A stretch of 43,769 nucleotides of DNA, taken from a virus. Numbering within the stretch: position 1 is the stretch's first letter; each line of letters opens with the position of its first letter. The position numbers and the translations under genes were made by a program. Below, in pieces: positions 1 through 43,769 of the stretch. The stretch is from positions 1 to 43,769 of IMG/VR virus record IMGVR_UViG_3300048050_000047. The stretch is one strand, 5' to 3'. The notes beneath the pieces are model-generated. The model was not told where the DNA came from. It was given only the letters and a program-made list of their open reading frames with translations, and did no database searches.

Positions 1-78
1 GGACACGCGGGGGTCCCCGACAACGAACGCTGCGACGCACTGGTGAGGGCCAAGATCGCCGAGTGCAGAAAGCTGTAA
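1..78 (+). CDS. rnhA: Ribonuclease HI, C-terminal fragment (partial)
   Basis: The first frame is open from base 1 and encodes 25 residues before TAA. It begins GHAGVPDNERCDALV, which matches the last conserved block of RNase HI (the G-H-x-G-x-P-x-N-E-R-C-D segment holding the flexible catalytic-loop histidine and the N-E-R-C-D helix start). RNase HI removes RNA from RNA-DNA hybrids in the cytoplasm. Only the tail of the gene is in the window. It ends six bases before a convergent truncated tRNA gene, so it most likely belongs to the host flank rather than to the phage. A phage-borne RNase H is the alternative. Confidence 0.8.
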   Translation, partial: GHAGVPDNERCDALVRAKIAECRKL

Positions 79-83
79 GTGTT

Positions 84-125
84 TGGGACCAGTGCGGCTC
101 GAACGCACGACCTGCTGCTTAGAAG
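84..125 (-). tRNA. 3' half of tRNA-Arg(UCU), truncated at the anticodon loop (prophage att site)
   Basis: Read on the minus strand, the segment gives an anticodon loop CTTCTAA (anticodon TCT), the 3' anticodon strand GCAGC, a five-base variable region AGGTC, a perfect T arm (GTGCG, loop TTCGAGC, CGCAC), the 3' acceptor strand TGGTCCC and discriminator A. The 5' half is missing. The bases upstream of the loop pair poorly with GCAGC, no D arm follows, and no matching 5' acceptor strand GGGACCA is seen. A tRNA gene cut in the anticodon loop is a classic integrase crossover product, so this is probably attL, with the intact tRNA restored at the other end of the prophage outside the window. CCA is not encoded. 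Confidence 0.7.
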
Positions 126-326
126 GCGGACAACGGCAGCATATTGGTACCTTTTATTGTCATGCATTATTAGACGCATAGTATTCTATTAGTATATATA
201 AAATGATTTTACGAATGCAAGGCATAAGACGCTAATTTTATCCATGAACGCCGTATTTGATAATAGACAAGCGTTTCGGGTACCATAGCGGGTACCATAC
301 TGATTAAAAAACCACGACCTGCTGCT
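106..326. repeat. 14-bp direct repeat of the att-core segment (106-119 and 313-326)
   Basis: CACGACCTGCTGCT occurs at 106-119 inside the truncated tRNA-Arg and again, identically, at 313-326, 207 bp away in AT-rich DNA. The repeated part corresponds to the 3' anticodon-stem strand and variable loop of the tRNA, the usual place for an integrase core. The second copy could be a secondary or ancestral attachment site, or the edge of an earlier insertion. The roughly 190 bp between the copies has no credible gene. Confidence 0.6.
277..299. repeat. Tandem CGGGTACCATA repeats near the attachment site
   Basis: The 11-mer CGGGTACCATA is present twice with a 12-bp period (277-287 and 289-299), and GGTACC occurs once more at 147-152 next to the tRNA fragment. 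Repeated short sites near an integrase core suggest arm-type binding sites for integrase or excisionase. This reading is inference; no protein for it is visible here. Confidence 0.4.
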
Positions 327-385
327 CTTTGGAAAAACCGTTCAAATTTGAAGTAGAAAATTCCCGGCTCGACGGTGCTTCAATC

Positions 386-402
386 GTCCGATATACTGAG
401 AC
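386..402. promoter_or_regulatory. Degenerate GTCCGA palindrome at the start of the ribbon-helix-helix gene
   Basis: GTCCGATATACTGAGAC has the perfect left arm GTCCGA and a right arm differing at two positions from TCGGAC, with the same 5-bp spacer as the palindromes at 26543, 29956 and 33431. It ends two bases before ATG 405, so a bound protein would interfere with this gene's own expression. The match is partial and may be coincidental. Confidence 0.35.
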
Positions 403-404
403 TC

Positions 405-800
405 ATGGCGACCAAGCGCATCTACCCTCCCCAGGACAGAGACTCGCGTCCAAAGATCGACGTACCGATGAGCGTTAGGCTCTTCGACCTGATAAAGCAG
501 TCCGCCCATGAGCACGACCGCGGCGTATCGAATGAAATCAGGTGCGTGCTCTGGGAGCACTATACTGGTGAGATCGTGGAGGAAATTCCGGATTTCTCCG
601 GTAGTTCCCTTCCTGGAGATCCAAATTATTCACCCGCCGCCGGCCGCGCCCGTGTAGATGTCTCGATGACATCCTCCCTGCGATCAACAATCCAGGACCA
701 TGCCAGGCAAAGCGGCAGATCCCGCAGCGGCGAGATCCGCGTGATTCTATGGTCGCACTATCTCGGAACGATCCCGGGGGATGACTTTTCGGGGTATTAG
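405..800 (+). CDS. Tandem ribbon-helix-helix (Arc-like) DNA-binding protein
   Basis: The 131-residue protein contains two copies of an Arc-type ribbon-helix-helix. The first is about residues 18-55 (KIDVPMSVRLFDLIKQSA, then EIRCVLWEHY) and the second about 80-120 (RVDVSMTSSLRSTIQDHA, then GEIRVILWSHY). Each copy has the short strand, helix A and helix B with the N/GEIR-V-LW signature. Fusing two copies would give a single-chain pseudodimer. I chose ATG 405; an in-frame GTG at 375 would add ten residues, and neither has a strong ribosome site. Such proteins are usually repressors of phage or toxin-antitoxin genes. It is the only clearly recognisable sequence-specific regulator in the left region and the best candidate for binding the GTCCGA-type palindromes, but that link is inference. 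Confidence 0.75.
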   Translation: MATKRIYPPQDRDSRPKIDVPMSVRLFDLIKQSAHEHDRGVSNEIRCVLWEHYTGEIVEEIPDFSGSSLPGDPNYSPAAGRARVDVSMTSSLRSTIQDHARQSGRSRSGEIRVILWSHYLGTIPGDDFSGY

Positions 801-1147
801 ACGATATCAAGGGGGCCCGGCTTGCGGGGCCGGCCACCCTTCTTGCCGTTCTCACGGCTGGATGCGGTCTTGGCCTTAGACTTTACCGATCCGCCCTTGC
901 GGCCAAGGAGGGCTGCGGGAGATGAAAGCGCTTCAAGTCCGTCCCGGTATCCAAGCCCGCGCTGCGCTCTTGAATCATCCAGATCATCCGCCAGCGACAA
1001 CCACAATTCATGTTCGGCGTCGGTCCCGAAACTCTCCCCATGGTGGGCGCGCCGCAAGCCTCGCTCATACCCCATCCAATACTCTGATTTTTGCGGTTCG
1101 ACCGACTTCATTATTCTTGCGCGGTTCATTTCCGATTCAAATCTCAT
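797..1147 (-). CDS. Conserved hypothetical phage protein with basic GRKGG/KKGGRPRK tail
   Basis: The 116-residue protein starts at ATG 1147 behind a good ribosome site (AGGAG, 8 bases upstream). Its stop overlaps the 3' end of the convergent ribbon-helix-helix gene. The N-terminal two thirds are acidic and aromatic (YWMGYERGLRRAHHG, HELWLSLADDLDD). The last 30 residues are Lys/Arg/Gly-rich (LLGRKGGSVKSKAK, NGKKGGRPRK), a tail often seen in small phage proteins and likely to contact nucleic acid. It lies just downstream of the 84-residue gene in the same direction, so the two may form a leftward transcript. The function is unknown. Confidence 0.65.
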   Translation of the reverse strand: MRFESEMNRARIMKSVEPQKSEYWMGYERGLRRAHHGESFGTDAEHELWLSLADDLDDSRAQRGLGYRDGLEALSSPAALLGRKGGSVKSKAKTASSRENGKKGGRPRKPGPLDIV

Positions 1148-1224
1148 GATATTTTACTCCTGAGTGCGGACAAAATCTTTTTCGTATCTTTTCTGTTTAA
1201 AAAAATGCGACAAATCGTCGCATC

Positions 1225-1479
1225 TCAATAATATTCGGTAATCATTTCTATGATTGAGGTTATTTTCGCATCAACCTCATCTGATGTACCAGTAAAAACA
1301 TAGTTTTCGCCTTTTACAAATGACGATCCGCTTACAAACATTTTCTTGTATCCGAACTTTGTAAAATCATTACCCATTGATTTCTCAACCGGGATAATGC
1401 TAGCAAATTCAGCGCCAACCGCTTTTGCACGAATGCCGCGAACCATACTGCTGTCTAACGTAATCGGGCTCATTTTCAT
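1225..1479 (-). CDS. Small hypothetical protein (84 aa), first gene of leftward transcript
   Basis: ATG 1479 has a clear ribosome site (GGAG, 8 bases upstream). The 84 residues are a compact alpha/beta-looking sequence (MKMSPITLDSSMVRG, FVKGENYVFTGTSDEVDAKI) with no membrane segment. The coding DNA is much lower in GC than the late genes, suggesting a different origin. Upstream lies a promoter-like region with two direct repeats of AATC-N2-TTAGGTT, so it is probably regulated. I do not recognise the family; an immunity-region or anti-host protein is possible but unsupported. Confidence 0.55.
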   Translation of the reverse strand: MKMSPITLDSSMVRGIRAKAVGAEFASIIPVEKSMGNDFTKFGYKKMFVSGSSFVKGENYVFTGTSDEVDAKITSIIEMITEYY

Positions 1480-1504
1480 CTTGTATCTCCTCTCTCACTG
1501 TCTG

Positions 1505-1556
1505 AGTATAATATATACCCAATCGCTTAGGTTGTAAATAGCTAATCAGTTAGGTT
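1505..1556 (-). promoter_or_regulatory. Leftward promoter region with two operator-like direct repeats
   Basis: Two copies of a 13-mer lie 23 bp apart: AATCGCTTAGGTT (1521-1533) and AATCAGTTAGGTT (1544-1556), identical at 11 of 13 positions; the second is flanked to form CTAA-N4-TTAG. On the minus strand a TTACAA -35-like box (1537-1532) precedes a TATATTATA stretch usable as -10, just upstream of the 84-residue gene. The first repeat lies over the promoter, as expected for repressor control. Confidence 0.5.
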
Positions 1557-1937
1557 TCTACTATTTTCGTCGATTTTTTACAGTTTTTTCACTCTTCACA
1601 AACCTTCTGCAACTAAAAATTACAACTAGTTACAAGGACATTACAAAAATAATTCCTTATGGCATAACGAATGTTGCAGAAATTACGAAGATTACAAACT
1701 CCGGGACATATCCCCTGCGTATGCGTATGTGTGTGCGTGCGTGTACGCGCGTGTGCGCGCTCACGCGCATGCGTACGTATATGTATGTATGTAATGTAAT
1801 GTTGTAATATATCTATCTATCTATCTATCTATCTCTTATTATACAAGGAATTAGGGATGTTGCAAAAAAGATTACAAAGGGGTTACAACGGTTACAAAAT
1901 TAACAACTTGATATGATAGGATCTAAATCCCTATTCC
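1557..1937. other. AT-rich intergenic region with phased TTACAA boxes, Z-DNA-prone tract and ATCT microsatellite
   Basis: No credible gene is present. TTACAA occurs in the same orientation at 1620, 1630 and 1641 (steps 10, 11), once at 1692, and at 1872, 1883 and 1892 (steps 11, 9), so two triads are roughly in helical phase. Between them lie a 45-bp alternating purine-pyrimidine tract (1716-1760) continuing at 1762-1793, then six perfect ATCT units (1811-1834). A longer motif, ATGTTGCA followed by GATTACAAA, is also repeated (about 1671-1698 and 1858-1879). The region separates leftward and rightward genes and could be a replication origin, a cooperative operator or a switch. A candidate rightward -10 TATGAT is at 1912-1917. 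Confidence 0.6.
1811..1834. repeat. ATCT tetranucleotide microsatellite, six units
   Basis: Six uninterrupted ATCT units directly follow the alternating purine-pyrimidine tract and lie about 120 bp before the first rightward late gene. Tetranucleotide tracts change length by slippage, so spacing between the flanking TTACAA triads could vary between phage copies. The tract is non-coding, so any effect would be on promoter or origin geometry. Confidence 0.85.
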
Positions 1938-1955
1938 TTGACGTATTCTATAGCC

Positions 1956-2708
1956 ATGGAGCAGATCCAGGTCACAGTAAAATCGAATCTCGCCATGCAG
2001 CTCGCGCTTGACCCGAAGACTTATACCAAGGTCGCCGGCCAGGCGCTCAATGACATGGCCTTCGCGTTTCAGAAAGCTGCACCAGGAGAAGTTTCAAAAG
2101 GACATCACGTCCGCGGGTCGCTGGTTGCTCACTCCTTCGGTGTAGCGAAAAACGAAGGACGTAGCCTGGCAGAAATTCAGGCTACGGCATTTTCAATTGC
2201 TAGGGATCGATTCTCGGGATGGACTGAGGAATACGAAAAGCGCGAACCCCTACGAGACAGGTCATTCACCCTTTCGGCTCGCAAAGGTGACATCGACAGG
2301 ATTACCGAGAAGACAGCCCGAGCTGGAATTGAGATGCCTGCACCGAAGGATTTTTCAGGATTGACTATGGCGGCCATCATTTCCATTATCGGGCGCCATC
2401 CCTCCACAACCGCCAAATCGAACGGTCTTTTCATTGTGGGCGGCGGACATGGTTATACGCCTGGAATATATAAAATAGCTAATGCGCAGAAGCTTAAACA
2501 CAACAAGAAGGGTATGGTCCGCATAGGCATGGGAACTAATCCTAATGCCGAAGAAGCTCGCTATCCTCACATCACCATGTTACAGATGCTCAAGCGCCCA
2601 CCCAAGGCAAAGCGCAAGCTATACGACTGGGCTAAAGGCGCTGAGAATAAGGCGTTCTCGAATGAGGAGCGCATATGGATGCGAGCCTTTGATAAGGGAG
2701 GATTATAA
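1956..2708 (+). CDS. Conserved phage protein of unknown function, possibly a virion morphogenesis factor
   Basis: The 250-residue protein begins MEQIQVTVKSNLAMQLALD; an in-frame TTG at 1938 would add six residues, and neither start has an obvious ribosome site. The sequence is basic and has no membrane segment. Its N-terminal layout (beta strand, then a long helix, LNDMAFAFQKAAPG) and middle RDRFSGWTEEYEKREP-type block resemble a family of structural or morphogenesis proteins in tailed phages, but I cannot name it with certainty. It is the first rightward gene and is separated from the terminase genes by 222 bp of hairpin-rich DNA. The lower-GC flanks suggest it could be a separately acquired cargo gene. 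Confidence 0.55.
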   Translation: MEQIQVTVKSNLAMQLALDPKTYTKVAGQALNDMAFAFQKAAPGEVSKGHHVRGSLVAHSFGVAKNEGRSLAEIQATAFSIARDRFSGWTEEYEKREPLRDRSFTLSARKGDIDRITEKTARAGIEMPAPKDFSGLTMAAIISIIGRHPSTTAKSNGLFIVGGGHGYTPGIYKIANAQKLKHNKKGMVRIGMGTNPNAEEARYPHITMLQMLKRPPKAKRKLYDWAKGAENKAFSNEERIWMRAFDKGGL

Positions 2709-2930
2709 TATTATAATATATATAATTAAAATTAAAACAGTGATGCGATAATCACAACTAAATGCGATACACGGCACCACCCTGCACTATATGCCAAGGT
2801 ACTGTGGCGGGTGGTGGGGTATAGCAAGCGCTGCAGGTCGCGAAGCCCTTTCTTTCGCACCTGCGGGGCCTTGTAACATGTAACATAATCCTAGGGTCTG
2901 GCCAGCCCCGCCCTATGCAACACTGGTTAC
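2709..2930. other. Hairpin-rich intergenic region before terminase, candidate cos/packaging site
   Basis: The first 35 bases are nearly pure A/T. Then come two ATGCGATA repeats, a hairpin with arms ACCACCC (2776-2782) and GGGTGGT (2809-2815), and a second hairpin pairing GCAGGT-C-GCGAA (2833-2844) with TTCGC-ACCTGC (2854-2864). A TAACATGTAACAT doublet and the late element at 2886-2897 follow. In phages with lambda-type terminase the cos site lies next to the small-subunit gene, so this is where packaging would start. No cohesive-end sequence can be proved from one genome. Confidence 0.4.
2886..2897 (+). promoter_or_regulatory. Late regulatory element copy 1 (11/12 match to TTATCCTAGGGT)
   Basis: TAATCCTAGGGT ends exactly 33 bases before ATG 2931 of the small terminase gene. 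TTGTAA lies 15 bases upstream of TAGGGT, so the sequence can be read as a -35/-10 pair with TAGGGT as an unusual -10. The two other copies (5847, 11237) have the same distance to their start codons. Confidence 0.55.
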
Positions 2931-3716
2931 ATGCCACGAATCAACGCTAACCAGGCTGAGCAAAAATACAAAATCGCCCGCATGACTGTAGGCCGCTGGA
3001 TCAGAGCCGGGAAGATTGCCGCCGACGGCGACCGAGAGGTAGATGAGGACGAGCTTGTCGCACTCATTGAAAAATCTAAAGCGCAGAAGCCGCACGCCAC
3101 AATTGCTGAGAAAAAATCCCGTCGTCCCATCGTCGGGTTCACTCTCCCAAAGAGCCCTGAAGTATCGCCTTCCGTCCCCCCTCCAGCGGTTCATAAAGCC
3201 CCCGCCTCCAAGAAGCCAAGCTCTTCGTTTCCCCGCGGGCGGGATGCCCTTCCTGTGGGACTCGTAGTAGGAGGCGATCTCCTTCCGGGGCGCCAGGGCT
3301 CATCTGGTATTGAGCGTCCCGACTCGGACGTGTCCGTCCAGACAAAAGAGGCCGATCTCGGCTGGAAACGATATCGAGCCCGCAACGCCAAGCTGCTCTA
3401 CGAAGAGAAAAAACTCAAGCTGCTTCGCATTGAAGCAGTCCTCCATGCTTTTAGCCAAATTAAAGCCGCCTTGGATTCTTTGCGCACCTATGGCGAGCGC
3501 GAGGGGCCGGCTCTCCTTGCTTTCGCCCGGGATCCAATCACCACCGAAGCTGCCATGATCTCTCGGCTGAATGCCGATCAAGACCGGAACGGTCGCGACA
3601 TCATCGACGCAGTTTCCCGCCAACTTATTGCGCTTAAAAAAGAGTCCAAGGAAGCCGCTGATTCTGAGCCGCTACCCGAGCCCGGATCGGATCCTGAAAC
3701 GGACGGCAACTCATGA
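2931..3716 (+). CDS. Terminase small subunit, Nu1-like
   Basis: The 261-residue protein starts with a helix-turn-helix (residues 5-30, NQAEQKYKIARMTVGRWIRAG), the layout of lambda Nu1, which binds cos DNA. A proline/serine-rich linker (about 65-135) follows, then a charged coiled-coil C-terminal half (WKRYRARNAKLLYEEKKLKLLRI) suited to oligomerisation and large-subunit contact. The stop overlaps the start of the large terminase gene (ATGA). It is longer than Nu1 (181 residues) because of the linker. No ribosome site is apparent, unlike the genes further down, and the 5' leader would be short if the element at 2886-2897 is the promoter. Confidence 0.8.
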   Translation: MPRINANQAEQKYKIARMTVGRWIRAGKIAADGDREVDEDELVALIEKSKAQKPHATIAEKKSRRPIVGFTLPKSPEVSPSVPPPAVHKAPASKKPSSSFPRGRDALPVGLVVGGDLLPGRQGSSGIERPDSDVSVQTKEADLGWKRYRARNAKLLYEEKKLKLLRIEAVLHAFSQIKAALDSLRTYGEREGPALLAFARDPITTEAAMISRLNADQDRNGRDIIDAVSRQLIALKKESKEAADSEPLPEPGSDPETDGNS

Positions 3717-5731
3717 CCTCCGACATCGTACTACCTCGCGGCTGTTCTGTTGACGACTGGAACCGATCGATCGACGATCTGCTTGAGCTCGTACCAACGC
3801 TCTGGCCCGAGATGCCAAACCTCCCACCCTCGGCTTACGCCGCCCGCCACCGCATCATGCCCAAACCATTCGCGGGGCCCTGGTCGAACGAGCGCACGCC
3901 CTACCTGGTCGAGATGATGGACGACATGGGGCCTCAATCTCCCATCCAGGAGGAGTATGCCCTGAAGGGACATCAGATAGGGTTCACGGCCGCAAGCGAG
4001 AACATCCTCCTGTACTGGATGGACTACAATCCCACGTATCTGCTCTATGTTTCCTCAACTGACGATGCGCTGAAAAAGTGGATGTCCGAACGTCTGGAGC
4101 CGGCCATCGATTCAGTCCCTGGCTTGCGGGAGAAGTTTATAGCTCCGGCCAGCGTCGCCCGCGGCGGCTCCCGCCAGACTGGTGATACTACCAGGTCGAA
4201 GCAGTTCATTGGCGGTGCTCTCGACATGGCTTCGGCCCAATCTCCTGCAAGCCTGGCATCGCAGACGAAGCAGCTTGTCATCTTCGATGAGATCGACAGA
4301 GTCCCTGCCTTGCTTAAAACGGGCGAGGGCAGCTTCCTTGATGTCGGCAAGGCCCGCACCGATTCCTTCGGGAAGCGTCGTAAAATCCTTGGTTTTTCAA
4401 CCCCCACAACCTATGAGTCGTCCCTGATTTGGCAGAAATACCTTGCGGGAGATCAGCGCAAGTATCTTGTCCCCTGCCCCCATTGTGGCAGAGACCAGGA
4501 GCTTGTCTTTTCTTTCGGGGAGATGCGCCACGGGCTCAAGGGCGACTTCAAGGCCGGAGAGTTCCAAAAGGCTTTCTACATATGCGAATTTTGCGGAGAG
4601 CCTATTTTCGACTACCACAAGCCCCGTATGCTATCTGCAGGGCACTGGGAACCTACCGCAAGATCCTGCTATCCCGAATACCGAAGCCGACACATTTCAA
4701 CCCTCTACGCGCCCCCTGGTATGACCGACTGGGATGGGCTCTACCGAAAATATCAGGAAGCTCAGGCCACGCCTGACGGTATGCGGACCTTTACTAACTT
4801 GGAGCTTGGCCTCCCCTACCAGGAAGCGGGATCCAGGCCGAATCTCAAGACGGTCATCTCGCTGCGAGGTGGGTACCACGAAGGCCAAATCCAGCAAGGA
4901 GCCCTTTATCTCACCATGGGATGCGACGTCCAGCGCGGATCGAATACTGATACTAAACTTCCGCCCCGTATTGAGCTCGAGGTCCTCGCCCACGGCGCCG
5001 GCTATCGTTCCTGGTCCGTCTGCTACAAGGTTTTTGCAGGAGATCTCGGGGATCCCTATGAGGGTGCCTGGGAAGCGATGTACCAATGGGTATGTGGAAA
5101 CCCCACCTTCTTGCGTGCTGACGGTATGGGTTTCCCTGTTTCGATGGGCTTGGTTGACTCCGGCGATGCTGCCGACGGCATGGATGAGATCATCGCCCGA
5201 TTCTGCGGCCGCATCGTCAACCTCTATCCTTCGAAGGGCTTCAACTATCTCAAGGTGCAAGCTCGAGAAAAGGGGGATATCCCTGGTAAGCAGGATTTCA
5301 AGCGCTATCGAAAAGCGATTATGGGGGGGACCGGTCTTCCCCTCTTCGAGATCTCCACGAACTACTTCAAGGACGCGCTCTATAATCGGCTCGAAATCAA
5401 ACGCCAGCCCGTGGATCCGCAGCGCGCTGGGTTCTGCGACTTCCCCACAGAATACGGTGACGAATACTTTGCACAGCTCACCGCGGAGGAAAAGCTCACG
5501 TCGGGAGAGAACAGCGGGGCCTACCGAAAGACTCGATCCAGGAACGAGTCACTCGACTGCCGGATCTACGCCATGGCCGCCGGCGAAGCCTATCTTGATA
5601 CTCTCGTCGAACAAAAGAAAAACGAGGCACGAGCGGCTCAATGGACAAGACTGGATATCGATAAGATCGACCATAGATTTATCCTGCGCTGGCTGGAAAA
5701 TCTCTGCGCATGGCGTGGTGTACAACCATAA
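3713..5731 (+). CDS. Terminase large subunit, lambda GpA family
   Basis: The 672-residue protein is the packaging motor and cos-cutting nuclease. It shows the GpA-type Walker A-like segment KGHQIGFT (85-92), Walker B QLVIFDEID (187-195) with Asp192/Glu193, and a coupling motif near FSTPTT (229-233). A zinc-type insertion with Cys255, Cys258, Cys291 and Cys294 follows. The C-terminal nuclease domain has acidic residues Asp405 (GCDV) and Asp482 (LVDSG) and the family's closing LDCRIYAMAAG. Length is typical (lambda A has 641 residues). It is translationally coupled to the small subunit and followed by a 160-bp gap with a hairpin and the strongest copy of the late element. Confidence 0.95.
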   Translation: MTSDIVLPRGCSVDDWNRSIDDLLELVPTLWPEMPNLPPSAYAARHRIMPKPFAGPWSNERTPYLVEMMDDMGPQSPIQEEYALKGHQIGFTAASENILLYWMDYNPTYLLYVSSTDDALKKWMSERLEPAIDSVPGLREKFIAPASVARGGSRQTGDTTRSKQFIGGALDMASAQSPASLASQTKQLVIFDEIDRVPALLKTGEGSFLDVGKARTDSFGKRRKILGFSTPTTYESSLIWQKYLAGDQRKYLVPCPHCGRDQELVFSFGEMRHGLKGDFKAGEFQKAFYICEFCGEPIFDYHKPRMLSAGHWEPTARSCYPEYRSRHISTLYAPPGMTDWDGLYRKYQEAQATPDGMRTFTNLELGLPYQEAGSRPNLKTVISLRGGYHEGQIQQGALYLTMGCDVQRGSNTDTKLPPRIELEVLAHGAGYRSWSVCYKVFAGDLGDPYEGAWEAMYQWVCGNPTFLRADGMGFPVSMGLVDSGDAADGMDEIIARFCGRIVNLYPSKGFNYLKVQAREKGDIPGKQDFKRYRKAIMGGTGLPLFEISTNYFKDALYNRLEIKRQPVDPQRAGFCDFPTEYGDEYFAQLTAEEKLTSGENSGAYRKTRSRNESLDCRIYAMAAGEAYLDTLVEQKKNEARAAQWTRLDIDKIDHRFILRWLENLCAWRGVQP

Positions 5732-5743
5732 GTGTAAAAAGAA

Positions 5744-5778
5744 GGCCGCCCGGGGAAGGAGTTGAAACCCGGACGGCC
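5744..5778 (-). terminator. Stem-loop with T-tract on the minus strand
   Basis: GGCCGCCCGGG (5744-5754) pairs with CCCGGACGGCC (5768-5778), with one mismatch, around a 13-base loop. A T-rich run (TTCTTTTTAC) follows only on the minus strand, so it could stop antisense transcripts. On the plus strand it would be just an RNA hairpin after the terminase gene. Confidence 0.4.
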
Positions 5779-5833
5779 AGAAGGAAGGTGGAGAAAGCTG
5801 AGACCGTATACTACAACGGGCCGAACTCGGTTG

Positions 5834-5858
5834 ACCCTAGGATAAATTATCCTAGGGT
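5834..5858. promoter_or_regulatory. Late regulatory element copy 2: perfect 12-1-12 palindrome
   Basis: ACCCTAGGATAA, one A, then TTATCCTAGGGT form a perfect inverted repeat of 25 bp. Its right arm is the same 12-mer found at 11237-11248 and, with one change, at 2886-2897, and ends 33 bases before ATG 5892. TTGACC (5831-5836) precedes TAGGGT by 16 bases, the best -35-like box of the three. It could be a dimeric activator site over a promoter or a non-canonical phage late promoter. Confidence 0.6.
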
Positions 5859-5891
5859 TTTCATGTCTTGCTCTGAGGCATTCTGTGTCGT

Positions 5892-6224
5892 ATGAGCGAT
5901 CTGTCGGATAGCGCAAACCCGAATATCAGCCCCGGCGTTGGGCAGCAGATGTCGAGCCTCCCGGCCACTGTCTATGGCCGCTATGCTTCCGAGATCGTAT
6001 TTTACACTACCCTCATCCAAACCCTCGAAGCCCAAATCACCGCCATCGCCGCCTCCACCGCCGAGGAGTACGACATTACCTCGGGTGACGGCCGTCATAA
6101 GGTCAAGCGTCGATCGCTCCAGGAAGTCATCGCCGACCGCAACTCCGCCGCCGCCCAGCTTCGGTTCTATGAGCAGAAGAACTATGGCCGCGGCATAATG
6201 AACCTGAACCTGAGGCGCAAATGA
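5892..6224 (+). CDS. Small head-joining protein in the gpW position
   Basis: The 110-residue protein sits between terminase and portal, where lambda has gpW, the protein that closes the packaged head for tail attachment. It has a helical centre (YASEIVFYTTLIQTLEAQITAIAAS), a central hairpin-like DITSGDGRHKVKRRSLQEVI and a C-terminal helix with a basic tail (NLNLRRK), matching the helix-beta-helix order of gpW-like proteins. It is longer than gpW (68 residues) at the N-terminus. The stop overlaps the portal start (ATGA). Assignment is mainly by position and secondary-structure feel. Confidence 0.6.
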   Translation: MSDLSDSANPNISPGVGQQMSSLPATVYGRYASEIVFYTTLIQTLEAQITAIAASTAEEYDITSGDGRHKVKRRSLQEVIADRNSAAAQLRFYEQKNYGRGIMNLNLRRK

Positions 6225-8020
6225 GCCTAGCTGACGTCATCTTCCCTGGCCGTGTAGCAGCTATTCGGGCAGAGGAACAGGCCAGCGCCCAGGCCACTCT
6301 CGCTCGAGAGCATGCCCAGGCTGCCCAGGCCATCCAGGGCCTCCGGGACTATGTCCGTAAGGCCGTCACCCAGCCTACGCTCAACCCCGGTGCAACCTAT
6401 GGTTCTGCGGGCGCCCCAGGCGCGTGGGCGTCCTGGACCCGATCGAACGGCGCCAAGTGGCCCGGCGGCATGGGGAACCCCTACGGTGGCCTTTCACTCA
6501 ACCATTTCGCTCTCAGACAACAGGCCCGCGACGTCTATCACGATTCGACACAGGCCCATGCCATGGTGGACCGCTTTGCCGATACAACCGTCGATTCGGG
6601 GCTCACACTTGAACCGGAGCCCGATTACGAAATGCTCGGCATCACGCAGGCTCAGGCGGAGGACTGGCGTTCCCGAGTTCGATCGAGCTTTCACCTATGG
6701 GCCATGTCGAAGCTTCAGCACCGCAGCAAACAATACAACTTCTACCAGGCACAGCACCTCTACGCCATCGAGTCCGAGCGCGATAACGACCAGTTCACAC
6801 GGCTGTACTACAACTCGTCCTCCGACCTTCTCAACCCCCTCCAATTTGAGCTCCTCGACGCCAACCAGATCCGCGGTGACGCCATTACGGCGACGAACAT
6901 CATCGGGAAGTTCCCCGACGGAATCACGCGCAACCCGGACGGATCGGAGAAGTCATACGACATTTGGGTCCAGGATGGAGACTATCAATTCGAGACCGTG
7001 ACCATCCCTCGGATCGGCGAGAAGTCTAAGCGGGTCTTCATGCTCCACGGCTTCGTCCCCGCTTACGCTGGCCAGGGCCGGGGCTATGCCGGGATAGGCG
7101 AGATCGTTCAGGAATTTGAACTCATCGCCGACTTTGCCCTGTCCCATGAGAAGCTTGCCGTCAATCAGAGCCAGATGGTCATGTACGTCAAGCCGAGCGA
7201 CAAAAACCCTGCATCCAACCCCTTCGAGTCCCTTGGGCAGACGCCAATGGGGCCGTCCGTTATCCAGGCGGGTGCCCCCGGCTCAATGTCGGGCGTCGCC
7301 GTCAACGGCGTCACGAGTTCCCCCCTTGGCGCAGGCGTCGCCTTCACCCCCATCGAGGAATCCGTCCTCAAGACCCCAGGCTCAATGGTTGTGGCCAACC
7401 TTGCCGAGGGGGAATCCCTCGACACTCTGAGAAGTACCGCACCGTCTCCGCAGTTCGAAGCGTTCCTAGATGGCATGATGTCCTACGTCTGCGCTAGCCG
7501 CGGGATGCCTCTCGAAGTCCTCAAGATGGCTTTCAACAACAACTACAGCGCATCAAGGGCTGCGCTTCTCCTTTTCTGGCGCGTAGTCCAGATGCGCCGC
7601 GAGCATATCGCCGCTGACCTCCTCGACCCCATCTACGAGATGTGGCTCTCCGAAGAGATCGCGGCCGGCCGTGTGACCTGCCCCGGATGGCAGGACCCCC
7701 GCTTGCGCCGCGCGTGGCTCGCCTGCCGGTGGAACGGTACACCGATGCCGAATATCGACCCGAGCAAGTCTGCCCAGGCTGATCTTCTCTACGCCAAGAT
7801 GGGCGCCCAGACCTTCGACGATATCGCCCGGAACTTCAACGGCAGCTCAGGGAAGGCCAACCGCGCCAAGATGGCCACGGAGCTCAAGGAGCTCGAGGCC
7901 TCAGGCATCAACCCCTTCAACTCCACGGGAGCCATCGACCAGGCAGATGATGAGTCTTCCGAGCCTGTACGTCCGAAAAGCTCGGACAAGAAGCAAACGA
8001 AACAAGGAGCGCAAGAATGA
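6221..8020 (+). CDS. Portal protein, lambda GpB family
   Basis: The 599-residue protein forms the dodecameric channel at one head vertex, through which DNA enters and leaves. An N-terminal helical segment is followed by the family pattern: HFALRQQARDVYHDSTQAHAMVDRFADTTVDSGLTLEPEPD (about 90-130), the wing and stem region (about 160-300), and the FEAFLDGMMSYVCASRGMPLEVLKMAFNNNYSASRAALLLFWRVV block (about 410-455), highly characteristic of lambda-type portals. The C-terminus is charged and disordered-looking. Its start overlaps the preceding stop and its stop overlaps the next gene, so translation is coupled. Confidence 0.95.
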   Translation: MSLADVIFPGRVAAIRAEEQASAQATLAREHAQAAQAIQGLRDYVRKAVTQPTLNPGATYGSAGAPGAWASWTRSNGAKWPGGMGNPYGGLSLNHFALRQQARDVYHDSTQAHAMVDRFADTTVDSGLTLEPEPDYEMLGITQAQAEDWRSRVRSSFHLWAMSKLQHRSKQYNFYQAQHLYAIESERDNDQFTRLYYNSSSDLLNPLQFELLDANQIRGDAITATNIIGKFPDGITRNPDGSEKSYDIWVQDGDYQFETVTIPRIGEKSKRVFMLHGFVPAYAGQGRGYAGIGEIVQEFELIADFALSHEKLAVNQSQMVMYVKPSDKNPASNPFESLGQTPMGPSVIQAGAPGSMSGVAVNGVTSSPLGAGVAFTPIEESVLKTPGSMVVANLAEGESLDTLRSTAPSPQFEAFLDGMMSYVCASRGMPLEVLKMAFNNNYSASRAALLLFWRVVQMRREHIAADLLDPIYEMWLSEEIAAGRVTCPGWQDPRLRRAWLACRWNGTPMPNIDPSKSAQADLLYAKMGAQTFDDIARNFNGSSGKANRAKMATELKELEASGINPFNSTGAIDQADDESSEPVRPKSSDKKQTKQGAQE

Positions 8021-9513
8021 ACATAAACGGCAGATTCGATGGCCGGAATATCATTACCAAGGGCCGCTGCGCCGCGACGCTCACCTCCGGCTTCGTTGAT
8101 GTCGGTGGCGCCGCCCTCCTCCTTGACCAGCAGGCCTTGCTGGGGATCCCCGCGAAGCTGGGCATCTCCAGCTCGAGCGTAAGAGATTCGGCTGCACAAA
8201 CCTTGTCCGCAATAGGAGGGACCTCGCGCTCCTGGTACGGCATCTGCTGCGACTTGACGGGGGCTCTGTGGGCTACGGTTAACGGCGGGGACATCTACAG
8301 GTGCCCCCCCGGATCGACCACCTTCACCGCGATCGGGGGAACCTCGCGAAACTGGTACGGGATCTGCTGCGATCCGTCGGGAACCCTGTGGGCTACGGTC
8401 GTCTCTGGGGACATCTACACATGCCCGGCGGGATCGACCACTTTCACCGCGATTGGGGGGACCTCTCGCACCTGGAGCGGGATTTGCTCCGACCTGGCGG
8501 GGAATATCTGGGCCACGGTCAACGGTGGGGACATCTACATGTGCCCGGCCGGTTCGACCACCTTCACCGCGATCGGGGGCGCTTCTCTAGGTTACGCCGG
8601 GATCTGCTGCGATCCCTCGGGCAACCTCTGGGCTACGGTATCTGGCGTCGCAATCTACAAATGCCCGGCGGGTTCGTCGACGTTTACTTCGATCAGTGGG
8701 ACGTCTCGCGGATGGTACGGCATCTGCTCCGACCCCTCAGGGAATATCTGGGCGGTAGTCAACAGCGGGGACGTCTACAAGTGCCCGGCAGGCTCGACCA
8801 CCTTCACCGCGATAGGGGGCGGTCCCCGGTCATGGTGGGGCATCTGCTCCGACCTGGCTGGGAATATCTGGGCCTTCGTCAACGGCGGCGACATCTACAC
8901 GTTCCCCGGATTCGGTGCCCGCACGCTTTTCCTTCTTGGCCTTGGGGCGACAGGACAGTTTCAGACAGAGACCATTGCCCTGAATGGCCAGAGCGTTGTC
9001 ACGACGGTTAATACCTGGTACCGCCTCTTCTTCGCTCGGTGCTTGACGACGGGCACGGATCTTGCAAATGCCGGAGACCTCTACATCGTCAAGACAGGGA
9101 CTGGCGGCACGTATACCAACGGCGTCCCCGGGGTATTCACCATCGCGTCAGCCATCCTGAAGATCCTCCTTGGCGCTACGGACGGGGGAAGTACCTGGTA
9201 CACGACGCCGTTTTATGACCCTCGGCCCGTTAAGATCCCGGCACTCCTCTGGCAGGTCGACCAGATAGATGTCTCCATCAATACCGCTGCGGCTGGCGGG
9301 ATAATCGTCCTTCTCGCGCGAGACCTCGCCAACAACGAGGCCCCCATCCGCGAGGAAGCGTTCTATCTGCCCTCGACGGGGGGAACGTTCTCCTTCGATC
9401 TGAGGAAGTACGAGCTCATCTACGGTCCGAATACGGACATCAGGGTCCTGGTCATGACCAACACCGCCGGCGCCGTATCCGCTGGAATGTCGATCACCAA
9501 GCTCAACTACTAG
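8017..9513 (+). CDS. Propeller-like repeat virion protein (six 40-residue repeats)
   Basis: The 498-residue protein has about 60 N-terminal residues that read like a decoration-protein start (GRCAATLTSGFVDVGGAALLLD). Residues 69-308 are six near-identical 40-residue repeats of the form TSR-x-WYGICCDPSGNLWATV followed by GGDIYxCPAGSTTFTAIGG. The 120-bp DNA repeats span about 8221-8940. About 190 unrelated C-terminal residues follow, rich in beta strands. Repeats of this length with W/G/D turns resemble blades of a six-bladed beta-propeller. It is coupled to the portal gene (ATGA), so it is probably a structural or host-contact protein of the particle. Two to three Cys per repeat is unusual. 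Function is inferred. Confidence 0.6.
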   Translation: MNINGRFDGRNIITKGRCAATLTSGFVDVGGAALLLDQQALLGIPAKLGISSSSVRDSAAQTLSAIGGTSRSWYGICCDLTGALWATVNGGDIYRCPPGSTTFTAIGGTSRNWYGICCDPSGTLWATVVSGDIYTCPAGSTTFTAIGGTSRTWSGICSDLAGNIWATVNGGDIYMCPAGSTTFTAIGGASLGYAGICCDPSGNLWATVSGVAIYKCPAGSSTFTSISGTSRGWYGICSDPSGNIWAVVNSGDVYKCPAGSTTFTAIGGGPRSWWGICSDLAGNIWAFVNGGDIYTFPGFGARTLFLLGLGATGQFQTETIALNGQSVVTTVNTWYRLFFARCLTTGTDLANAGDLYIVKTGTGGTYTNGVPGVFTIASAILKILLGATDGGSTWYTTPFYDPRPVKIPALLWQVDQIDVSINTAAAGGIIVLLARDLANNEAPIREEAFYLPSTGGTFSFDLRKYELIYGPNTDIRVLVMTNTAGAVSAGMSITKLNY

Positions 9514-9523
9514 GAGACACAGG

Positions 9524-9835
9524 ATGGCCCCCCTGCGAAAGTTGCCGGAAACCGACCACGACATTCTGATCAGCATGTGGACGACCCTCGTCGGCACCAA
9601 CGGCGAGGGACTCCTTGGGAAGTTCGAGAAGTTCAGCGAAAAAACGGATTTTCGCCTGTCCGCTGTTGAACAGAAACTTCCAAGCATGTGGACCCGCCAG
9701 GATCACGACAAATCCAAGGCCGCTGAGATTGAAGATGCGGGCATAGCGAAAAAACGTCGCAAGGTAAGCACGCGAGAATGGATCCTCATCGCCATGACGT
9801 TTATCGGCCCTATCGCCGCCGTGCTCATCAAGTAG
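9524..9835 (+). CDS. Small protein with C-terminal membrane anchor, XhlA/holin-accessory-like
   Basis: The 103-residue protein has a soluble charged helical N-terminal part (FEKFSEKTDFRLSAVEQKLPS), a basic stretch (AKKRRKVSTREW) and one C-terminal membrane segment (ILIAMTFIGPIAAVLI). This one-span, tail-anchored topology is that of XhlA-type lysis proteins and of some type III holins. It opens the lysis-like cassette, eleven bases after the propeller gene, with GGAG upstream of ATG 9524. Lysis function is inferred from topology and neighbours. Confidence 0.5.
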   Translation: MAPLRKLPETDHDILISMWTTLVGTNGEGLLGKFEKFSEKTDFRLSAVEQKLPSMWTRQDHDKSKAAEIEDAGIAKKRRKVSTREWILIAMTFIGPIAAVLIK

Positions 9836-9844
9836 GAGCGCGGC

Positions 9845-10309
9845 ATGATCTACCAGACTGACGACGAATTCGAGCCTGACGTCAGGCATTCGGGGTGCTA
9901 TTTCATTTCGCTGATTTGGCAACTCAATCGCCACTTCGGTATCCCGCTTCTAGATCATAAAGTCATCGAAACCATATACAACACGGAAGAGCACTGCGAC
10001 GCCAACAACAACGGCGTCACCGATATGAACCCCGAGGCATTCATCGCAGATCCTCAGGGGGTGGTCGATTTCATCGTTCCGGGTAAGGTCCAATTTGTCG
10101 GAATGGCTGCGAAGGACTACCAGTGTAAGCCCAATGAGTTCGCAATTCAGTGTTGGTACAACCCCGCCACGAAGTTCCACCATTTTGTCGCTGAGGTTGA
10201 TGGCAAGGTCGGCTATGACCCCATCGAGGGAGGCAGCAGGACCGTAAGGGAAGGCGCCATCGAATCCAAGCGCATCTATATAGATTTGACTATACCGCTG
10301 ATGGTGTGA
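9845..10309 (+). CDS. Putative papain/C39-like cysteine peptidase, candidate endolysin
   Basis: The 154-residue protein places Cys18 in HSGCYFISLIWQLNRHFG, which resembles the nucleophile helix of papain-fold and C39-type peptidases. Near the C-terminus HHFVAEVDGKVGYDP places His112/His113 twelve residues before an Asp125-Pro, the same spacing style as the C39 His and Asp. There is no signal peptide. It lies between an XhlA-like protein and a small multi-span membrane protein, so it could be the cell-wall hydrolase of the phage. No other endolysin candidate is seen in the window. The catalytic assignment is from motif reading only. Confidence 0.5.
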   Translation: MIYQTDDEFEPDVRHSGCYFISLIWQLNRHFGIPLLDHKVIETIYNTEEHCDANNNGVTDMNPEAFIADPQGVVDFIVPGKVQFVGMAAKDYQCKPNEFAIQCWYNPATKFHHFVAEVDGKVGYDPIEGGSRTVREGAIESKRIYIDLTIPLMV

Positions 10310-10313
10310 TCGC

Positions 10314-10568
10314 ATGAAAAGGATACTTATTTTTATTGCGAGATTCATCCTCGAGATTTTTACCGACACGCAGAACCGCCCGGAGATCAAGGTCATCCTG
10401 GGCGTCCCCATCATCATCATCGCCGTCGTTTATGGACTCGTGACAGGAGACTGGAAGGTTGGTTTCCTCTACCTCTCAGGGCTGGGCGTAGGGCTCATCG
10501 GCGGGACGGCGATAACCGATGCAGTCCTGGACAATCGCCGCGGCCCCGGCCCCTCGGGCCAGGAGTAA
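10314..10568 (+). CDS. Small membrane protein, holin candidate
   Basis: The 84-residue protein has an N-terminal hydrophobic amphipathic segment (MKRILIFIARFILEIF), then two strong membrane spans (VILGVPIIIIAVVYGLV and VGFLYLSGLGVGLIGGTAIT) and a short charged, proline-rich tail. Size, two to three spans and position four bases after the peptidase gene fit a class II/III holin, which makes pores in the inner membrane to time lysis. Its stop lies just before the spanin-like pair. Confidence 0.55.
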   Translation: MKRILIFIARFILEIFTDTQNRPEIKVILGVPIIIIAVVYGLVTGDWKVGFLYLSGLGVGLIGGTAITDAVLDNRRGPGPSGQE

Positions 10569-10570
10569 CA

Positions 10571-11173
10571 ATGTGCGGAAATATTTCGTTGTCTTCGCTG
10601 CGGGCCTCTTGGCCGGCCTTGTCCTTGCGGCGGGGCTGGGCTATCTGCTGCTGTATCAGCCTCTTGCTGTTGCTCACGCCAAGGATCTCGAGCGCGCAGA
10701 CCACCTCGCCAGCGCCTACGCCTCCGTTGTCTCAGCAGGGGACAACCTTGCTCGAGATCTCCGAACTTCTCGTGACGCGACTGACCGAGCGACAATCGCA
10801 AGCAGAAACACAAGCGCAGAATTCGCAAAATATCGAGCAGGCATTGAACAGCGTGACCGCGAACGACGCGCAGAGCTCGACCGCATCATCAGCGCAGTCA
10901 GTCAAAGTGCAATCAGGGCTCAATCTATCGCAAGCGGAGCTTCTGGCGATCTCGAATTGGCTCGGGATCTCCGTGACAGACTTCGCATCTTTGTCGAAGG
11001 CCTTGGAAAACTACAAGCAGCAAGTAGCCCTTAACCTCAAGGCCGTGGAGAAAGAACGAGATGCCGCGCTCGTGGTGGCGAAGCTCAACGGAATTTACTT
11101 GAAAATCGGCATTGGCGTCATCAGCGTCGCGGGGATCTATGAGGGCGGCCGCGCCCTGAAGTGGTGGAAATAG
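10571..11173 (+). CDS. Secreted/membrane coiled-coil protein overlapping an i-spanin-like gene
   Basis: The 200-residue frame begins at ATG 10571 with AGGAG five bases upstream. A hydrophobic segment (WAICCCISLLLLL) ending TPRISSAQ looks like a signal peptide with cleavage after SSA. A proline-rich stretch, a Gln/Ser-rich coiled coil (ERQSQAETQAQNSQNIEQAL) and a C-terminal membrane span (LKIGIGVISVAGIYEG) with basic end follow. It overlaps, in the +1 frame, the gene starting two bases later. This recalls the nested Rz/Rz1 spanin pair, where the +1-frame protein is the outer partner, although it is far longer than Rz1 and has no lipobox. Confidence 0.6.
   Translation: MCGNISLSSLRASWPALSLRRGWAICCCISLLLLLTPRISSAQTTSPAPTPPLSQQGTTLLEISELLVTRLTERQSQAETQAQNSQNIEQALNSVTANDAQSSTASSAQSVKVQSGLNLSQAELLAISNWLGISVTDFASLSKALENYKQQVALNLKAVEKERDAALVVAKLNGIYLKIGIGVISVAGIYEGGRALKWWK
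10573..11034 (+). CDS. Rz-like inner-membrane spanin candidate (nested with the +1 frame)
   Basis: This frame, from GTG 10573, gives 153 residues. An N-terminal membrane anchor (YFVVFAAGLLAGLVLAAGLGYLLLY) is followed by about 120 periplasmic residues forming an Arg/Glu/Ala-rich coiled coil (DLARDLRTSRDATDRATIA, AKYRAGIEQRDRERRAEL). That is the architecture of Rz, the inner-membrane spanin. It shares one ribosome site with the overlapping gene whose ATG starts two bases earlier. Both frames look protein-like for more than 150 codons, which is rare by chance; if only one is real, the longer frame B (10571-11173) has the more complete set of signals. Confidence 0.5.
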   Translation: MRKYFVVFAAGLLAGLVLAAGLGYLLLYQPLAVAHAKDLERADHLASAYASVVSAGDNLARDLRTSRDATDRATIASRNTSAEFAKYRAGIEQRDRERRAELDRIISAVSQSAIRAQSIASGASGDLELARDLRDRLRIFVEGLGKLQAASSP

Positions 11174-11236
11174 TGGATTTCACCAAGCGCATGCTCAGCA
11201 ACCAAGACCAAACCATATTCTACGTGACGTCTAAAG

Positions 11237-11248
11237 TTATCCTAGGGT
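11237..11248 (+). promoter_or_regulatory. Late regulatory element copy 3 (TTATCCTAGGGT)
   Basis: The 12-mer is identical to the right arm of the palindrome at 5834-5858 and ends 34 bases before ATG 11283 of the prohead protease gene. The left arm is not conserved. It separates the inserted lysis cassette from the rest of the head genes and may restart transcription there. Confidence 0.55.
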
Positions 11249-11282
11249 CCGCCCCTCTTTGCCCTGTGGTAGCGTTCCCCTG

Positions 11283-12680
11283 ATGAGATTCCAATTGTGG
11301 GCCATGGAGCCGTCCTACCTCGAAAACTGGCTGTCGCGCCGTGAGAACATCACCGCCGAAGCCATCGCGGCATTCCTTGCCCGCACTCCCGACGACGAAG
11401 ACGACGACCCTCTTGACGACATCCTCGACATCGATGGCTCGACCGCGACCATCCGCATCTGCGGACCCCTCTCCCAGTCTGGCCCCTCCAGGTGGGACCG
11501 CTACTTCGACGGCGCCGACGCCGGCACCGGATACCAGCAGATCATCGACGCCTTCGACGAGGCCGAGACCACTCCGGGCGTCGACAATATCACCGCCAAA
11601 ATAAATACTCCTGGCGGAGATGTTGCCGGCGGCGATCTGGTTTGGCAACGCATCCGCGCCTGCAAAATTCCCGTCACCGCCGAGTCCCACGGCATGATCG
11701 CCAGTATGGGCTTTTGGATCGCATCCGCATGCACGAGAATCGTTGCGACCTCTCCCTCTGATTCCATTGGCTCAATTGGCATCAAGATCGCAGGAATTGA
11801 CGATACCGAATACCTCAAAGGCCTTGGGCTTAAACGTGTCGAGATTTTCTCGAAAAATGCGTCCAACAAAGCCGCAAGCGTCTCCACCAAGGCCGGCCGT
11901 GACATCCTCCAGGAACGCTGTGACGCCCTCGAGCGCTGCTTCCTGGATCGCGTAGCCGAGGGCCGTGGCGTCACCGCCGACTATGTCGCGCAGAACTTTG
12001 GCCAGGGCGGCCTCCTTCTCGCCCGCGACCCCGATCCGACCCGCGCTAGCGCCATCGGCGTCAAGATGATCGATGGCATCATCAACCTCCACGCTCAAGC
12101 CAATGCTGCACCCACCCAAGGCCCTGCCACTACCTTCGCCCTAGCGTCCGAATTGATCGGACATGATCAAGTCTCTGACCCCGCGCCCAACGCGGGCAGC
12201 CATAACCAGGAGGGTAAACCCATGACGTTCGAAGAGTTCATGGCCCAGAACCCCGACGCCCGCGCCCGGCTCGACCAGATGAAAGCCGATGCGAGGTCTG
12301 AGGGATACAAGGCCGCCAAGGCCGAGACCGCCCGCGTAGGCGCGATTCTCGCATCCGACACCTACAGCGCCAACAAGATTGTCAAGGCGAAGGCGCTCGC
12401 GGCCCTCAAGGGCGAGGCGTCCATGGAGGCGCTCGAGTCCGTCGTCACCATGGCCGACATGCTCGCCGAGCAGACCAAGTCCGACGCCGCCGCGGCCGAG
12501 CAGGAAAGGCAGGAAGAGACGGCGGCTCAGGCCGACCAGACTCAGCCCATCGACGTGACCAAACTCACCGCCGAGGGCGTCGCCAAGCTCACCAAAGAGC
12601 AGCTCGCGGCCTTCACGCCCACGCAGCTCGCGATGGTCGAGCGTATCTCCCTCGGCCTCGCCGTCGAGAAGAAGGAGTAA
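11283..12680 (+). CDS. Prohead protease (S49/SppA-like, lambda gpC type) with C-terminal scaffold
   Basis: The 465-residue protein has an S49 serine-protease domain. KINTPGGDV (106-114) is the glycine-rich oxyanion strand, and SHGMIASMGFWIAS (135-148) places the nucleophile at Ser141. The domain ends near residue 260. The remaining part, rich in Ala/Glu/Lys, is the scaffold that is also made alone from an internal start at 12222, as lambda C and Nu3 are. The enzyme acts inside the prohead during capsid maturation. I chose ATG 11283; in-frame codons upstream (11259) lack a ribosome site and would shorten the leader behind the late element. Confidence 0.92.
   Translation: MRFQLWAMEPSYLENWLSRRENITAEAIAAFLARTPDDEDDDPLDDILDIDGSTATIRICGPLSQSGPSRWDRYFDGADAGTGYQQIIDAFDEAETTPGVDNITAKINTPGGDVAGGDLVWQRIRACKIPVTAESHGMIASMGFWIASACTRIVATSPSDSIGSIGIKIAGIDDTEYLKGLGLKRVEIFSKNASNKAASVSTKAGRDILQERCDALERCFLDRVAEGRGVTADYVAQNFGQGGLLLARDPDPTRASAIGVKMIDGIINLHAQANAAPTQGPATTFALASELIGHDQVSDPAPNAGSHNQEGKPMTFEEFMAQNPDARARLDQMKADARSEGYKAAKAETARVGAILASDTYSANKIVKAKALAALKGEASMEALESVVTMADMLAEQTKSDAAAAEQERQEETAAQADQTQPIDVTKLTAEGVAKLTKEQLAAFTPTQLAMVERISLGLAVEKKE
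12222..12680 (+). CDS. Internal-start scaffold protein, Nu3-like
   Basis: Inside the protease gene, in the same frame, ATG 12222 is preceded by AGGAGGG (12208-12214), a far better ribosome site than that of the full-length gene. The 152-residue product is acidic, Ala/Glu/Lys/Gln-rich and helical, as expected of a scaffold around which the capsid assembles before being degraded by the protease. The nested protease/scaffold arrangement is established for lambda C/Nu3. Confidence 0.75.
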   Translation: MTFEEFMAQNPDARARLDQMKADARSEGYKAAKAETARVGAILASDTYSANKIVKAKALAALKGEASMEALESVVTMADMLAEQTKSDAAAAEQERQEETAAQADQTQPIDVTKLTAEGVAKLTKEQLAAFTPTQLAMVERISLGLAVEKKE

Positions 12681-12683
12681 GCC

Positions 12684-13151
12684 ATGGCTATACAGAACTC
12701 CGGAACCAACAATATCGCCCCCCTGATTCTGGGAAACAATCCGAAAATCCGCGAGCAGGAGATCATCAAACAGGATGCCTCCCGCACAGTCCTCCTGGCG
12801 GCCGGCACCGTCATGGGCCTCATCGCCGCCTCGCAGAAGTGGATCCCCGTAACTTCCGCGACCGTCGCCAACACGGACGGTTCGGCCTGGCGCTTGGGCA
12901 TCCTTCTCCAGGACATTTCCGCCGCAGCGCTCGCGGCCGCCGACGTGACGGCCATGGTGCTCATCGGCGACGCGATCGTCGATTCGAACCTCCTGGTCTT
13001 CGACAAAGGATCCACGGGATCCCTCACGGCCCAGGCCCTCACCACCACCATCGGCTCGGGCGTCATCTACGCCACGACGATCCAGGAACGCCTCGAGGGG
13101 TACGACATCTTCGCCGCAGCCACCGTCGCCGCCTCCGCGGTCGAGAACTAA
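12684..13151 (+). CDS. Head decoration protein, lambda gpD-like
   Basis: The 155-residue protein follows the scaffold by three bases and precedes the major capsid gene, the gpD position. The sequence has the gpD-family run of short strands and small residues (DASRTVLLAAGTVMGLIA, WRLGILLQDISAAALAAADVTAMVLIGDAIVDSNLL). gpD trimers bind the expanded capsid and stabilise it against DNA pressure. It is longer than lambda gpD (110 residues), with a longer N-terminal arm. Confidence 0.85.
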   Translation: MAIQNSGTNNIAPLILGNNPKIREQEIIKQDASRTVLLAAGTVMGLIAASQKWIPVTSATVANTDGSAWRLGILLQDISAAALAAADVTAMVLIGDAIVDSNLLVFDKGSTGSLTAQALTTTIGSGVIYATTIQERLEGYDIFAAATVAASAVEN

Positions 13152-13175
13152 GCCGAATAGGCACAGGAGAAACAA

Positions 13176-14396
13176 ATGCCCACCCCCATCGTACTGGATT
13201 TCGTCTCTCGCCAGATGGCGAATCTCTTCGACGAGAAGAATATCATCGACCTCCCGACCGCAGGTCAGGCGCTCTTCGGAGACCCCCGCGACGGCTCCAT
13301 GACGGTCTTCTCGCCCAGCTCCCTCGATGTCGACATCGAGATCATCCGCGGCAACGAGCGCCTCGCCGCACTCGTGCCCCGCGGCGGCGTCGGCCGATTC
13401 CTGGGAACTCTCGCGGCGACCCAGCCCCATCAGGACATCCAGGTCGGTATCGAGTCCTACTTCACCCGGACCTTCCCCCTCGCCGAAGAGGAAGTCAACA
13501 TCACGGCCCATCAGATCCTCTTCCGCGTTCCCGGAGAAGGCCCGTTCGAAGGCCGTGCCCGCACCGAGCGTTTCCGGACGCTCGCGACCAAGGGATACCA
13601 CGAGGCCATGCGCCGCCTCATCCGCCTCGACGAGTATCTCGCCTGGCAGTCCCTCCTCACCGGCAAGCAGCCCTCAATCCTTGGCAACACGGCGGATGTC
13701 TACGACTTCCGCAGGAACACGAACCTCATCGTCACGCCGACGTACACGTGGTCGAACGCCTCGGGCGTCCCTCTCACCGACATCGACGCGATGTGCGACA
13801 AGATCCGTGCCTACGGCAAGATGGAGGCCGACACCATCATCCTCGGAGGCTCGACCTTCCAGGCGCTGACCCAGGCCGTGCAGCTCATCACCAGCCAGTA
13901 CGGCAACAAGCTCTACTACAACCTGGTCGAGCTCGACAAAAACTACAATGCCGACGGCAAGTACAACAGGCTCATCGCCGGCGGCATGAAAGCGCGCGGA
14001 ACCCTGCAAACCCCCAAGGGCTACAACCTGACGATCTTCACCTACATCCAGGGCTATACGAACACCTCCGGCACCTTCACGAAGTACATGACGGACAACT
14101 CGGCGCTCATCACCGCGATGAACGCCCGGTCCGACCGGTACTTCGGCCCGCCCGAGCGCCTGCCCATGACGAACCACGACCTCCAGCTCTTCATGGAGCG
14201 CATGGGCTTCAACCCCACCCTGCCCCAGCTCCCCATGAACGTCATGGCCGGCGACGGCGTCATCCTTCCCGAGACGTTCTTCGTCGACATGTACGATGCG
14301 GGCGACCTGAAAAAGACGACCCTGAGAGCGCAGCACGCTCCCATCTTCGCCACCACCATGACCGACTGCTACGGCGTTCTCAACACCCTGGCGTAG
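13176..14396 (+). CDS. Major capsid protein, lambda gpE family
   Basis: The 406-residue protein starts after GGAG at ATG 13176. It matches the gpE-type capsid pattern: an N-terminal arm, IIRGNERLAALVPRGGVGRF, PHQDIQVGIESYFTRTF (about 85-105), EGRARTERFRTLATKGYHEAMRRLIRLDEYLAWQSLLTG, and a late MERMGFNPTLPQLPM-type segment. It forms the HK97-fold shell. Length is somewhat more than lambda E (341). Neighbours (decoration, scaffold, portal) agree. Confidence 0.92.
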   Translation: MPTPIVLDFVSRQMANLFDEKNIIDLPTAGQALFGDPRDGSMTVFSPSSLDVDIEIIRGNERLAALVPRGGVGRFLGTLAATQPHQDIQVGIESYFTRTFPLAEEEVNITAHQILFRVPGEGPFEGRARTERFRTLATKGYHEAMRRLIRLDEYLAWQSLLTGKQPSILGNTADVYDFRRNTNLIVTPTYTWSNASGVPLTDIDAMCDKIRAYGKMEADTIILGGSTFQALTQAVQLITSQYGNKLYYNLVELDKNYNADGKYNRLIAGGMKARGTLQTPKGYNLTIFTYIQGYTNTSGTFTKYMTDNSALITAMNARSDRYFGPPERLPMTNHDLQLFMERMGFNPTLPQLPMNVMAGDGVILPETFFVDMYDAGDLKKTTLRAQHAPIFATTMTDCYGVLNTLA

Positions 14397-14425
14397 GTCC
14401 GAGTTTCGGAAAACAGGAGACGTAC

Positions 14426-14614
14426 ATGCTCGTCTGGAAAGGCCCTGGCGTTCTCGAGGATTCCCCCGGCCACGTCGTGGCCTATCCGGGCGAGAAGTAC
14501 CCCGAGTCGAAGGTAGACGCTCGAATCCGGGATAAACACATCGCTGAAGGTAAAGTCGCAGATCTCCATCCCGGCGAGCGACTTCCCGAGCACATGACTC
14601 GAATCAATTCCTAG
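14426..14614 (+). CDS. Small WKGPG-motif protein (62 aa)
   Basis: ATG 14426 follows GGAG by seven bases. The 62 residues begin MLVWKGPGVLEDSPGHVVAYPGEKY and resemble the N-terminal part of the next gene, which has ILWKGPGIKQDKLKGVLVVYQPGD. The two appear to be a duplicated small domain. Position after the capsid gene suggests a head-completion or accessory role, but none can be named. An overlapping longer frame through the capsid gene is a shadow and was not used. Confidence 0.65.
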   Translation: MLVWKGPGVLEDSPGHVVAYPGEKYPESKVDARIRDKHIAEGKVADLHPGERLPEHMTRINS

Positions 14615-14632
14615 CGCACTAAGGAGGTGCTT

Positions 14633-15022
14633 ATGTCCGCGTCCACCAATTTTCTGCCTATTCTCTGGAAGGGTCCCGGCATCAAACAGGACAAGCTCAA
14701 GGGCGTCCTCGTTGTCTACCAGCCCGGAGACATCATCAAGGATTCCGACACCCTCGATGCGGCTACCGTCGCCAAGCTCATCGAACAGGGACATGCCCGG
14801 AAGTACGACCTCGATCGCAACGGCCAGATCAGACCGCTCCCTGGCGAGATACTCCCCCGCGGGGATCTGTCCGATGAAGAGATCGACCAGGAAGTTTGTG
14901 ACGCAGAGCAGAACGCCGAGGTGAGCGCCAACCTCCTGAAGCTCGGCGCCACCAAGGAGCCGACCGCTCCTGCCGCGCAGAAGGCTGCGGCACAGTCCGA
15001 CGGCGCGAAGGCACTGCCGTGA
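14633..15022 (+). CDS. WKGPG-motif protein (129 aa) in the head-completion region
   Basis: AGGAGGT (14622-14628) sits five bases before ATG 14633. Residues 10-60 match the preceding 62-residue protein (WKGPG, VVYQPGD, then an ARKY segment where the first has EGKV). An acidic region and an Ala/Thr/Pro-rich tail follow. It lies between capsid and connector genes, so a connector or head-tail role is possible. Stop and next start overlap (GTGA). Confidence 0.65.
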   Translation: MSASTNFLPILWKGPGIKQDKLKGVLVVYQPGDIIKDSDTLDAATVAKLIEQGHARKYDLDRNGQIRPLPGEILPRGDLSDEEIDQEVCDAEQNAEVSANLLKLGATKEPTAPAAQKAAAQSDGAKALP

Positions 15023-15183
15023 CCGTACCCGCCGGAACCAACATACAGATCGGAGGGATAACGTATTTCTCCGGTCAGGATATCCCCGACAGCGTCGCCA
15101 AGGCGGCTGGAGTCTATACGGATCCTCCCGCCCCCGCAACTTCCCCTGACGAGCCGGCGAGCTCTAAAAAAGCATCGTCCTAG
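15019..15183 (+). CDS. Small hypothetical protein (54 aa) with GTG start
   Basis: GTG 15019 overlaps the stop of the upstream gene (GTGA). The 54 residues begin VTVPAGTNIQIGGITYFSGQDIPD and end in a disordered Pro/Ala/Ser tail. The beta-turn-rich start loosely resembles tiny head-tail region proteins. It stops two bases before the next ATG-proximal region and keeps the operon contiguous, which is the main reason to call it. Confidence 0.5.
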   Translation: MTVPAGTNIQIGGITYFSGQDIPDSVAKAAGVYTDPPAPATSPDEPASSKKASS

Positions 15184-15185
15184 GC

Positions 15186-15581
15186 ATGGGTAATCTGATG
15201 GCTCTGGCTGAATCTGATCTCGCCGACTCAATAGAGGGCGAACTGGGAATGCCCGTGATACTCACGGCGCCCGATGGAACCGTATACGCGAAGAACGCAC
15301 ACAACACGGCTCTCCCCCTCCTCGGTATGATCCGATTCGACCAGACGCGCATCACGGAGACCGGCGAAGTCCTCGTAACCCCCAACCCGCAGGTCACCCT
15401 TCGTCGGTCTTCTCTTTCTCGTATCCCCGTTTACGGCGAGACCTGGTCGATCCTCATCCCTTCAGGCCCCGCGGACGCCGTCGCCGATACCCGGTGGATG
15501 CTCGATACCACGCGAGTCCCTGAGGGGGGCCTCAGCATCGGATTCATCCGCCTCTACCTCCAGAAGGCGGCCCAGGCGTGA
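15186..15581 (+). CDS. Head-tail connector protein, gpFII-position
   Basis: The 131-residue protein starts at ATG 15186; a second Met five codons later is equally possible. The pattern MIRFDQTRITETGEVLVTPNPQVTLRRSSL, then VYGETWSILIPSG, with conserved small beta strands is like lambda gpFII-type head-tail joining proteins and related head-completion proteins. Position before a tail-terminator-size gene supports this. The next gene overlaps its stop by GTGA. Confidence 0.55.
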   Translation: MGNLMALAESDLADSIEGELGMPVILTAPDGTVYAKNAHNTALPLLGMIRFDQTRITETGEVLVTPNPQVTLRRSSLSRIPVYGETWSILIPSGPADAVADTRWMLDTTRVPEGGLSIGFIRLYLQKAAQA

Positions 15582-16228
15582 GCATGATGTTTCAGACTGC
15601 AAAAACCGCGCTCCTTGCGCTGCTCGCAACCGGCGCTGCGTCGGGGGGCTATTCCGTTGTTGGCTCCGAGATGCAGTCCCACGACGCCGACGACATCGCG
15701 AACCTCTCGCACGTCGAAGTCACCTATGAGGACGGAGATTTCCCCAAGTCTCGCGGTTCCATGGGCTCTGGACCTTCCGCCCATGACGTCGTCTACCAGG
15801 TCAAGCTTCTCGTGGTTTCGGCGTCAGCCGTCGACCTCGCCACACTCAACAATCCCTCGGCTACCCGAGCACAACTAGCGACAGCTCTCGCGCAGAACAC
15901 AAAAGCCGCCGACGCCGCAGAGACCAAGATGGACGCCCTCATTTCTTGCCTCTGGAATCTCATCATGCAACCAGCGAATCAGGCCTTTGGCCTTACGGGG
16001 CAAGTTGCAAATCGCTGGATCCCGCATATCCAGAAGGATCCAGTTGGAACCTCGGGGGCCTACGCCTCTCAGACGGCCTCGCTCAATGTCTCCTGCACAG
16101 TAATGGAGCAGCCCACCACCGTCGTCGGAGTCCAGGGCAGAGCCATCGTCGACAACGTCATCCTCACCTCCGATAAAACCGGAATCAACCTCGATAGTGC
16201 CGTCCAAGGCACGAAGGCAGGCACCTAA
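15578..16228 (+). CDS. Probable tail terminator/completion protein
   Basis: The 216-residue protein, from GTG 15578 overlapping the previous stop (ATG codons follow at once), lies directly before the tail sheath gene. Residues around 40-75 (HVEVTYEDGDFPKSRGSMGSG) and 80-130 (VYQVKLLVVSASAVDLATL) form a strand-helix pattern seen in tail-terminator-like proteins. A hydrophobic N-terminal stretch (TALLALLATGAASGG) is unlikely to be a signal here. Function is inferred from position; Mu-like tails have small proteins of this kind upstream of the sheath. Confidence 0.45.
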   Translation: MSMMFQTAKTALLALLATGAASGGYSVVGSEMQSHDADDIANLSHVEVTYEDGDFPKSRGSMGSGPSAHDVVYQVKLLVVSASAVDLATLNNPSATRAQLATALAQNTKAADAAETKMDALISCLWNLIMQPANQAFGLTGQVANRWIPHIQKDPVGTSGAYASQTASLNVSCTVMEQPTTVVGVQGRAIVDNVILTSDKTGINLDSAVQGTKAGT

Positions 16229-17799
16229 TGTCCATCACGAATTCCTCGCTCGCAGCCGGAGTTGGCATCGGCATGCAGCAGACGGTCTTCCAGCCATCCG
16301 CACAGAATCTGCCGCGCAAGATGCTTGTCATCGGCACGCCCCTCGCCTCTGCCACTGGGTGGACCCCCGCACAGCCCCAGCTCATTCTCAACCCTGCCGA
16401 CGGCGCCGCGCGCTATGGTGCGTCGTCTTGCCTCGGGCGTCTTCTGGCCGCGGCCTTCGCCGGGACAAACTACGGCGTCCCCATCTACGCCTTCCCTGAG
16501 ACCGAGACCGGAACCGCCGCAGTCTACACCACAACCTTCACGGGGACTTCGACTGCGGCGGGGATCCTGTACCTTTACGTCGCGGGCACCCTCTACCAGG
16601 TCCCCATTCCCTCAGGGACCGCAGCCACTGCCATCCCTGCCCTCGCCATCGCCTACCTCAACGCTGACCCGTCCTGTCCGGTCACCGCATCCGGAACCGC
16701 CACGCTCATTTGCACCGCAGACTCCAAGGGCATTTGGGGCAATGGCATCACGATCGCTTATAACCAGACCCCCGGAGACCAGTTCCCCGCGGGCATCACC
16801 GCCGCGACCGTCGTCGCCACGACCGCAGGCGCCGGCGTTCCTGGTGTCGCCGCCGACATCGCCAACGGCCTCGGATCTTCGTCCGCTGCCAACCAGTACC
16901 AGTTCACGGACATCGTCCACGGCTACCTCCAGGACGCCACAACCATCGCCGCTCTCTCGACCTACAACGGTGTCGGCAACGTCCTCGCGGGCTGCTACGA
17001 CAACATCGTTGCCCGCCCCTTCCGCGTGCTCATGGGAGACACTCTGTCGACCGGATCAGCGGCCCTCACGGCTCTCCTGGCGATAGCCAGCGCCGCCACC
17101 ACCGACCGCACCAACGGGATCGTCGCTGTCCCCGGTAGCCTCACCCACCCCTCAGAACTCGCCGCTATCGCCATGGGTCTCATGGCCAAGGTCGCCGCGA
17201 ACAATCCCGCCCAGTCCTACGTCGGGCAGATCCTCACGGGAGTCGACCCTGGATACGCCTGCGCTCAGGCAGGGAACCGGTGGACAAGCGACTTCAACAA
17301 CCGGAATACGGCCGTCTCGGGCGGAATTTCTCCGACCCTGACGCTGGGATCTACGGTCGTCCTGCAGAACGTCGTCACCTTCTACGGTGCTAACCAGTCC
17401 GTCCCTGTCAACTCCAACATCTACCGCGAGATGCGCAACATCGCGCTCACCCAAAACATCCTCTATAGCAAGGGGCTCAACTACGCCGCCGCCAAGTGGG
17501 CTGGATACACCATCGTGGCCGATGCGTCGACCGTGACCGATCCCGTGGCGAAGCTCCTTGTGCGGGACGTCAACGCCGTCATCGATGACGAAATCGCCAT
17601 GGCGAAATACTTCCAGTCGAAGGGCTGGATATACACGGCGGACTTCACCATCAAGGCCCTCAAGACCGCTGGTGCTGTCTCCGTTCGCTCGGGCGGCGAC
17701 GGGTTCACGATTTCCGTGCCCTACATCCTTTCCGGAATTGGAAACGTCATCAACGAAATGAACTCGATCGATACCTCGATCGCGGTGCTCACCAACTAG
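16228..17799 (+). CDS. Contractile tail sheath protein, Mu gpL-like
   Basis: The 523-residue protein has the Mu gpL layout: an N-terminal strand region (SLAAGVGIGMQQTVFQPSAQNLPRKMLVIGTP), repetitive beta-rich inserted domain (about 80-200, with GTAAVYTTTFTGTST), the core helices, and a C-terminal region (LNYAAAKWAGYTIVAD, FQSKGWIYTADFTIKAL). Sheath subunits surround the tube and contract during infection. The start shares its base with the upstream stop (TAATG). Its presence defines a myovirus-type tail. Tube, gpN and gp45-48 homologues follow in Mu order. Confidence 0.9.
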   Translation: MSITNSSLAAGVGIGMQQTVFQPSAQNLPRKMLVIGTPLASATGWTPAQPQLILNPADGAARYGASSCLGRLLAAAFAGTNYGVPIYAFPETETGTAAVYTTTFTGTSTAAGILYLYVAGTLYQVPIPSGTAATAIPALAIAYLNADPSCPVTASGTATLICTADSKGIWGNGITIAYNQTPGDQFPAGITAATVVATTAGAGVPGVAADIANGLGSSSAANQYQFTDIVHGYLQDATTIAALSTYNGVGNVLAGCYDNIVARPFRVLMGDTLSTGSAALTALLAIASAATTDRTNGIVAVPGSLTHPSELAAIAMGLMAKVAANNPAQSYVGQILTGVDPGYACAQAGNRWTSDFNNRNTAVSGGISPTLTLGSTVVLQNVVTFYGANQSVPVNSNIYREMRNIALTQNILYSKGLNYAAAKWAGYTIVADASTVTDPVAKLLVRDVNAVIDDEIAMAKYFQSKGWIYTADFTIKALKTAGAVSVRSGGDGFTISVPYILSGIGNVINEMNSIDTSIAVLTN

Positions 17800-17807
17800 G
17801 AGGGGAC

Positions 17808-18161
17808 ATGGAAGACGATCCTGCAACCGTAACCGAAAAGACCGCGGCCGCGGCCGCGCCCGAAGCAACAGCAGCCGCGCCCACGCCTGAACCTTCCGCC
17901 GAGACCGTGAACGCGACGCCCGCGTCCGAGGGCGAGACCGACGTAGCCGCGGCCGCGCCTTCCGAGACAACCCTCGAAGAGGCCGACTCGGCCGTGAGGT
18001 CGATCGATCTTTCGTCCGAATTGCTCGGACGGTTGGTCGATATTGCCGCCTCCCTCAATGCGCTTGATGGAGGTTCTCGCATCGGATCCGATGTCATCGA
18101 ATTGGCATTGGGAACGCTCATCAGCGTCAGGCCGGACCTCGTTCCGGCGAAAAAGGAATAG
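17808..18161 (+). CDS. Ala/Thr/Glu-rich hypothetical protein in the tail operon
   Basis: The 117-residue protein starts after AGGAGG. The first 65 residues are low-complexity (repeated EKTAAAAAPEATAAAPTPEP-type sequence, with NotI-like GCGGCCGC clusters in the DNA). The last 50 form an ordered-looking helix region (AVRSIDLSSELLGRLVDIAASLNAL). It lies between sheath and tube genes. Function unknown; a tail accessory or chaperone is possible. Confidence 0.5.
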   Translation: MEDDPATVTEKTAAAAAPEATAAAPTPEPSAETVNATPASEGETDVAAAAPSETTLEEADSAVRSIDLSSELLGRLVDIAASLNALDGGSRIGSDVIELALGTLISVRPDLVPAKKE

Positions 18162-18163
18162 GT

Positions 18164-18544
18164 ATGATGATATCTGGTTCGATCCTCGAGCTTAAGCTCA
18201 ATGGCGTCACCTATGCGGTGCCCGCCGACTTCTCCTTCGAGTTCACCCTCTCCCGCGTCAAGAACGAGGGCGTTGCAACCTCTGGCGACACCCTCGTTAA
18301 GAAGACCCGCGTCGTCCCCGAGGCGAAGGCGGCGTGTATCGCGTCCGTGTCCGAGGCCGACACGCTGCGCGGCCTGGCCGAGGGGCTTACGCAGATCCCG
18401 ATATCGGTCAAGGTCGCCGACGGTTCCTACCTCAAGGGAACGGGATGCATCCAGTTTGAGAAGTGGTCCACCGAGGACTACAAGGGCGAGCTCACGCTTA
18501 TCCCGAAGGACAAGTGGGAAATTTTCGCCGCGTCCGGTAGCTGA
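18164..18544 (+). CDS. Tail tube protein, Mu gpM position
   Basis: The 126-residue protein (ATG 18164 or the adjacent ATG 18167) is beta-rich (GSILELKLNGVTYAVPADFSFEFTLSRVKNEGVATSGDTLVKK, then FEKWSTEDYKGELTLIP) and directly follows the sheath genes, where Mu-like phages encode the tube. The tube is the channel through which DNA passes. Size is close to that of Mu gpM (118). A strong terminator-like hairpin follows at once, which would favour high tube expression over the downstream genes. Confidence 0.8.
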   Translation: MMISGSILELKLNGVTYAVPADFSFEFTLSRVKNEGVATSGDTLVKKTRVVPEAKAACIASVSEADTLRGLAEGLTQIPISVKVADGSYLKGTGCIQFEKWSTEDYKGELTLIPKDKWEIFAASGS

Positions 18545-18555
18545 TCGTAGATATA

Positions 18556-18604
18556 GGGCGCGGACGGAACCATACAAACGTCCGATCCGCGTCCTTTAGT
18601 TTTT
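18556..18604 (+). terminator. Terminator/attenuator between tube and chaperone genes
   Basis: The nine-base arms at 18556-18564 and 18586-18594 pair (one G-T), with an inner CGGA/TCCG stem. TTTAGTTTTT follows at 18595-18604. It lies between the tube and chaperone genes inside one operon, so partial termination would raise the ratio of tube to downstream products. The ribosome site of the next gene (AGGAGG) begins directly after the T-run. Confidence 0.65.
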
Positions 18605-18617
18605 CAGGAGGTGTCTA

Positions 18618-19070
18618 ATGTCCAAATTCGGTTTGTCCAACCCGCCCAAGCCCTTGCTCTCCCCCGAGAACGCCCATGCCGCTGTCATGGAGATCGTGGG
18701 GTTCTATCAGGTCAACCTCGACGCGAAGAAGGAAAGCGAAGCGGAAAAACTCGAAGTCATTCTCGACGATCTCGAGAACTTCTACGCCCTCGGCTATCTC
18801 GAGAATCAGCCCAAGGACGGAAGTTTTTCCGTCGTCCAGCACCGCCAGAAGGCCCCCGAAGGCACGTCGAAGGATGTCACCTACGGCGAGCTCACCGGAG
18901 CCGATCGCCGCAAGCTCAAGGTCAAAGCCTCGGGCGAGATGGGCGCCTTCGACATGCAGTATGCGCTCATGGCCACCCTCTCCGATACCACGATCGAGTT
19001 CATCGCAAGCTTCAGATCGCCTGACTTCTCGGTCATGGAGGCGCTCGCCGATTTTTTTATCTCGTTCTGA
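18618..19070 (+). CDS. Tail assembly chaperone (short form, G-like)
   Basis: The 150-residue protein starts after AGGAGG at ATG 18618. It is acidic and helical and lies between tube and tape-measure genes, where tailed phages encode the chaperones that coat the tape measure. Its 3' end carries a T7 slippery run at 19052-19058, three codons before the stop region. The 0-frame product ends ADFFISF. The long form made by frameshifting is listed separately. Confidence 0.75.
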   Translation: MSKFGLSNPPKPLLSPENAHAAVMEIVGFYQVNLDAKKESEAEKLEVILDDLENFYALGYLENQPKDGSFSVVQHRQKAPEGTSKDVTYGELTGADRRKLKVKASGEMGAFDMQYALMATLSDTTIEFIASFRSPDFSVMEALADFFISF

Positions 19071-19222
19071 ACCGAGGGAAGATCCTCGAGTTCATGTTCA
19101 ACGTGAAGTACCGCGGCGGAAGCTATGACGAGGTGGAAGCTATGACGTTTTCTCGACTTGCCTTCTGGAATGATTACCACCTCCTCCTTGAACGCCGAGA
19201 GAAACAGGCGGCGACTAAGTGA
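18618..19222 (+). CDS. Tail assembly chaperone, -1 frameshift product (GT-like)
   Basis: At 19052-19058 the 0-frame codons GAT TTT TTT contain the heptamer T TTT TTT. A -1 slip there continues in an open frame for 54 more codons to TGA 19220-19222, giving a tail that reads YLVLNRGKILEFMFNVKYRG and ends LLLERREKQAATK. The extension has no good start of its own, and its stop overlaps the GTG of the tape-measure gene. This is the lambda G/GT design, also known in Mu-type tails. The slip efficiency cannot be judged from the sequence. Confidence 0.75.
19052..19058 (+). promoter_or_regulatory. Slippery heptamer T TTT TTT for -1 frameshift
   Basis: Seven T residues in phase with two Phe codons form a canonical X-XXY-YYZ slippery site at the end of the short chaperone frame. 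The 0-frame stop TGA follows at 19068-19070. The -1 frame is open until the start of the tape-measure gene. Confidence 0.75.
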
Positions 19223-20628
19223 GCATCAAGCGCGCGGTGGAAACCGTCTTCTCAATGAACGATAAATTCTCGGCCCCCTTGGAAAAGATAAAAGCCAAGA
19301 CGGCGGGGATCGGGAAGATCTTCGCCGGAGCCTTTGGCGCGGGTCTCGCCATGAAGGGCCTTGAGGGTATCGGGAGGGCCGCGAAGACTGCAATCGAGCA
19401 GCTTCCCGAATTCGCGGAGAAGGCCGACCAGATTGAGCGCTTTTCGCAGATCTCCGGCATAGGGGCCGACGCCCTGCAGCGGTTCCAGTATGCCGCTAAG
19501 ATGGCGGATGTCCCTGCCGAAACCCTTGAAGGGGCCCTCAAGAAAATGTCCGTCGGTATGGCTCAACTCGAAAAGCACCAGGGCCCCCTCGAGAAGGGCC
19601 TGCGCCGCATCAACCCGGGCCTAATGATGCAGCTTCGCAACGTCAAGGACAACAAGACGGCTTTCCTTCTCGTCGCCGACGCCGTCCAGAAAGCCAGGAC
19701 CGCGCAGGAACGAGCCGCCATCGCTCAGGCTGCCTTCGGAAAGACCGGGCAGGAACTTATCCCCATGCTGATGAAGGGTAAGGCGGGGCTGTCGGAGATG
19801 ATGAAAGAGGCCGACAAGTACGGATCCGTCATTGATGGCCCCGCCCTCGAGGCAGGGAAGAAACTAGCCGACAACCTCAAGCACCTGCGAGGGACTATCG
19901 ACGGCGTTAAGAATACGGTTCTAGGGAGCCTAACCGAAGCTATTCAACCTTTCGTTGACAAAATATCGGAGTGGGCTGCGGGCAACCGAGCACTGATAGC
20001 CACAAAGGTCGAGCTGGTCATCAGGAAGGTAGGCGATGCGGCTCTCTGGCTCTACAGGAATTCGTCCTGGCTCGTCCCGACCGTCCTTACCCTTGTCGGA
20101 GCATTCGAAGCGCTTGTCCTGGTTTCGAAAATAATCACGGCCGTCCAGATCGTTATGAATTCGGCATTTCTTGCCAACCCGATTACATGGGTTGTGATCG
20201 CCGTTGTTGCTCTTGTCGCCGGATTTGTGATCCTGACACAGAAAATTGGGGGCGTTGGGAATGCCTTCAGGTTCCTCGGTGGTGTCATCATGGCCACGCT
20301 TCTGGCGCCCGTGAACCTGGTCATCGACGCAATAAAGGCGCTTTTAGGGCTCGTATCACTTATCCCTGGGGTCGGGACAAAACTCAAGCCCGCCCTCGAT
20401 GCGATCAACGGTTTCCAGTCCGGCATGAATAAGACCCTCACGGGAAGCGATAAGGAAACCGATTTCGCCGGTATCTGGAACGCCAACAAGGCCCCGAACG
20501 ACGCAGCGATCCAGGCTGGGGGATCCCATCACATCCTTGACATCGCCGGAGCTCCGAAAGATTCGAAGCTCACTACAACCAGGGCTGCACCTGACTTCAC
20601 CGCGAACCTCGCCTGGGGGCAGAACTGA
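19219..20628 (+). CDS. Tail tape measure protein
   Basis: The 469-residue protein, from GTG 19219 overlapping the frameshift-product stop, has the tape-measure pattern: a basic helical N-terminus, a glycine-rich helix (IFAGAFGAGLAMKGLEGIG), long coiled coils, then three hydrophobic segments (SWLVPTVLTLVGAFEALVLV, PITWVVIAVVALVAGFVIL and GGVIMATLLAPVNLVIDAI). It sets tail length; 469 residues is short compared with Mu's tape measure (about 690), implying a short tail. Following genes are baseplate components in Mu order. Confidence 0.88.
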   Translation: MSIKRAVETVFSMNDKFSAPLEKIKAKTAGIGKIFAGAFGAGLAMKGLEGIGRAAKTAIEQLPEFAEKADQIERFSQISGIGADALQRFQYAAKMADVPAETLEGALKKMSVGMAQLEKHQGPLEKGLRRINPGLMMQLRNVKDNKTAFLLVADAVQKARTAQERAAIAQAAFGKTGQELIPMLMKGKAGLSEMMKEADKYGSVIDGPALEAGKKLADNLKHLRGTIDGVKNTVLGSLTEAIQPFVDKISEWAAGNRALIATKVELVIRKVGDAALWLYRNSSWLVPTVLTLVGAFEALVLVSKIITAVQIVMNSAFLANPITWVVIAVVALVAGFVILTQKIGGVGNAFRFLGGVIMATLLAPVNLVIDAIKALLGLVSLIPGVGTKLKPALDAINGFQSGMNKTLTGSDKETDFAGIWNANKAPNDAAIQAGGSHHILDIAGAPKDSKLTTTRAAPDFTANLAWGQN

Positions 20629-21926
20629 TGGCCACCTGGCAGGATCGCGTCGCCTCCTCAATAAAGCTCACGTCTCCGCAGTCCGGAACTGTTTTCACGC
20701 CCTACTGGCGCGGAGATGATATTTCGATCGCGAAGCGTGTCGGACAATTCAAGTTTCCGCTGATTGATGGGACGGTGACGCAAGACCTTGGCCTCGACGG
20801 CTTCGGGATTCCGCTCACGCTCTACTTCGCGGGTGAAAACAACGATCTCGATGCCTGGGCTTTTGCCCAGTGCTGGACGGAGCGCGGCCCCTGGACGGTT
20901 ATCCATCCCGTCTATGGTACCCTCTCTCTTCAGCCCCTATCCGGGACTCTCAAGGTGCAGCCGGTAGAATCCGGCAACATCACCGTCGTCGAGTCCCAAT
21001 GGATCCGCCCTGTCCAGCCGGGAACTTTGGCGAGTGGTGGCAAGGTCTCCGGATCCGGTAGCGCAGGCACCCTCTCGAGTGTCGGAGAGATAGCCGGGGC
21101 GATCAACGCACAGATCGACACGGTCAACGCCTCTGCCGCGGCCGCTTTCGCTGCCTGTCCTCAATCCACGATCGACAACCTTTTTTCGGCAGAAACGCAG
21201 ATCACGCCTGGTATCACGATCGTTAAGGCTGCGCTCATGGGCATCAACGCGGATGTCAACCGAATCCAGAGCCAGATCAACGCCGAGTTTTTGTCTTTCC
21301 CCGGAGACCTGGCTACGATAGCAGGCCTCGCGCAATCCCTCATCCAGACTCCCGCGCTTATGGCTGGCTCCCTTGCTGCACAGATCAGCCGCTACGCTTC
21401 CATGCTTGCGGGGATACTTGGCACGCTGCCATCCTCGCTGGCGATTCCTAACACAAACACCTACAACGCTGTTGCGGCGACGGAGCTCCTTGCATCCGCA
21501 GCGCTCTCTGCCTCGGCGCTGGCGGTGATCCTTACAACGCCAGCCACGCGTCCTGATGCGGTGGCTACCCTGAATCAGATCCTTGCCATGTGGAATTCGA
21601 TGACGGCGTCCTTCGATGGTTTCCAGACGGCCTTCGCGGGGAATTCCCTTGTCGGGCAGTATTTCACCGCGGCCCAGTCCTATACCGATCTTTCTCGCCT
21701 CATCGCTCTCGCGGTTCAGTATCTCCTTTCGGTCATCTTTGACCTCAAGTCAGAGATTCGTTTCACGCTGAAAGCTGAACGCGCCCCGTTCGAGATCGCC
21801 GTCTCCTACTACGGCCAGAACGGCTGGGACGACACATACTTCGACGCCTTCATTGCGTCAAACAATCTCACGGGAGACAGGATCCTCATACTCCCTGCGG
21901 GGTATGAGGTGGTGGTGTATGCCTAG
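20628..21926 (+). CDS. Mu gpN-like baseplate protein (DNA circularisation protein family)
   Basis: The 432-residue protein has the typical N-terminal domain (residues 1-125): WQDRVASSIKLTSPQSG, DGTVTQDLGLDGFGIPLTLYFAGENNDLDA and ERGPWTVIHPVYG, the signature of the Mu gpN family. An Ala/Ser-rich helical middle and a C-terminal strand region follow. In Mu-like phages it is a baseplate/tail-tip component; the family name refers to a historical role in circularising injected DNA. The start overlaps the tape-measure stop (TGATG). The end overlaps the next gene. Confidence 0.88.
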   Translation: MATWQDRVASSIKLTSPQSGTVFTPYWRGDDISIAKRVGQFKFPLIDGTVTQDLGLDGFGIPLTLYFAGENNDLDAWAFAQCWTERGPWTVIHPVYGTLSLQPLSGTLKVQPVESGNITVVESQWIRPVQPGTLASGGKVSGSGSAGTLSSVGEIAGAINAQIDTVNASAAAAFAACPQSTIDNLFSAETQITPGITIVKAALMGINADVNRIQSQINAEFLSFPGDLATIAGLAQSLIQTPALMAGSLAAQISRYASMLAGILGTLPSSLAIPNTNTYNAVAATELLASAALSASALAVILTTPATRPDAVATLNQILAMWNSMTASFDGFQTAFAGNSLVGQYFTAAQSYTDLSRLIALAVQYLLSVIFDLKSEIRFTLKAERAPFEIAVSYYGQNGWDDTYFDAFIASNNLTGDRILILPAGYEVVVYA

Positions 21927-23214
21927 CCCCTGGCCAACTCCTGGAACCACCTACACCGTCCAGCCGGGGGATACTCTTCGGCGCATTTCACAGAAAGCCT
22001 ACGGGGACGAACTGCTCTGGCCCAGGATATGGCGTGCGAACACAATTCCCTCCGGAAACCCTGATCTCCTTATTATCGGGACGTCTCTGTTCATCCCCGG
22101 AGAAGCAACCAGCCCCGCGCGCCAGGCCGCTGATTCCGCTCGCTTCAAGAGCAAGGACCCGCTCTCCTTCACCCTTACGCTGAAAGGTAAAGAGATACCG
22201 GTATCCTCCTCTCGAGTGACCAGGTCGCTTGATAGCCTTGCAGACGGCTGCGTTTGCGAACTTCCCTGGACTCCTGGTGCCGATTCTGCCCTCGATTCCC
22301 TTATCAAGCCTTACGGTTACACTCCAGCTACGTGGGCCCTGGGATCGACTCATGTGGGCACAGGGTTCCTTTACATCGTCGAAAATGCGGTAGACCCGGA
22401 TTCCATCATCAAAACGCTTGAGTGCTTCACCGGCACGGTTGACCTTATCGATTCCGTCATGGCTCCGAACTATGCCTACGAGTGGGACGGGGCCAGCCTT
22501 CGAAACATCGCCAGCCAGATCGGTAAAGACTTGGGCTACGGTGTCAAATTTAATATTCCAGCCTCTCTCGCCGATGCTCCCTACCCGCTCTATGTCACCA
22601 TCGAGAAAACTACCAAGTACGGTGATTTTCTCATCCATCTAGCTGCCAACCTCGGGATCCTGGTAGGGAATGATGAGTATGGAAACATCGTCTTCAGCCG
22701 CGTGGATTCGGGAGCGAAACCAGTAGGATCTCTCATCGAAGGCGACTCGAATTTCCGTTCAGGGACCGGGTGGAAGATTAAGTTTGACGGTCGTAAGCGG
22801 TATCACACGTACAGCGTCATCCCGCAGTCCGGAGATGCTACGGAGCCGCCCCTCTCGTCCTATACCGACCCGGGTGTCCCCGCGACGAGGACAATGGTCT
22901 ACGAAGGCGACGACATGGACGGGGGCATCGCCACCATGAACGCCAAGTGGCGCCGGAATAAAACGCTCGTCGACGCGCTGACTTTCCCCTTCCCCGTCGT
23001 CGGCTGGTATGCACCCAATGGCGCCTTGTGGGCCCCTGGCCAGATCGTAACGATCAAGTCTCCGAGCGCCCACGTTAACACGGGCTTCAATTTTCTCATC
23101 CGCGAAGTGGAATACGTTTTCGAGGCGAGCGGCTGCTATGCCACGCTTAAGCTCGTCCCGCCCTCTGCGTACAACGGCGACGAGGTCATCAATGAGCCCT
23201 GGGGGCAATCATGA
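21919..23214 (+). CDS. Baseplate hub protein with N-terminal LysM (P2 gpX-gpD / Mu gpP-like fusion)
   Basis: From ATG 21919, inside the end of the upstream gene, the 431-residue protein has a LysM domain at residues 9-58 (TYTVQPGDTLRRISQKAYGDELLWPRIWRAN, then GTSLFIPG). About 370 residues follow in the style of late-control protein D/Mu gpP hub proteins (SLRNIASQIGKDLGYGVKFN, DGRKRYHTYSVIPQSGD, GQIVTIKSPSAHVNTGFNFLIREVEY). P2 encodes the LysM protein (X) and hub (D) separately, so this is a fusion of both. Upstream in-frame Met codons exist (21853) but lie deep in the previous gene. Confidence 0.82.
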   Translation: MPSPWPTPGTTYTVQPGDTLRRISQKAYGDELLWPRIWRANTIPSGNPDLLIIGTSLFIPGEATSPARQAADSARFKSKDPLSFTLTLKGKEIPVSSSRVTRSLDSLADGCVCELPWTPGADSALDSLIKPYGYTPATWALGSTHVGTGFLYIVENAVDPDSIIKTLECFTGTVDLIDSVMAPNYAYEWDGASLRNIASQIGKDLGYGVKFNIPASLADAPYPLYVTIEKTTKYGDFLIHLAANLGILVGNDEYGNIVFSRVDSGAKPVGSLIEGDSNFRSGTGWKIKFDGRKRYHTYSVIPQSGDATEPPLSSYTDPGVPATRTMVYEGDDMDGGIATMNAKWRRNKTLVDALTFPFPVVGWYAPNGALWAPGQIVTIKSPSAHVNTGFNFLIREVEYVFEASGCYATLKLVPPSAYNGDEVINEPWGQS

Positions 23215-23759
23215 TTCGAAACGGAATTTTGAAAGGGACTCGGACGACTGTAGCCAAGGGTGGTAAAAAGACTGTTCGCCAGTTGCAGGTCGCGCTGGCA
23301 GGATCGCAGGGGCGGGATCTCCGCACCGTCCAGGACACGCCTCACGCCGGCATTGACTGTAATCCCCCTGTTGGCTCTCTCGTCATGACCCTCGAGTCCG
23401 GATCATCGATCCGATTTGGAATTTCAAGTTACGATTTCATCCCTCCAACCGCCAGTCCTGGCGAGTTCGAAATCTACTCGAGTGACGGCTCCAGCAAGAA
23501 AGCGCGAATGAAGGCGAAAGCTAACGGAAAGCTTTATCTTGCGAGTGTTTCTAACGCCACAAATCTACGAGATTCTCTTGACCAGCTTGCCAATGCCATA
23601 AAGACTTTTTCGAGTGCAGCCAGCCAGTCGGCCATTACCTCTGGCGGTTCAACGGCGGCGACACTTGCGGCCGCCATTGTGTCGCTTTTTATTCCCCTCC
23701 AAGCATCTATTATTTCTGCTAAAACAGAAATTGATTACCTACTGGACAACAACCCATGA
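23211..23759 (+). CDS. Baseplate spike/assembly protein, Mu gp45-like
   Basis: The 182-residue protein begins MIRNGILKGTRTTVAKGGKKTVRQLQVA. It has a beta-rich middle (VGSLVMTLESGSSIRFGISSYDF, KANGKLYLASVSN) and a helical C-terminus (LRDSLDQLANAIKTFSSAA). Length and position match Mu gp45 (197 residues), the central spike that punctures the outer membrane. Neighbour overlap (ATGA) continues on both sides. Confidence 0.8.
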   Translation: MIRNGILKGTRTTVAKGGKKTVRQLQVALAGSQGRDLRTVQDTPHAGIDCNPPVGSLVMTLESGSSIRFGISSYDFIPPTASPGEFEIYSSDGSSKKARMKAKANGKLYLASVSNATNLRDSLDQLANAIKTFSSAASQSAITSGGSTAATLAAAIVSLFIPLQASIISAKTEIDYLLDNNP

Positions 23760-24202
23760 TCTACGACACCTACTCCGGAGATCCCAAGATCGTCATCAGC
23801 GGCAACGGCGCTGATTTCGTGTACAAGTCGGGACAGCCCGTCATGGATCAGGGCATCGAGAACCAACTCACACTTGCCCTCTTCACGCGCAGAACTGATC
23901 CCCGTACTGGGTTCGGATGGCCTGGTAACGTATTCCTTCAGTCTCTTCAGCAGCTAGGATCCGACTTCCAGGACGTAGCGGCGGATGTGCAGACTCTCAA
24001 GTCGGTCACCATCGATATCCCTAACGCCATCAGCGCCGCGCTCGCTGACCCGATCTTCAGTATCAAAGCAATAGACGTCTCGAATCCACAGTCTACCGCC
24101 GTCCTCGCCCAGATATCGGTCGGTGCCGGCAACCTCACTATCAAAGGCAATCGCGACACCTGGCAGGCTCAGTACTTCAACCCCGCCTCGAGGAGGCTGT
24201 AA
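23756..24202 (+). CDS. Baseplate wedge protein, Mu gp46 / gp25-like
   Basis: The 148-residue protein has the gp46/gp25 pattern: QGIENQLTLALFTRRTDPRTGFGWPGN, then LGSDFQDVAADVQTL and a late AQISVGAGNLTIKGNRDTW strand. It belongs to the wedge that links hub and fibres. It lies exactly between gp45- and gp47-like genes and overlaps both (ATGA, then TAATG). Confidence 0.85.
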   Translation: MIYDTYSGDPKIVISGNGADFVYKSGQPVMDQGIENQLTLALFTRRTDPRTGFGWPGNVFLQSLQQLGSDFQDVAADVQTLKSVTIDIPNAISAALADPIFSIKAIDVSNPQSTAVLAQISVGAGNLTIKGNRDTWQAQYFNPASRRL

Positions 24203-25668
24203 TGCTCACCGTTCTCACCACCGCCCAGCAGACTGCGAACAACCTCGCATTCATCGAGGGGCGCCTCAACCAGACGACGCCTCCCGGGAATAAGGCCTAC
24301 AACACGGTCCTCGCCGTGGCGCTCGCAATGCAGAACACGAGCCTTTACAGGTTCGGAGTCGACCGCGCAAAAGCAGCTCTCATCTCCACCTCTTTAGGAT
24401 CAGATCTCGATGCCCACGGTGTTGACTGGAACACGCCACGGAACGCCGCAGAGGCATGGTCAGGCACGGCCACACAGCCTTGCACCGACGGCACGACGAT
24501 CCCCCTCTCTACCCTTTACATCGGTCCCACTGGCCTGCAATACCAGGTCCAGGCGAGCGTCACGGCGCCGTTGGGAGTGTCCGGATCCGGAGCGACGCTC
24601 ACCATCGTGTGCCTATCCGCGGGGTCGGCTGGGAACCTCACTGCGGGCGCAACGCTTACCCTACTTCAGCCCATCTCCGGAGTCACGGATTCCGCCACAG
24701 TGACCACGGTAACGAACGCGGGGACCGACACCGAGACCGACGCCGTCTACCAGGCTCGGCTCCTGGCTATCGAGCAGGCCTCTGGTGGCGGCGGGAACGC
24801 GTCCGACTATCGCAACTGGGCGCAATCGGTTGCCGGTGTGGCCAAGGCATACCCCTACGCCGGGCTGCCCTACTACGCCTACACGGCGAGCGCGAATCCC
24901 TACGGCGCTCAGGCGATCATAATCTCGGGATCGCCCACAGGTGGGATTTTTACCTTGTCGTTCAACGGGAGCACGACGTCGACCCTGGCGTACAATGCTG
25001 GAGTGGCTGCGCTTCAGACAGCCCTGCGCGGGCTTACGGGCGCCACAGCCGTCACCGTCACGGCCTTGACCGCGGGTTTCCTGGTAACGGGATTCACGAC
25101 TTACGCGCCGATCTTCCTCTCTGTGAACTCCCTTGCGGGGGGCACAAGCCCGACCGTGCTCTGCCTGCCGAACAATCCCCCGTGCCGCACGATCTATGTC
25201 GAGTGCCTTCCGTCGTACATCTCCACAGGGATCCCGGATGCGGCCCTTCTGGCCTTGGTGAAGTCTGCGATCACTTACGACAGTTCAGGAGTAGCCCGCC
25301 AGCCCCTGGGGCTCACGCAGGCGACGCTATTCGTCATGCCGATCACTAAGACACCGATCTATATCACCATCCAGAGCCTCACGGTTCCGGCCACAACGAC
25401 CTCGGCGACGGTACAGGCGGCCATCTTGTCGGCGGCCACAGCGTACCTCGCCACTTTCTTCCCTTTCGTGGATGGCGTCGACGCAGCGTATTCGCGCAAC
25501 GACCTCATCACCCAGGTCAATCTGGGCGGGGCTGTCCAGGCTGCGCTCACCGCCTATGGAGCTTCGGCTCTCGGGGTTACTTTCGGCATCACGCTGTCGG
25601 GATATCTCACATCGTATCAGCTCTCCCCTGGGGAGAGGCTTACCCTTGGGGCGATAGCCTATGTCTGA
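24202..25668 (+). CDS. Baseplate J-like protein, Mu gp47, with inserted beta domain
   Basis: The 488-residue protein has the baseplate-J pattern: AFIEGRLNQTTPPGNKAYNTVLAVALAMQ, SLGSDLDAHGVDWNTPR, AGTDTETDAVYQARLLAIEQASGGGGNASDYRNWAQSVAGVAKAYPY. Into it a domain of about 100 residues is inserted (roughly 232-335): ISGSPTGGIFTLSFNGSTTSTLAYNA, then VAALQTALRGL, a fold type known from phage structural proteins with TGGTFTLTFNG-like repeats. The core resumes at RTIYVECLPSYIS and ends LTSYQLSPGERLTLGAI. The insertion may contact the host or fibre. The next gene overlaps it. Confidence 0.85.
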   Translation: MLTVLTTAQQTANNLAFIEGRLNQTTPPGNKAYNTVLAVALAMQNTSLYRFGVDRAKAALISTSLGSDLDAHGVDWNTPRNAAEAWSGTATQPCTDGTTIPLSTLYIGPTGLQYQVQASVTAPLGVSGSGATLTIVCLSAGSAGNLTAGATLTLLQPISGVTDSATVTTVTNAGTDTETDAVYQARLLAIEQASGGGGNASDYRNWAQSVAGVAKAYPYAGLPYYAYTASANPYGAQAIIISGSPTGGIFTLSFNGSTTSTLAYNAGVAALQTALRGLTGATAVTVTALTAGFLVTGFTTYAPIFLSVNSLAGGTSPTVLCLPNNPPCRTIYVECLPSYISTGIPDAALLALVKSAITYDSSGVARQPLGLTQATLFVMPITKTPIYITIQSLTVPATTTSATVQAAILSAATAYLATFFPFVDGVDAAYSRNDLITQVNLGGAVQAALTAYGASALGVTFGITLSGYLTSYQLSPGERLTLGAIAYV

Positions 25669-26524
25669 TCCTACTCTGCTTCGCCGTAATCTCAACGCCC
25701 TTCTTCCCTCAGGAGCCGCATGGCAACCCGCGCCCGGAGGATCCATGGATTCCCTGCTTGGAGGGTTGTCCGATTCGACGCAGGCGGTCCATGACTTTCT
25801 TGCCGGCCTCGGTAATATTAGGAATCCCCGGAGGACTCCTGTCCTGGCGGACCTCGAGTATGAATTCGGCCTCATCACCGATTCCACGCAATCTCTGGCG
25901 CAGCGCCAGAATATCCTCGCGGCCCAGATGTATCAGCGAAACGGACGAGGCTCAGCGCCTACCCTACAGGCCCAGCTCAACGTCGCAGGGTTCAGCCAGT
26001 GCCTCGCCTATCAGAATGATCCGGCGGTTGATCCCAGGCCCTTCCTGGCCGTCACCTTTGCCATGTGCGCGGGGCTTGCATCCGGTGCCGGGAACAGCTA
26101 CGCGGGATATTACACCGGAGGATCTTCGCCTCCCTATGCGGCGTTCGCGGGGGCCTATGGTTTCTGTGAGCTCGTAGTCAACGGGGCCCAGTTCCAGAAC
26201 AATCCACAGTACATTTCCTGCGGCTATTTCCCGGCCAGCGTGGGATACGTGCAATGTCAGACCCCGACCATGTACACCTACAACTACGCGGGCGGCTACT
26301 TTTATCAGAAGCAGGTTTCCATCCCCTGGGCGGCGCCTGCAGACTCCTGGGCGTGGCCGCTCGTCTTCTTTGTGGCAGGCTCGGCCACGAGGGACGGGAA
26401 CGGGTATATCACCGCGCTCACCCCTGCGCAGGTCCCGGCGTCACAGGTTCCCGCTTTGAAGCGGATCATTCTCAAGTACAAGCCCCTGCACACCTGGTGT
26501 GTGCTGGCCTATAACGCGGTCTGA
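25661..26524 (+). CDS. Baseplate protein, Mu gp48-like, with C-terminal extension
   Basis: The 287-residue protein begins LRRNLNALLPSGAAWQPAPGGSMDSLLGGLSDSTQAVHDFLAGLGN and has DLEYEFGLITDSTQSLAQRQNILAAQMYQRNGRGSA, the pattern of the DUF2313-type gp48 family that joins wedge to fibre. The C-terminal half, rich in Tyr/Gly (YAGYYTGGSSPPYAAFAGAYG), is longer than in Mu gp48 (190 residues) and may be the fibre-docking part. The closing RIILKYKPLHTWCVLAYNAV is also typical. Confidence 0.82.
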   Translation: MSDPTLLRRNLNALLPSGAAWQPAPGGSMDSLLGGLSDSTQAVHDFLAGLGNIRNPRRTPVLADLEYEFGLITDSTQSLAQRQNILAAQMYQRNGRGSAPTLQAQLNVAGFSQCLAYQNDPAVDPRPFLAVTFAMCAGLASGAGNSYAGYYTGGSSPPYAAFAGAYGFCELVVNGAQFQNNPQYISCGYFPASVGYVQCQTPTMYTYNYAGGYFYQKQVSIPWAAPADSWAWPLVFFVAGSATRDGNGYITALTPAQVPASQVPALKRIILKYKPLHTWCVLAYNAV

Positions 26525-26537
26525 TTTTCATCAAGAA

Positions 26538-26566
26538 TTAGCGTCCAATTTATTCGGACATATAAC
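26538..26566 (+). promoter_or_regulatory. Promoter with GTCCGA-type operator upstream of tail-fibre gene
   Basis: GTCCAATTTATTCGGAC (26543-26559) is the 17-bp palindrome GTCCGA-N5-TCGGAC with one arm change. It lies between a weak TTAGCG -35 (26538-26543) and TATAAC (26561-26566), spacing 17. The fibre gene begins at 26578 behind CGGAGG. A promoter here would let the fibre genes be controlled apart from the tail operon. Confidence 0.5.
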
Positions 26567-26577
26567 GGAGGTACAAA

Positions 26578-27456
26578 GTGCTGGCGTTTGAGAACTTCGT
26601 CATCAATTACTCGGGAGCCTTCCCGGCGACACAGGCGGTCAATGCGAGCGCGGCGGGGGCCACGAACGGGACTCCGTACATCGCCGCGATCCTCAATCAG
26701 GAATGGGGGCCCCTGCAGGACCTCCTCCTCCTGGCGGGGCTGGTTCCCTCGGGCACCACGGAAGTCGCGCGAGGGGCATCGTATACGCTCTCAGGCGTCG
26801 GTCAGCAGGTCCGCCAGGCCATGGAGAACCTGTACGGAGCTCCAGGAGAACTCGTCCTCGACGTGATTCCCCCCAATGGGACCTACTTCAGCCAGACGAT
26901 GGCCTACGGGGCGTCGGCGGGTGGCGCTCCTGCCTGGTACTCCTCGAGGCGAGTACTGCCGTGCCAGGGGCAGGCCGTGCTCATTTCGTCCTATCCCGAG
27001 CTCGCGGCCGCGATCTACTGCGGCGACGGCAACAACGCATCGGCCCCCTACTGCTACAAAGCCACAACGAACTCGAGCCCGGGATCGAACCGCTCGACGG
27101 CAGGAACCTACATCGTCCTACCGGACTTCAGGCAGGTGACGATAAGAGGTTGGTCAACAGCTTCTTTGTCGAAGGATCCTGACTATGCCTCCCGCCTTCT
27201 CGCGAGCCAGCAGGCGGATGCCTTCCAGGGGCACTGGCACAACTTCATCTACGCCTATCAGGACGTCAACTACACCAATGTTGATTACCTCAACGCCGGA
27301 AGTCCTGCCACGACCAGTTACAGAACGACAACCGGGGGCACTAGCGGAACGATGAAAGTTGGCGCGCCCGCACAAGACGGGAGCAACGGAAGCCCCCGCA
27401 CGGGAACAGAAACCCGGATGTACAACGCGTCCTGCAATATCGGAATCAGGTACTAA
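26578..27456 (+). CDS. Tail fibre protein with collar-like C-terminal region
   Basis: GTG 26578 is preceded by CGGAGG. The 292-residue protein has an N-terminal attachment part (MLAFENFVINYSG), PPNGTYFSQTMAYG, RVLPCQGQAVLISSYPELAAAIYCGDGNN (the tail-collar signature) and YIVLPDFRQVTIRGWS. It then shows ADAFQGHWHN and a glycine-rich segment ending TETRMYNASCNIGIRY, closing patterns of phage fibre tips where receptor binding is expected. It sits downstream of a GTCCGA palindrome. No separate long fibre gene is seen, so host range may rest on this short fibre. Confidence 0.85.
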   Translation: MLAFENFVINYSGAFPATQAVNASAAGATNGTPYIAAILNQEWGPLQDLLLLAGLVPSGTTEVARGASYTLSGVGQQVRQAMENLYGAPGELVLDVIPPNGTYFSQTMAYGASAGGAPAWYSSRRVLPCQGQAVLISSYPELAAAIYCGDGNNASAPYCYKATTNSSPGSNRSTAGTYIVLPDFRQVTIRGWSTASLSKDPDYASRLLASQQADAFQGHWHNFIYAYQDVNYTNVDYLNAGSPATTSYRTTTGGTSGTMKVGAPAQDGSNGSPRTGTETRMYNASCNIGIRY

Positions 27457-27466
27457 GGAGAATCTA

Positions 27467-28285
27467 ATGAAAATAGTTTTCGTTCAGAACGTCGACGGTT
27501 ACGAGGTGGTGCGGGGATTCTGCGAGGCGGCGCTCGATCCGGTGGGCACGGCGGCCAGGATTGCGGATGACATGGCCACCTGCCCTGAGGAGATCGCCCG
27601 GGCGCAGAAGCATGCCCAGATCGAGAGCGCCTATGAAGGTGTACGGAAGGCTGCGCAGGCGGCTGCCAATGCGTACGTGGCAGGCGACCAGGCCACGAAC
27701 CTCGCCAAGTCCAAGGAGGCGGCCGACTTCCAATCCCAGGGCGAAGCCCTCGCCGCGGAACTGCCCGCACTCAACGCGGCCCTGGAACAGAAGCGCGCGG
27801 CCCTCTCCGCCGAGAAGGGCGTGTACTTCACACCAGCACAGGGGGAATTCCTCTGCACGGAGGAGCAAGTCGCTGCCTGGAAGGCCCTCGAGGCCGCTGG
27901 CTCTGTCGTCACGATGGATGGCAAGCAGATCCTGGACAAGCGCGGCGTGGTGTACTGGATCAAGGGCGCGACGTGGGCCTCAGTGATGATACGGAAGCTC
28001 GGGGAAGACATAGCCGCCGGCGGGATACTCGACGGTGATCTCTCGGACACGCAGAAGGCTGAAATAGCCTCACAGATTGAAGCGGCGCGAGTTTCCGACC
28101 TCCCGGACGCTGCAAAGCTCGCGGAGGCCTCTGCGGCCCAGCGGACGGCCAAGGCTGCCGTGGTTTCGGTACAGGCCGAGGTCTCGGCAGGGATATCAGA
28201 CCAAGCCGCGCTCGATGAAGCGCTTGCGGTTTATAGGACCAGGCTCGCGGAGATCAACGCCAAATACAGCTTGGCGCTTAAATAA
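27467..28285 (+). CDS. Fibre-associated coiled-coil protein (fibre assembly or accessory)
   Basis: AAGGAG sits seven bases before ATG 27467. The 272-residue protein begins MKIVFVQNVDGYEVVRGF and contains several alanine-rich amphipathic helices (KHAQIESAYEGVRKAAQAAANAY, AALNAALEQKRAALSAEKGV, VQAEVSAGISDQAALDEALAVYRTRLAEINAKY), likely coiled coils. It also has a central block GVVYWIKGATWASVMIRKLGEDIAAGG. Its position after the fibre gene suggests a fibre chaperone or second fibre component. The family was not recognised. It ends just before two opposed terminators. Confidence 0.55.
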   Translation: MKIVFVQNVDGYEVVRGFCEAALDPVGTAARIADDMATCPEEIARAQKHAQIESAYEGVRKAAQAAANAYVAGDQATNLAKSKEAADFQSQGEALAAELPALNAALEQKRAALSAEKGVYFTPAQGEFLCTEEQVAAWKALEAAGSVVTMDGKQILDKRGVVYWIKGATWASVMIRKLGEDIAAGGILDGDLSDTQKAEIASQIEAARVSDLPDAAKLAEASAAQRTAKAAVVSVQAEVSAGISDQAALDEALAVYRTRLAEINAKYSLALK

Positions 28286-28291
28286 GAAAAA

Positions 28292-28316
28292 AGCGGCCGA
28301 CTGGACATCGACCGCT
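28292..28316 (-). terminator. Rho-independent terminator for the leftward lipoprotein unit
   Basis: AGCGGCCGA (28292-28300) pairs with TCGACCGCT (28308-28316) with one mismatch. Read on the minus strand the stem is followed by TTTTTTCTTATTT, so it ends transcripts from the lipoprotein and 54-residue genes. Confidence 0.7.
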
Positions 28317-28326
28317 TCGCACCTCC

Positions 28327-28357
28327 CCCCTCTTGAGGAAACTCAGGAGGGGTTTTT
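28327..28357 (+). terminator. Rho-independent terminator of the late operon
   Basis: An 11-bp stem (28327-28337 with 28342-28352, one G-T pair) closes a GAAA tetraloop and is followed by TTTTTCTTT. It ends the long rightward late transcript. The 3' end of the leftward 54-residue gene lies within the stem, so the DNA serves both strands. Confidence 0.85.
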
Positions 28358-28507
28358 CTTTGGCTTGACGACGCGCCTGAGCTTCATTGAAATGGGCACG
28401 GTGCCCAGGTCGGGGATTTCCCCATGGCCAACCTCGACGACCTCCCACTCAATCACGTCTCGGGATGGAGTGGGCTCCCGGATCGTGATCTTGTCCCCGG
28501 GTCTCAT
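28343..28507 (-). CDS. Small basic hypothetical protein (54 aa) coupled to the lipoprotein gene
   Basis: ATG 28507 overlaps the stop of the lipoprotein gene (ATGA). The 54 residues begin MRPGDKITIREPTPSR and continue DVIEWEVVEVGHGEIPD with a basic C-terminal RRVVKPKKNPS. It is a beta-rich, SH3-like small protein with no signal peptide. Coupling to the lipoprotein suggests a shared role, but the function is unknown. The stop codon lies inside the late-operon terminator. Confidence 0.6.
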   Translation of the reverse strand: MRPGDKITIREPTPSRDVIEWEVVEVGHGEIPDLGTVPISMKLRRVVKPKKNPS

Positions 28508-29889
28508 TGTGTCACCGCTACGACCTGGCCGCTGAAGGCCGTGGAGGCCCCGAGGGTGCCTGCCGTCGTGTTCACCGGAGCCTCAAAGGTGCCTGACGCC
28601 GTCGTGTAAAAGAGGACGCCGCCTACCACGGACCAGGACAGGACTCCTTCGGGCACGAGCTCCGGGTCGGTGACGGTTCCGTCATTGTCGAAGGTTGCCA
28701 TGGCCACGCCGGAGAAGGTGCCGTCATCCGGACCCGCGAAGATCGCGCCCCCCGAGTAGGTCCAATTGGTCACAGCGGCGGCTCCAAAGTTTTCTCCATC
28801 CAAAATGTGAGAGACAGGAACAGCGGCAGTGTCATACCTGGTCAATGCTCCACTGGAATCGACCTTGAAAGTTGAGGTGCCGCTCGACCAAATCGATGAA
28901 TCGCAGAAAATCCCGAATCCGATATGAGTTGCAGCGAGACCAATGAATGAAGAAACTGGAGTTGTGGCAAAGGAAATTACTGTTGTTCCCTGTGGATTAA
29001 GGGTAATTGGATATGCTGAAAAATAATTGACTCCTGATCCTGGTATCACTTCTTCGTTTTGCAGCAAGTAAAGGGAATATCCGTCGGAGCTGCTAGCGAT
29101 CCATGAACTCCACGCAATTGATGCTCCGGGAAGTGCTAGGAAGAACCTATATGCCGAACTTTGATTCCCGAAGTCGATCGTTGAACTAGCCGTGATGATG
29201 ATTGCCTGCATCATCTGTGAATTAGAAGCGTAAATTGCATAGATATTTCCGACAGAATCTGCATAAAGCCATGTATTCTCAGCCCATATAAACGTCCCGG
29301 ACCGCAAGTTTGTACTTGTATCCCAGGTCGCGGAACCCGTCGACAACACGCTCGCCACCCCTGTGGCCATGTCCATCTTGTAGATAGATCCCCCCGCGAC
29401 GTACCAAGCATTCTCCCCTCGCGCGAAGATGTTCGCCCAGTTGTCGGGTATCACGGAGACGCTGGCGATCACTCCCGTCGAGATATTGAGGGTTGACGTG
29501 CCGGAAGATAGGGGCGACGCCCAGGTAAAGAGGATGTAATCCTCCGTGAGCTGCACGGCCTTGCTCACGGTCGCGGTGACGGTCAATCCCTCAGAATCCA
29601 GGAACGTCACAGACTCGGGCACGCCGGCGGACGAGATCGCTCCCAGCGTTGCCGAGGTCCCAGTCACGACGTCGCGTCCCGTGACCGATCGAGCAACCTT
29701 CGCCGCAGTCCCCTTGAGGTAGATGCCTTTGACGCCGGAGATCGAAGCGGTTGAGGGGATTCCTGTGGATGTCTTGGGCGTCGAGAACAGGCCGCAGCCG
29801 GCGAGCGCCAGGATCACGGCCAGCACGGAAAATAACTTCATTCCTTGAACCGGCGGAATCCTGGACAAGACGCTTTTGAATGATTTCAT
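28504..29889 (-). CDS. Prophage lipoprotein, moron-like, with propeller-like body
   Basis: AAGGAG is placed six bases before ATG 29889. The 461-residue protein has a signal peptide with lipobox LAGC (Cys32 modified), so it is a lipoprotein exposed in the envelope. A second Met at residue 17 would give a more usual signal length but has a weak ribosome site. A Ser/Thr-rich linker is followed by many short beta segments with W/Y/G turns (NIFARGENAWYVAGGSIYKMD, FIWAENTWLYADSVGNIYAIY), resembling a beta-propeller. It lies on the strand opposite to its late-gene neighbours, with its own promoter and terminator, as lysogenic-conversion genes do. It could block superinfection or alter the cell surface. 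Confidence 0.65.
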   Translation of the reverse strand: MKSFKSVLSRIPPVQGMKLFSVLAVILALAGCGLFSTPKTSTGIPSTASISGVKGIYLKGTAAKVARSVTGRDVVTGTSATLGAISSAGVPESVTFLDSEGLTVTATVSKAVQLTEDYILFTWASPLSSGTSTLNISTGVIASVSVIPDNWANIFARGENAWYVAGGSIYKMDMATGVASVLSTGSATWDTSTNLRSGTFIWAENTWLYADSVGNIYAIYASNSQMMQAIIITASSTIDFGNQSSAYRFFLALPGASIAWSSWIASSSDGYSLYLLQNEEVIPGSGVNYFSAYPITLNPQGTTVISFATTPVSSFIGLAATHIGFGIFCDSSIWSSGTSTFKVDSSGALTRYDTAAVPVSHILDGENFGAAAVTNWTYSGGAIFAGPDDGTFSGVAMATFDNDGTVTDPELVPEGVLSWSVVGGVLFYTTASGTFEAPVNTTAGTLGASTAFSGQVVAVTQ

Positions 29890-29913
29890 ATTGTCTCCTT
29901 GGGGAGATATCGA

Positions 29914-29942
29914 ACCTTATCCCTGCATACGCAGGGAGTCAA
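29914..29942 (-). promoter_or_regulatory. Lipoprotein promoter with palindrome in the spacer
   Basis: On the minus strand TTGACT (29942-29937) and TAAGGT (29919-29914) are 17 bases apart. The spacer holds the perfect palindrome CCCTGCATACGCAGGG (29921-29936; 6-4-6). The site differs from the GTCCGA family, so a different regulator would bind here. Confidence 0.65.
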
Positions 29943-29953
29943 GCATGTACATA

Positions 29954-29982
29954 TTGTCCGATTATTTCGGACGTTGTATAAT
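29954..29982 (+). promoter_or_regulatory. Rightward nuclease promoter with GTCCGA-N5-TCGGAC operator
   Basis: TTGTCC (29954-29959), a 17-base spacer and a perfect TATAAT (29977-29982) form a strong promoter. The perfect palindrome GTCCGATTATTTCGGAC (29956-29972) fills the space between the boxes. Transcription would start about 29989, only a few bases before ATG 29992, giving a nearly leaderless message. Confidence 0.75.
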
Positions 29983-29991
29983 ACTATCACC

Positions 29992-30399
29992 ATGGGTGAT
30001 CGAGAGAAAGAGATTGCTGACGAATATCTGCGGGGCCTGTCTCCCTCCTCGCGGCGGTTCCGGATCAACGCGGGCCAGGCCTGGGCCGCGGCCCCGAAGG
30101 ACACGCTACACGTCTCGAAGCCTACGACGGTTCGCGTGTATCCTGGCGACGTCGTCCTCCACCGGGCCAGAGTATTTCATGGGGCGCCTACGGGATTTTT
30201 CGACTACTGTGGTTGGGACGAGGTGCTGATCACGCAGGACATGGTCGGCCAGAAGGTTGCGATCTTCTGCGGGGACGAACTCAAGAGCGAGCACGACCGG
30301 CTGCGGCCCGAGCAGAAGCGGCTCGGGCAGAGCCTGGAAGGCCATGGCGGGCGGTGGCGGGTTATACACCTGGGCTCCGATCGGTCGCAGTGCGCTTGA
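29992..30399 (+). CDS. VRR-NUC domain nuclease
   Basis: The 135-residue protein matches the small phage VRR-NUC family: FRINAGQAW near residues 23-31, Asp71 in FFDYCGWDEVLITQDMVGQKVAIF, E-L-K at 96-98 and Gln108 in PEQKRLGQSLEGHGGRW, which together form the D-ExK-Q nuclease core. Such enzymes resolve or trim branched DNA during phage recombination and replication. It is the only rightward gene in the early region, has its own strong promoter with operator, and appears nearly leaderless. Its end overlaps the 3' end of the opposing early operon by 38 bases. ATG 29992 was chosen because upstream in-frame codons precede the -10 box. Confidence 0.72.
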   Translation: MGDREKEIADEYLRGLSPSSRRFRINAGQAWAAAPKDTLHVSKPTTVRVYPGDVVLHRARVFHGAPTGFFDYCGWDEVLITQDMVGQKVAIFCGDELKSEHDRLRPEQKRLGQSLEGHGGRWRVIHLGSDRSQCA

Positions 30400-30559
30400 T
30401 CTCATCAATTTTGGTATTTCCCCTGAGCATATCCAGCAAGTCAGCGCGTTGAATTTCCGTAAACGCGATCAGTTCGAAAACATCAAAGCCATCGTTTTCT
30501 CGGTTCATCCGGATATGGCCCTCGTCGTCCTCTTCGATTGTTACTGTCCACTTTTTCAT
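30362..30559 (-). CDS. Small acidic hypothetical protein (65 aa), last gene of the early operon
   Basis: ATG 30559 follows AAGGAG by six bases and overlaps the stop of the ParB-like gene (ATGA). The 65 residues begin MKKWTVTIEEDDEGHIRM and include a helix EIQRADLLDMLRG. It looks like a small soluble alpha/beta protein. An in-frame upstream Met (30634) would lie inside the ParB gene and was rejected. The last bases overlap the convergent nuclease gene. Function unknown. Confidence 0.6.
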   Translation of the reverse strand: MKKWTVTIEEDDEGHIRMNRENDGFDVFELIAFTEIQRADLLDMLRGNTKIDEIKRTATDRSPGV

Positions 30560-31203
30560 GTGCTCTCCTTTTCGTCCGGGAATATCTTCCCGAGGCATTC
30601 CAGAACCTCTTGCCGGACGGCGACGTCCTTGCAAACGATCCGGACCGTGTATCCTCGGTATTCGATCTTGATCTTCTTGTTCTTCCTAAACATGCCGTAG
30701 AGCCCGTCGCGCCTGGCTCTTCCTAGTATCTGGCCAGCAGTAAGATTCTTCACCTCTGTGACATCGGCCATGTTTGAGGCGTACTTCGCCGCGCCGTACT
30801 GGTTGGCGACCCAAGCGACCGGCCTCCCGATGCGGCGAGCGATCCCGGCGTTCGTGAGTCCTGGGGTCTGCTCCTTCAGGCGGTCGAAGGTGTCCACGAG
30901 TTCCATGGCGCTCATTTGCTTGCGGTGCGTGTTCTCGACGAGCTGGATATAAATCCTCTCGTCCTCGGAGATGTCGGACCTGATCACGCAAGGGATGGTC
31001 TCGTCTCCGTGCATTTTCATGGCCAGGAAGCGCCGGTGCCCCGAGATGATCTCGTACCGGCCCCCGACCGGCCGGACGATGATCGGCTGTAGGATATCGA
31101 AGCGGTCGATGCTTTCAGCGAGATCCGAAAGCTCGGTTTCCGACTCCTCTCGGACGTTGTCCTTCTTGTAAATGAGATCGATAGGAATATTCCCCAATTT
31201 CAT
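30556..31203 (-). CDS. ParB/Srx-fold protein (short form)
   Basis: The 215-residue protein has an N-terminal ParB-like domain: IPIDLIYKKDNVREE, LAESIDRFDILQPIIVRP, YEIISGHRRFLAMKMHGDETIPCVI and YIQLVENTHRKQMSAMELVDTFDRL. A helix-turn-helix (LTNAGIARRIGRPVAWVANQYGAAKY, about 115-140) follows. GHRR is the nucleotide-binding box of the ParB CTPase family. Its C-terminus (FRKNKKIKIEYRGYTVRIV) is basic and could bind DNA. It starts overlapping the helicase stop (ATGA). Role may be segregation, replication control or a ParB-like nuclease; no ParA partner is visible. Confidence 0.75.
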   Translation of the reverse strand: MKLGNIPIDLIYKKDNVREESETELSDLAESIDRFDILQPIIVRPVGGRYEIISGHRRFLAMKMHGDETIPCVIRSDISEDERIYIQLVENTHRKQMSAMELVDTFDRLKEQTPGLTNAGIARRIGRPVAWVANQYGAAKYASNMADVTEVKNLTAGQILGRARRDGLYGMFRKNKKIKIEYRGYTVRIVCKDVAVRQEVLECLGKIFPDEKEST

Positions 31204-32831
31204 GCTATCTCCTCCTCCGCTTGCTCGCGGTGCTCTCTAATTTCTTTTGCCTTGAACCAGGCCCAACCGGGCTTAAAACCACGTACTTTCGCGATCGCGT
31301 GAAGCAGGGGAACGTTGGCCGTTATTCGGCCATCACAGACTTTCCAGTAGGCCCACATCGGCTTGTACCCGAGCTCGTCTGCCACCTTCAGGAGATCCTC
31401 GACGGCGCTGATGTCGATCTCGATCGCGTCCTTGAGGGCGTCAACCGCGCGACCGATGCGGTCCTGGACGTCGCGCTTCTCCTCGGGATCAAGCGTGTTC
31501 CGGGTCTTTAGAGCGGTGCGCTCTTCTAGCGTGGCATCCACGACCACAAGTTCAGCGCGGCGGGGATCTCCTTCCGACTCGGGCTTCAAGTTGCAGCCAG
31601 CGCAAGAGGCTTTGCCGCAGTACTGGTAGTCGAGGTACGGACACTGCTTTAACGGTATGTCACGCTTGGCCCGTTCACGCTTAAAGCGGCCGTAGAAGTT
31701 CCAGGCTAGATTTTCGAGGTAGAATAATGGAACGCCAGGAGCTGAGGGATCGGTATGCTCTTGGACAAGATTAGCATGGTCAAAGAATAGCGCCTCGTCC
31801 TTGCCTTCAAAAGGACGGAGAATCCGACCGACCATCTGGAAATACAAACTCCTAGATAACGTTGGCCTAATCGAAGCGCCGTATTCCACCCTGGGGACAT
31901 CGAGCCCGTAAGTGGCAATTTCGCAATTTGTAAGTCCATCGATCTCTCCCTTTTTGAGCCCTTCAACCAGGGTCCGGCGCTTGGCCTCGGCCATGGTTCC
32001 CTCAATGCAAAAGAACTTGAACCCTGCCTCGCTGAACCGTTCGGCGGTCTCGTAGGCAGACTTTACCGAACGGCAGAAGATCAGGGCGCTCTTGTTCGTT
32101 CCGTCGGGGCGCTTGCCATATTTTTTGTAGTAGTCCACCACTTCGCCATAGACATGGCGCTTCTGAAGGAGGGCCTCGAGCTCGTCGGCATCGAACTCGG
32201 TGCCTTTCCGGTGGATGTCCTCCAGGCCCTCGATGGGCGGGGCAAAGTACCGCAGGGGCGAGAGGAACCCGCGCTCTGTGAGCCAAGGGATGGATGGGCC
32301 GTAGTGGATCCCGTCATAGACTTCGGAGAGTCCGCGACCGTCGAGACGCTCAGGTGTCGCCGTCACCCCTATGACCTTGCAGGTTCCAGGAGCGGCCGCG
32401 ATGATGCGGATCTGCGCATCGAGGGCTATGTGACACTCGTCGAAAATGATGAGGTCGGGCCAATTTTTGATTTTATCCAGGCGCCGGAGGAGCGTGTCCT
32501 CGGAGACAACATGGACCTTAAAAGCCCTGGATTCCTGGCAACCTGCGGAGATTGATCCATGAGGCACTTTCCATCGGGTAAGGTGATCTGACCCCTGCAG
32601 GAGGAGTTCGTTCCGAGGCACGACAAACCAAACGCGGCGGTCGCGGCCGAACGCGCTCGCGATGATCTCGGCCCCGATAGGCGTCTTCCCTGCCCCTGTG
32701 GCGAGTTGGAGGCAGACGGCGCGATTGTGCCGTGTCTCAGTCTGCATGGTCTCGAGGTTGAGAACATCGTGTGTGCCCCGCAGCAATTCCCGAAGTGCGT
32801 CGACGGCCTGTGACTGGTAGTCTCTCAGCAT
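31200..32831 (-). CDS. SF2 DEAD/DEAH-type helicase with C-terminal zinc cluster
   Basis: From ATG 32831 the 543-residue protein has the SF2 helicase motifs: Q-like start (MLRDYQSQAVDAL), GAGKT (46-50), DECH (131-134), TATP (157-160) and QMVGRILRP (332-340). A C-rich segment (Cys397, Cys405, Cys410, Cys413) follows, then a helical tail with a repeated motif (GYKPMWAYWKV and GFKPGWAWFKAKEI). It unwinds or remodels DNA during phage replication or recombination; the family resembles Res-subunit-like phage helicases. The ATG overlaps the stop of the HNH-like gene. Upstream in-frame Met at 32954 lies inside that gene and was rejected. Confidence 0.88.
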   Translation of the reverse strand: MLRDYQSQAVDALRELLRGTHDVLNLETMQTETRHNRAVCLQLATGAGKTPIGAEIIASAFGRDRRVWFVVPRNELLLQGSDHLTRWKVPHGSISAGCQESRAFKVHVVSEDTLLRRLDKIKNWPDLIIFDECHIALDAQIRIIAAAPGTCKVIGVTATPERLDGRGLSEVYDGIHYGPSIPWLTERGFLSPLRYFAPPIEGLEDIHRKGTEFDADELEALLQKRHVYGEVVDYYKKYGKRPDGTNKSALIFCRSVKSAYETAERFSEAGFKFFCIEGTMAEAKRRTLVEGLKKGEIDGLTNCEIATYGLDVPRVEYGASIRPTLSRSLYFQMVGRILRPFEGKDEALFFDHANLVQEHTDPSAPGVPLFYLENLAWNFYGRFKRERAKRDIPLKQCPYLDYQYCGKASCAGCNLKPESEGDPRRAELVVVDATLEERTALKTRNTLDPEEKRDVQDRIGRAVDALKDAIEIDISAVEDLLKVADELGYKPMWAYWKVCDGRITANVPLLHAIAKVRGFKPGWAWFKAKEIREHREQAEEEIA

Positions 32832-33040
32832 AGGCCGAGCTCCAGGTTTCCAGCGGCCGCTCGCTCTTTGATTCCCGTAGCTCGATGCTTCGCGTCGTAG
32901 CCGGCTGGTGTGCGAATGATGTAGTGATGATTCGGCACCCCACACCATTCGCACTTATCCCCGGCTCTGGCCTTGATCCTTTCGCGGATTTCTGGCCAGT
33001 TCTTCGGATAGCGGTTCTTATCCTCAGGTCTAATTGGCAT
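32825..33040 (-). CDS. N-terminal half of an HNH endonuclease (zinc-finger part only)
   Basis: GAGAGG precedes ATG 33040. The 71 residues begin MPIRPEDKNRYPKNWPEIR and run through ERIKARAGDKCEWCGVPN, the N-terminal hallmark of a common phage HNH family in which CxxC binds zinc. The catalytic half (the H-D-H segment, usually VLTVAHLDH, and a CQRCH finger) is absent. The frame ends at a stop overlapping the helicase start. It may be a decayed homing-type endonuclease, or a small zinc protein kept for coupling. Upstream, the neighbour at 33074 may also derive from such a mobile module. Confidence 0.65.
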   Translation of the reverse strand: MPIRPEDKNRYPKNWPEIRERIKARAGDKCEWCGVPNHHYIIRTPAGYDAKHRATGIKERAAAGNLELGLC

Positions 33041-33073
33041 AAGAACCTCTCACCATACAACTCGATTTATTTC

Positions 33074-33373
33074 TCACCACAGCTTTCCCTCCTTCTGTGG
33101 TCGCAGAAGACGGCGGGGCTGGTTGTCTTGGACCACCGGCCGCCCCTCCGCACCCTCGCAAGAGTCCGAGTACTCGAAGCGATACCCCTTGTAGCAGCTC
33201 TTACCTTGGCTCATGACGTCCCACACCTGCTGCAGTTTCGCGAACCGGCGAGCAACCTTGCCGGTATTGCGGAGGCTCAGATATCCCTCTGCGCGTGGTC
33301 CAAGGGCTGACCAGGCCATGCGCTCGTCAACCCAGTCCACGGCCAGGCGCATCGTGGCGAAGTACCGCGCCAC
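33074..33373 (-). CDS. Small hypothetical protein (about 99 aa) in early operon, NUMOD-like features
   Basis: GTG 33373, with AGGCGAG close upstream, gives a 99-residue protein beginning (as Met) after GES. An ATG at 33418 directly abuts the -10 box and would lie at or before the transcription start, so it is unlikely to be used. The sequence contains EGYLSLRNTGKVARRFAKLQQVWDVMSQGKSCYKGYRFEYSDS, loosely like the intron-nuclease DNA-binding repeat (NUMOD1/IENR1), where a GK-x-x-x-GYxFxY motif ends each unit. The tail is disordered and basic. Assignment is tentative. Confidence 0.45.
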   Translation of the reverse strand: MARYFATMRLAVDWVDERMAWSALGPRAEGYLSLRNTGKVARRFAKLQQVWDVMSQGKSCYKGYRFEYSDSCEGAEGRPVVQDNQPRRLLRPQKEGKLW

Positions 33374-33419
33374 GCTCTCGCCTGGAGCCGTGACGCGGGT
33401 CCCGCGGCCGGACCTCATT

Positions 33420-33447
33420 TATATAGACCTGTCCGATTTGTTCGGAC
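33420..33447 (-). promoter_or_regulatory. Internal early promoter with GTCCGA-N5-TCGGAC operator
   Basis: GTCCGATTTGTTCGGAC (33431-33447) is a perfect palindrome with a 5-bp spacer. On the minus strand it sits just upstream of TATATA (33425-33420), with a GCGTCC box in the -35 area (18-base spacing). It lies between the ASCH-like gene and the 33074-33373 gene and would drive the distal part of the early operon. Confidence 0.6.
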
Positions 33448-33457
33448 GCTTGAATAG

Positions 33458-34297
33458 TTACGCATTGGCGGCCTCGATCTTCTTGAACGTGATCGGGAAC
33501 ACAAACGGGTTCCCCTGTATCACCCATGGCTTGCCCCTGTATTCCCTGGTTTCCTGGATGTCATCCCAGGGATAGCTCACGTAGGACACGATGCACTTTT
33601 TCTCGTAGATGGGCTTGGGCGCGGCGTTGATGGAGTCCCAAAGGGTTTCGAATGAGTGCCTTGCAGAAAGTACATACCTTATCTGGTTCCGGGCTTTGTT
33701 GTAGTTTTCAAAAAGCTCTACGCCCATCCCGTAATCAAATCCCAAATAACGGACGCCTTCCGCTCTTGCGTCTTCCTCGCTTATATCCTGCAAGCGCTCG
33801 GCTCTGACGGCGGTAATTTCGAGGGTGATGCGCGATGCCCATCGAGGCATGAAGATCGAGGGACGCCAATCTCCTATTTGCCGATCGTAAAGTTTGATGT
33901 ATGGGTCTTTGTCGATCGGCCCTGAATAATGCAATCTTTTATCACAATTACTGTTAGACTCACTGGCTCGATAAACAATGCGATAATCGGCATCTGTCGT
34001 ATTGCCCAAAGATGACGAGATGTCGGCCTCCATGCTCCATGATTCCCTCACCCATAGCCTGTCTCCGGGCTGGCCGTAGGGACAGCGTGCTTTAATTTGT
34101 CCCTGGGCCATATATTGCATGTTGGATTCGGGTACAACTGTCGCCATTCCGCGCTCGCTTTGGGGATCGAGTATCCATCCGCCCCATCGATAGCCTGATG
34201 CGGGAAATTGCTTCACTACCCGCCGCGTCATGGTCTTGCTGCCGTCAAGGATCCTGTTCACGTTAGTTCCGGTCATCAGAATCGGAGTCATTTTCAT
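33458..34297 (-). CDS. ASCH/PUA-like domain phage protein
   Basis: The 279-residue protein begins MKMTPILMTGTNVNRILDGSKTMTRRVVK, then has ARCPYGQPGDRLWVRESWSME and WRPSIFMPRWASRITLEITAVRAERLQDISEEDARAEGV. This is the arrangement of a widespread phage family with an ASCH-like (PUA-fold) domain, expected to bind nucleic acid or nucleotides. The function of these phage proteins is not established. It is coupled to the ParB-like gene (ATGA overlap at 34294-34297). C-terminal aromatic residues are a recurrent feature of the family. Confidence 0.75.
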   Translation of the reverse strand: MKMTPILMTGTNVNRILDGSKTMTRRVVKQFPASGYRWGGWILDPQSERGMATVVPESNMQYMAQGQIKARCPYGQPGDRLWVRESWSMEADISSSLGNTTDADYRIVYRASESNSNCDKRLHYSGPIDKDPYIKLYDRQIGDWRPSIFMPRWASRITLEITAVRAERLQDISEEDARAEGVRYLGFDYGMGVELFENYNKARNQIRYVLSARHSFETLWDSINAAPKPIYEKKCIVSYVSYPWDDIQETREYRGKPWVIQGNPFVFPITFKKIEAANA

Positions 34298-35871
34298 GCC
34301 TGTTCCTCCTCATCTTCGCCGCCATCTTCCTCGTCTCCGAAGTTGTTCTTCGGGTTCAGTTCCTGCACCGTAAGCCCCGCAGACTCTGCGGCCGAGGCGA
34401 TCAGTGCGTCGACGTCCAGACCTGCGGCGAGGGCGGCCGCCCTGAAGTTCTTATCGATTCCTCTGGAATAGTTACCGTTTGACTTCACGCGCCCCGCGAG
34501 AGCGATCGTGACGAGCTCCTGGAGGAAATCGATCTCTTCCTGCGCGGCCATGTGCTGCTCGAATGCCTTGTTGTAATCCAAGTGTCCGGCAGGCGGATCG
34601 TACTTTCCCTTTATCCTGGGGATTTCCCATCCTTCAACCTTGCAGATGTTGATTTTCGATTCATGCTCCATCCTGTCCCAGAAGATCTTCAAGATGGCCT
34701 TCTTGGCCGCAGGATCCATGAGCAGGTTCCCGCTCAAGATATGCTTCGCCTGGCTGTAGATCGAGAGCTTTAGCTTTTCCTCGGTATCGTTGAGCAACTT
34801 CTCGCGGGCTTTCTCGGCCTTGCGCCTGGCTTTCTCATCAGGATCCAGGTCCAGGGATGATTTAGGTATAATACCCCAGGTCACCCGGCCAGGGCTGTCG
34901 CCGGCGACGACGAGGATCCTTGTGGCGCCCGGATCCTTCTTCTTGCACTCGTGCCAATCGTAGCTATCCAGTACTCCCTTCTCTAGGCTCTGGCGCCCCC
35001 GGTACGAATCGCTGACCTCGACGTACTTCTCGTCCTTCAGCTCTTCCCGGCGCCGCTTGATCATTAACTGGCCCTTCATCTCGAAGCATTCCGGATCCGT
35101 GCAACTGTCATGCTTTCCGAGTACTTCGGCCTCGGAGAACAGGAGCGGGTTGGCCCCGGTGCGCTTCGGGCAGAGCTTGCAGCTGCCGGCGGCGGGATAG
35201 AGCTTGGCATCATCGACTTTCCAGGTGGAGCTCGAGAGCTCCAGGAGGATGTTCCTTTTGATGGAGCTGTCGAGATCCTTCACGCTGCACGTCTCTCTGT
35301 CTTTGTCCTCGAGGCCGCCACGGAATGCCAGGTCGAGGGCGTCCTTCTGCTGGATCCTGGGAAGCCTGGCGATGAGGAGGGCGTGTCCGACGGAGATCGT
35401 CCCGTCGGCGAGCAAATCCTGGGCATCGGCGATGAGGTCCAGGAGCTTGAGGCGCTGGTAGACGTAGGCCGTGGAGCGGCCGACCTGCTGGGCGATGTAC
35501 TCGACCTCGCAGTGGCCTTCTTCCTCGAGGCGCTTGAAACCGTCGGCTTCGTCGAGAGGGTGAATTTCCTCGCGCTGCAGGTTCTCGATGATCTGGATCC
35601 GGAGCGCGGTCTCGTCGTCGAGATCTCGGATCACGCAGGGCAAGGTGGCGACGCCGGCGAGCTTCGAGGCCCTCCAGCGGCGTTCTCCGGCCACGAGCTC
35701 GTACTTGTCGCCCTTAGGGCGGACTACGGCCGGCTGCTGTACTCCGATGGCCTTGATGCTCTCCGCGAGCTCCTGGAGCTTGACCTGGTCGAATCCGCCG
35801 ATAGTGCGGTTGTGCCCGGAGGGGACGATCTCCTCGAGGGGGATGTTGTTGATGGCTTCGTACTCGCTCAT
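34294..35871 (-). CDS. ParB-like protein (long form) with central cysteine-rich region
   Basis: From ATG 35871 the 525-residue protein has a canonical ParB N-terminal domain (IPLEEIVPSGHNRTIGGFD, LAESIKAIGVQQPAVVRP, YELVAGERRWRASKLAGVATLPCVI, IQIIENLQREEIHPLDEADGF) and a helix-turn-helix domain (VEYIAQQVGRSTAYVYQRLKLLDL). A cysteine-rich segment (CKLCPKRTG, then CTDPECFEMK) follows, a feature of PRTRC-type and phage ParB homologues. The C-terminus is acidic. The start overlaps the frameshifted winged-helix gene (ATGA). An upstream in-frame Met (36000) has no coding support. No ParA is seen; the role may be replication or partition. Confidence 0.82.
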   Translation of the reverse strand: MSEYEAINNIPLEEIVPSGHNRTIGGFDQVKLQELAESIKAIGVQQPAVVRPKGDKYELVAGERRWRASKLAGVATLPCVIRDLDDETALRIQIIENLQREEIHPLDEADGFKRLEEEGHCEVEYIAQQVGRSTAYVYQRLKLLDLIADAQDLLADGTISVGHALLIARLPRIQQKDALDLAFRGGLEDKDRETCSVKDLDSSIKRNILLELSSSTWKVDDAKLYPAAGSCKLCPKRTGANPLLFSEAEVLGKHDSCTDPECFEMKGQLMIKRRREELKDEKYVEVSDSYRGRQSLEKGVLDSYDWHECKKKDPGATRILVVAGDSPGRVTWGIIPKSSLDLDPDEKARRKAEKAREKLLNDTEEKLKLSIYSQAKHILSGNLLMDPAAKKAILKIFWDRMEHESKINICKVEGWEIPRIKGKYDPPAGHLDYNKAFEQHMAAQEEIDFLQELVTIALAGRVKSNGNYSRGIDKNFRAAALAAGLDVDALIASAAESAGLTVQELNPKNNFGDEEDGGEDEEEQA

Positions 35872-36268
35872 TTGATCACCCCGGCCGCGATAGCCGCGTC
35901 GAGCCCCGCGTCCGTCAGGCGGAACGCATAATGCAGGGGAAGCCCGCGGCCTATCGCGCGCTCGAGGTATCCCCTGGCGTAGAGCCTGGTCATAGCGCAC
36001 TCCACGGACTTCTGGGACAATCCGGAATTGTTAGCGCATACACTTCCCTGATCGTTCGCCAGCCGAGGCTTGACATGATGGTAAGCACCGCTTTCTGGCT
36101 TTCCCCGATTTCGTTCTTCATCTCCTCTTCCTCCTTCCAACTTTCCCAAGATTTGGTTTCCCGTATCTCTCGTACTTCTTCTTTCCTGCGATCATCCTCA
36201 GCGTCCTGGTCTTCTTCAGGCGGTGCCGGACGATCCGGGAGAATTCCCTGACTAAAATGGCAGATCAT
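35868..36268 (-). pseudogene. Winged-helix regulator gene interrupted by a frameshift
   Basis: Two overlapping frames each carry part of one protein. Frame one, from ATG 36268 (or 36124 behind GGAGGAAGAGGAG), reads MKNEIGESQKAVLTIMSSLGWRTIREVYALT and then runs out at 35990. Frame two continues with SGLSQKSVECAMTRLYARGYLERAIGRGLP and ends LTDAGLDAAIAAGVIK at 35868. Joined near 36027-36033 they make a complete MarR/winged-helix domain. No slippery heptamer is present, so this is likely a one-base insertion (or sequencing error) rather than programmed shifting. The upstream acidic 48 residues could be a separate extension. Confidence 0.65.
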
Positions 36269-39170
36269 CAGTAGCCAGCACCTCGGTGCTTAAAATGACG
36301 GCGCGGGCAGCCTTATTCCCGGATCCAGGATTCACGGTTTTATCTTTCTCGACGCACGCGGGGTGACGCCGTAGTTTCATCTGGTACTCCTTGGTCCCGA
36401 GGATCTTCTCGAGATAGGGATTCCCCCGGAAGATGCACACCTGTCCCGCCGAATTGACATACAGGCCCCAGAACAAGGCGGTCTTCTTATAGGGGAGGAG
36501 CTCTCCCAGGTTCAGGGAGTCTTCGCCGTCGGAGGAACGATTTTTGATGATGATGAGGATCTTGCCGAGGGTCTCATGCTTCTTGTAGTCGCCATCGATC
36601 TGGACCACCTCAGCGAAGATGCGATTGAGCATGACTTCCGGCTCATCCTCAATGCGCTCGGGGGCCTGGGCGTCATAGAGTTTCGTCAGCCACTCGCGGG
36701 CCTCTGCAGGCTCAGGGAAGCGGTCCTTGAACACGCGCCAGAAGGCGGAGAAGAGCATGGCCTCGAGGAAGGCGTATCGAGTGGAGTTGTGGCCGATCTC
36801 GCCCGCGGGGCCTGATAATTCGGACGCAAAGGAGATTATCTCAGCCAGGTGCGCCCACGTGAAGGCGCGGACGGCTCGGCAGTCGTCGACGCTGAAGGCG
36901 CTCTTAAGGATGGCCTTCTTCTCGGCCCATTCGCTCGCGCTGTCCTGCGGCCGCTGCGTGTTGACGTAGAAAAAACGCTTACGATCGGCCACGTCGCCAA
37001 TGGAGTTGTCGATCGCCAGGAAGATGAACATGCGCCGGAGTTGGAACCTGAGTCCCCCCTGGTTCTGCGTCCCCTTCCAGGCGGGCGGCGTGTCGTCGCT
37101 CGTGGACACGCGCATGATCGAGACGATCTCCTTCACGTTGCGCTTCTTGGTCTCGTCGTCGGAATCTGACTCCTCTACGCCGATGGCGAGCGAATCGAAG
37201 GGGTCATGTTGCCGGACGCCTGCTCCGGATGATTCTGATCCCGTGCAGATATCCGACTGAGTCTCGAGGCGGGCCAGGGGCTTGACGATGAGATCGAAGA
37301 TCGTGGACTTGCCGGATCCTGAATCGCCGGTCAGGAACCCTGCGGGGCGCCACGACAGGGCGCCGCCGAAGGGGGCGAGGACTGCCCAGCCCAAGATGCG
37401 CACGATGTCGGCCTTGGTTTCGAAGCTGAGCAGATCCGCGGCGTGGAGCATCACGGCCCGGGTCTCCGGGCTCGCGGGCGCAGCGTCGATACCGATGGAC
37501 CGAGGCTGACACCTGATGTAGGTATGCGCGGGGTCAGCGCCCCCGGAGAGGACCTGGCCGTCCCAGTACAGGTAGGCGGTACCATCGGGGGTGTCATTCT
37601 TCCAAGCGCCACGACCGCGAAGGGAATCAAGGGAGAAATCTGTATCATCAAGGGTGCGGCGGACGTCGTCGATGGCCGTGTCCCAGTCGACGCCATGTTT
37701 CTGCGGGTAGTGAATCGACCACCAGGAAAGAGGCGCAAGAGTGTTGAGCTTGTCCTTGTTGAGTGTCTCGGGCTGCCAGGCATAGAGGCGGCCAGAGGTC
37801 GATAGGAAATACCCCCTCTTGTCGTCGGCTATTCCGAGGATCCGGAAAGGCGCTTCACCGGAGTCGTTTAGCGGTGGATGTTCGGGTTCCTCGTCGCCGT
37901 CTTGAGGATATTGAAGGCCCTCTGGAGCTCGCCTCTCAGCCCCTCTGGCGGTTTCGTCGTCCTGTCGCTCGATAGCCAGTTCTGGCCCGCTTCGGAGATA
38001 CTCCGCCAACTCATCCGGCGTGCGTACCTGCAACGCCTCGACGATGTCCGCGCCGGCGCCATAGCGCTCGACCGCCTCCTGGAGTGGCGTGCGGATTGTA
38101 ACGCGAGGATCTCCGGTATGTATTTGTATGTTTCCCTCTCGACCATTTCCCCGAAGTAGCCCACTATTCGCTCCTTGCGGGTCACTTTTCTGTATCGCAT
38201 CCAGTTCCTCCTTGATCTTATTCGCCGCTCGGTAGCCTGGCTCGTCGGCGTCCGGATAGATGATGACGGTCCGCCCCTTGAGGGGGGACCAGTCGGCCAT
38301 ACCAGCCTTGGCCGCTCCCCCGGACCACGAGATGTGAACGAATCCAGGGATCACAGCCGCAGCCTGGGCGCACTTGGCGCCCTCGTGGATGACGACAGAA
38401 AGGTCAGGATGGGCGGCGAGCTGGTCGCGCCCGTAGAGCATGACGGGAGCCCCGGCAGATCGGACGCGCTCGCCGTCGTAGAAGTAGGTGATGACGGCTT
38501 TCTTTTTGGCCTTGAGGCCAATGTCGGTTGTCTCGGTAGGCTGATCCGATCCGCCCGTGGCAACTGGGACGGACTCTTCCCACTCAAAGCGGCCGTCGAC
38601 GCCGATTACCTGTTCTACCTCATCCTTGTAGGTCCACACCCTGACGAGTGGGCCTTGCGGCGGGGTTTTCATCCTCGCCGCGATCGCAGTCAGGGCTTCG
38701 GAGGTGTAGAGCTTTTTTGCTCGAGCGACGGGGAGGGGGACAGCGACGGGAGGTTTACGCCCAGCATCTGCATGATCAGCTTGGCCGACCTTGTTCCTGT
38801 CGCCTGAATTGTTGTACTCCCGTCCTTGTTTTTTTGCAGGGTTATTCGTTCGACTTTTCTTGCCATCGGTTTCTCCTACGATATTCAATGTTCGCTGAAT
38901 CTCTTCCAGCTTTTCCGGGAACGTCCTGGCGCCTCCGAGAAACCCCGCCGCCTCGAAGACGTCCCAGGTCCCGCACCCCTTGCTCGTAGCACAGACCGGG
39001 CAGTAGACATTTTCCTCATACACCACGGCGCTCGGATGCTGGTCGCCATGGGCGTGCTTCTCGGGCTGGAAGCAGGGTATGAGGTTGTCGCGCGTTATCT
39101 TGACGCCCTTGGCCACGAGGTAGTCCCTGAGACGTGCCCGCAGGGCGGATTTGTCGGATTCACTCAGCAT
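36252..39170 (-). CDS. Replicative primase-helicase (zinc, TOPRIM and P-loop domains)
   Basis: The 972-residue protein has a DnaG-like zinc finger (Cys33, His39/His41, Cys57, Cys60), then a TOPRIM-like core with Glu263 (VVIHEGAKCAQAAA) and Asp306/Asp308 (IIYPDAD). A long linker precedes a helicase module with GDSGSGKST (615-623) and Glu666/Glu667 in AIGVEESDSD. These are the parts of a phage primase-helicase that primes and unwinds the replication fork. ATG 39170 has GGAG upstream. It is the largest early gene and shares its last bases with the next gene. Which of the acidic residues is catalytic is inferred. Confidence 0.85.
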   Translation of the reverse strand: MLSESDKSALRARLRDYLVAKGVKITRDNLIPCFQPEKHAHGDQHPSAVVYEENVYCPVCATSKGCGTWDVFEAAGFLGGARTFPEKLEEIQRTLNIVGETDGKKSRTNNPAKKQGREYNNSGDRNKVGQADHADAGRKPPVAVPLPVARAKKLYTSEALTAIAARMKTPPQGPLVRVWTYKDEVEQVIGVDGRFEWEESVPVATGGSDQPTETTDIGLKAKKKAVITYFYDGERVRSAGAPVMLYGRDQLAAHPDLSVVIHEGAKCAQAAAVIPGFVHISWSGGAAKAGMADWSPLKGRTVIIYPDADEPGYRAANKIKEELDAIQKSDPQGANSGLLRGNGREGNIQIHTGDPRVTIRTPLQEAVERYGAGADIVEALQVRTPDELAEYLRSGPELAIERQDDETARGAERRAPEGLQYPQDGDEEPEHPPLNDSGEAPFRILGIADDKRGYFLSTSGRLYAWQPETLNKDKLNTLAPLSWWSIHYPQKHGVDWDTAIDDVRRTLDDTDFSLDSLRGRGAWKNDTPDGTAYLYWDGQVLSGGADPAHTYIRCQPRSIGIDAAPASPETRAVMLHAADLLSFETKADIVRILGWAVLAPFGGALSWRPAGFLTGDSGSGKSTIFDLIVKPLARLETQSDICTGSESSGAGVRQHDPFDSLAIGVEESDSDDETKKRNVKEIVSIMRVSTSDDTPPAWKGTQNQGGLRFQLRRMFIFLAIDNSIGDVADRKRFFYVNTQRPQDSASEWAEKKAILKSAFSVDDCRAVRAFTWAHLAEIISFASELSGPAGEIGHNSTRYAFLEAMLFSAFWRVFKDRFPEPAEAREWLTKLYDAQAPERIEDEPEVMLNRIFAEVVQIDGDYKKHETLGKILIIIKNRSSDGEDSLNLGELLPYKKTALFWGLYVNSAGQVCIFRGNPYLEKILGTKEYQMKLRRHPACVEKDKTVNPGSGNKAARAVILSTEVLATDDLPF

Positions 39171-39255
39171 CGGTACTCCGATCGAACGACTGGGCTGCTG
39201 ATAGACTCCCGGGGGAGAGGTTGACCCCCTCCCCTGAAGTCCCTTGCTTCACGGT

Positions 39256-40311
39256 TCAAAAAATGTCGAGGTCACTTGAAGGGGCTACGGACGGGGCAGT
39301 CGCCGGGAAGTCGGCACCCTTCCCCGCCGTCGAGGTCTTACCGGTCTTCACTTCCTGCACGGGCTTCCCTTCCTGTCCGGATACTTCGGACGCTTGAACT
39401 GGCGCAGTCTCCGGATGACTGTCCTGGGCCTCTAGCTCTTTTGCGACATCATCGGCGCTGGTGCCCTTGGGCGGCGGGGCCTGCTCGTCTTCGACGTAGA
39501 ACTCGGCCTCGACCTCAGAGGGGGCGTCTCTGTCCTCGAGGATTCCCGACGCGACGGCCTCGGCCTCGACCTTGGCCATGTCGTAGCCGAGCATCTTGCG
39601 GGACTCGCGCTCCTCGATGGCGAGCTTGCGCAAGCCGTGGATCTCTTCGCCGTCGATGACCAGAGTGCCATAGATGACGTTGCCGTGATCTTCCGTCGTC
39701 TTCTTGACGAGCACGAGCTTCAGGGGCATGCCCTGGAGGATGCCGCCCGTCTGCTGGGAGAAATACTCGAGGGCGCCGAGGATGGACGAGACGCCATTCC
39801 AGGAGTGGGTGCGGTACTTGTACACGCCGCCCAGGTCGCCCGACTCCGGGAGGAAGCAGGAGAGGATTCCGGAGACCTTGCACTTACCGGCCGCGAGGAT
39901 GGGGCAGGTCTCGGGGTCGCAGATAACCTGAGCCAAAGTCTCGCCCTTGACGACGAGCTTCTCGTCTTTCACGGTGATCTCGCCCTTCCTGGTGGCTATC
40001 TCGCCATCGCCAGCACAGAGTTTCTTGCCGCCGGAATAGGCCTGGTACTGTGTGAAAAAGTTCTTGTCGATCGAATCGAAGGGCAGCCGAATCTTGAGCT
40101 CGCGGGGTTCCTTGCCGAGCTTCTCCATGATGGTGCCGTCCTCGATGAGGTTCCCGTCCGGCCCGCGCTCGGTGGTGGTGATGATGAAGTAGTCGAGCTT
40201 CTTGGGGGGCTGAAACTTCACGCCGCCCTTGGAAGTGACCTCCGCTCCCTTCATACCCGTCTTAATCTTCCCGACCTCGGCCAGGGTTTTGTTGAGTCCG
40301 CGCTTGATCAT
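39256..40311 (-). CDS. phiC31 gp3-like family protein (RDF-like, possible annealing partner)
   Basis: The 351-residue protein resembles the family that includes the phiC31 recombination directionality factor gp3: KPPKKLDYFIITT-like start, LKIRLPFDSIDKNFFTQYQAYSGGKKLCAGDGE, CDPETCPILAAGKCKVSGILSCFLP, GGVYKYRTHSWNGVSSILGALEY and TGGILQGMPLKLVL. Its four-Cys element may bind zinc. The C-terminal 100 residues are acidic and Pro/Ala-rich, like the tails of single-strand-binding and annealing proteins. It lies directly downstream of a YqaJ-type exonuclease gene, two genes apart, where annealing proteins are usually found. No serine integrase is in the window, so an RDF role cannot be confirmed. Confidence 0.65.
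   Translation of the reverse strand: MIKRGLNKTLAEVGKIKTGMKGAEVTSKGGVKFQPPKKLDYFIITTTERGPDGNLIEDGTIMEKLGKEPRELKIRLPFDSIDKNFFTQYQAYSGGKKLCAGDGEIATRKGEITVKDEKLVVKGETLAQVICDPETCPILAAGKCKVSGILSCFLPESGDLGGVYKYRTHSWNGVSSILGALEYFSQQTGGILQGMPLKLVLVKKTTEDHGNVIYGTLVIDGEEIHGLRKLAIEERESRKMLGYDMAKVEAEAVASGILEDRDAPSEVEAEFYVEDEQAPPPKGTSADDVAKELEAQDSHPETAPVQASEVSGQEGKPVQEVKTGKTSTAGKGADFPATAPSVAPSSDLDIF
39375..39391. promoter_or_regulatory. GTCCGA-type palindrome inside the gp3-like gene
   Basis: GTCCGGATACTTCGGAC matches the 17-bp operator with one arm change. Its right flank TTCGGACGCTTGAA is identical over 14 bp to that of the 33431 site. It lies in coding sequence, so it may be a distant auxiliary site or coincidence. 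Confidence 0.3.
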
Positions 40312-40312
40312 A

Positions 40313-40540
40313 TTAGTCTTCCTCCACTTCGTCGTCCTCGTCCTCTACGGTACGGACGCGAAGCACGATTTCTGGCACCAAGTCTCCGGGCATGGCCCCC
40401 TTGTCATAGGCGAGAGTAATGGCCGCTTCTCCCGCGTTCGATTCCTGCGCGGTCTCCGCGAGCCGTCTGAGCGTTGCACCCATTTTTTCAGCGTCGAACT
40501 TCGCAGTCTCGACTTTCTCAAACCCTTTCTCGAATAACAT
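40313..40540 (-). CDS. Small acidic hypothetical protein (75 aa)
   Basis: The 75-residue protein begins MLFEKGFEKVETAKFDAEKMGATLRRLAE and ends in an acidic tail (TVEDEDDEVEED). AGGAGG precedes its ATG 40540. It lies between the exonuclease and gp3-like genes, separated from the latter by one base. It could regulate the exonuclease or bind it, by analogy with small acidic partners in recombination modules, but nothing in the sequence shows this. Confidence 0.6.
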   Translation of the reverse strand: MLFEKGFEKVETAKFDAEKMGATLRRLAETAQESNAGEAAITLAYDKGAMPGDLVPEIVLRVRTVEDEDDEVEED

Positions 40541-40552
40541 TATCGTCCTCCT

Positions 40553-41611
40553 TTATCTGAACGTTTTTTCATCGAAACTTCCCAGCTTCTTATTTTTCCC
40601 GTCCACGAAAATCCACTTGTCGGCGCTTTCTTCGTCCTGGGTGGCGATGAGCCCCTTGGCGTGGGTAAGCATCTTGACCTTAAGGGCATCGCGGGACTTT
40701 TTGGCCCAGGACTCCTCATTGCCGATCTGCTTGTGTTCGTCCAGCATTTGCGCGAGCTTCTCGTCCGCGATGATCGTCCCGCAGGGGTTGGGGATCATGC
40801 GCTTGATGTCGGGGTAACTCTTGGCAGGCGGTGGGGTCTCGCCGAGAACGTAGGCCTCCCACCACTCGCGATAGTGTTTGAGCATGAGCTGCTGCAGGTC
40901 GGGGTTCGCCGGGATGCGGTACTGGTGGAAGTAGCCCATCTGCGAGAGCGTGCGGGCCCAGCCGACGGTCGGCACATATTTCTCGCCGATCTTAATGAAC
41001 CACGCGCAGGGAAGGGCGCACCTATCGCGTGAGTCAAGGTCAATAGGGTTGATGTTCTGCTTCTGAAAAACCGTGAGCCCTTCAGCTTCCCAGTTGTCGG
41101 GGGTGTCGGGGAAGACCAGGACTGAGACGATGTTGAGCGGTTTGCGTGTCGCGATCATCTGATGTTGACACTGGATTGATATGTCTCGAGTAACGCGATC
41201 CGTTCCTGGCTCACCCCACTTCGTTCGCCACATGAATTCTGATGTAGTCTTGAACTCATGGATGGGACCCAAGTCATAAATCCCATCAAGGTGGCAGGTT
41301 ACAATTCCTTCTGCGCAGTCTTTACCATCGAAATCAATAGCGAAGGCACGCTCTCGGTCGGTGATTTTCTCGCCCATCGCCTCCTCGGAAAGGATAATCC
41401 CCGCATCTTCAAAGGCCCAACCCCAGCGGATATGAGCAGGAAGCTCGTCATCAGGAGGCCTCACCGGGAGCTTGTATCCATGCTGCTCGTTGTATCCCGG
41501 GTGTCTTTCCTCCATGATGACCTGCCACGTTTCAAGCGACGTCGAGAATGCTGACATCCCCAGTATCGACGCTCCCCGGCTGGCGGAGATCCCGCGAGGG
41601 CTTGAGCCCAT
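40553..41611 (-). CDS. YqaJ-like exonuclease (PD-(D/E)XK)
   Basis: From ATG 41611 the 352-residue protein has the YqaJ/lambda-exo pattern: SRGASILGMSAFSTSLETWQVIMEE, WGWAFEDAGIIL (Glu68), CHLDGIYDLGPIHEFKTTS with Asp109 and Glu119-x-Lys121, and QCQHQMIATRKPLNIVSVLVF. It is a 5'-3' exonuclease that prepares single-stranded ends for phage recombination. The ATG shares a base with the previous stop (TAATG). An upstream in-frame Met at 41764 is inside the previous gene and was rejected. The gp3-like gene two positions downstream may be its annealing partner. Confidence 0.85.
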   Translation of the reverse strand: MGSSPRGISASRGASILGMSAFSTSLETWQVIMEERHPGYNEQHGYKLPVRPPDDELPAHIRWGWAFEDAGIILSEEAMGEKITDRERAFAIDFDGKDCAEGIVTCHLDGIYDLGPIHEFKTTSEFMWRTKWGEPGTDRVTRDISIQCQHQMIATRKPLNIVSVLVFPDTPDNWEAEGLTVFQKQNINPIDLDSRDRCALPCAWFIKIGEKYVPTVGWARTLSQMGYFHQYRIPANPDLQQLMLKHYREWWEAYVLGETPPPAKSYPDIKRMIPNPCGTIIADEKLAQMLDEHKQIGNEESWAKKSRDALKVKMLTHAKGLIATQDEESADKWIFVDGKNKKLGSFDEKTFR

Positions 41612-41913
41612 TACATAACCTCGAGGCGGGCGACCTCGCTCAACTTCTCGAGCTTGGCCTTCTGATCGGCGAGATGGGCCACAATGACGGACCGGGCGAT
41701 CTTGGGCTCGACGTTGTAGAGTTGGTATCCGTCGTGGTCTCGCATGGGCCAGCCAAGCTGGCAATTCCTTGCCGTGCTTCGGATTTCCCCGTGGAAGCCG
41801 ATCGACTCCTTTTCCTTCGCGAGTTCCTCGTCAACCTGGGCGAGCAGCTTCTCCCCGGCTTCAATCTCTCGGTAGACCCGCCCGATTTCATAGACCGTTT
41901 CTTTCGTGATCAA
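41611..41913 (-). CDS. Small helical hypothetical protein (100 aa), TTG start
   Basis: TTG 41913 overlaps the stop of the upstream gene (TTGA), with GGGGAGGT just before it. The product starts ITKETVYEIGRVYREIEAGEKLL after the first residue and is rich in Glu/Lys helices (DEELAKEKESIGFHGE, DQKAKLEKLSEVARLEVM), likely a coiled coil. The only upstream ATG (41976) would extend it into the neighbouring gene. The function is unknown; its place next to the exonuclease suggests a recombination accessory. Confidence 0.6.
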   Translation of the reverse strand: MITKETVYEIGRVYREIEAGEKLLAQVDEELAKEKESIGFHGEIRSTARNCQLGWPMRDHDGYQLYNVEPKIARSVIVAHLADQKAKLEKLSEVARLEVM

Positions 41914-42158
41914 GGCTGTACCTCCCCACCGTCTCCGCTGGCCGGTCGCTGATCGGGATGGGTCTCGTAGTTCCAAGCCTCGATGAAGTATTTCGGCTGC
42001 TTGCCATTTTCCTCGTACTTCTCGTTTTTCTTGAGCGCCACGCCCATTCTGTGGCCAGCAGGGATGTTGATCCCAGTTTCGACGTTGAGCTCGCCGGCGA
42101 GGTATGCATTCCCTTCGCCGTCATGCTTGGGCCATAGGGCTCCTATTCGGATTCCCAT
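41910..42158 (-). CDS. Small conserved hypothetical protein (82 aa)
   Basis: ATG 42158 shares a base with the upstream stop (TGATG). The 82 residues begin MGIRIGALWPKHDGEGNAYLAGELNVETG, followed by GHRMGVALKKNEKYEENGKQPKYFIEAW. The pattern of a short G-x-LW strand, an acidic turn and a long Lys-rich strand recalls small DUF736-type proteins that accompany phage or plasmid recombination genes, but similarity is weak. Its C-terminus is disordered. Confidence 0.5.
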   Translation of the reverse strand: MGIRIGALWPKHDGEGNAYLAGELNVETGINIPAGHRMGVALKKNEKYEENGKQPKYFIEAWNYETHPDQRPASGDGGEVQP

Positions 42159-42337
42159 CAGATCCTCCTGTAGACGTTGAGGCCGATGACGACCTCAACC
42201 GAATCGGTCTTTACGACCTTGTTGCCGTGTGTGCTCGACAGCACCATGGTCTTGCCCGACTTGGACGGCTCGCCTTTAGCCGAGAGGTCCACTTCGATGA
42301 CCATCTTCGTCCCGTTCACCGTGATCTTGGGTTCCAT
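42158..42337 (-). CDS. Small basic protein (59 aa), second early gene
   Basis: ATG 42337 follows AAAGGAGG by five bases. The 59 residues read MEPKITVNGTKMVIEVDLSAK, then KSGKTMVLSSTHGNKVVKTDSVEVVIGLNVYRRI. This is a beta-rich sequence with a Lys/Ser tract. A perfect ribosome site and a coupled downstream gene support it. The function is unknown; size and charge are compatible with a small DNA-binding protein. Confidence 0.6.
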   Translation of the reverse strand: MEPKITVNGTKMVIEVDLSAKGEPSKSGKTMVLSSTHGNKVVKTDSVEVVIGLNVYRRI

Positions 42338-42491
42338 TTAGTCCTCCTTTGGAAAATGGATACATTATTGAAACATCCGGATGTCGGCCGGATTCCTAGT
42401 GTCTTTCCACCGTCACACTCGGGTTGTAACCTGTCGCCTGACTAACCCCTGCCGTGGCGCCGGTTGCCAGGCCAGCAGATGGGGATAGTGT
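42338..42491. other. Intergenic region with a 12-bp palindrome, possible early operator
   Basis: The segment between the zincin gene and the 59-residue gene contains the perfect palindrome ACATCCGGATGT (42373-42384) next to a GCCGGATTC stretch. It is the only sizeable gap in the early operon's proximal part, so it may hold a promoter or operator. No confident -35/-10 pair was found. Confidence 0.4.
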
Positions 42492-43298
42492 TTAGCCCCC
42501 CGATGCTTGTGCTTTTATTTCCAGGTCTTTGAGGTCTCTATCTATCTCTGCCCGACGAGACAGAAGATGTTCGATTGTCTTTGTGATGCGTTCTGATTCC
42601 TGCTTAAGACGGGAAACTACGTCCTGGGGCTCTCTGGCCGAAGCCCGGGCTACGGCGATCTGCTGCGGACTGAGATTCCCTCTCATGCCAGAGATGACAG
42701 CGCCCCGCTCGTCGGAATTCTTGATGGAAGCGATTACCTTTATGTTTTCAGCTCCCAGGTCTTTTGGAAGATCCATAAGGGCAGCAGCCATACATGCCCT
42801 TGCCCAGGGCATCGTCTGTTTGAGGACGCGCATAACGTAGTCGTCGAATCGGGCACCTTTCTGCTTGCAGAGCTTATTTGCCTCAATGAGGGCGAGACCC
42901 ATCTCGCGCATAATCCTGCCTGACTCCGCGATTAGGTCCTGCAGGTTCTTGGTCGTTGATGCGAACGCTGGTTGTCTTGTCGGGTTCTTATAAGCTTCCG
43001 TCTTCTCTGCGATCGTCAGGAGCTCGTGGAAGATTGCCCAGAACTTGTTATTGTGCGCCCTGGCTCCACGGACCCCGCCTTTGTCTGTGCCATGGATGTG
43101 ATGGGCGTACTCATGGAGCGCAGTGAAGAGAAGATCGTTGTCCGATGTGAAGTTTCCATTGTGGATAATGATTTCATGCGTTGCAGGCATATATAGGCCA
43201 TTTATTCGCGAGTTCTTCTTGCCGGAAAAGATGACCGAAAAGTCAACTTTTGCAGGGCGAATCAACTGGAGTACTTCCTTGACGCGATCTTGGTTCAT
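42492..43298 (-). CDS. Zincin-type metallopeptidase (HExxH) with coiled-coil tail
   Basis: AAGGAGG precedes ATG 43298. The 268-residue protein has HEYAHH (HExxH, His62/Glu63/His66) in TALHEYAHHIHGTDKG, the zinc site of a gluzincin- or SprT-like metallopeptidase. A helical middle and a C-terminal coiled coil (SRLKQESERITKTIEHLLSRRAEIDRDLKDLEIKAQA) follow. It is the first gene of the early operon. In phages such proteases sometimes cleave a repressor (ImmA-type) or process host proteins, so an anti-repressor or anti-host role is possible. No helix-turn-helix is present. The third zinc ligand is not obvious. Confidence 0.65.
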   Translation of the reverse strand: MNQDRVKEVLQLIRPAKVDFSVIFSGKKNSRINGLYMPATHEIIIHNGNFTSDNDLLFTALHEYAHHIHGTDKGGVRGARAHNNKFWAIFHELLTIAEKTEAYKNPTRQPAFASTTKNLQDLIAESGRIMREMGLALIEANKLCKQKGARFDDYVMRVLKQTMPWARACMAAALMDLPKDLGAENIKVIASIKNSDERGAVISGMRGNLSPQQIAVARASAREPQDVVSRLKQESERITKTIEHLLSRRAEIDRDLKDLEIKAQASGG

Positions 43299-43354
43299 TT
43301 CTGTGTTCCCTCCTTATCTAAACTTTGGGCAATGCCGGATTCGAAGTTGCCTCT

Positions 43355-43430
43355 TGGAGGGGATGGGACTCGAACCCATTCTCTGAGTACCGTGTTGCGT
43401 CCAACATGCCCCAGCTCCAGCCACCCCCCA
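43355..43430 (-). tRNA. Degenerate tRNA-like element (76 nt)
   Basis: On the minus strand, a T arm (ATGGG, loop TTCGAGT, CCCAT) is followed by CCCCTCC and discriminator A. The 5' end reads TGGGGGGTGG and can pair with the 3' strand through six pairs including one G-T. The length is exactly 76. In place of an anticodon arm there is a hairpin TGTTG/CAACA (43393-43397 and 43402-43406) with only four loop bases (GACG on the minus strand), and the D arm does not fold. It may be a decayed phage tRNA or a tRNA-derived att relic. It differs from the tRNA-Arg at the left end, so it is not the partner att. Confidence 0.45.
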
Positions 43431-43441
43431 TTGTTGAATAA

Positions 43442-43477
43442 CCGGCGCGCCCCAGCCGAAACATGGTGGCGCACCGG
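43442..43477 (-). terminator. Weak stem-loop downstream of the membrane-protein gene
   Basis: CCGGCGCGCC (43442-43451) and GGCGCACCGG (43468-43477) pair over ten bases (one G-T) around a 16-base loop. Minus-strand transcripts leaving the gene at 43512 would then meet TTATT. The T-run is short, so termination is uncertain. Confidence 0.35.
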
Positions 43478-43511
43478 CTTTCCAAATCACTCAGATCATT
43501 TCCCGTTGAGC

Positions 43512-43769
43512 TCAGGCCGTCGCGTCCTGATCCCTGGCAAGGCCGTGCATGCGTTCGCTTGCTTTCTGTATTCGCCGATAGCTGGTTATGAGGGAGAGCC
43601 CTACACCACACGTAAGGCCGGCCAGCGCAGCCAAGAAGGCATATTTCCAGACGGTCTTGATGGCCGAGGTCGTTGAGATTAAAGAGGCGGCCGGGGAGGT
43701 CCGCGCCAGGACGGGCGGACCGGACTCGAAGACGGCGGACTGAACGTTCGGCGCGATCGACGCCTGCGC
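43512..43769 (-). CDS. Membrane protein, C-terminal part (partial)
   Basis: The minus-strand frame is open from the window edge for 85 codons to TGA at 43512-43514. A region rich in Ser/Ala/Pro is followed by a hydrophobic span (YAFLAALAGLTCGVGLSLITSY) and a short basic tail (RRIQKASERMHGLARDQDATA). The gene starts outside the window. Topology suggests a single C-terminal membrane anchor. The function is not known; it could belong to the phage early/lysogeny region or to cargo. Confidence 0.55.
   Translation of the reverse strand, partial: AQASIAPNVQSAVFESGPPVLARTSPAASLISTTSAIKTVWKYAFLAALAGLTCGVGLSLITSYRRIQKASERMHGLARDQDATA

Follow-up and report, generated by a model that had tools for sequence, protein, structure and literature searches.

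Iteron origins of self-loading helicases are already known. In phage P4, ori1 and crr carry type I iterons, short boxes in both orientations which are recognised by alpha, a fused primase-helicase; we know of no Z-prone core at either site. At SV40-type origins, paired inverted sites seat two hexamers around a melting core. The closest described systems are the SaPI/SCCmec origins (SaPIBov1 Rep, SaPI5 PriRep1, Cch and Cch2), in which multiple short iterons lie near an easily opened tract and the initiator is a helicase with a C-terminal DNA-binding domain (PMC7581432). In SaPI Rep and Cch2 this domain binds short iterons that lie directly downstream of the protein's own gene, while the SV40-type initiator, unlike them, carries its DNA-binding domain at the N-terminus (PMC7581432). 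Origins are unannotated in the majority of temperate phages whose primase-helicases are fused or paired. The IMG/VR record IMGVR_UViG_3300048050_000047, analysed over its whole length of 43,769 bp (hereafter the window), contains an array of short boxes at approximately 1600–1900 which is very probably the phage's iteron-type replication origin, served by its own primase-helicase (36252–39170).

The phage record and its intergenic array

By gene content the record belongs to a contractile-tailed phage, with a gpA-type terminase (3713–5731), portal (6221–8020), major head protein (13176–14396) and tail sheath (16228–17799). Late genes run rightward, and the replication and recombination genes run leftward (30556–43298). 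A DNA similarity search against known phages returned no match, while protein queries against bacterial genomes gave none for a 256-aa ORF and distant ones only for the terminase. Two weak ribbon-helix-helix (RHH) matches, Arc-like and FitA-like, fall in ORF 375–800, a possible single-chain tandem RHH regulator; ORF 8017–9513 encodes a repeat protein, with about six 120-bp tandem repeats at 8200–8906; and two ParB/Noc-like proteins are encoded at 30556–31203 and 34294–36000, with no ParA among the ORFs examined. The left end (1–135) resembles the C-terminus of RNase HI followed by a tRNA 3' half, although neither ARAGORN nor Rfam confirmed the tRNA; together with the short repeat CCACGACCTGCTGCT at about 301 (301–325), it is a possible prophage attachment site. 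A tRNA-like T-arm, GGGACTCGAACCC, lies near the right end (43362–43390), where no tRNA gene is predicted. Ahead of the terminase small-subunit gene (TerS) is a probable cos site with a AAGGTACTGTG block common to the window (2795–2930) and the related loci L002 (2650–2780), L023 (3340–3480) and L024 (905–1045). The boxes after this block are of TGTAACA type in the window and L023 and of GTTGACG/GTAAACC type in L002 and L024, in agreement with the two types of helix-turn-helix at the TerS N-terminus.

The putative origin region (1480–1955) is intergenic and noncoding, with 36% GC against 58% for the genome. On its left is a leftward ORF (1225–1479, minus strand) with a promoter-like TTTACA-17-TATATT at 1538–1510, and on its right the first rightward late ORF (1956–2708, plus strand), which has a weak phrog_4688 match (minor tail protein) and is a neighbour kept in relatives. 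TTACAA occurs on the plus strand as a left triad at 1620, 1630 and 1641 (1620–1646), as a single box at 1692–1697 just left of the Z-prone core, in a place whose equivalent is filled in cultured phages, and as a right triad at 1872, 1883 and 1892 (1872–1897), accompanied by TTGCAA at 1860 and TTAACAA at 1900. A preliminary description of the sequence had listed these seven positions with steps of 9–11 bp, and a motif search recovers all of them, the steps measuring 10 and 11 in the left triad and 11 and 9 in the right; by arithmetic, such spacings are compatible with one helical face. It had overlooked a third cluster, of inverted TTACA boxes at 1790, 1795 and 1803 (1790–1807, minus strand), and with this cluster the full order becomes +1620, +1630, +1641; +1692; core (1716–1793); −1790, −1795, −1803; ATCT; +1872, +1883, +1892. 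Seven plus-strand copies of TTACAA in 1480–1955 compare with a shuffle mean of 0.26, and neither seven copies nor a triad was reached in any of 5000 dinucleotide shuffles of the region; either flank taken singly gives P of about 2e-4. A blind search for k-mers over all 43.8 kb puts the array region first, as the strongest repeat cluster of the window.

The Z-DNA-prone core (1716–1793) consists of alternating purines and pyrimidines with one break, dividing it into the 45-bp run noted earlier between the triads (1716–1760) and a 32-bp run (1762–1793); the window has no further alternating run of 14 or more. The core is also palindromic (arms 1724–1751/1746–1773), and the middle of the array is bracketed by inverted repeats: TAATTCCTTATGGCATAA at 1650–1667 pairs with 1836–1853, and a perfect 9-bp repeat joins 1605–1613 to 1673–1681, both absent from the preliminary description. 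A AATTCCTTA motif is found in several arrays with unrelated boxes (window 1650–1667/1836–1853, L016 3951, L083 1041). The six ATCT units already described correspond to an ATCT/TATC microsatellite at 1810–1834 (6.2 copies, 100% match); for a comparison of copy number the same phage was sought in other samples, and no second isolate was found. By nearest-neighbour energy, no 100 bp of the window are less stable than 1781–1880, a putative DNA-unwinding element. No DnaA box (TTWTNCACA) was matched near 1480–1960. GC skew has no clear switch at the array and is uninformative here, because it is confounded by gene direction. Rfam on 1–4000 gave nothing but microRNA-like matches to the GT tract, which were below threshold and were discarded as low complexity.

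Distribution and order of the arrays among phages

Relatives were gathered by a portal-based scan (30 loci) and a primase-helicase-based scan (17 loci), and the 600 bp leading up to the first late ORF were given a motif-blind repeat score, with microsatellites and tandem repeats masked and significance defined as a score above all 200 shuffles. A significant array is present in 9 of the 11 phages with the window's primase-helicase, the window counted among them, and in both of the DUF5906-helicase phages that keep the same late genes (L033, L034). None is present in three relatives (G006, G013, G004) which have the same late genes and match neither helicase. On the comparison of 9/11 with the helicase against 0/3 without, the array tracks the helicase and not the late operon. 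G016 and G024 (masked bases), both helicase-bearing, and G011 also have no significant array. The boxes themselves vary by phage (TTACAA, AAGTGTAAA, GTATTATAAC, GTAACA, AACATAATA, AAAGGTAT, ATATTACA, AATAATACG, AAGGTAAT), those of AACATAATA forming two triads, stepped at 9 bp, on either side of an (AAT)n tract, and the position of the ATCT repeat is taken by other low-complexity tracts. TTACA is kept in L002 and L024, and an exact search for the right-triad pattern matched L002 alone.

L002 is the nearest relative (terminase 64% identical) and in the same place carries plus-strand boxes at 1557/1570/1575, an 18-bp alternating run, minus-strand boxes at 1674/1679/1684 as the counterpart of the window's inverted cluster, a TATATATCTATATATCTATC tract and plus-strand boxes at 1791/1799. 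Its eight copies of TTACA in 373 bp were reached in 0/2000 shuffles, a result that passes only the prespecified-motif test, as L002 fails the motif-blind one.

In L033 and L034 the array starts directly 3' of the DUF5906 helicase gene. Twelve cultured phages, picked solely by homology to this type of helicase, include 10 with a significant array no more than 400 bp 3' of the helicase gene; the two array-negative ones, ctUtU524 and Vibrio H1, have the most distant helicase homologs. In 9 of the 12 the longest alternating run of the retrieved locus falls inside those 400 bp, where 0.76 would be expected. A DNA-only scan of viral contigs for TTACAA triads, carried out independently of the helicase, yielded, among the matches listed, four dense arrays with long ORFs that adjoin primase-helicase or polymerase-helicase genes: L144 (DUF5906 gene ending at 1937, array at 1941–2234), L156 (DUF5906), L127 (VapE/PriCT_2) and L175 (NrS-1-polymerase type). 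TTACAA triads by themselves are not diagnostic: among the matches listed, several dense arrays adjoin portal or peptidase genes (L167, L142), and at least one, L152, is a long tandem array. At L175 2100–2600 the entire box array is duplicated head to tail, with copies about 315 bp apart, as in a doubled origin.

The order of three (or four) direct boxes, an alternating CG/TG core, two inverted boxes and three direct boxes recurs with the unrelated boxes TTACAA, TGTTGGGT, TCAGACA and GGTTA, and is common to the window, L002, H4907, LPPA56, pAN, SC_9, Turba, PG1 and KT1. One box is common to five Pseudomonas phages, which are not independent, so that about six or seven independent lineages are represented. 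Relative to the core, the window has TTACAA/TTACA boxes at −96, −86, −75 and −24 (plus), −4, +1 and +9 (minus) and +78, +89 and +98 (plus). Halomonas H4907 has TCAGACA at −96, −88 and −76 (plus), +19 and +27 (minus) and +72, +84, +96 and +104 (plus), and Pseudomonas LPPA56 has TGTTGGGT at −114, −105, −94, −29 and −20 (plus), +66 and +75 (minus) and +132, +143 and +163 (plus), with one additional inverted box at −76. L033, L034, L144 and S1 keep the inverted flanks and differ in the outer right cluster.

The primase-helicase and the proposed function of the array

The proposed initiator (36252–39170, minus strand) has TOPRIM (DUF6371) and AAA+ helicase domains by Pfam and a predicted C-terminal winged helix; a CHC2 zinc finger is matched by Pfam in an ortholog. 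An AlphaFold model of the helicase and C-terminal part has middling confidence: its pLDDT is 71.7, parts of the ATPase core fall below 50, and TM is about 0.4. Within this model, residues 421–474 are predicted as strand-helix-helix-strand-strand, typical of a winged helix. The top solved structures matched by Foldseek are SCCmec Cch (5dgk, E 2.7e-7), SaPI PriRep1 with dsDNA (7pds) and SaPIBov1 Rep (8tch), with pox D5/E5 as a further structural match. The gene does not adjoin the array in the window, and would lie about 6 kb from it if the genome closes to a circle.

The preliminary description had offered three readings of the array, namely a replication origin, a looping operator and a slippage-tuned switch between leftward and rightward transcription. 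The first is well supported by the comparison of phages: the array accompanies the putative self-loading initiator helicase and not the late genes, and its order is kept in unrelated phages. Helicase-box binding, melting and replication start, together with any B-to-Z transition or extrusion of the core, are steps that we infer. Copies of the primase-helicase would use their predicted C-terminal winged helix to bind the TTACA(A) boxes. Two helicase assemblies in opposite orientations would be seated by the direct clusters to the left of the core together with the inverted cluster to its right, and the outer right triad would supply additional binding sites. The helicases would then open the weak AT/ATCT tract (1781–1880), the alternating core acting as a torsionally soft stretch, and by loading themselves would start bidirectional copying.

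The other two readings find no support. Relatives do not all keep the divergent gene layout: in L002 a strong rightward terminator-like hairpin precedes the array, with no leftward gene and no divergent pair. Other low-complexity tracts take the place of ATCT in relatives, and the idea that ATCT drives phase variation was dropped as unsupported. An operator or late-promoter function in general, in which a phage regulator such as the two-domain RHH protein (375–800), or an OmpR-like host regulator, acts on the phased boxes to control divergent promoters, is improbable as the explanation of the array. It would suit the placement of the array, which has a leftward ORF and its promoter-like site on one side and the first late gene on the other; direct repeats at 9–11 bp suit several regulators, and RHH-like ORFs lie beside some arrays (window, L081, L083). 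However, G006, G013 and G004 have the same late genes with neither helicase nor array, G013 even retaining the RHH-like ORF at that place, and the arrays of L016, L017 and L033 have no RHH gene beside them. In L033, L034, L144 and the cultured phages it is a replication gene that precedes the array. Because the late genes have the array on their promoter side, it may nevertheless have a regulatory role, also alongside replication.

Arrays of short repeats are the centromeres of some plasmids, and the two ParB-family proteins of the phage would allow a partition site bound by one of them or by the RHH protein; this is highly unlikely, since no ParA accompanies them among the ORFs examined, the boxes are not parS-like palindromes, and G014 has a strong array with no ParB match. 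Still less credible is a cos or pac site, at which the terminase small subunit would recognise the DNA for packaging. The array does lie 1 kb upstream of the gene for this subunit, just before which there are TGTAACA boxes too (2871–2931), but a separate cos-like block at 2795–2930 has boxes of its own, and the boxes before TerS switch with its helix-turn-helix type while the upstream ones remain TTACA in L002 and L024. On this box/TerS comparison the array boxes were rejected as terminase sites. That the array is slippage-prone, low-complexity DNA without function, its boxes coincidences or by-products, is equally improbable: slippage does give rise to microsatellites, and among the matches listed many viral contigs have TTACAA triads, yet arrays persist after tandem-repeat masking (0/200 shuffles) and the box order is conserved with unrelated letters.

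Beyond the replication origin itself, a wider proposal is put forward tentatively and could well prove wrong. The alternating CG/TG core may have been selected as a functional element of phage origins that form a widespread class not yet described. In this class inverted iteron clusters would surround a Z-prone core, and a B-to-Z or cruciform change driven by supercoiling would help a self-loading hexameric helicase to open the DNA, the box letters evolving freely and the order and core being kept.

Comparison with known systems

In the open-access full-text literature no paper was found that links Z-DNA or alternating tracts to iterons and origins, nor was a letter-independent order with an alternating core across phages of several hosts found in the open literature searched; the recurrence of the Z-prone core is surprising. 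The order makes origins locatable from sequence despite unrelated box letters, and a search for it pairs every origin with its own initiator. A role of Z-prone DNA in origin opening is directly testable in cultured phages, for example Halomonas H4907 and Pseudomonas pAN.

Iteron plasmid origins of the RK2/pSC101/R6K type resemble the window in their direct repeats beside an AT-rich unwinding element, but use a non-helicase Rep with DnaA and DnaB, whereas the proposed initiator here is the helicase itself and no DnaA-box-like match is present in or near the array. SV40 is an unrelated virus, and the paired inverted sites, melting core and hexameric helicase of SV40-type origins are likenesses by analogy only. 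Phage P4 shares short iterons in both orientations and a primase-helicase, with another box and another primase type. As in SaPI/SCCmec/D5-type origins, the window has a short box repeated in direct and inverted orientation beyond chance, an easily melted tract between or beside the iterons and a phage-encoded helicase of the same fold. The predicted winged helix at the C-terminus of this helicase may be the counterpart of their DNA-binding domain. An origin directly downstream of the helicase gene, which is usual though not strictly defining, is seen in L033, L034, L144 and 10 of the 12 cultured phages and not in the window. Unlike the SaPI/SCCmec origins, the putative origin of the window is remote from the helicase gene, at the boundary of early and late genes, and its iterons are combined with an inverted inner cluster and a long core of alternating, Z-prone sequence.
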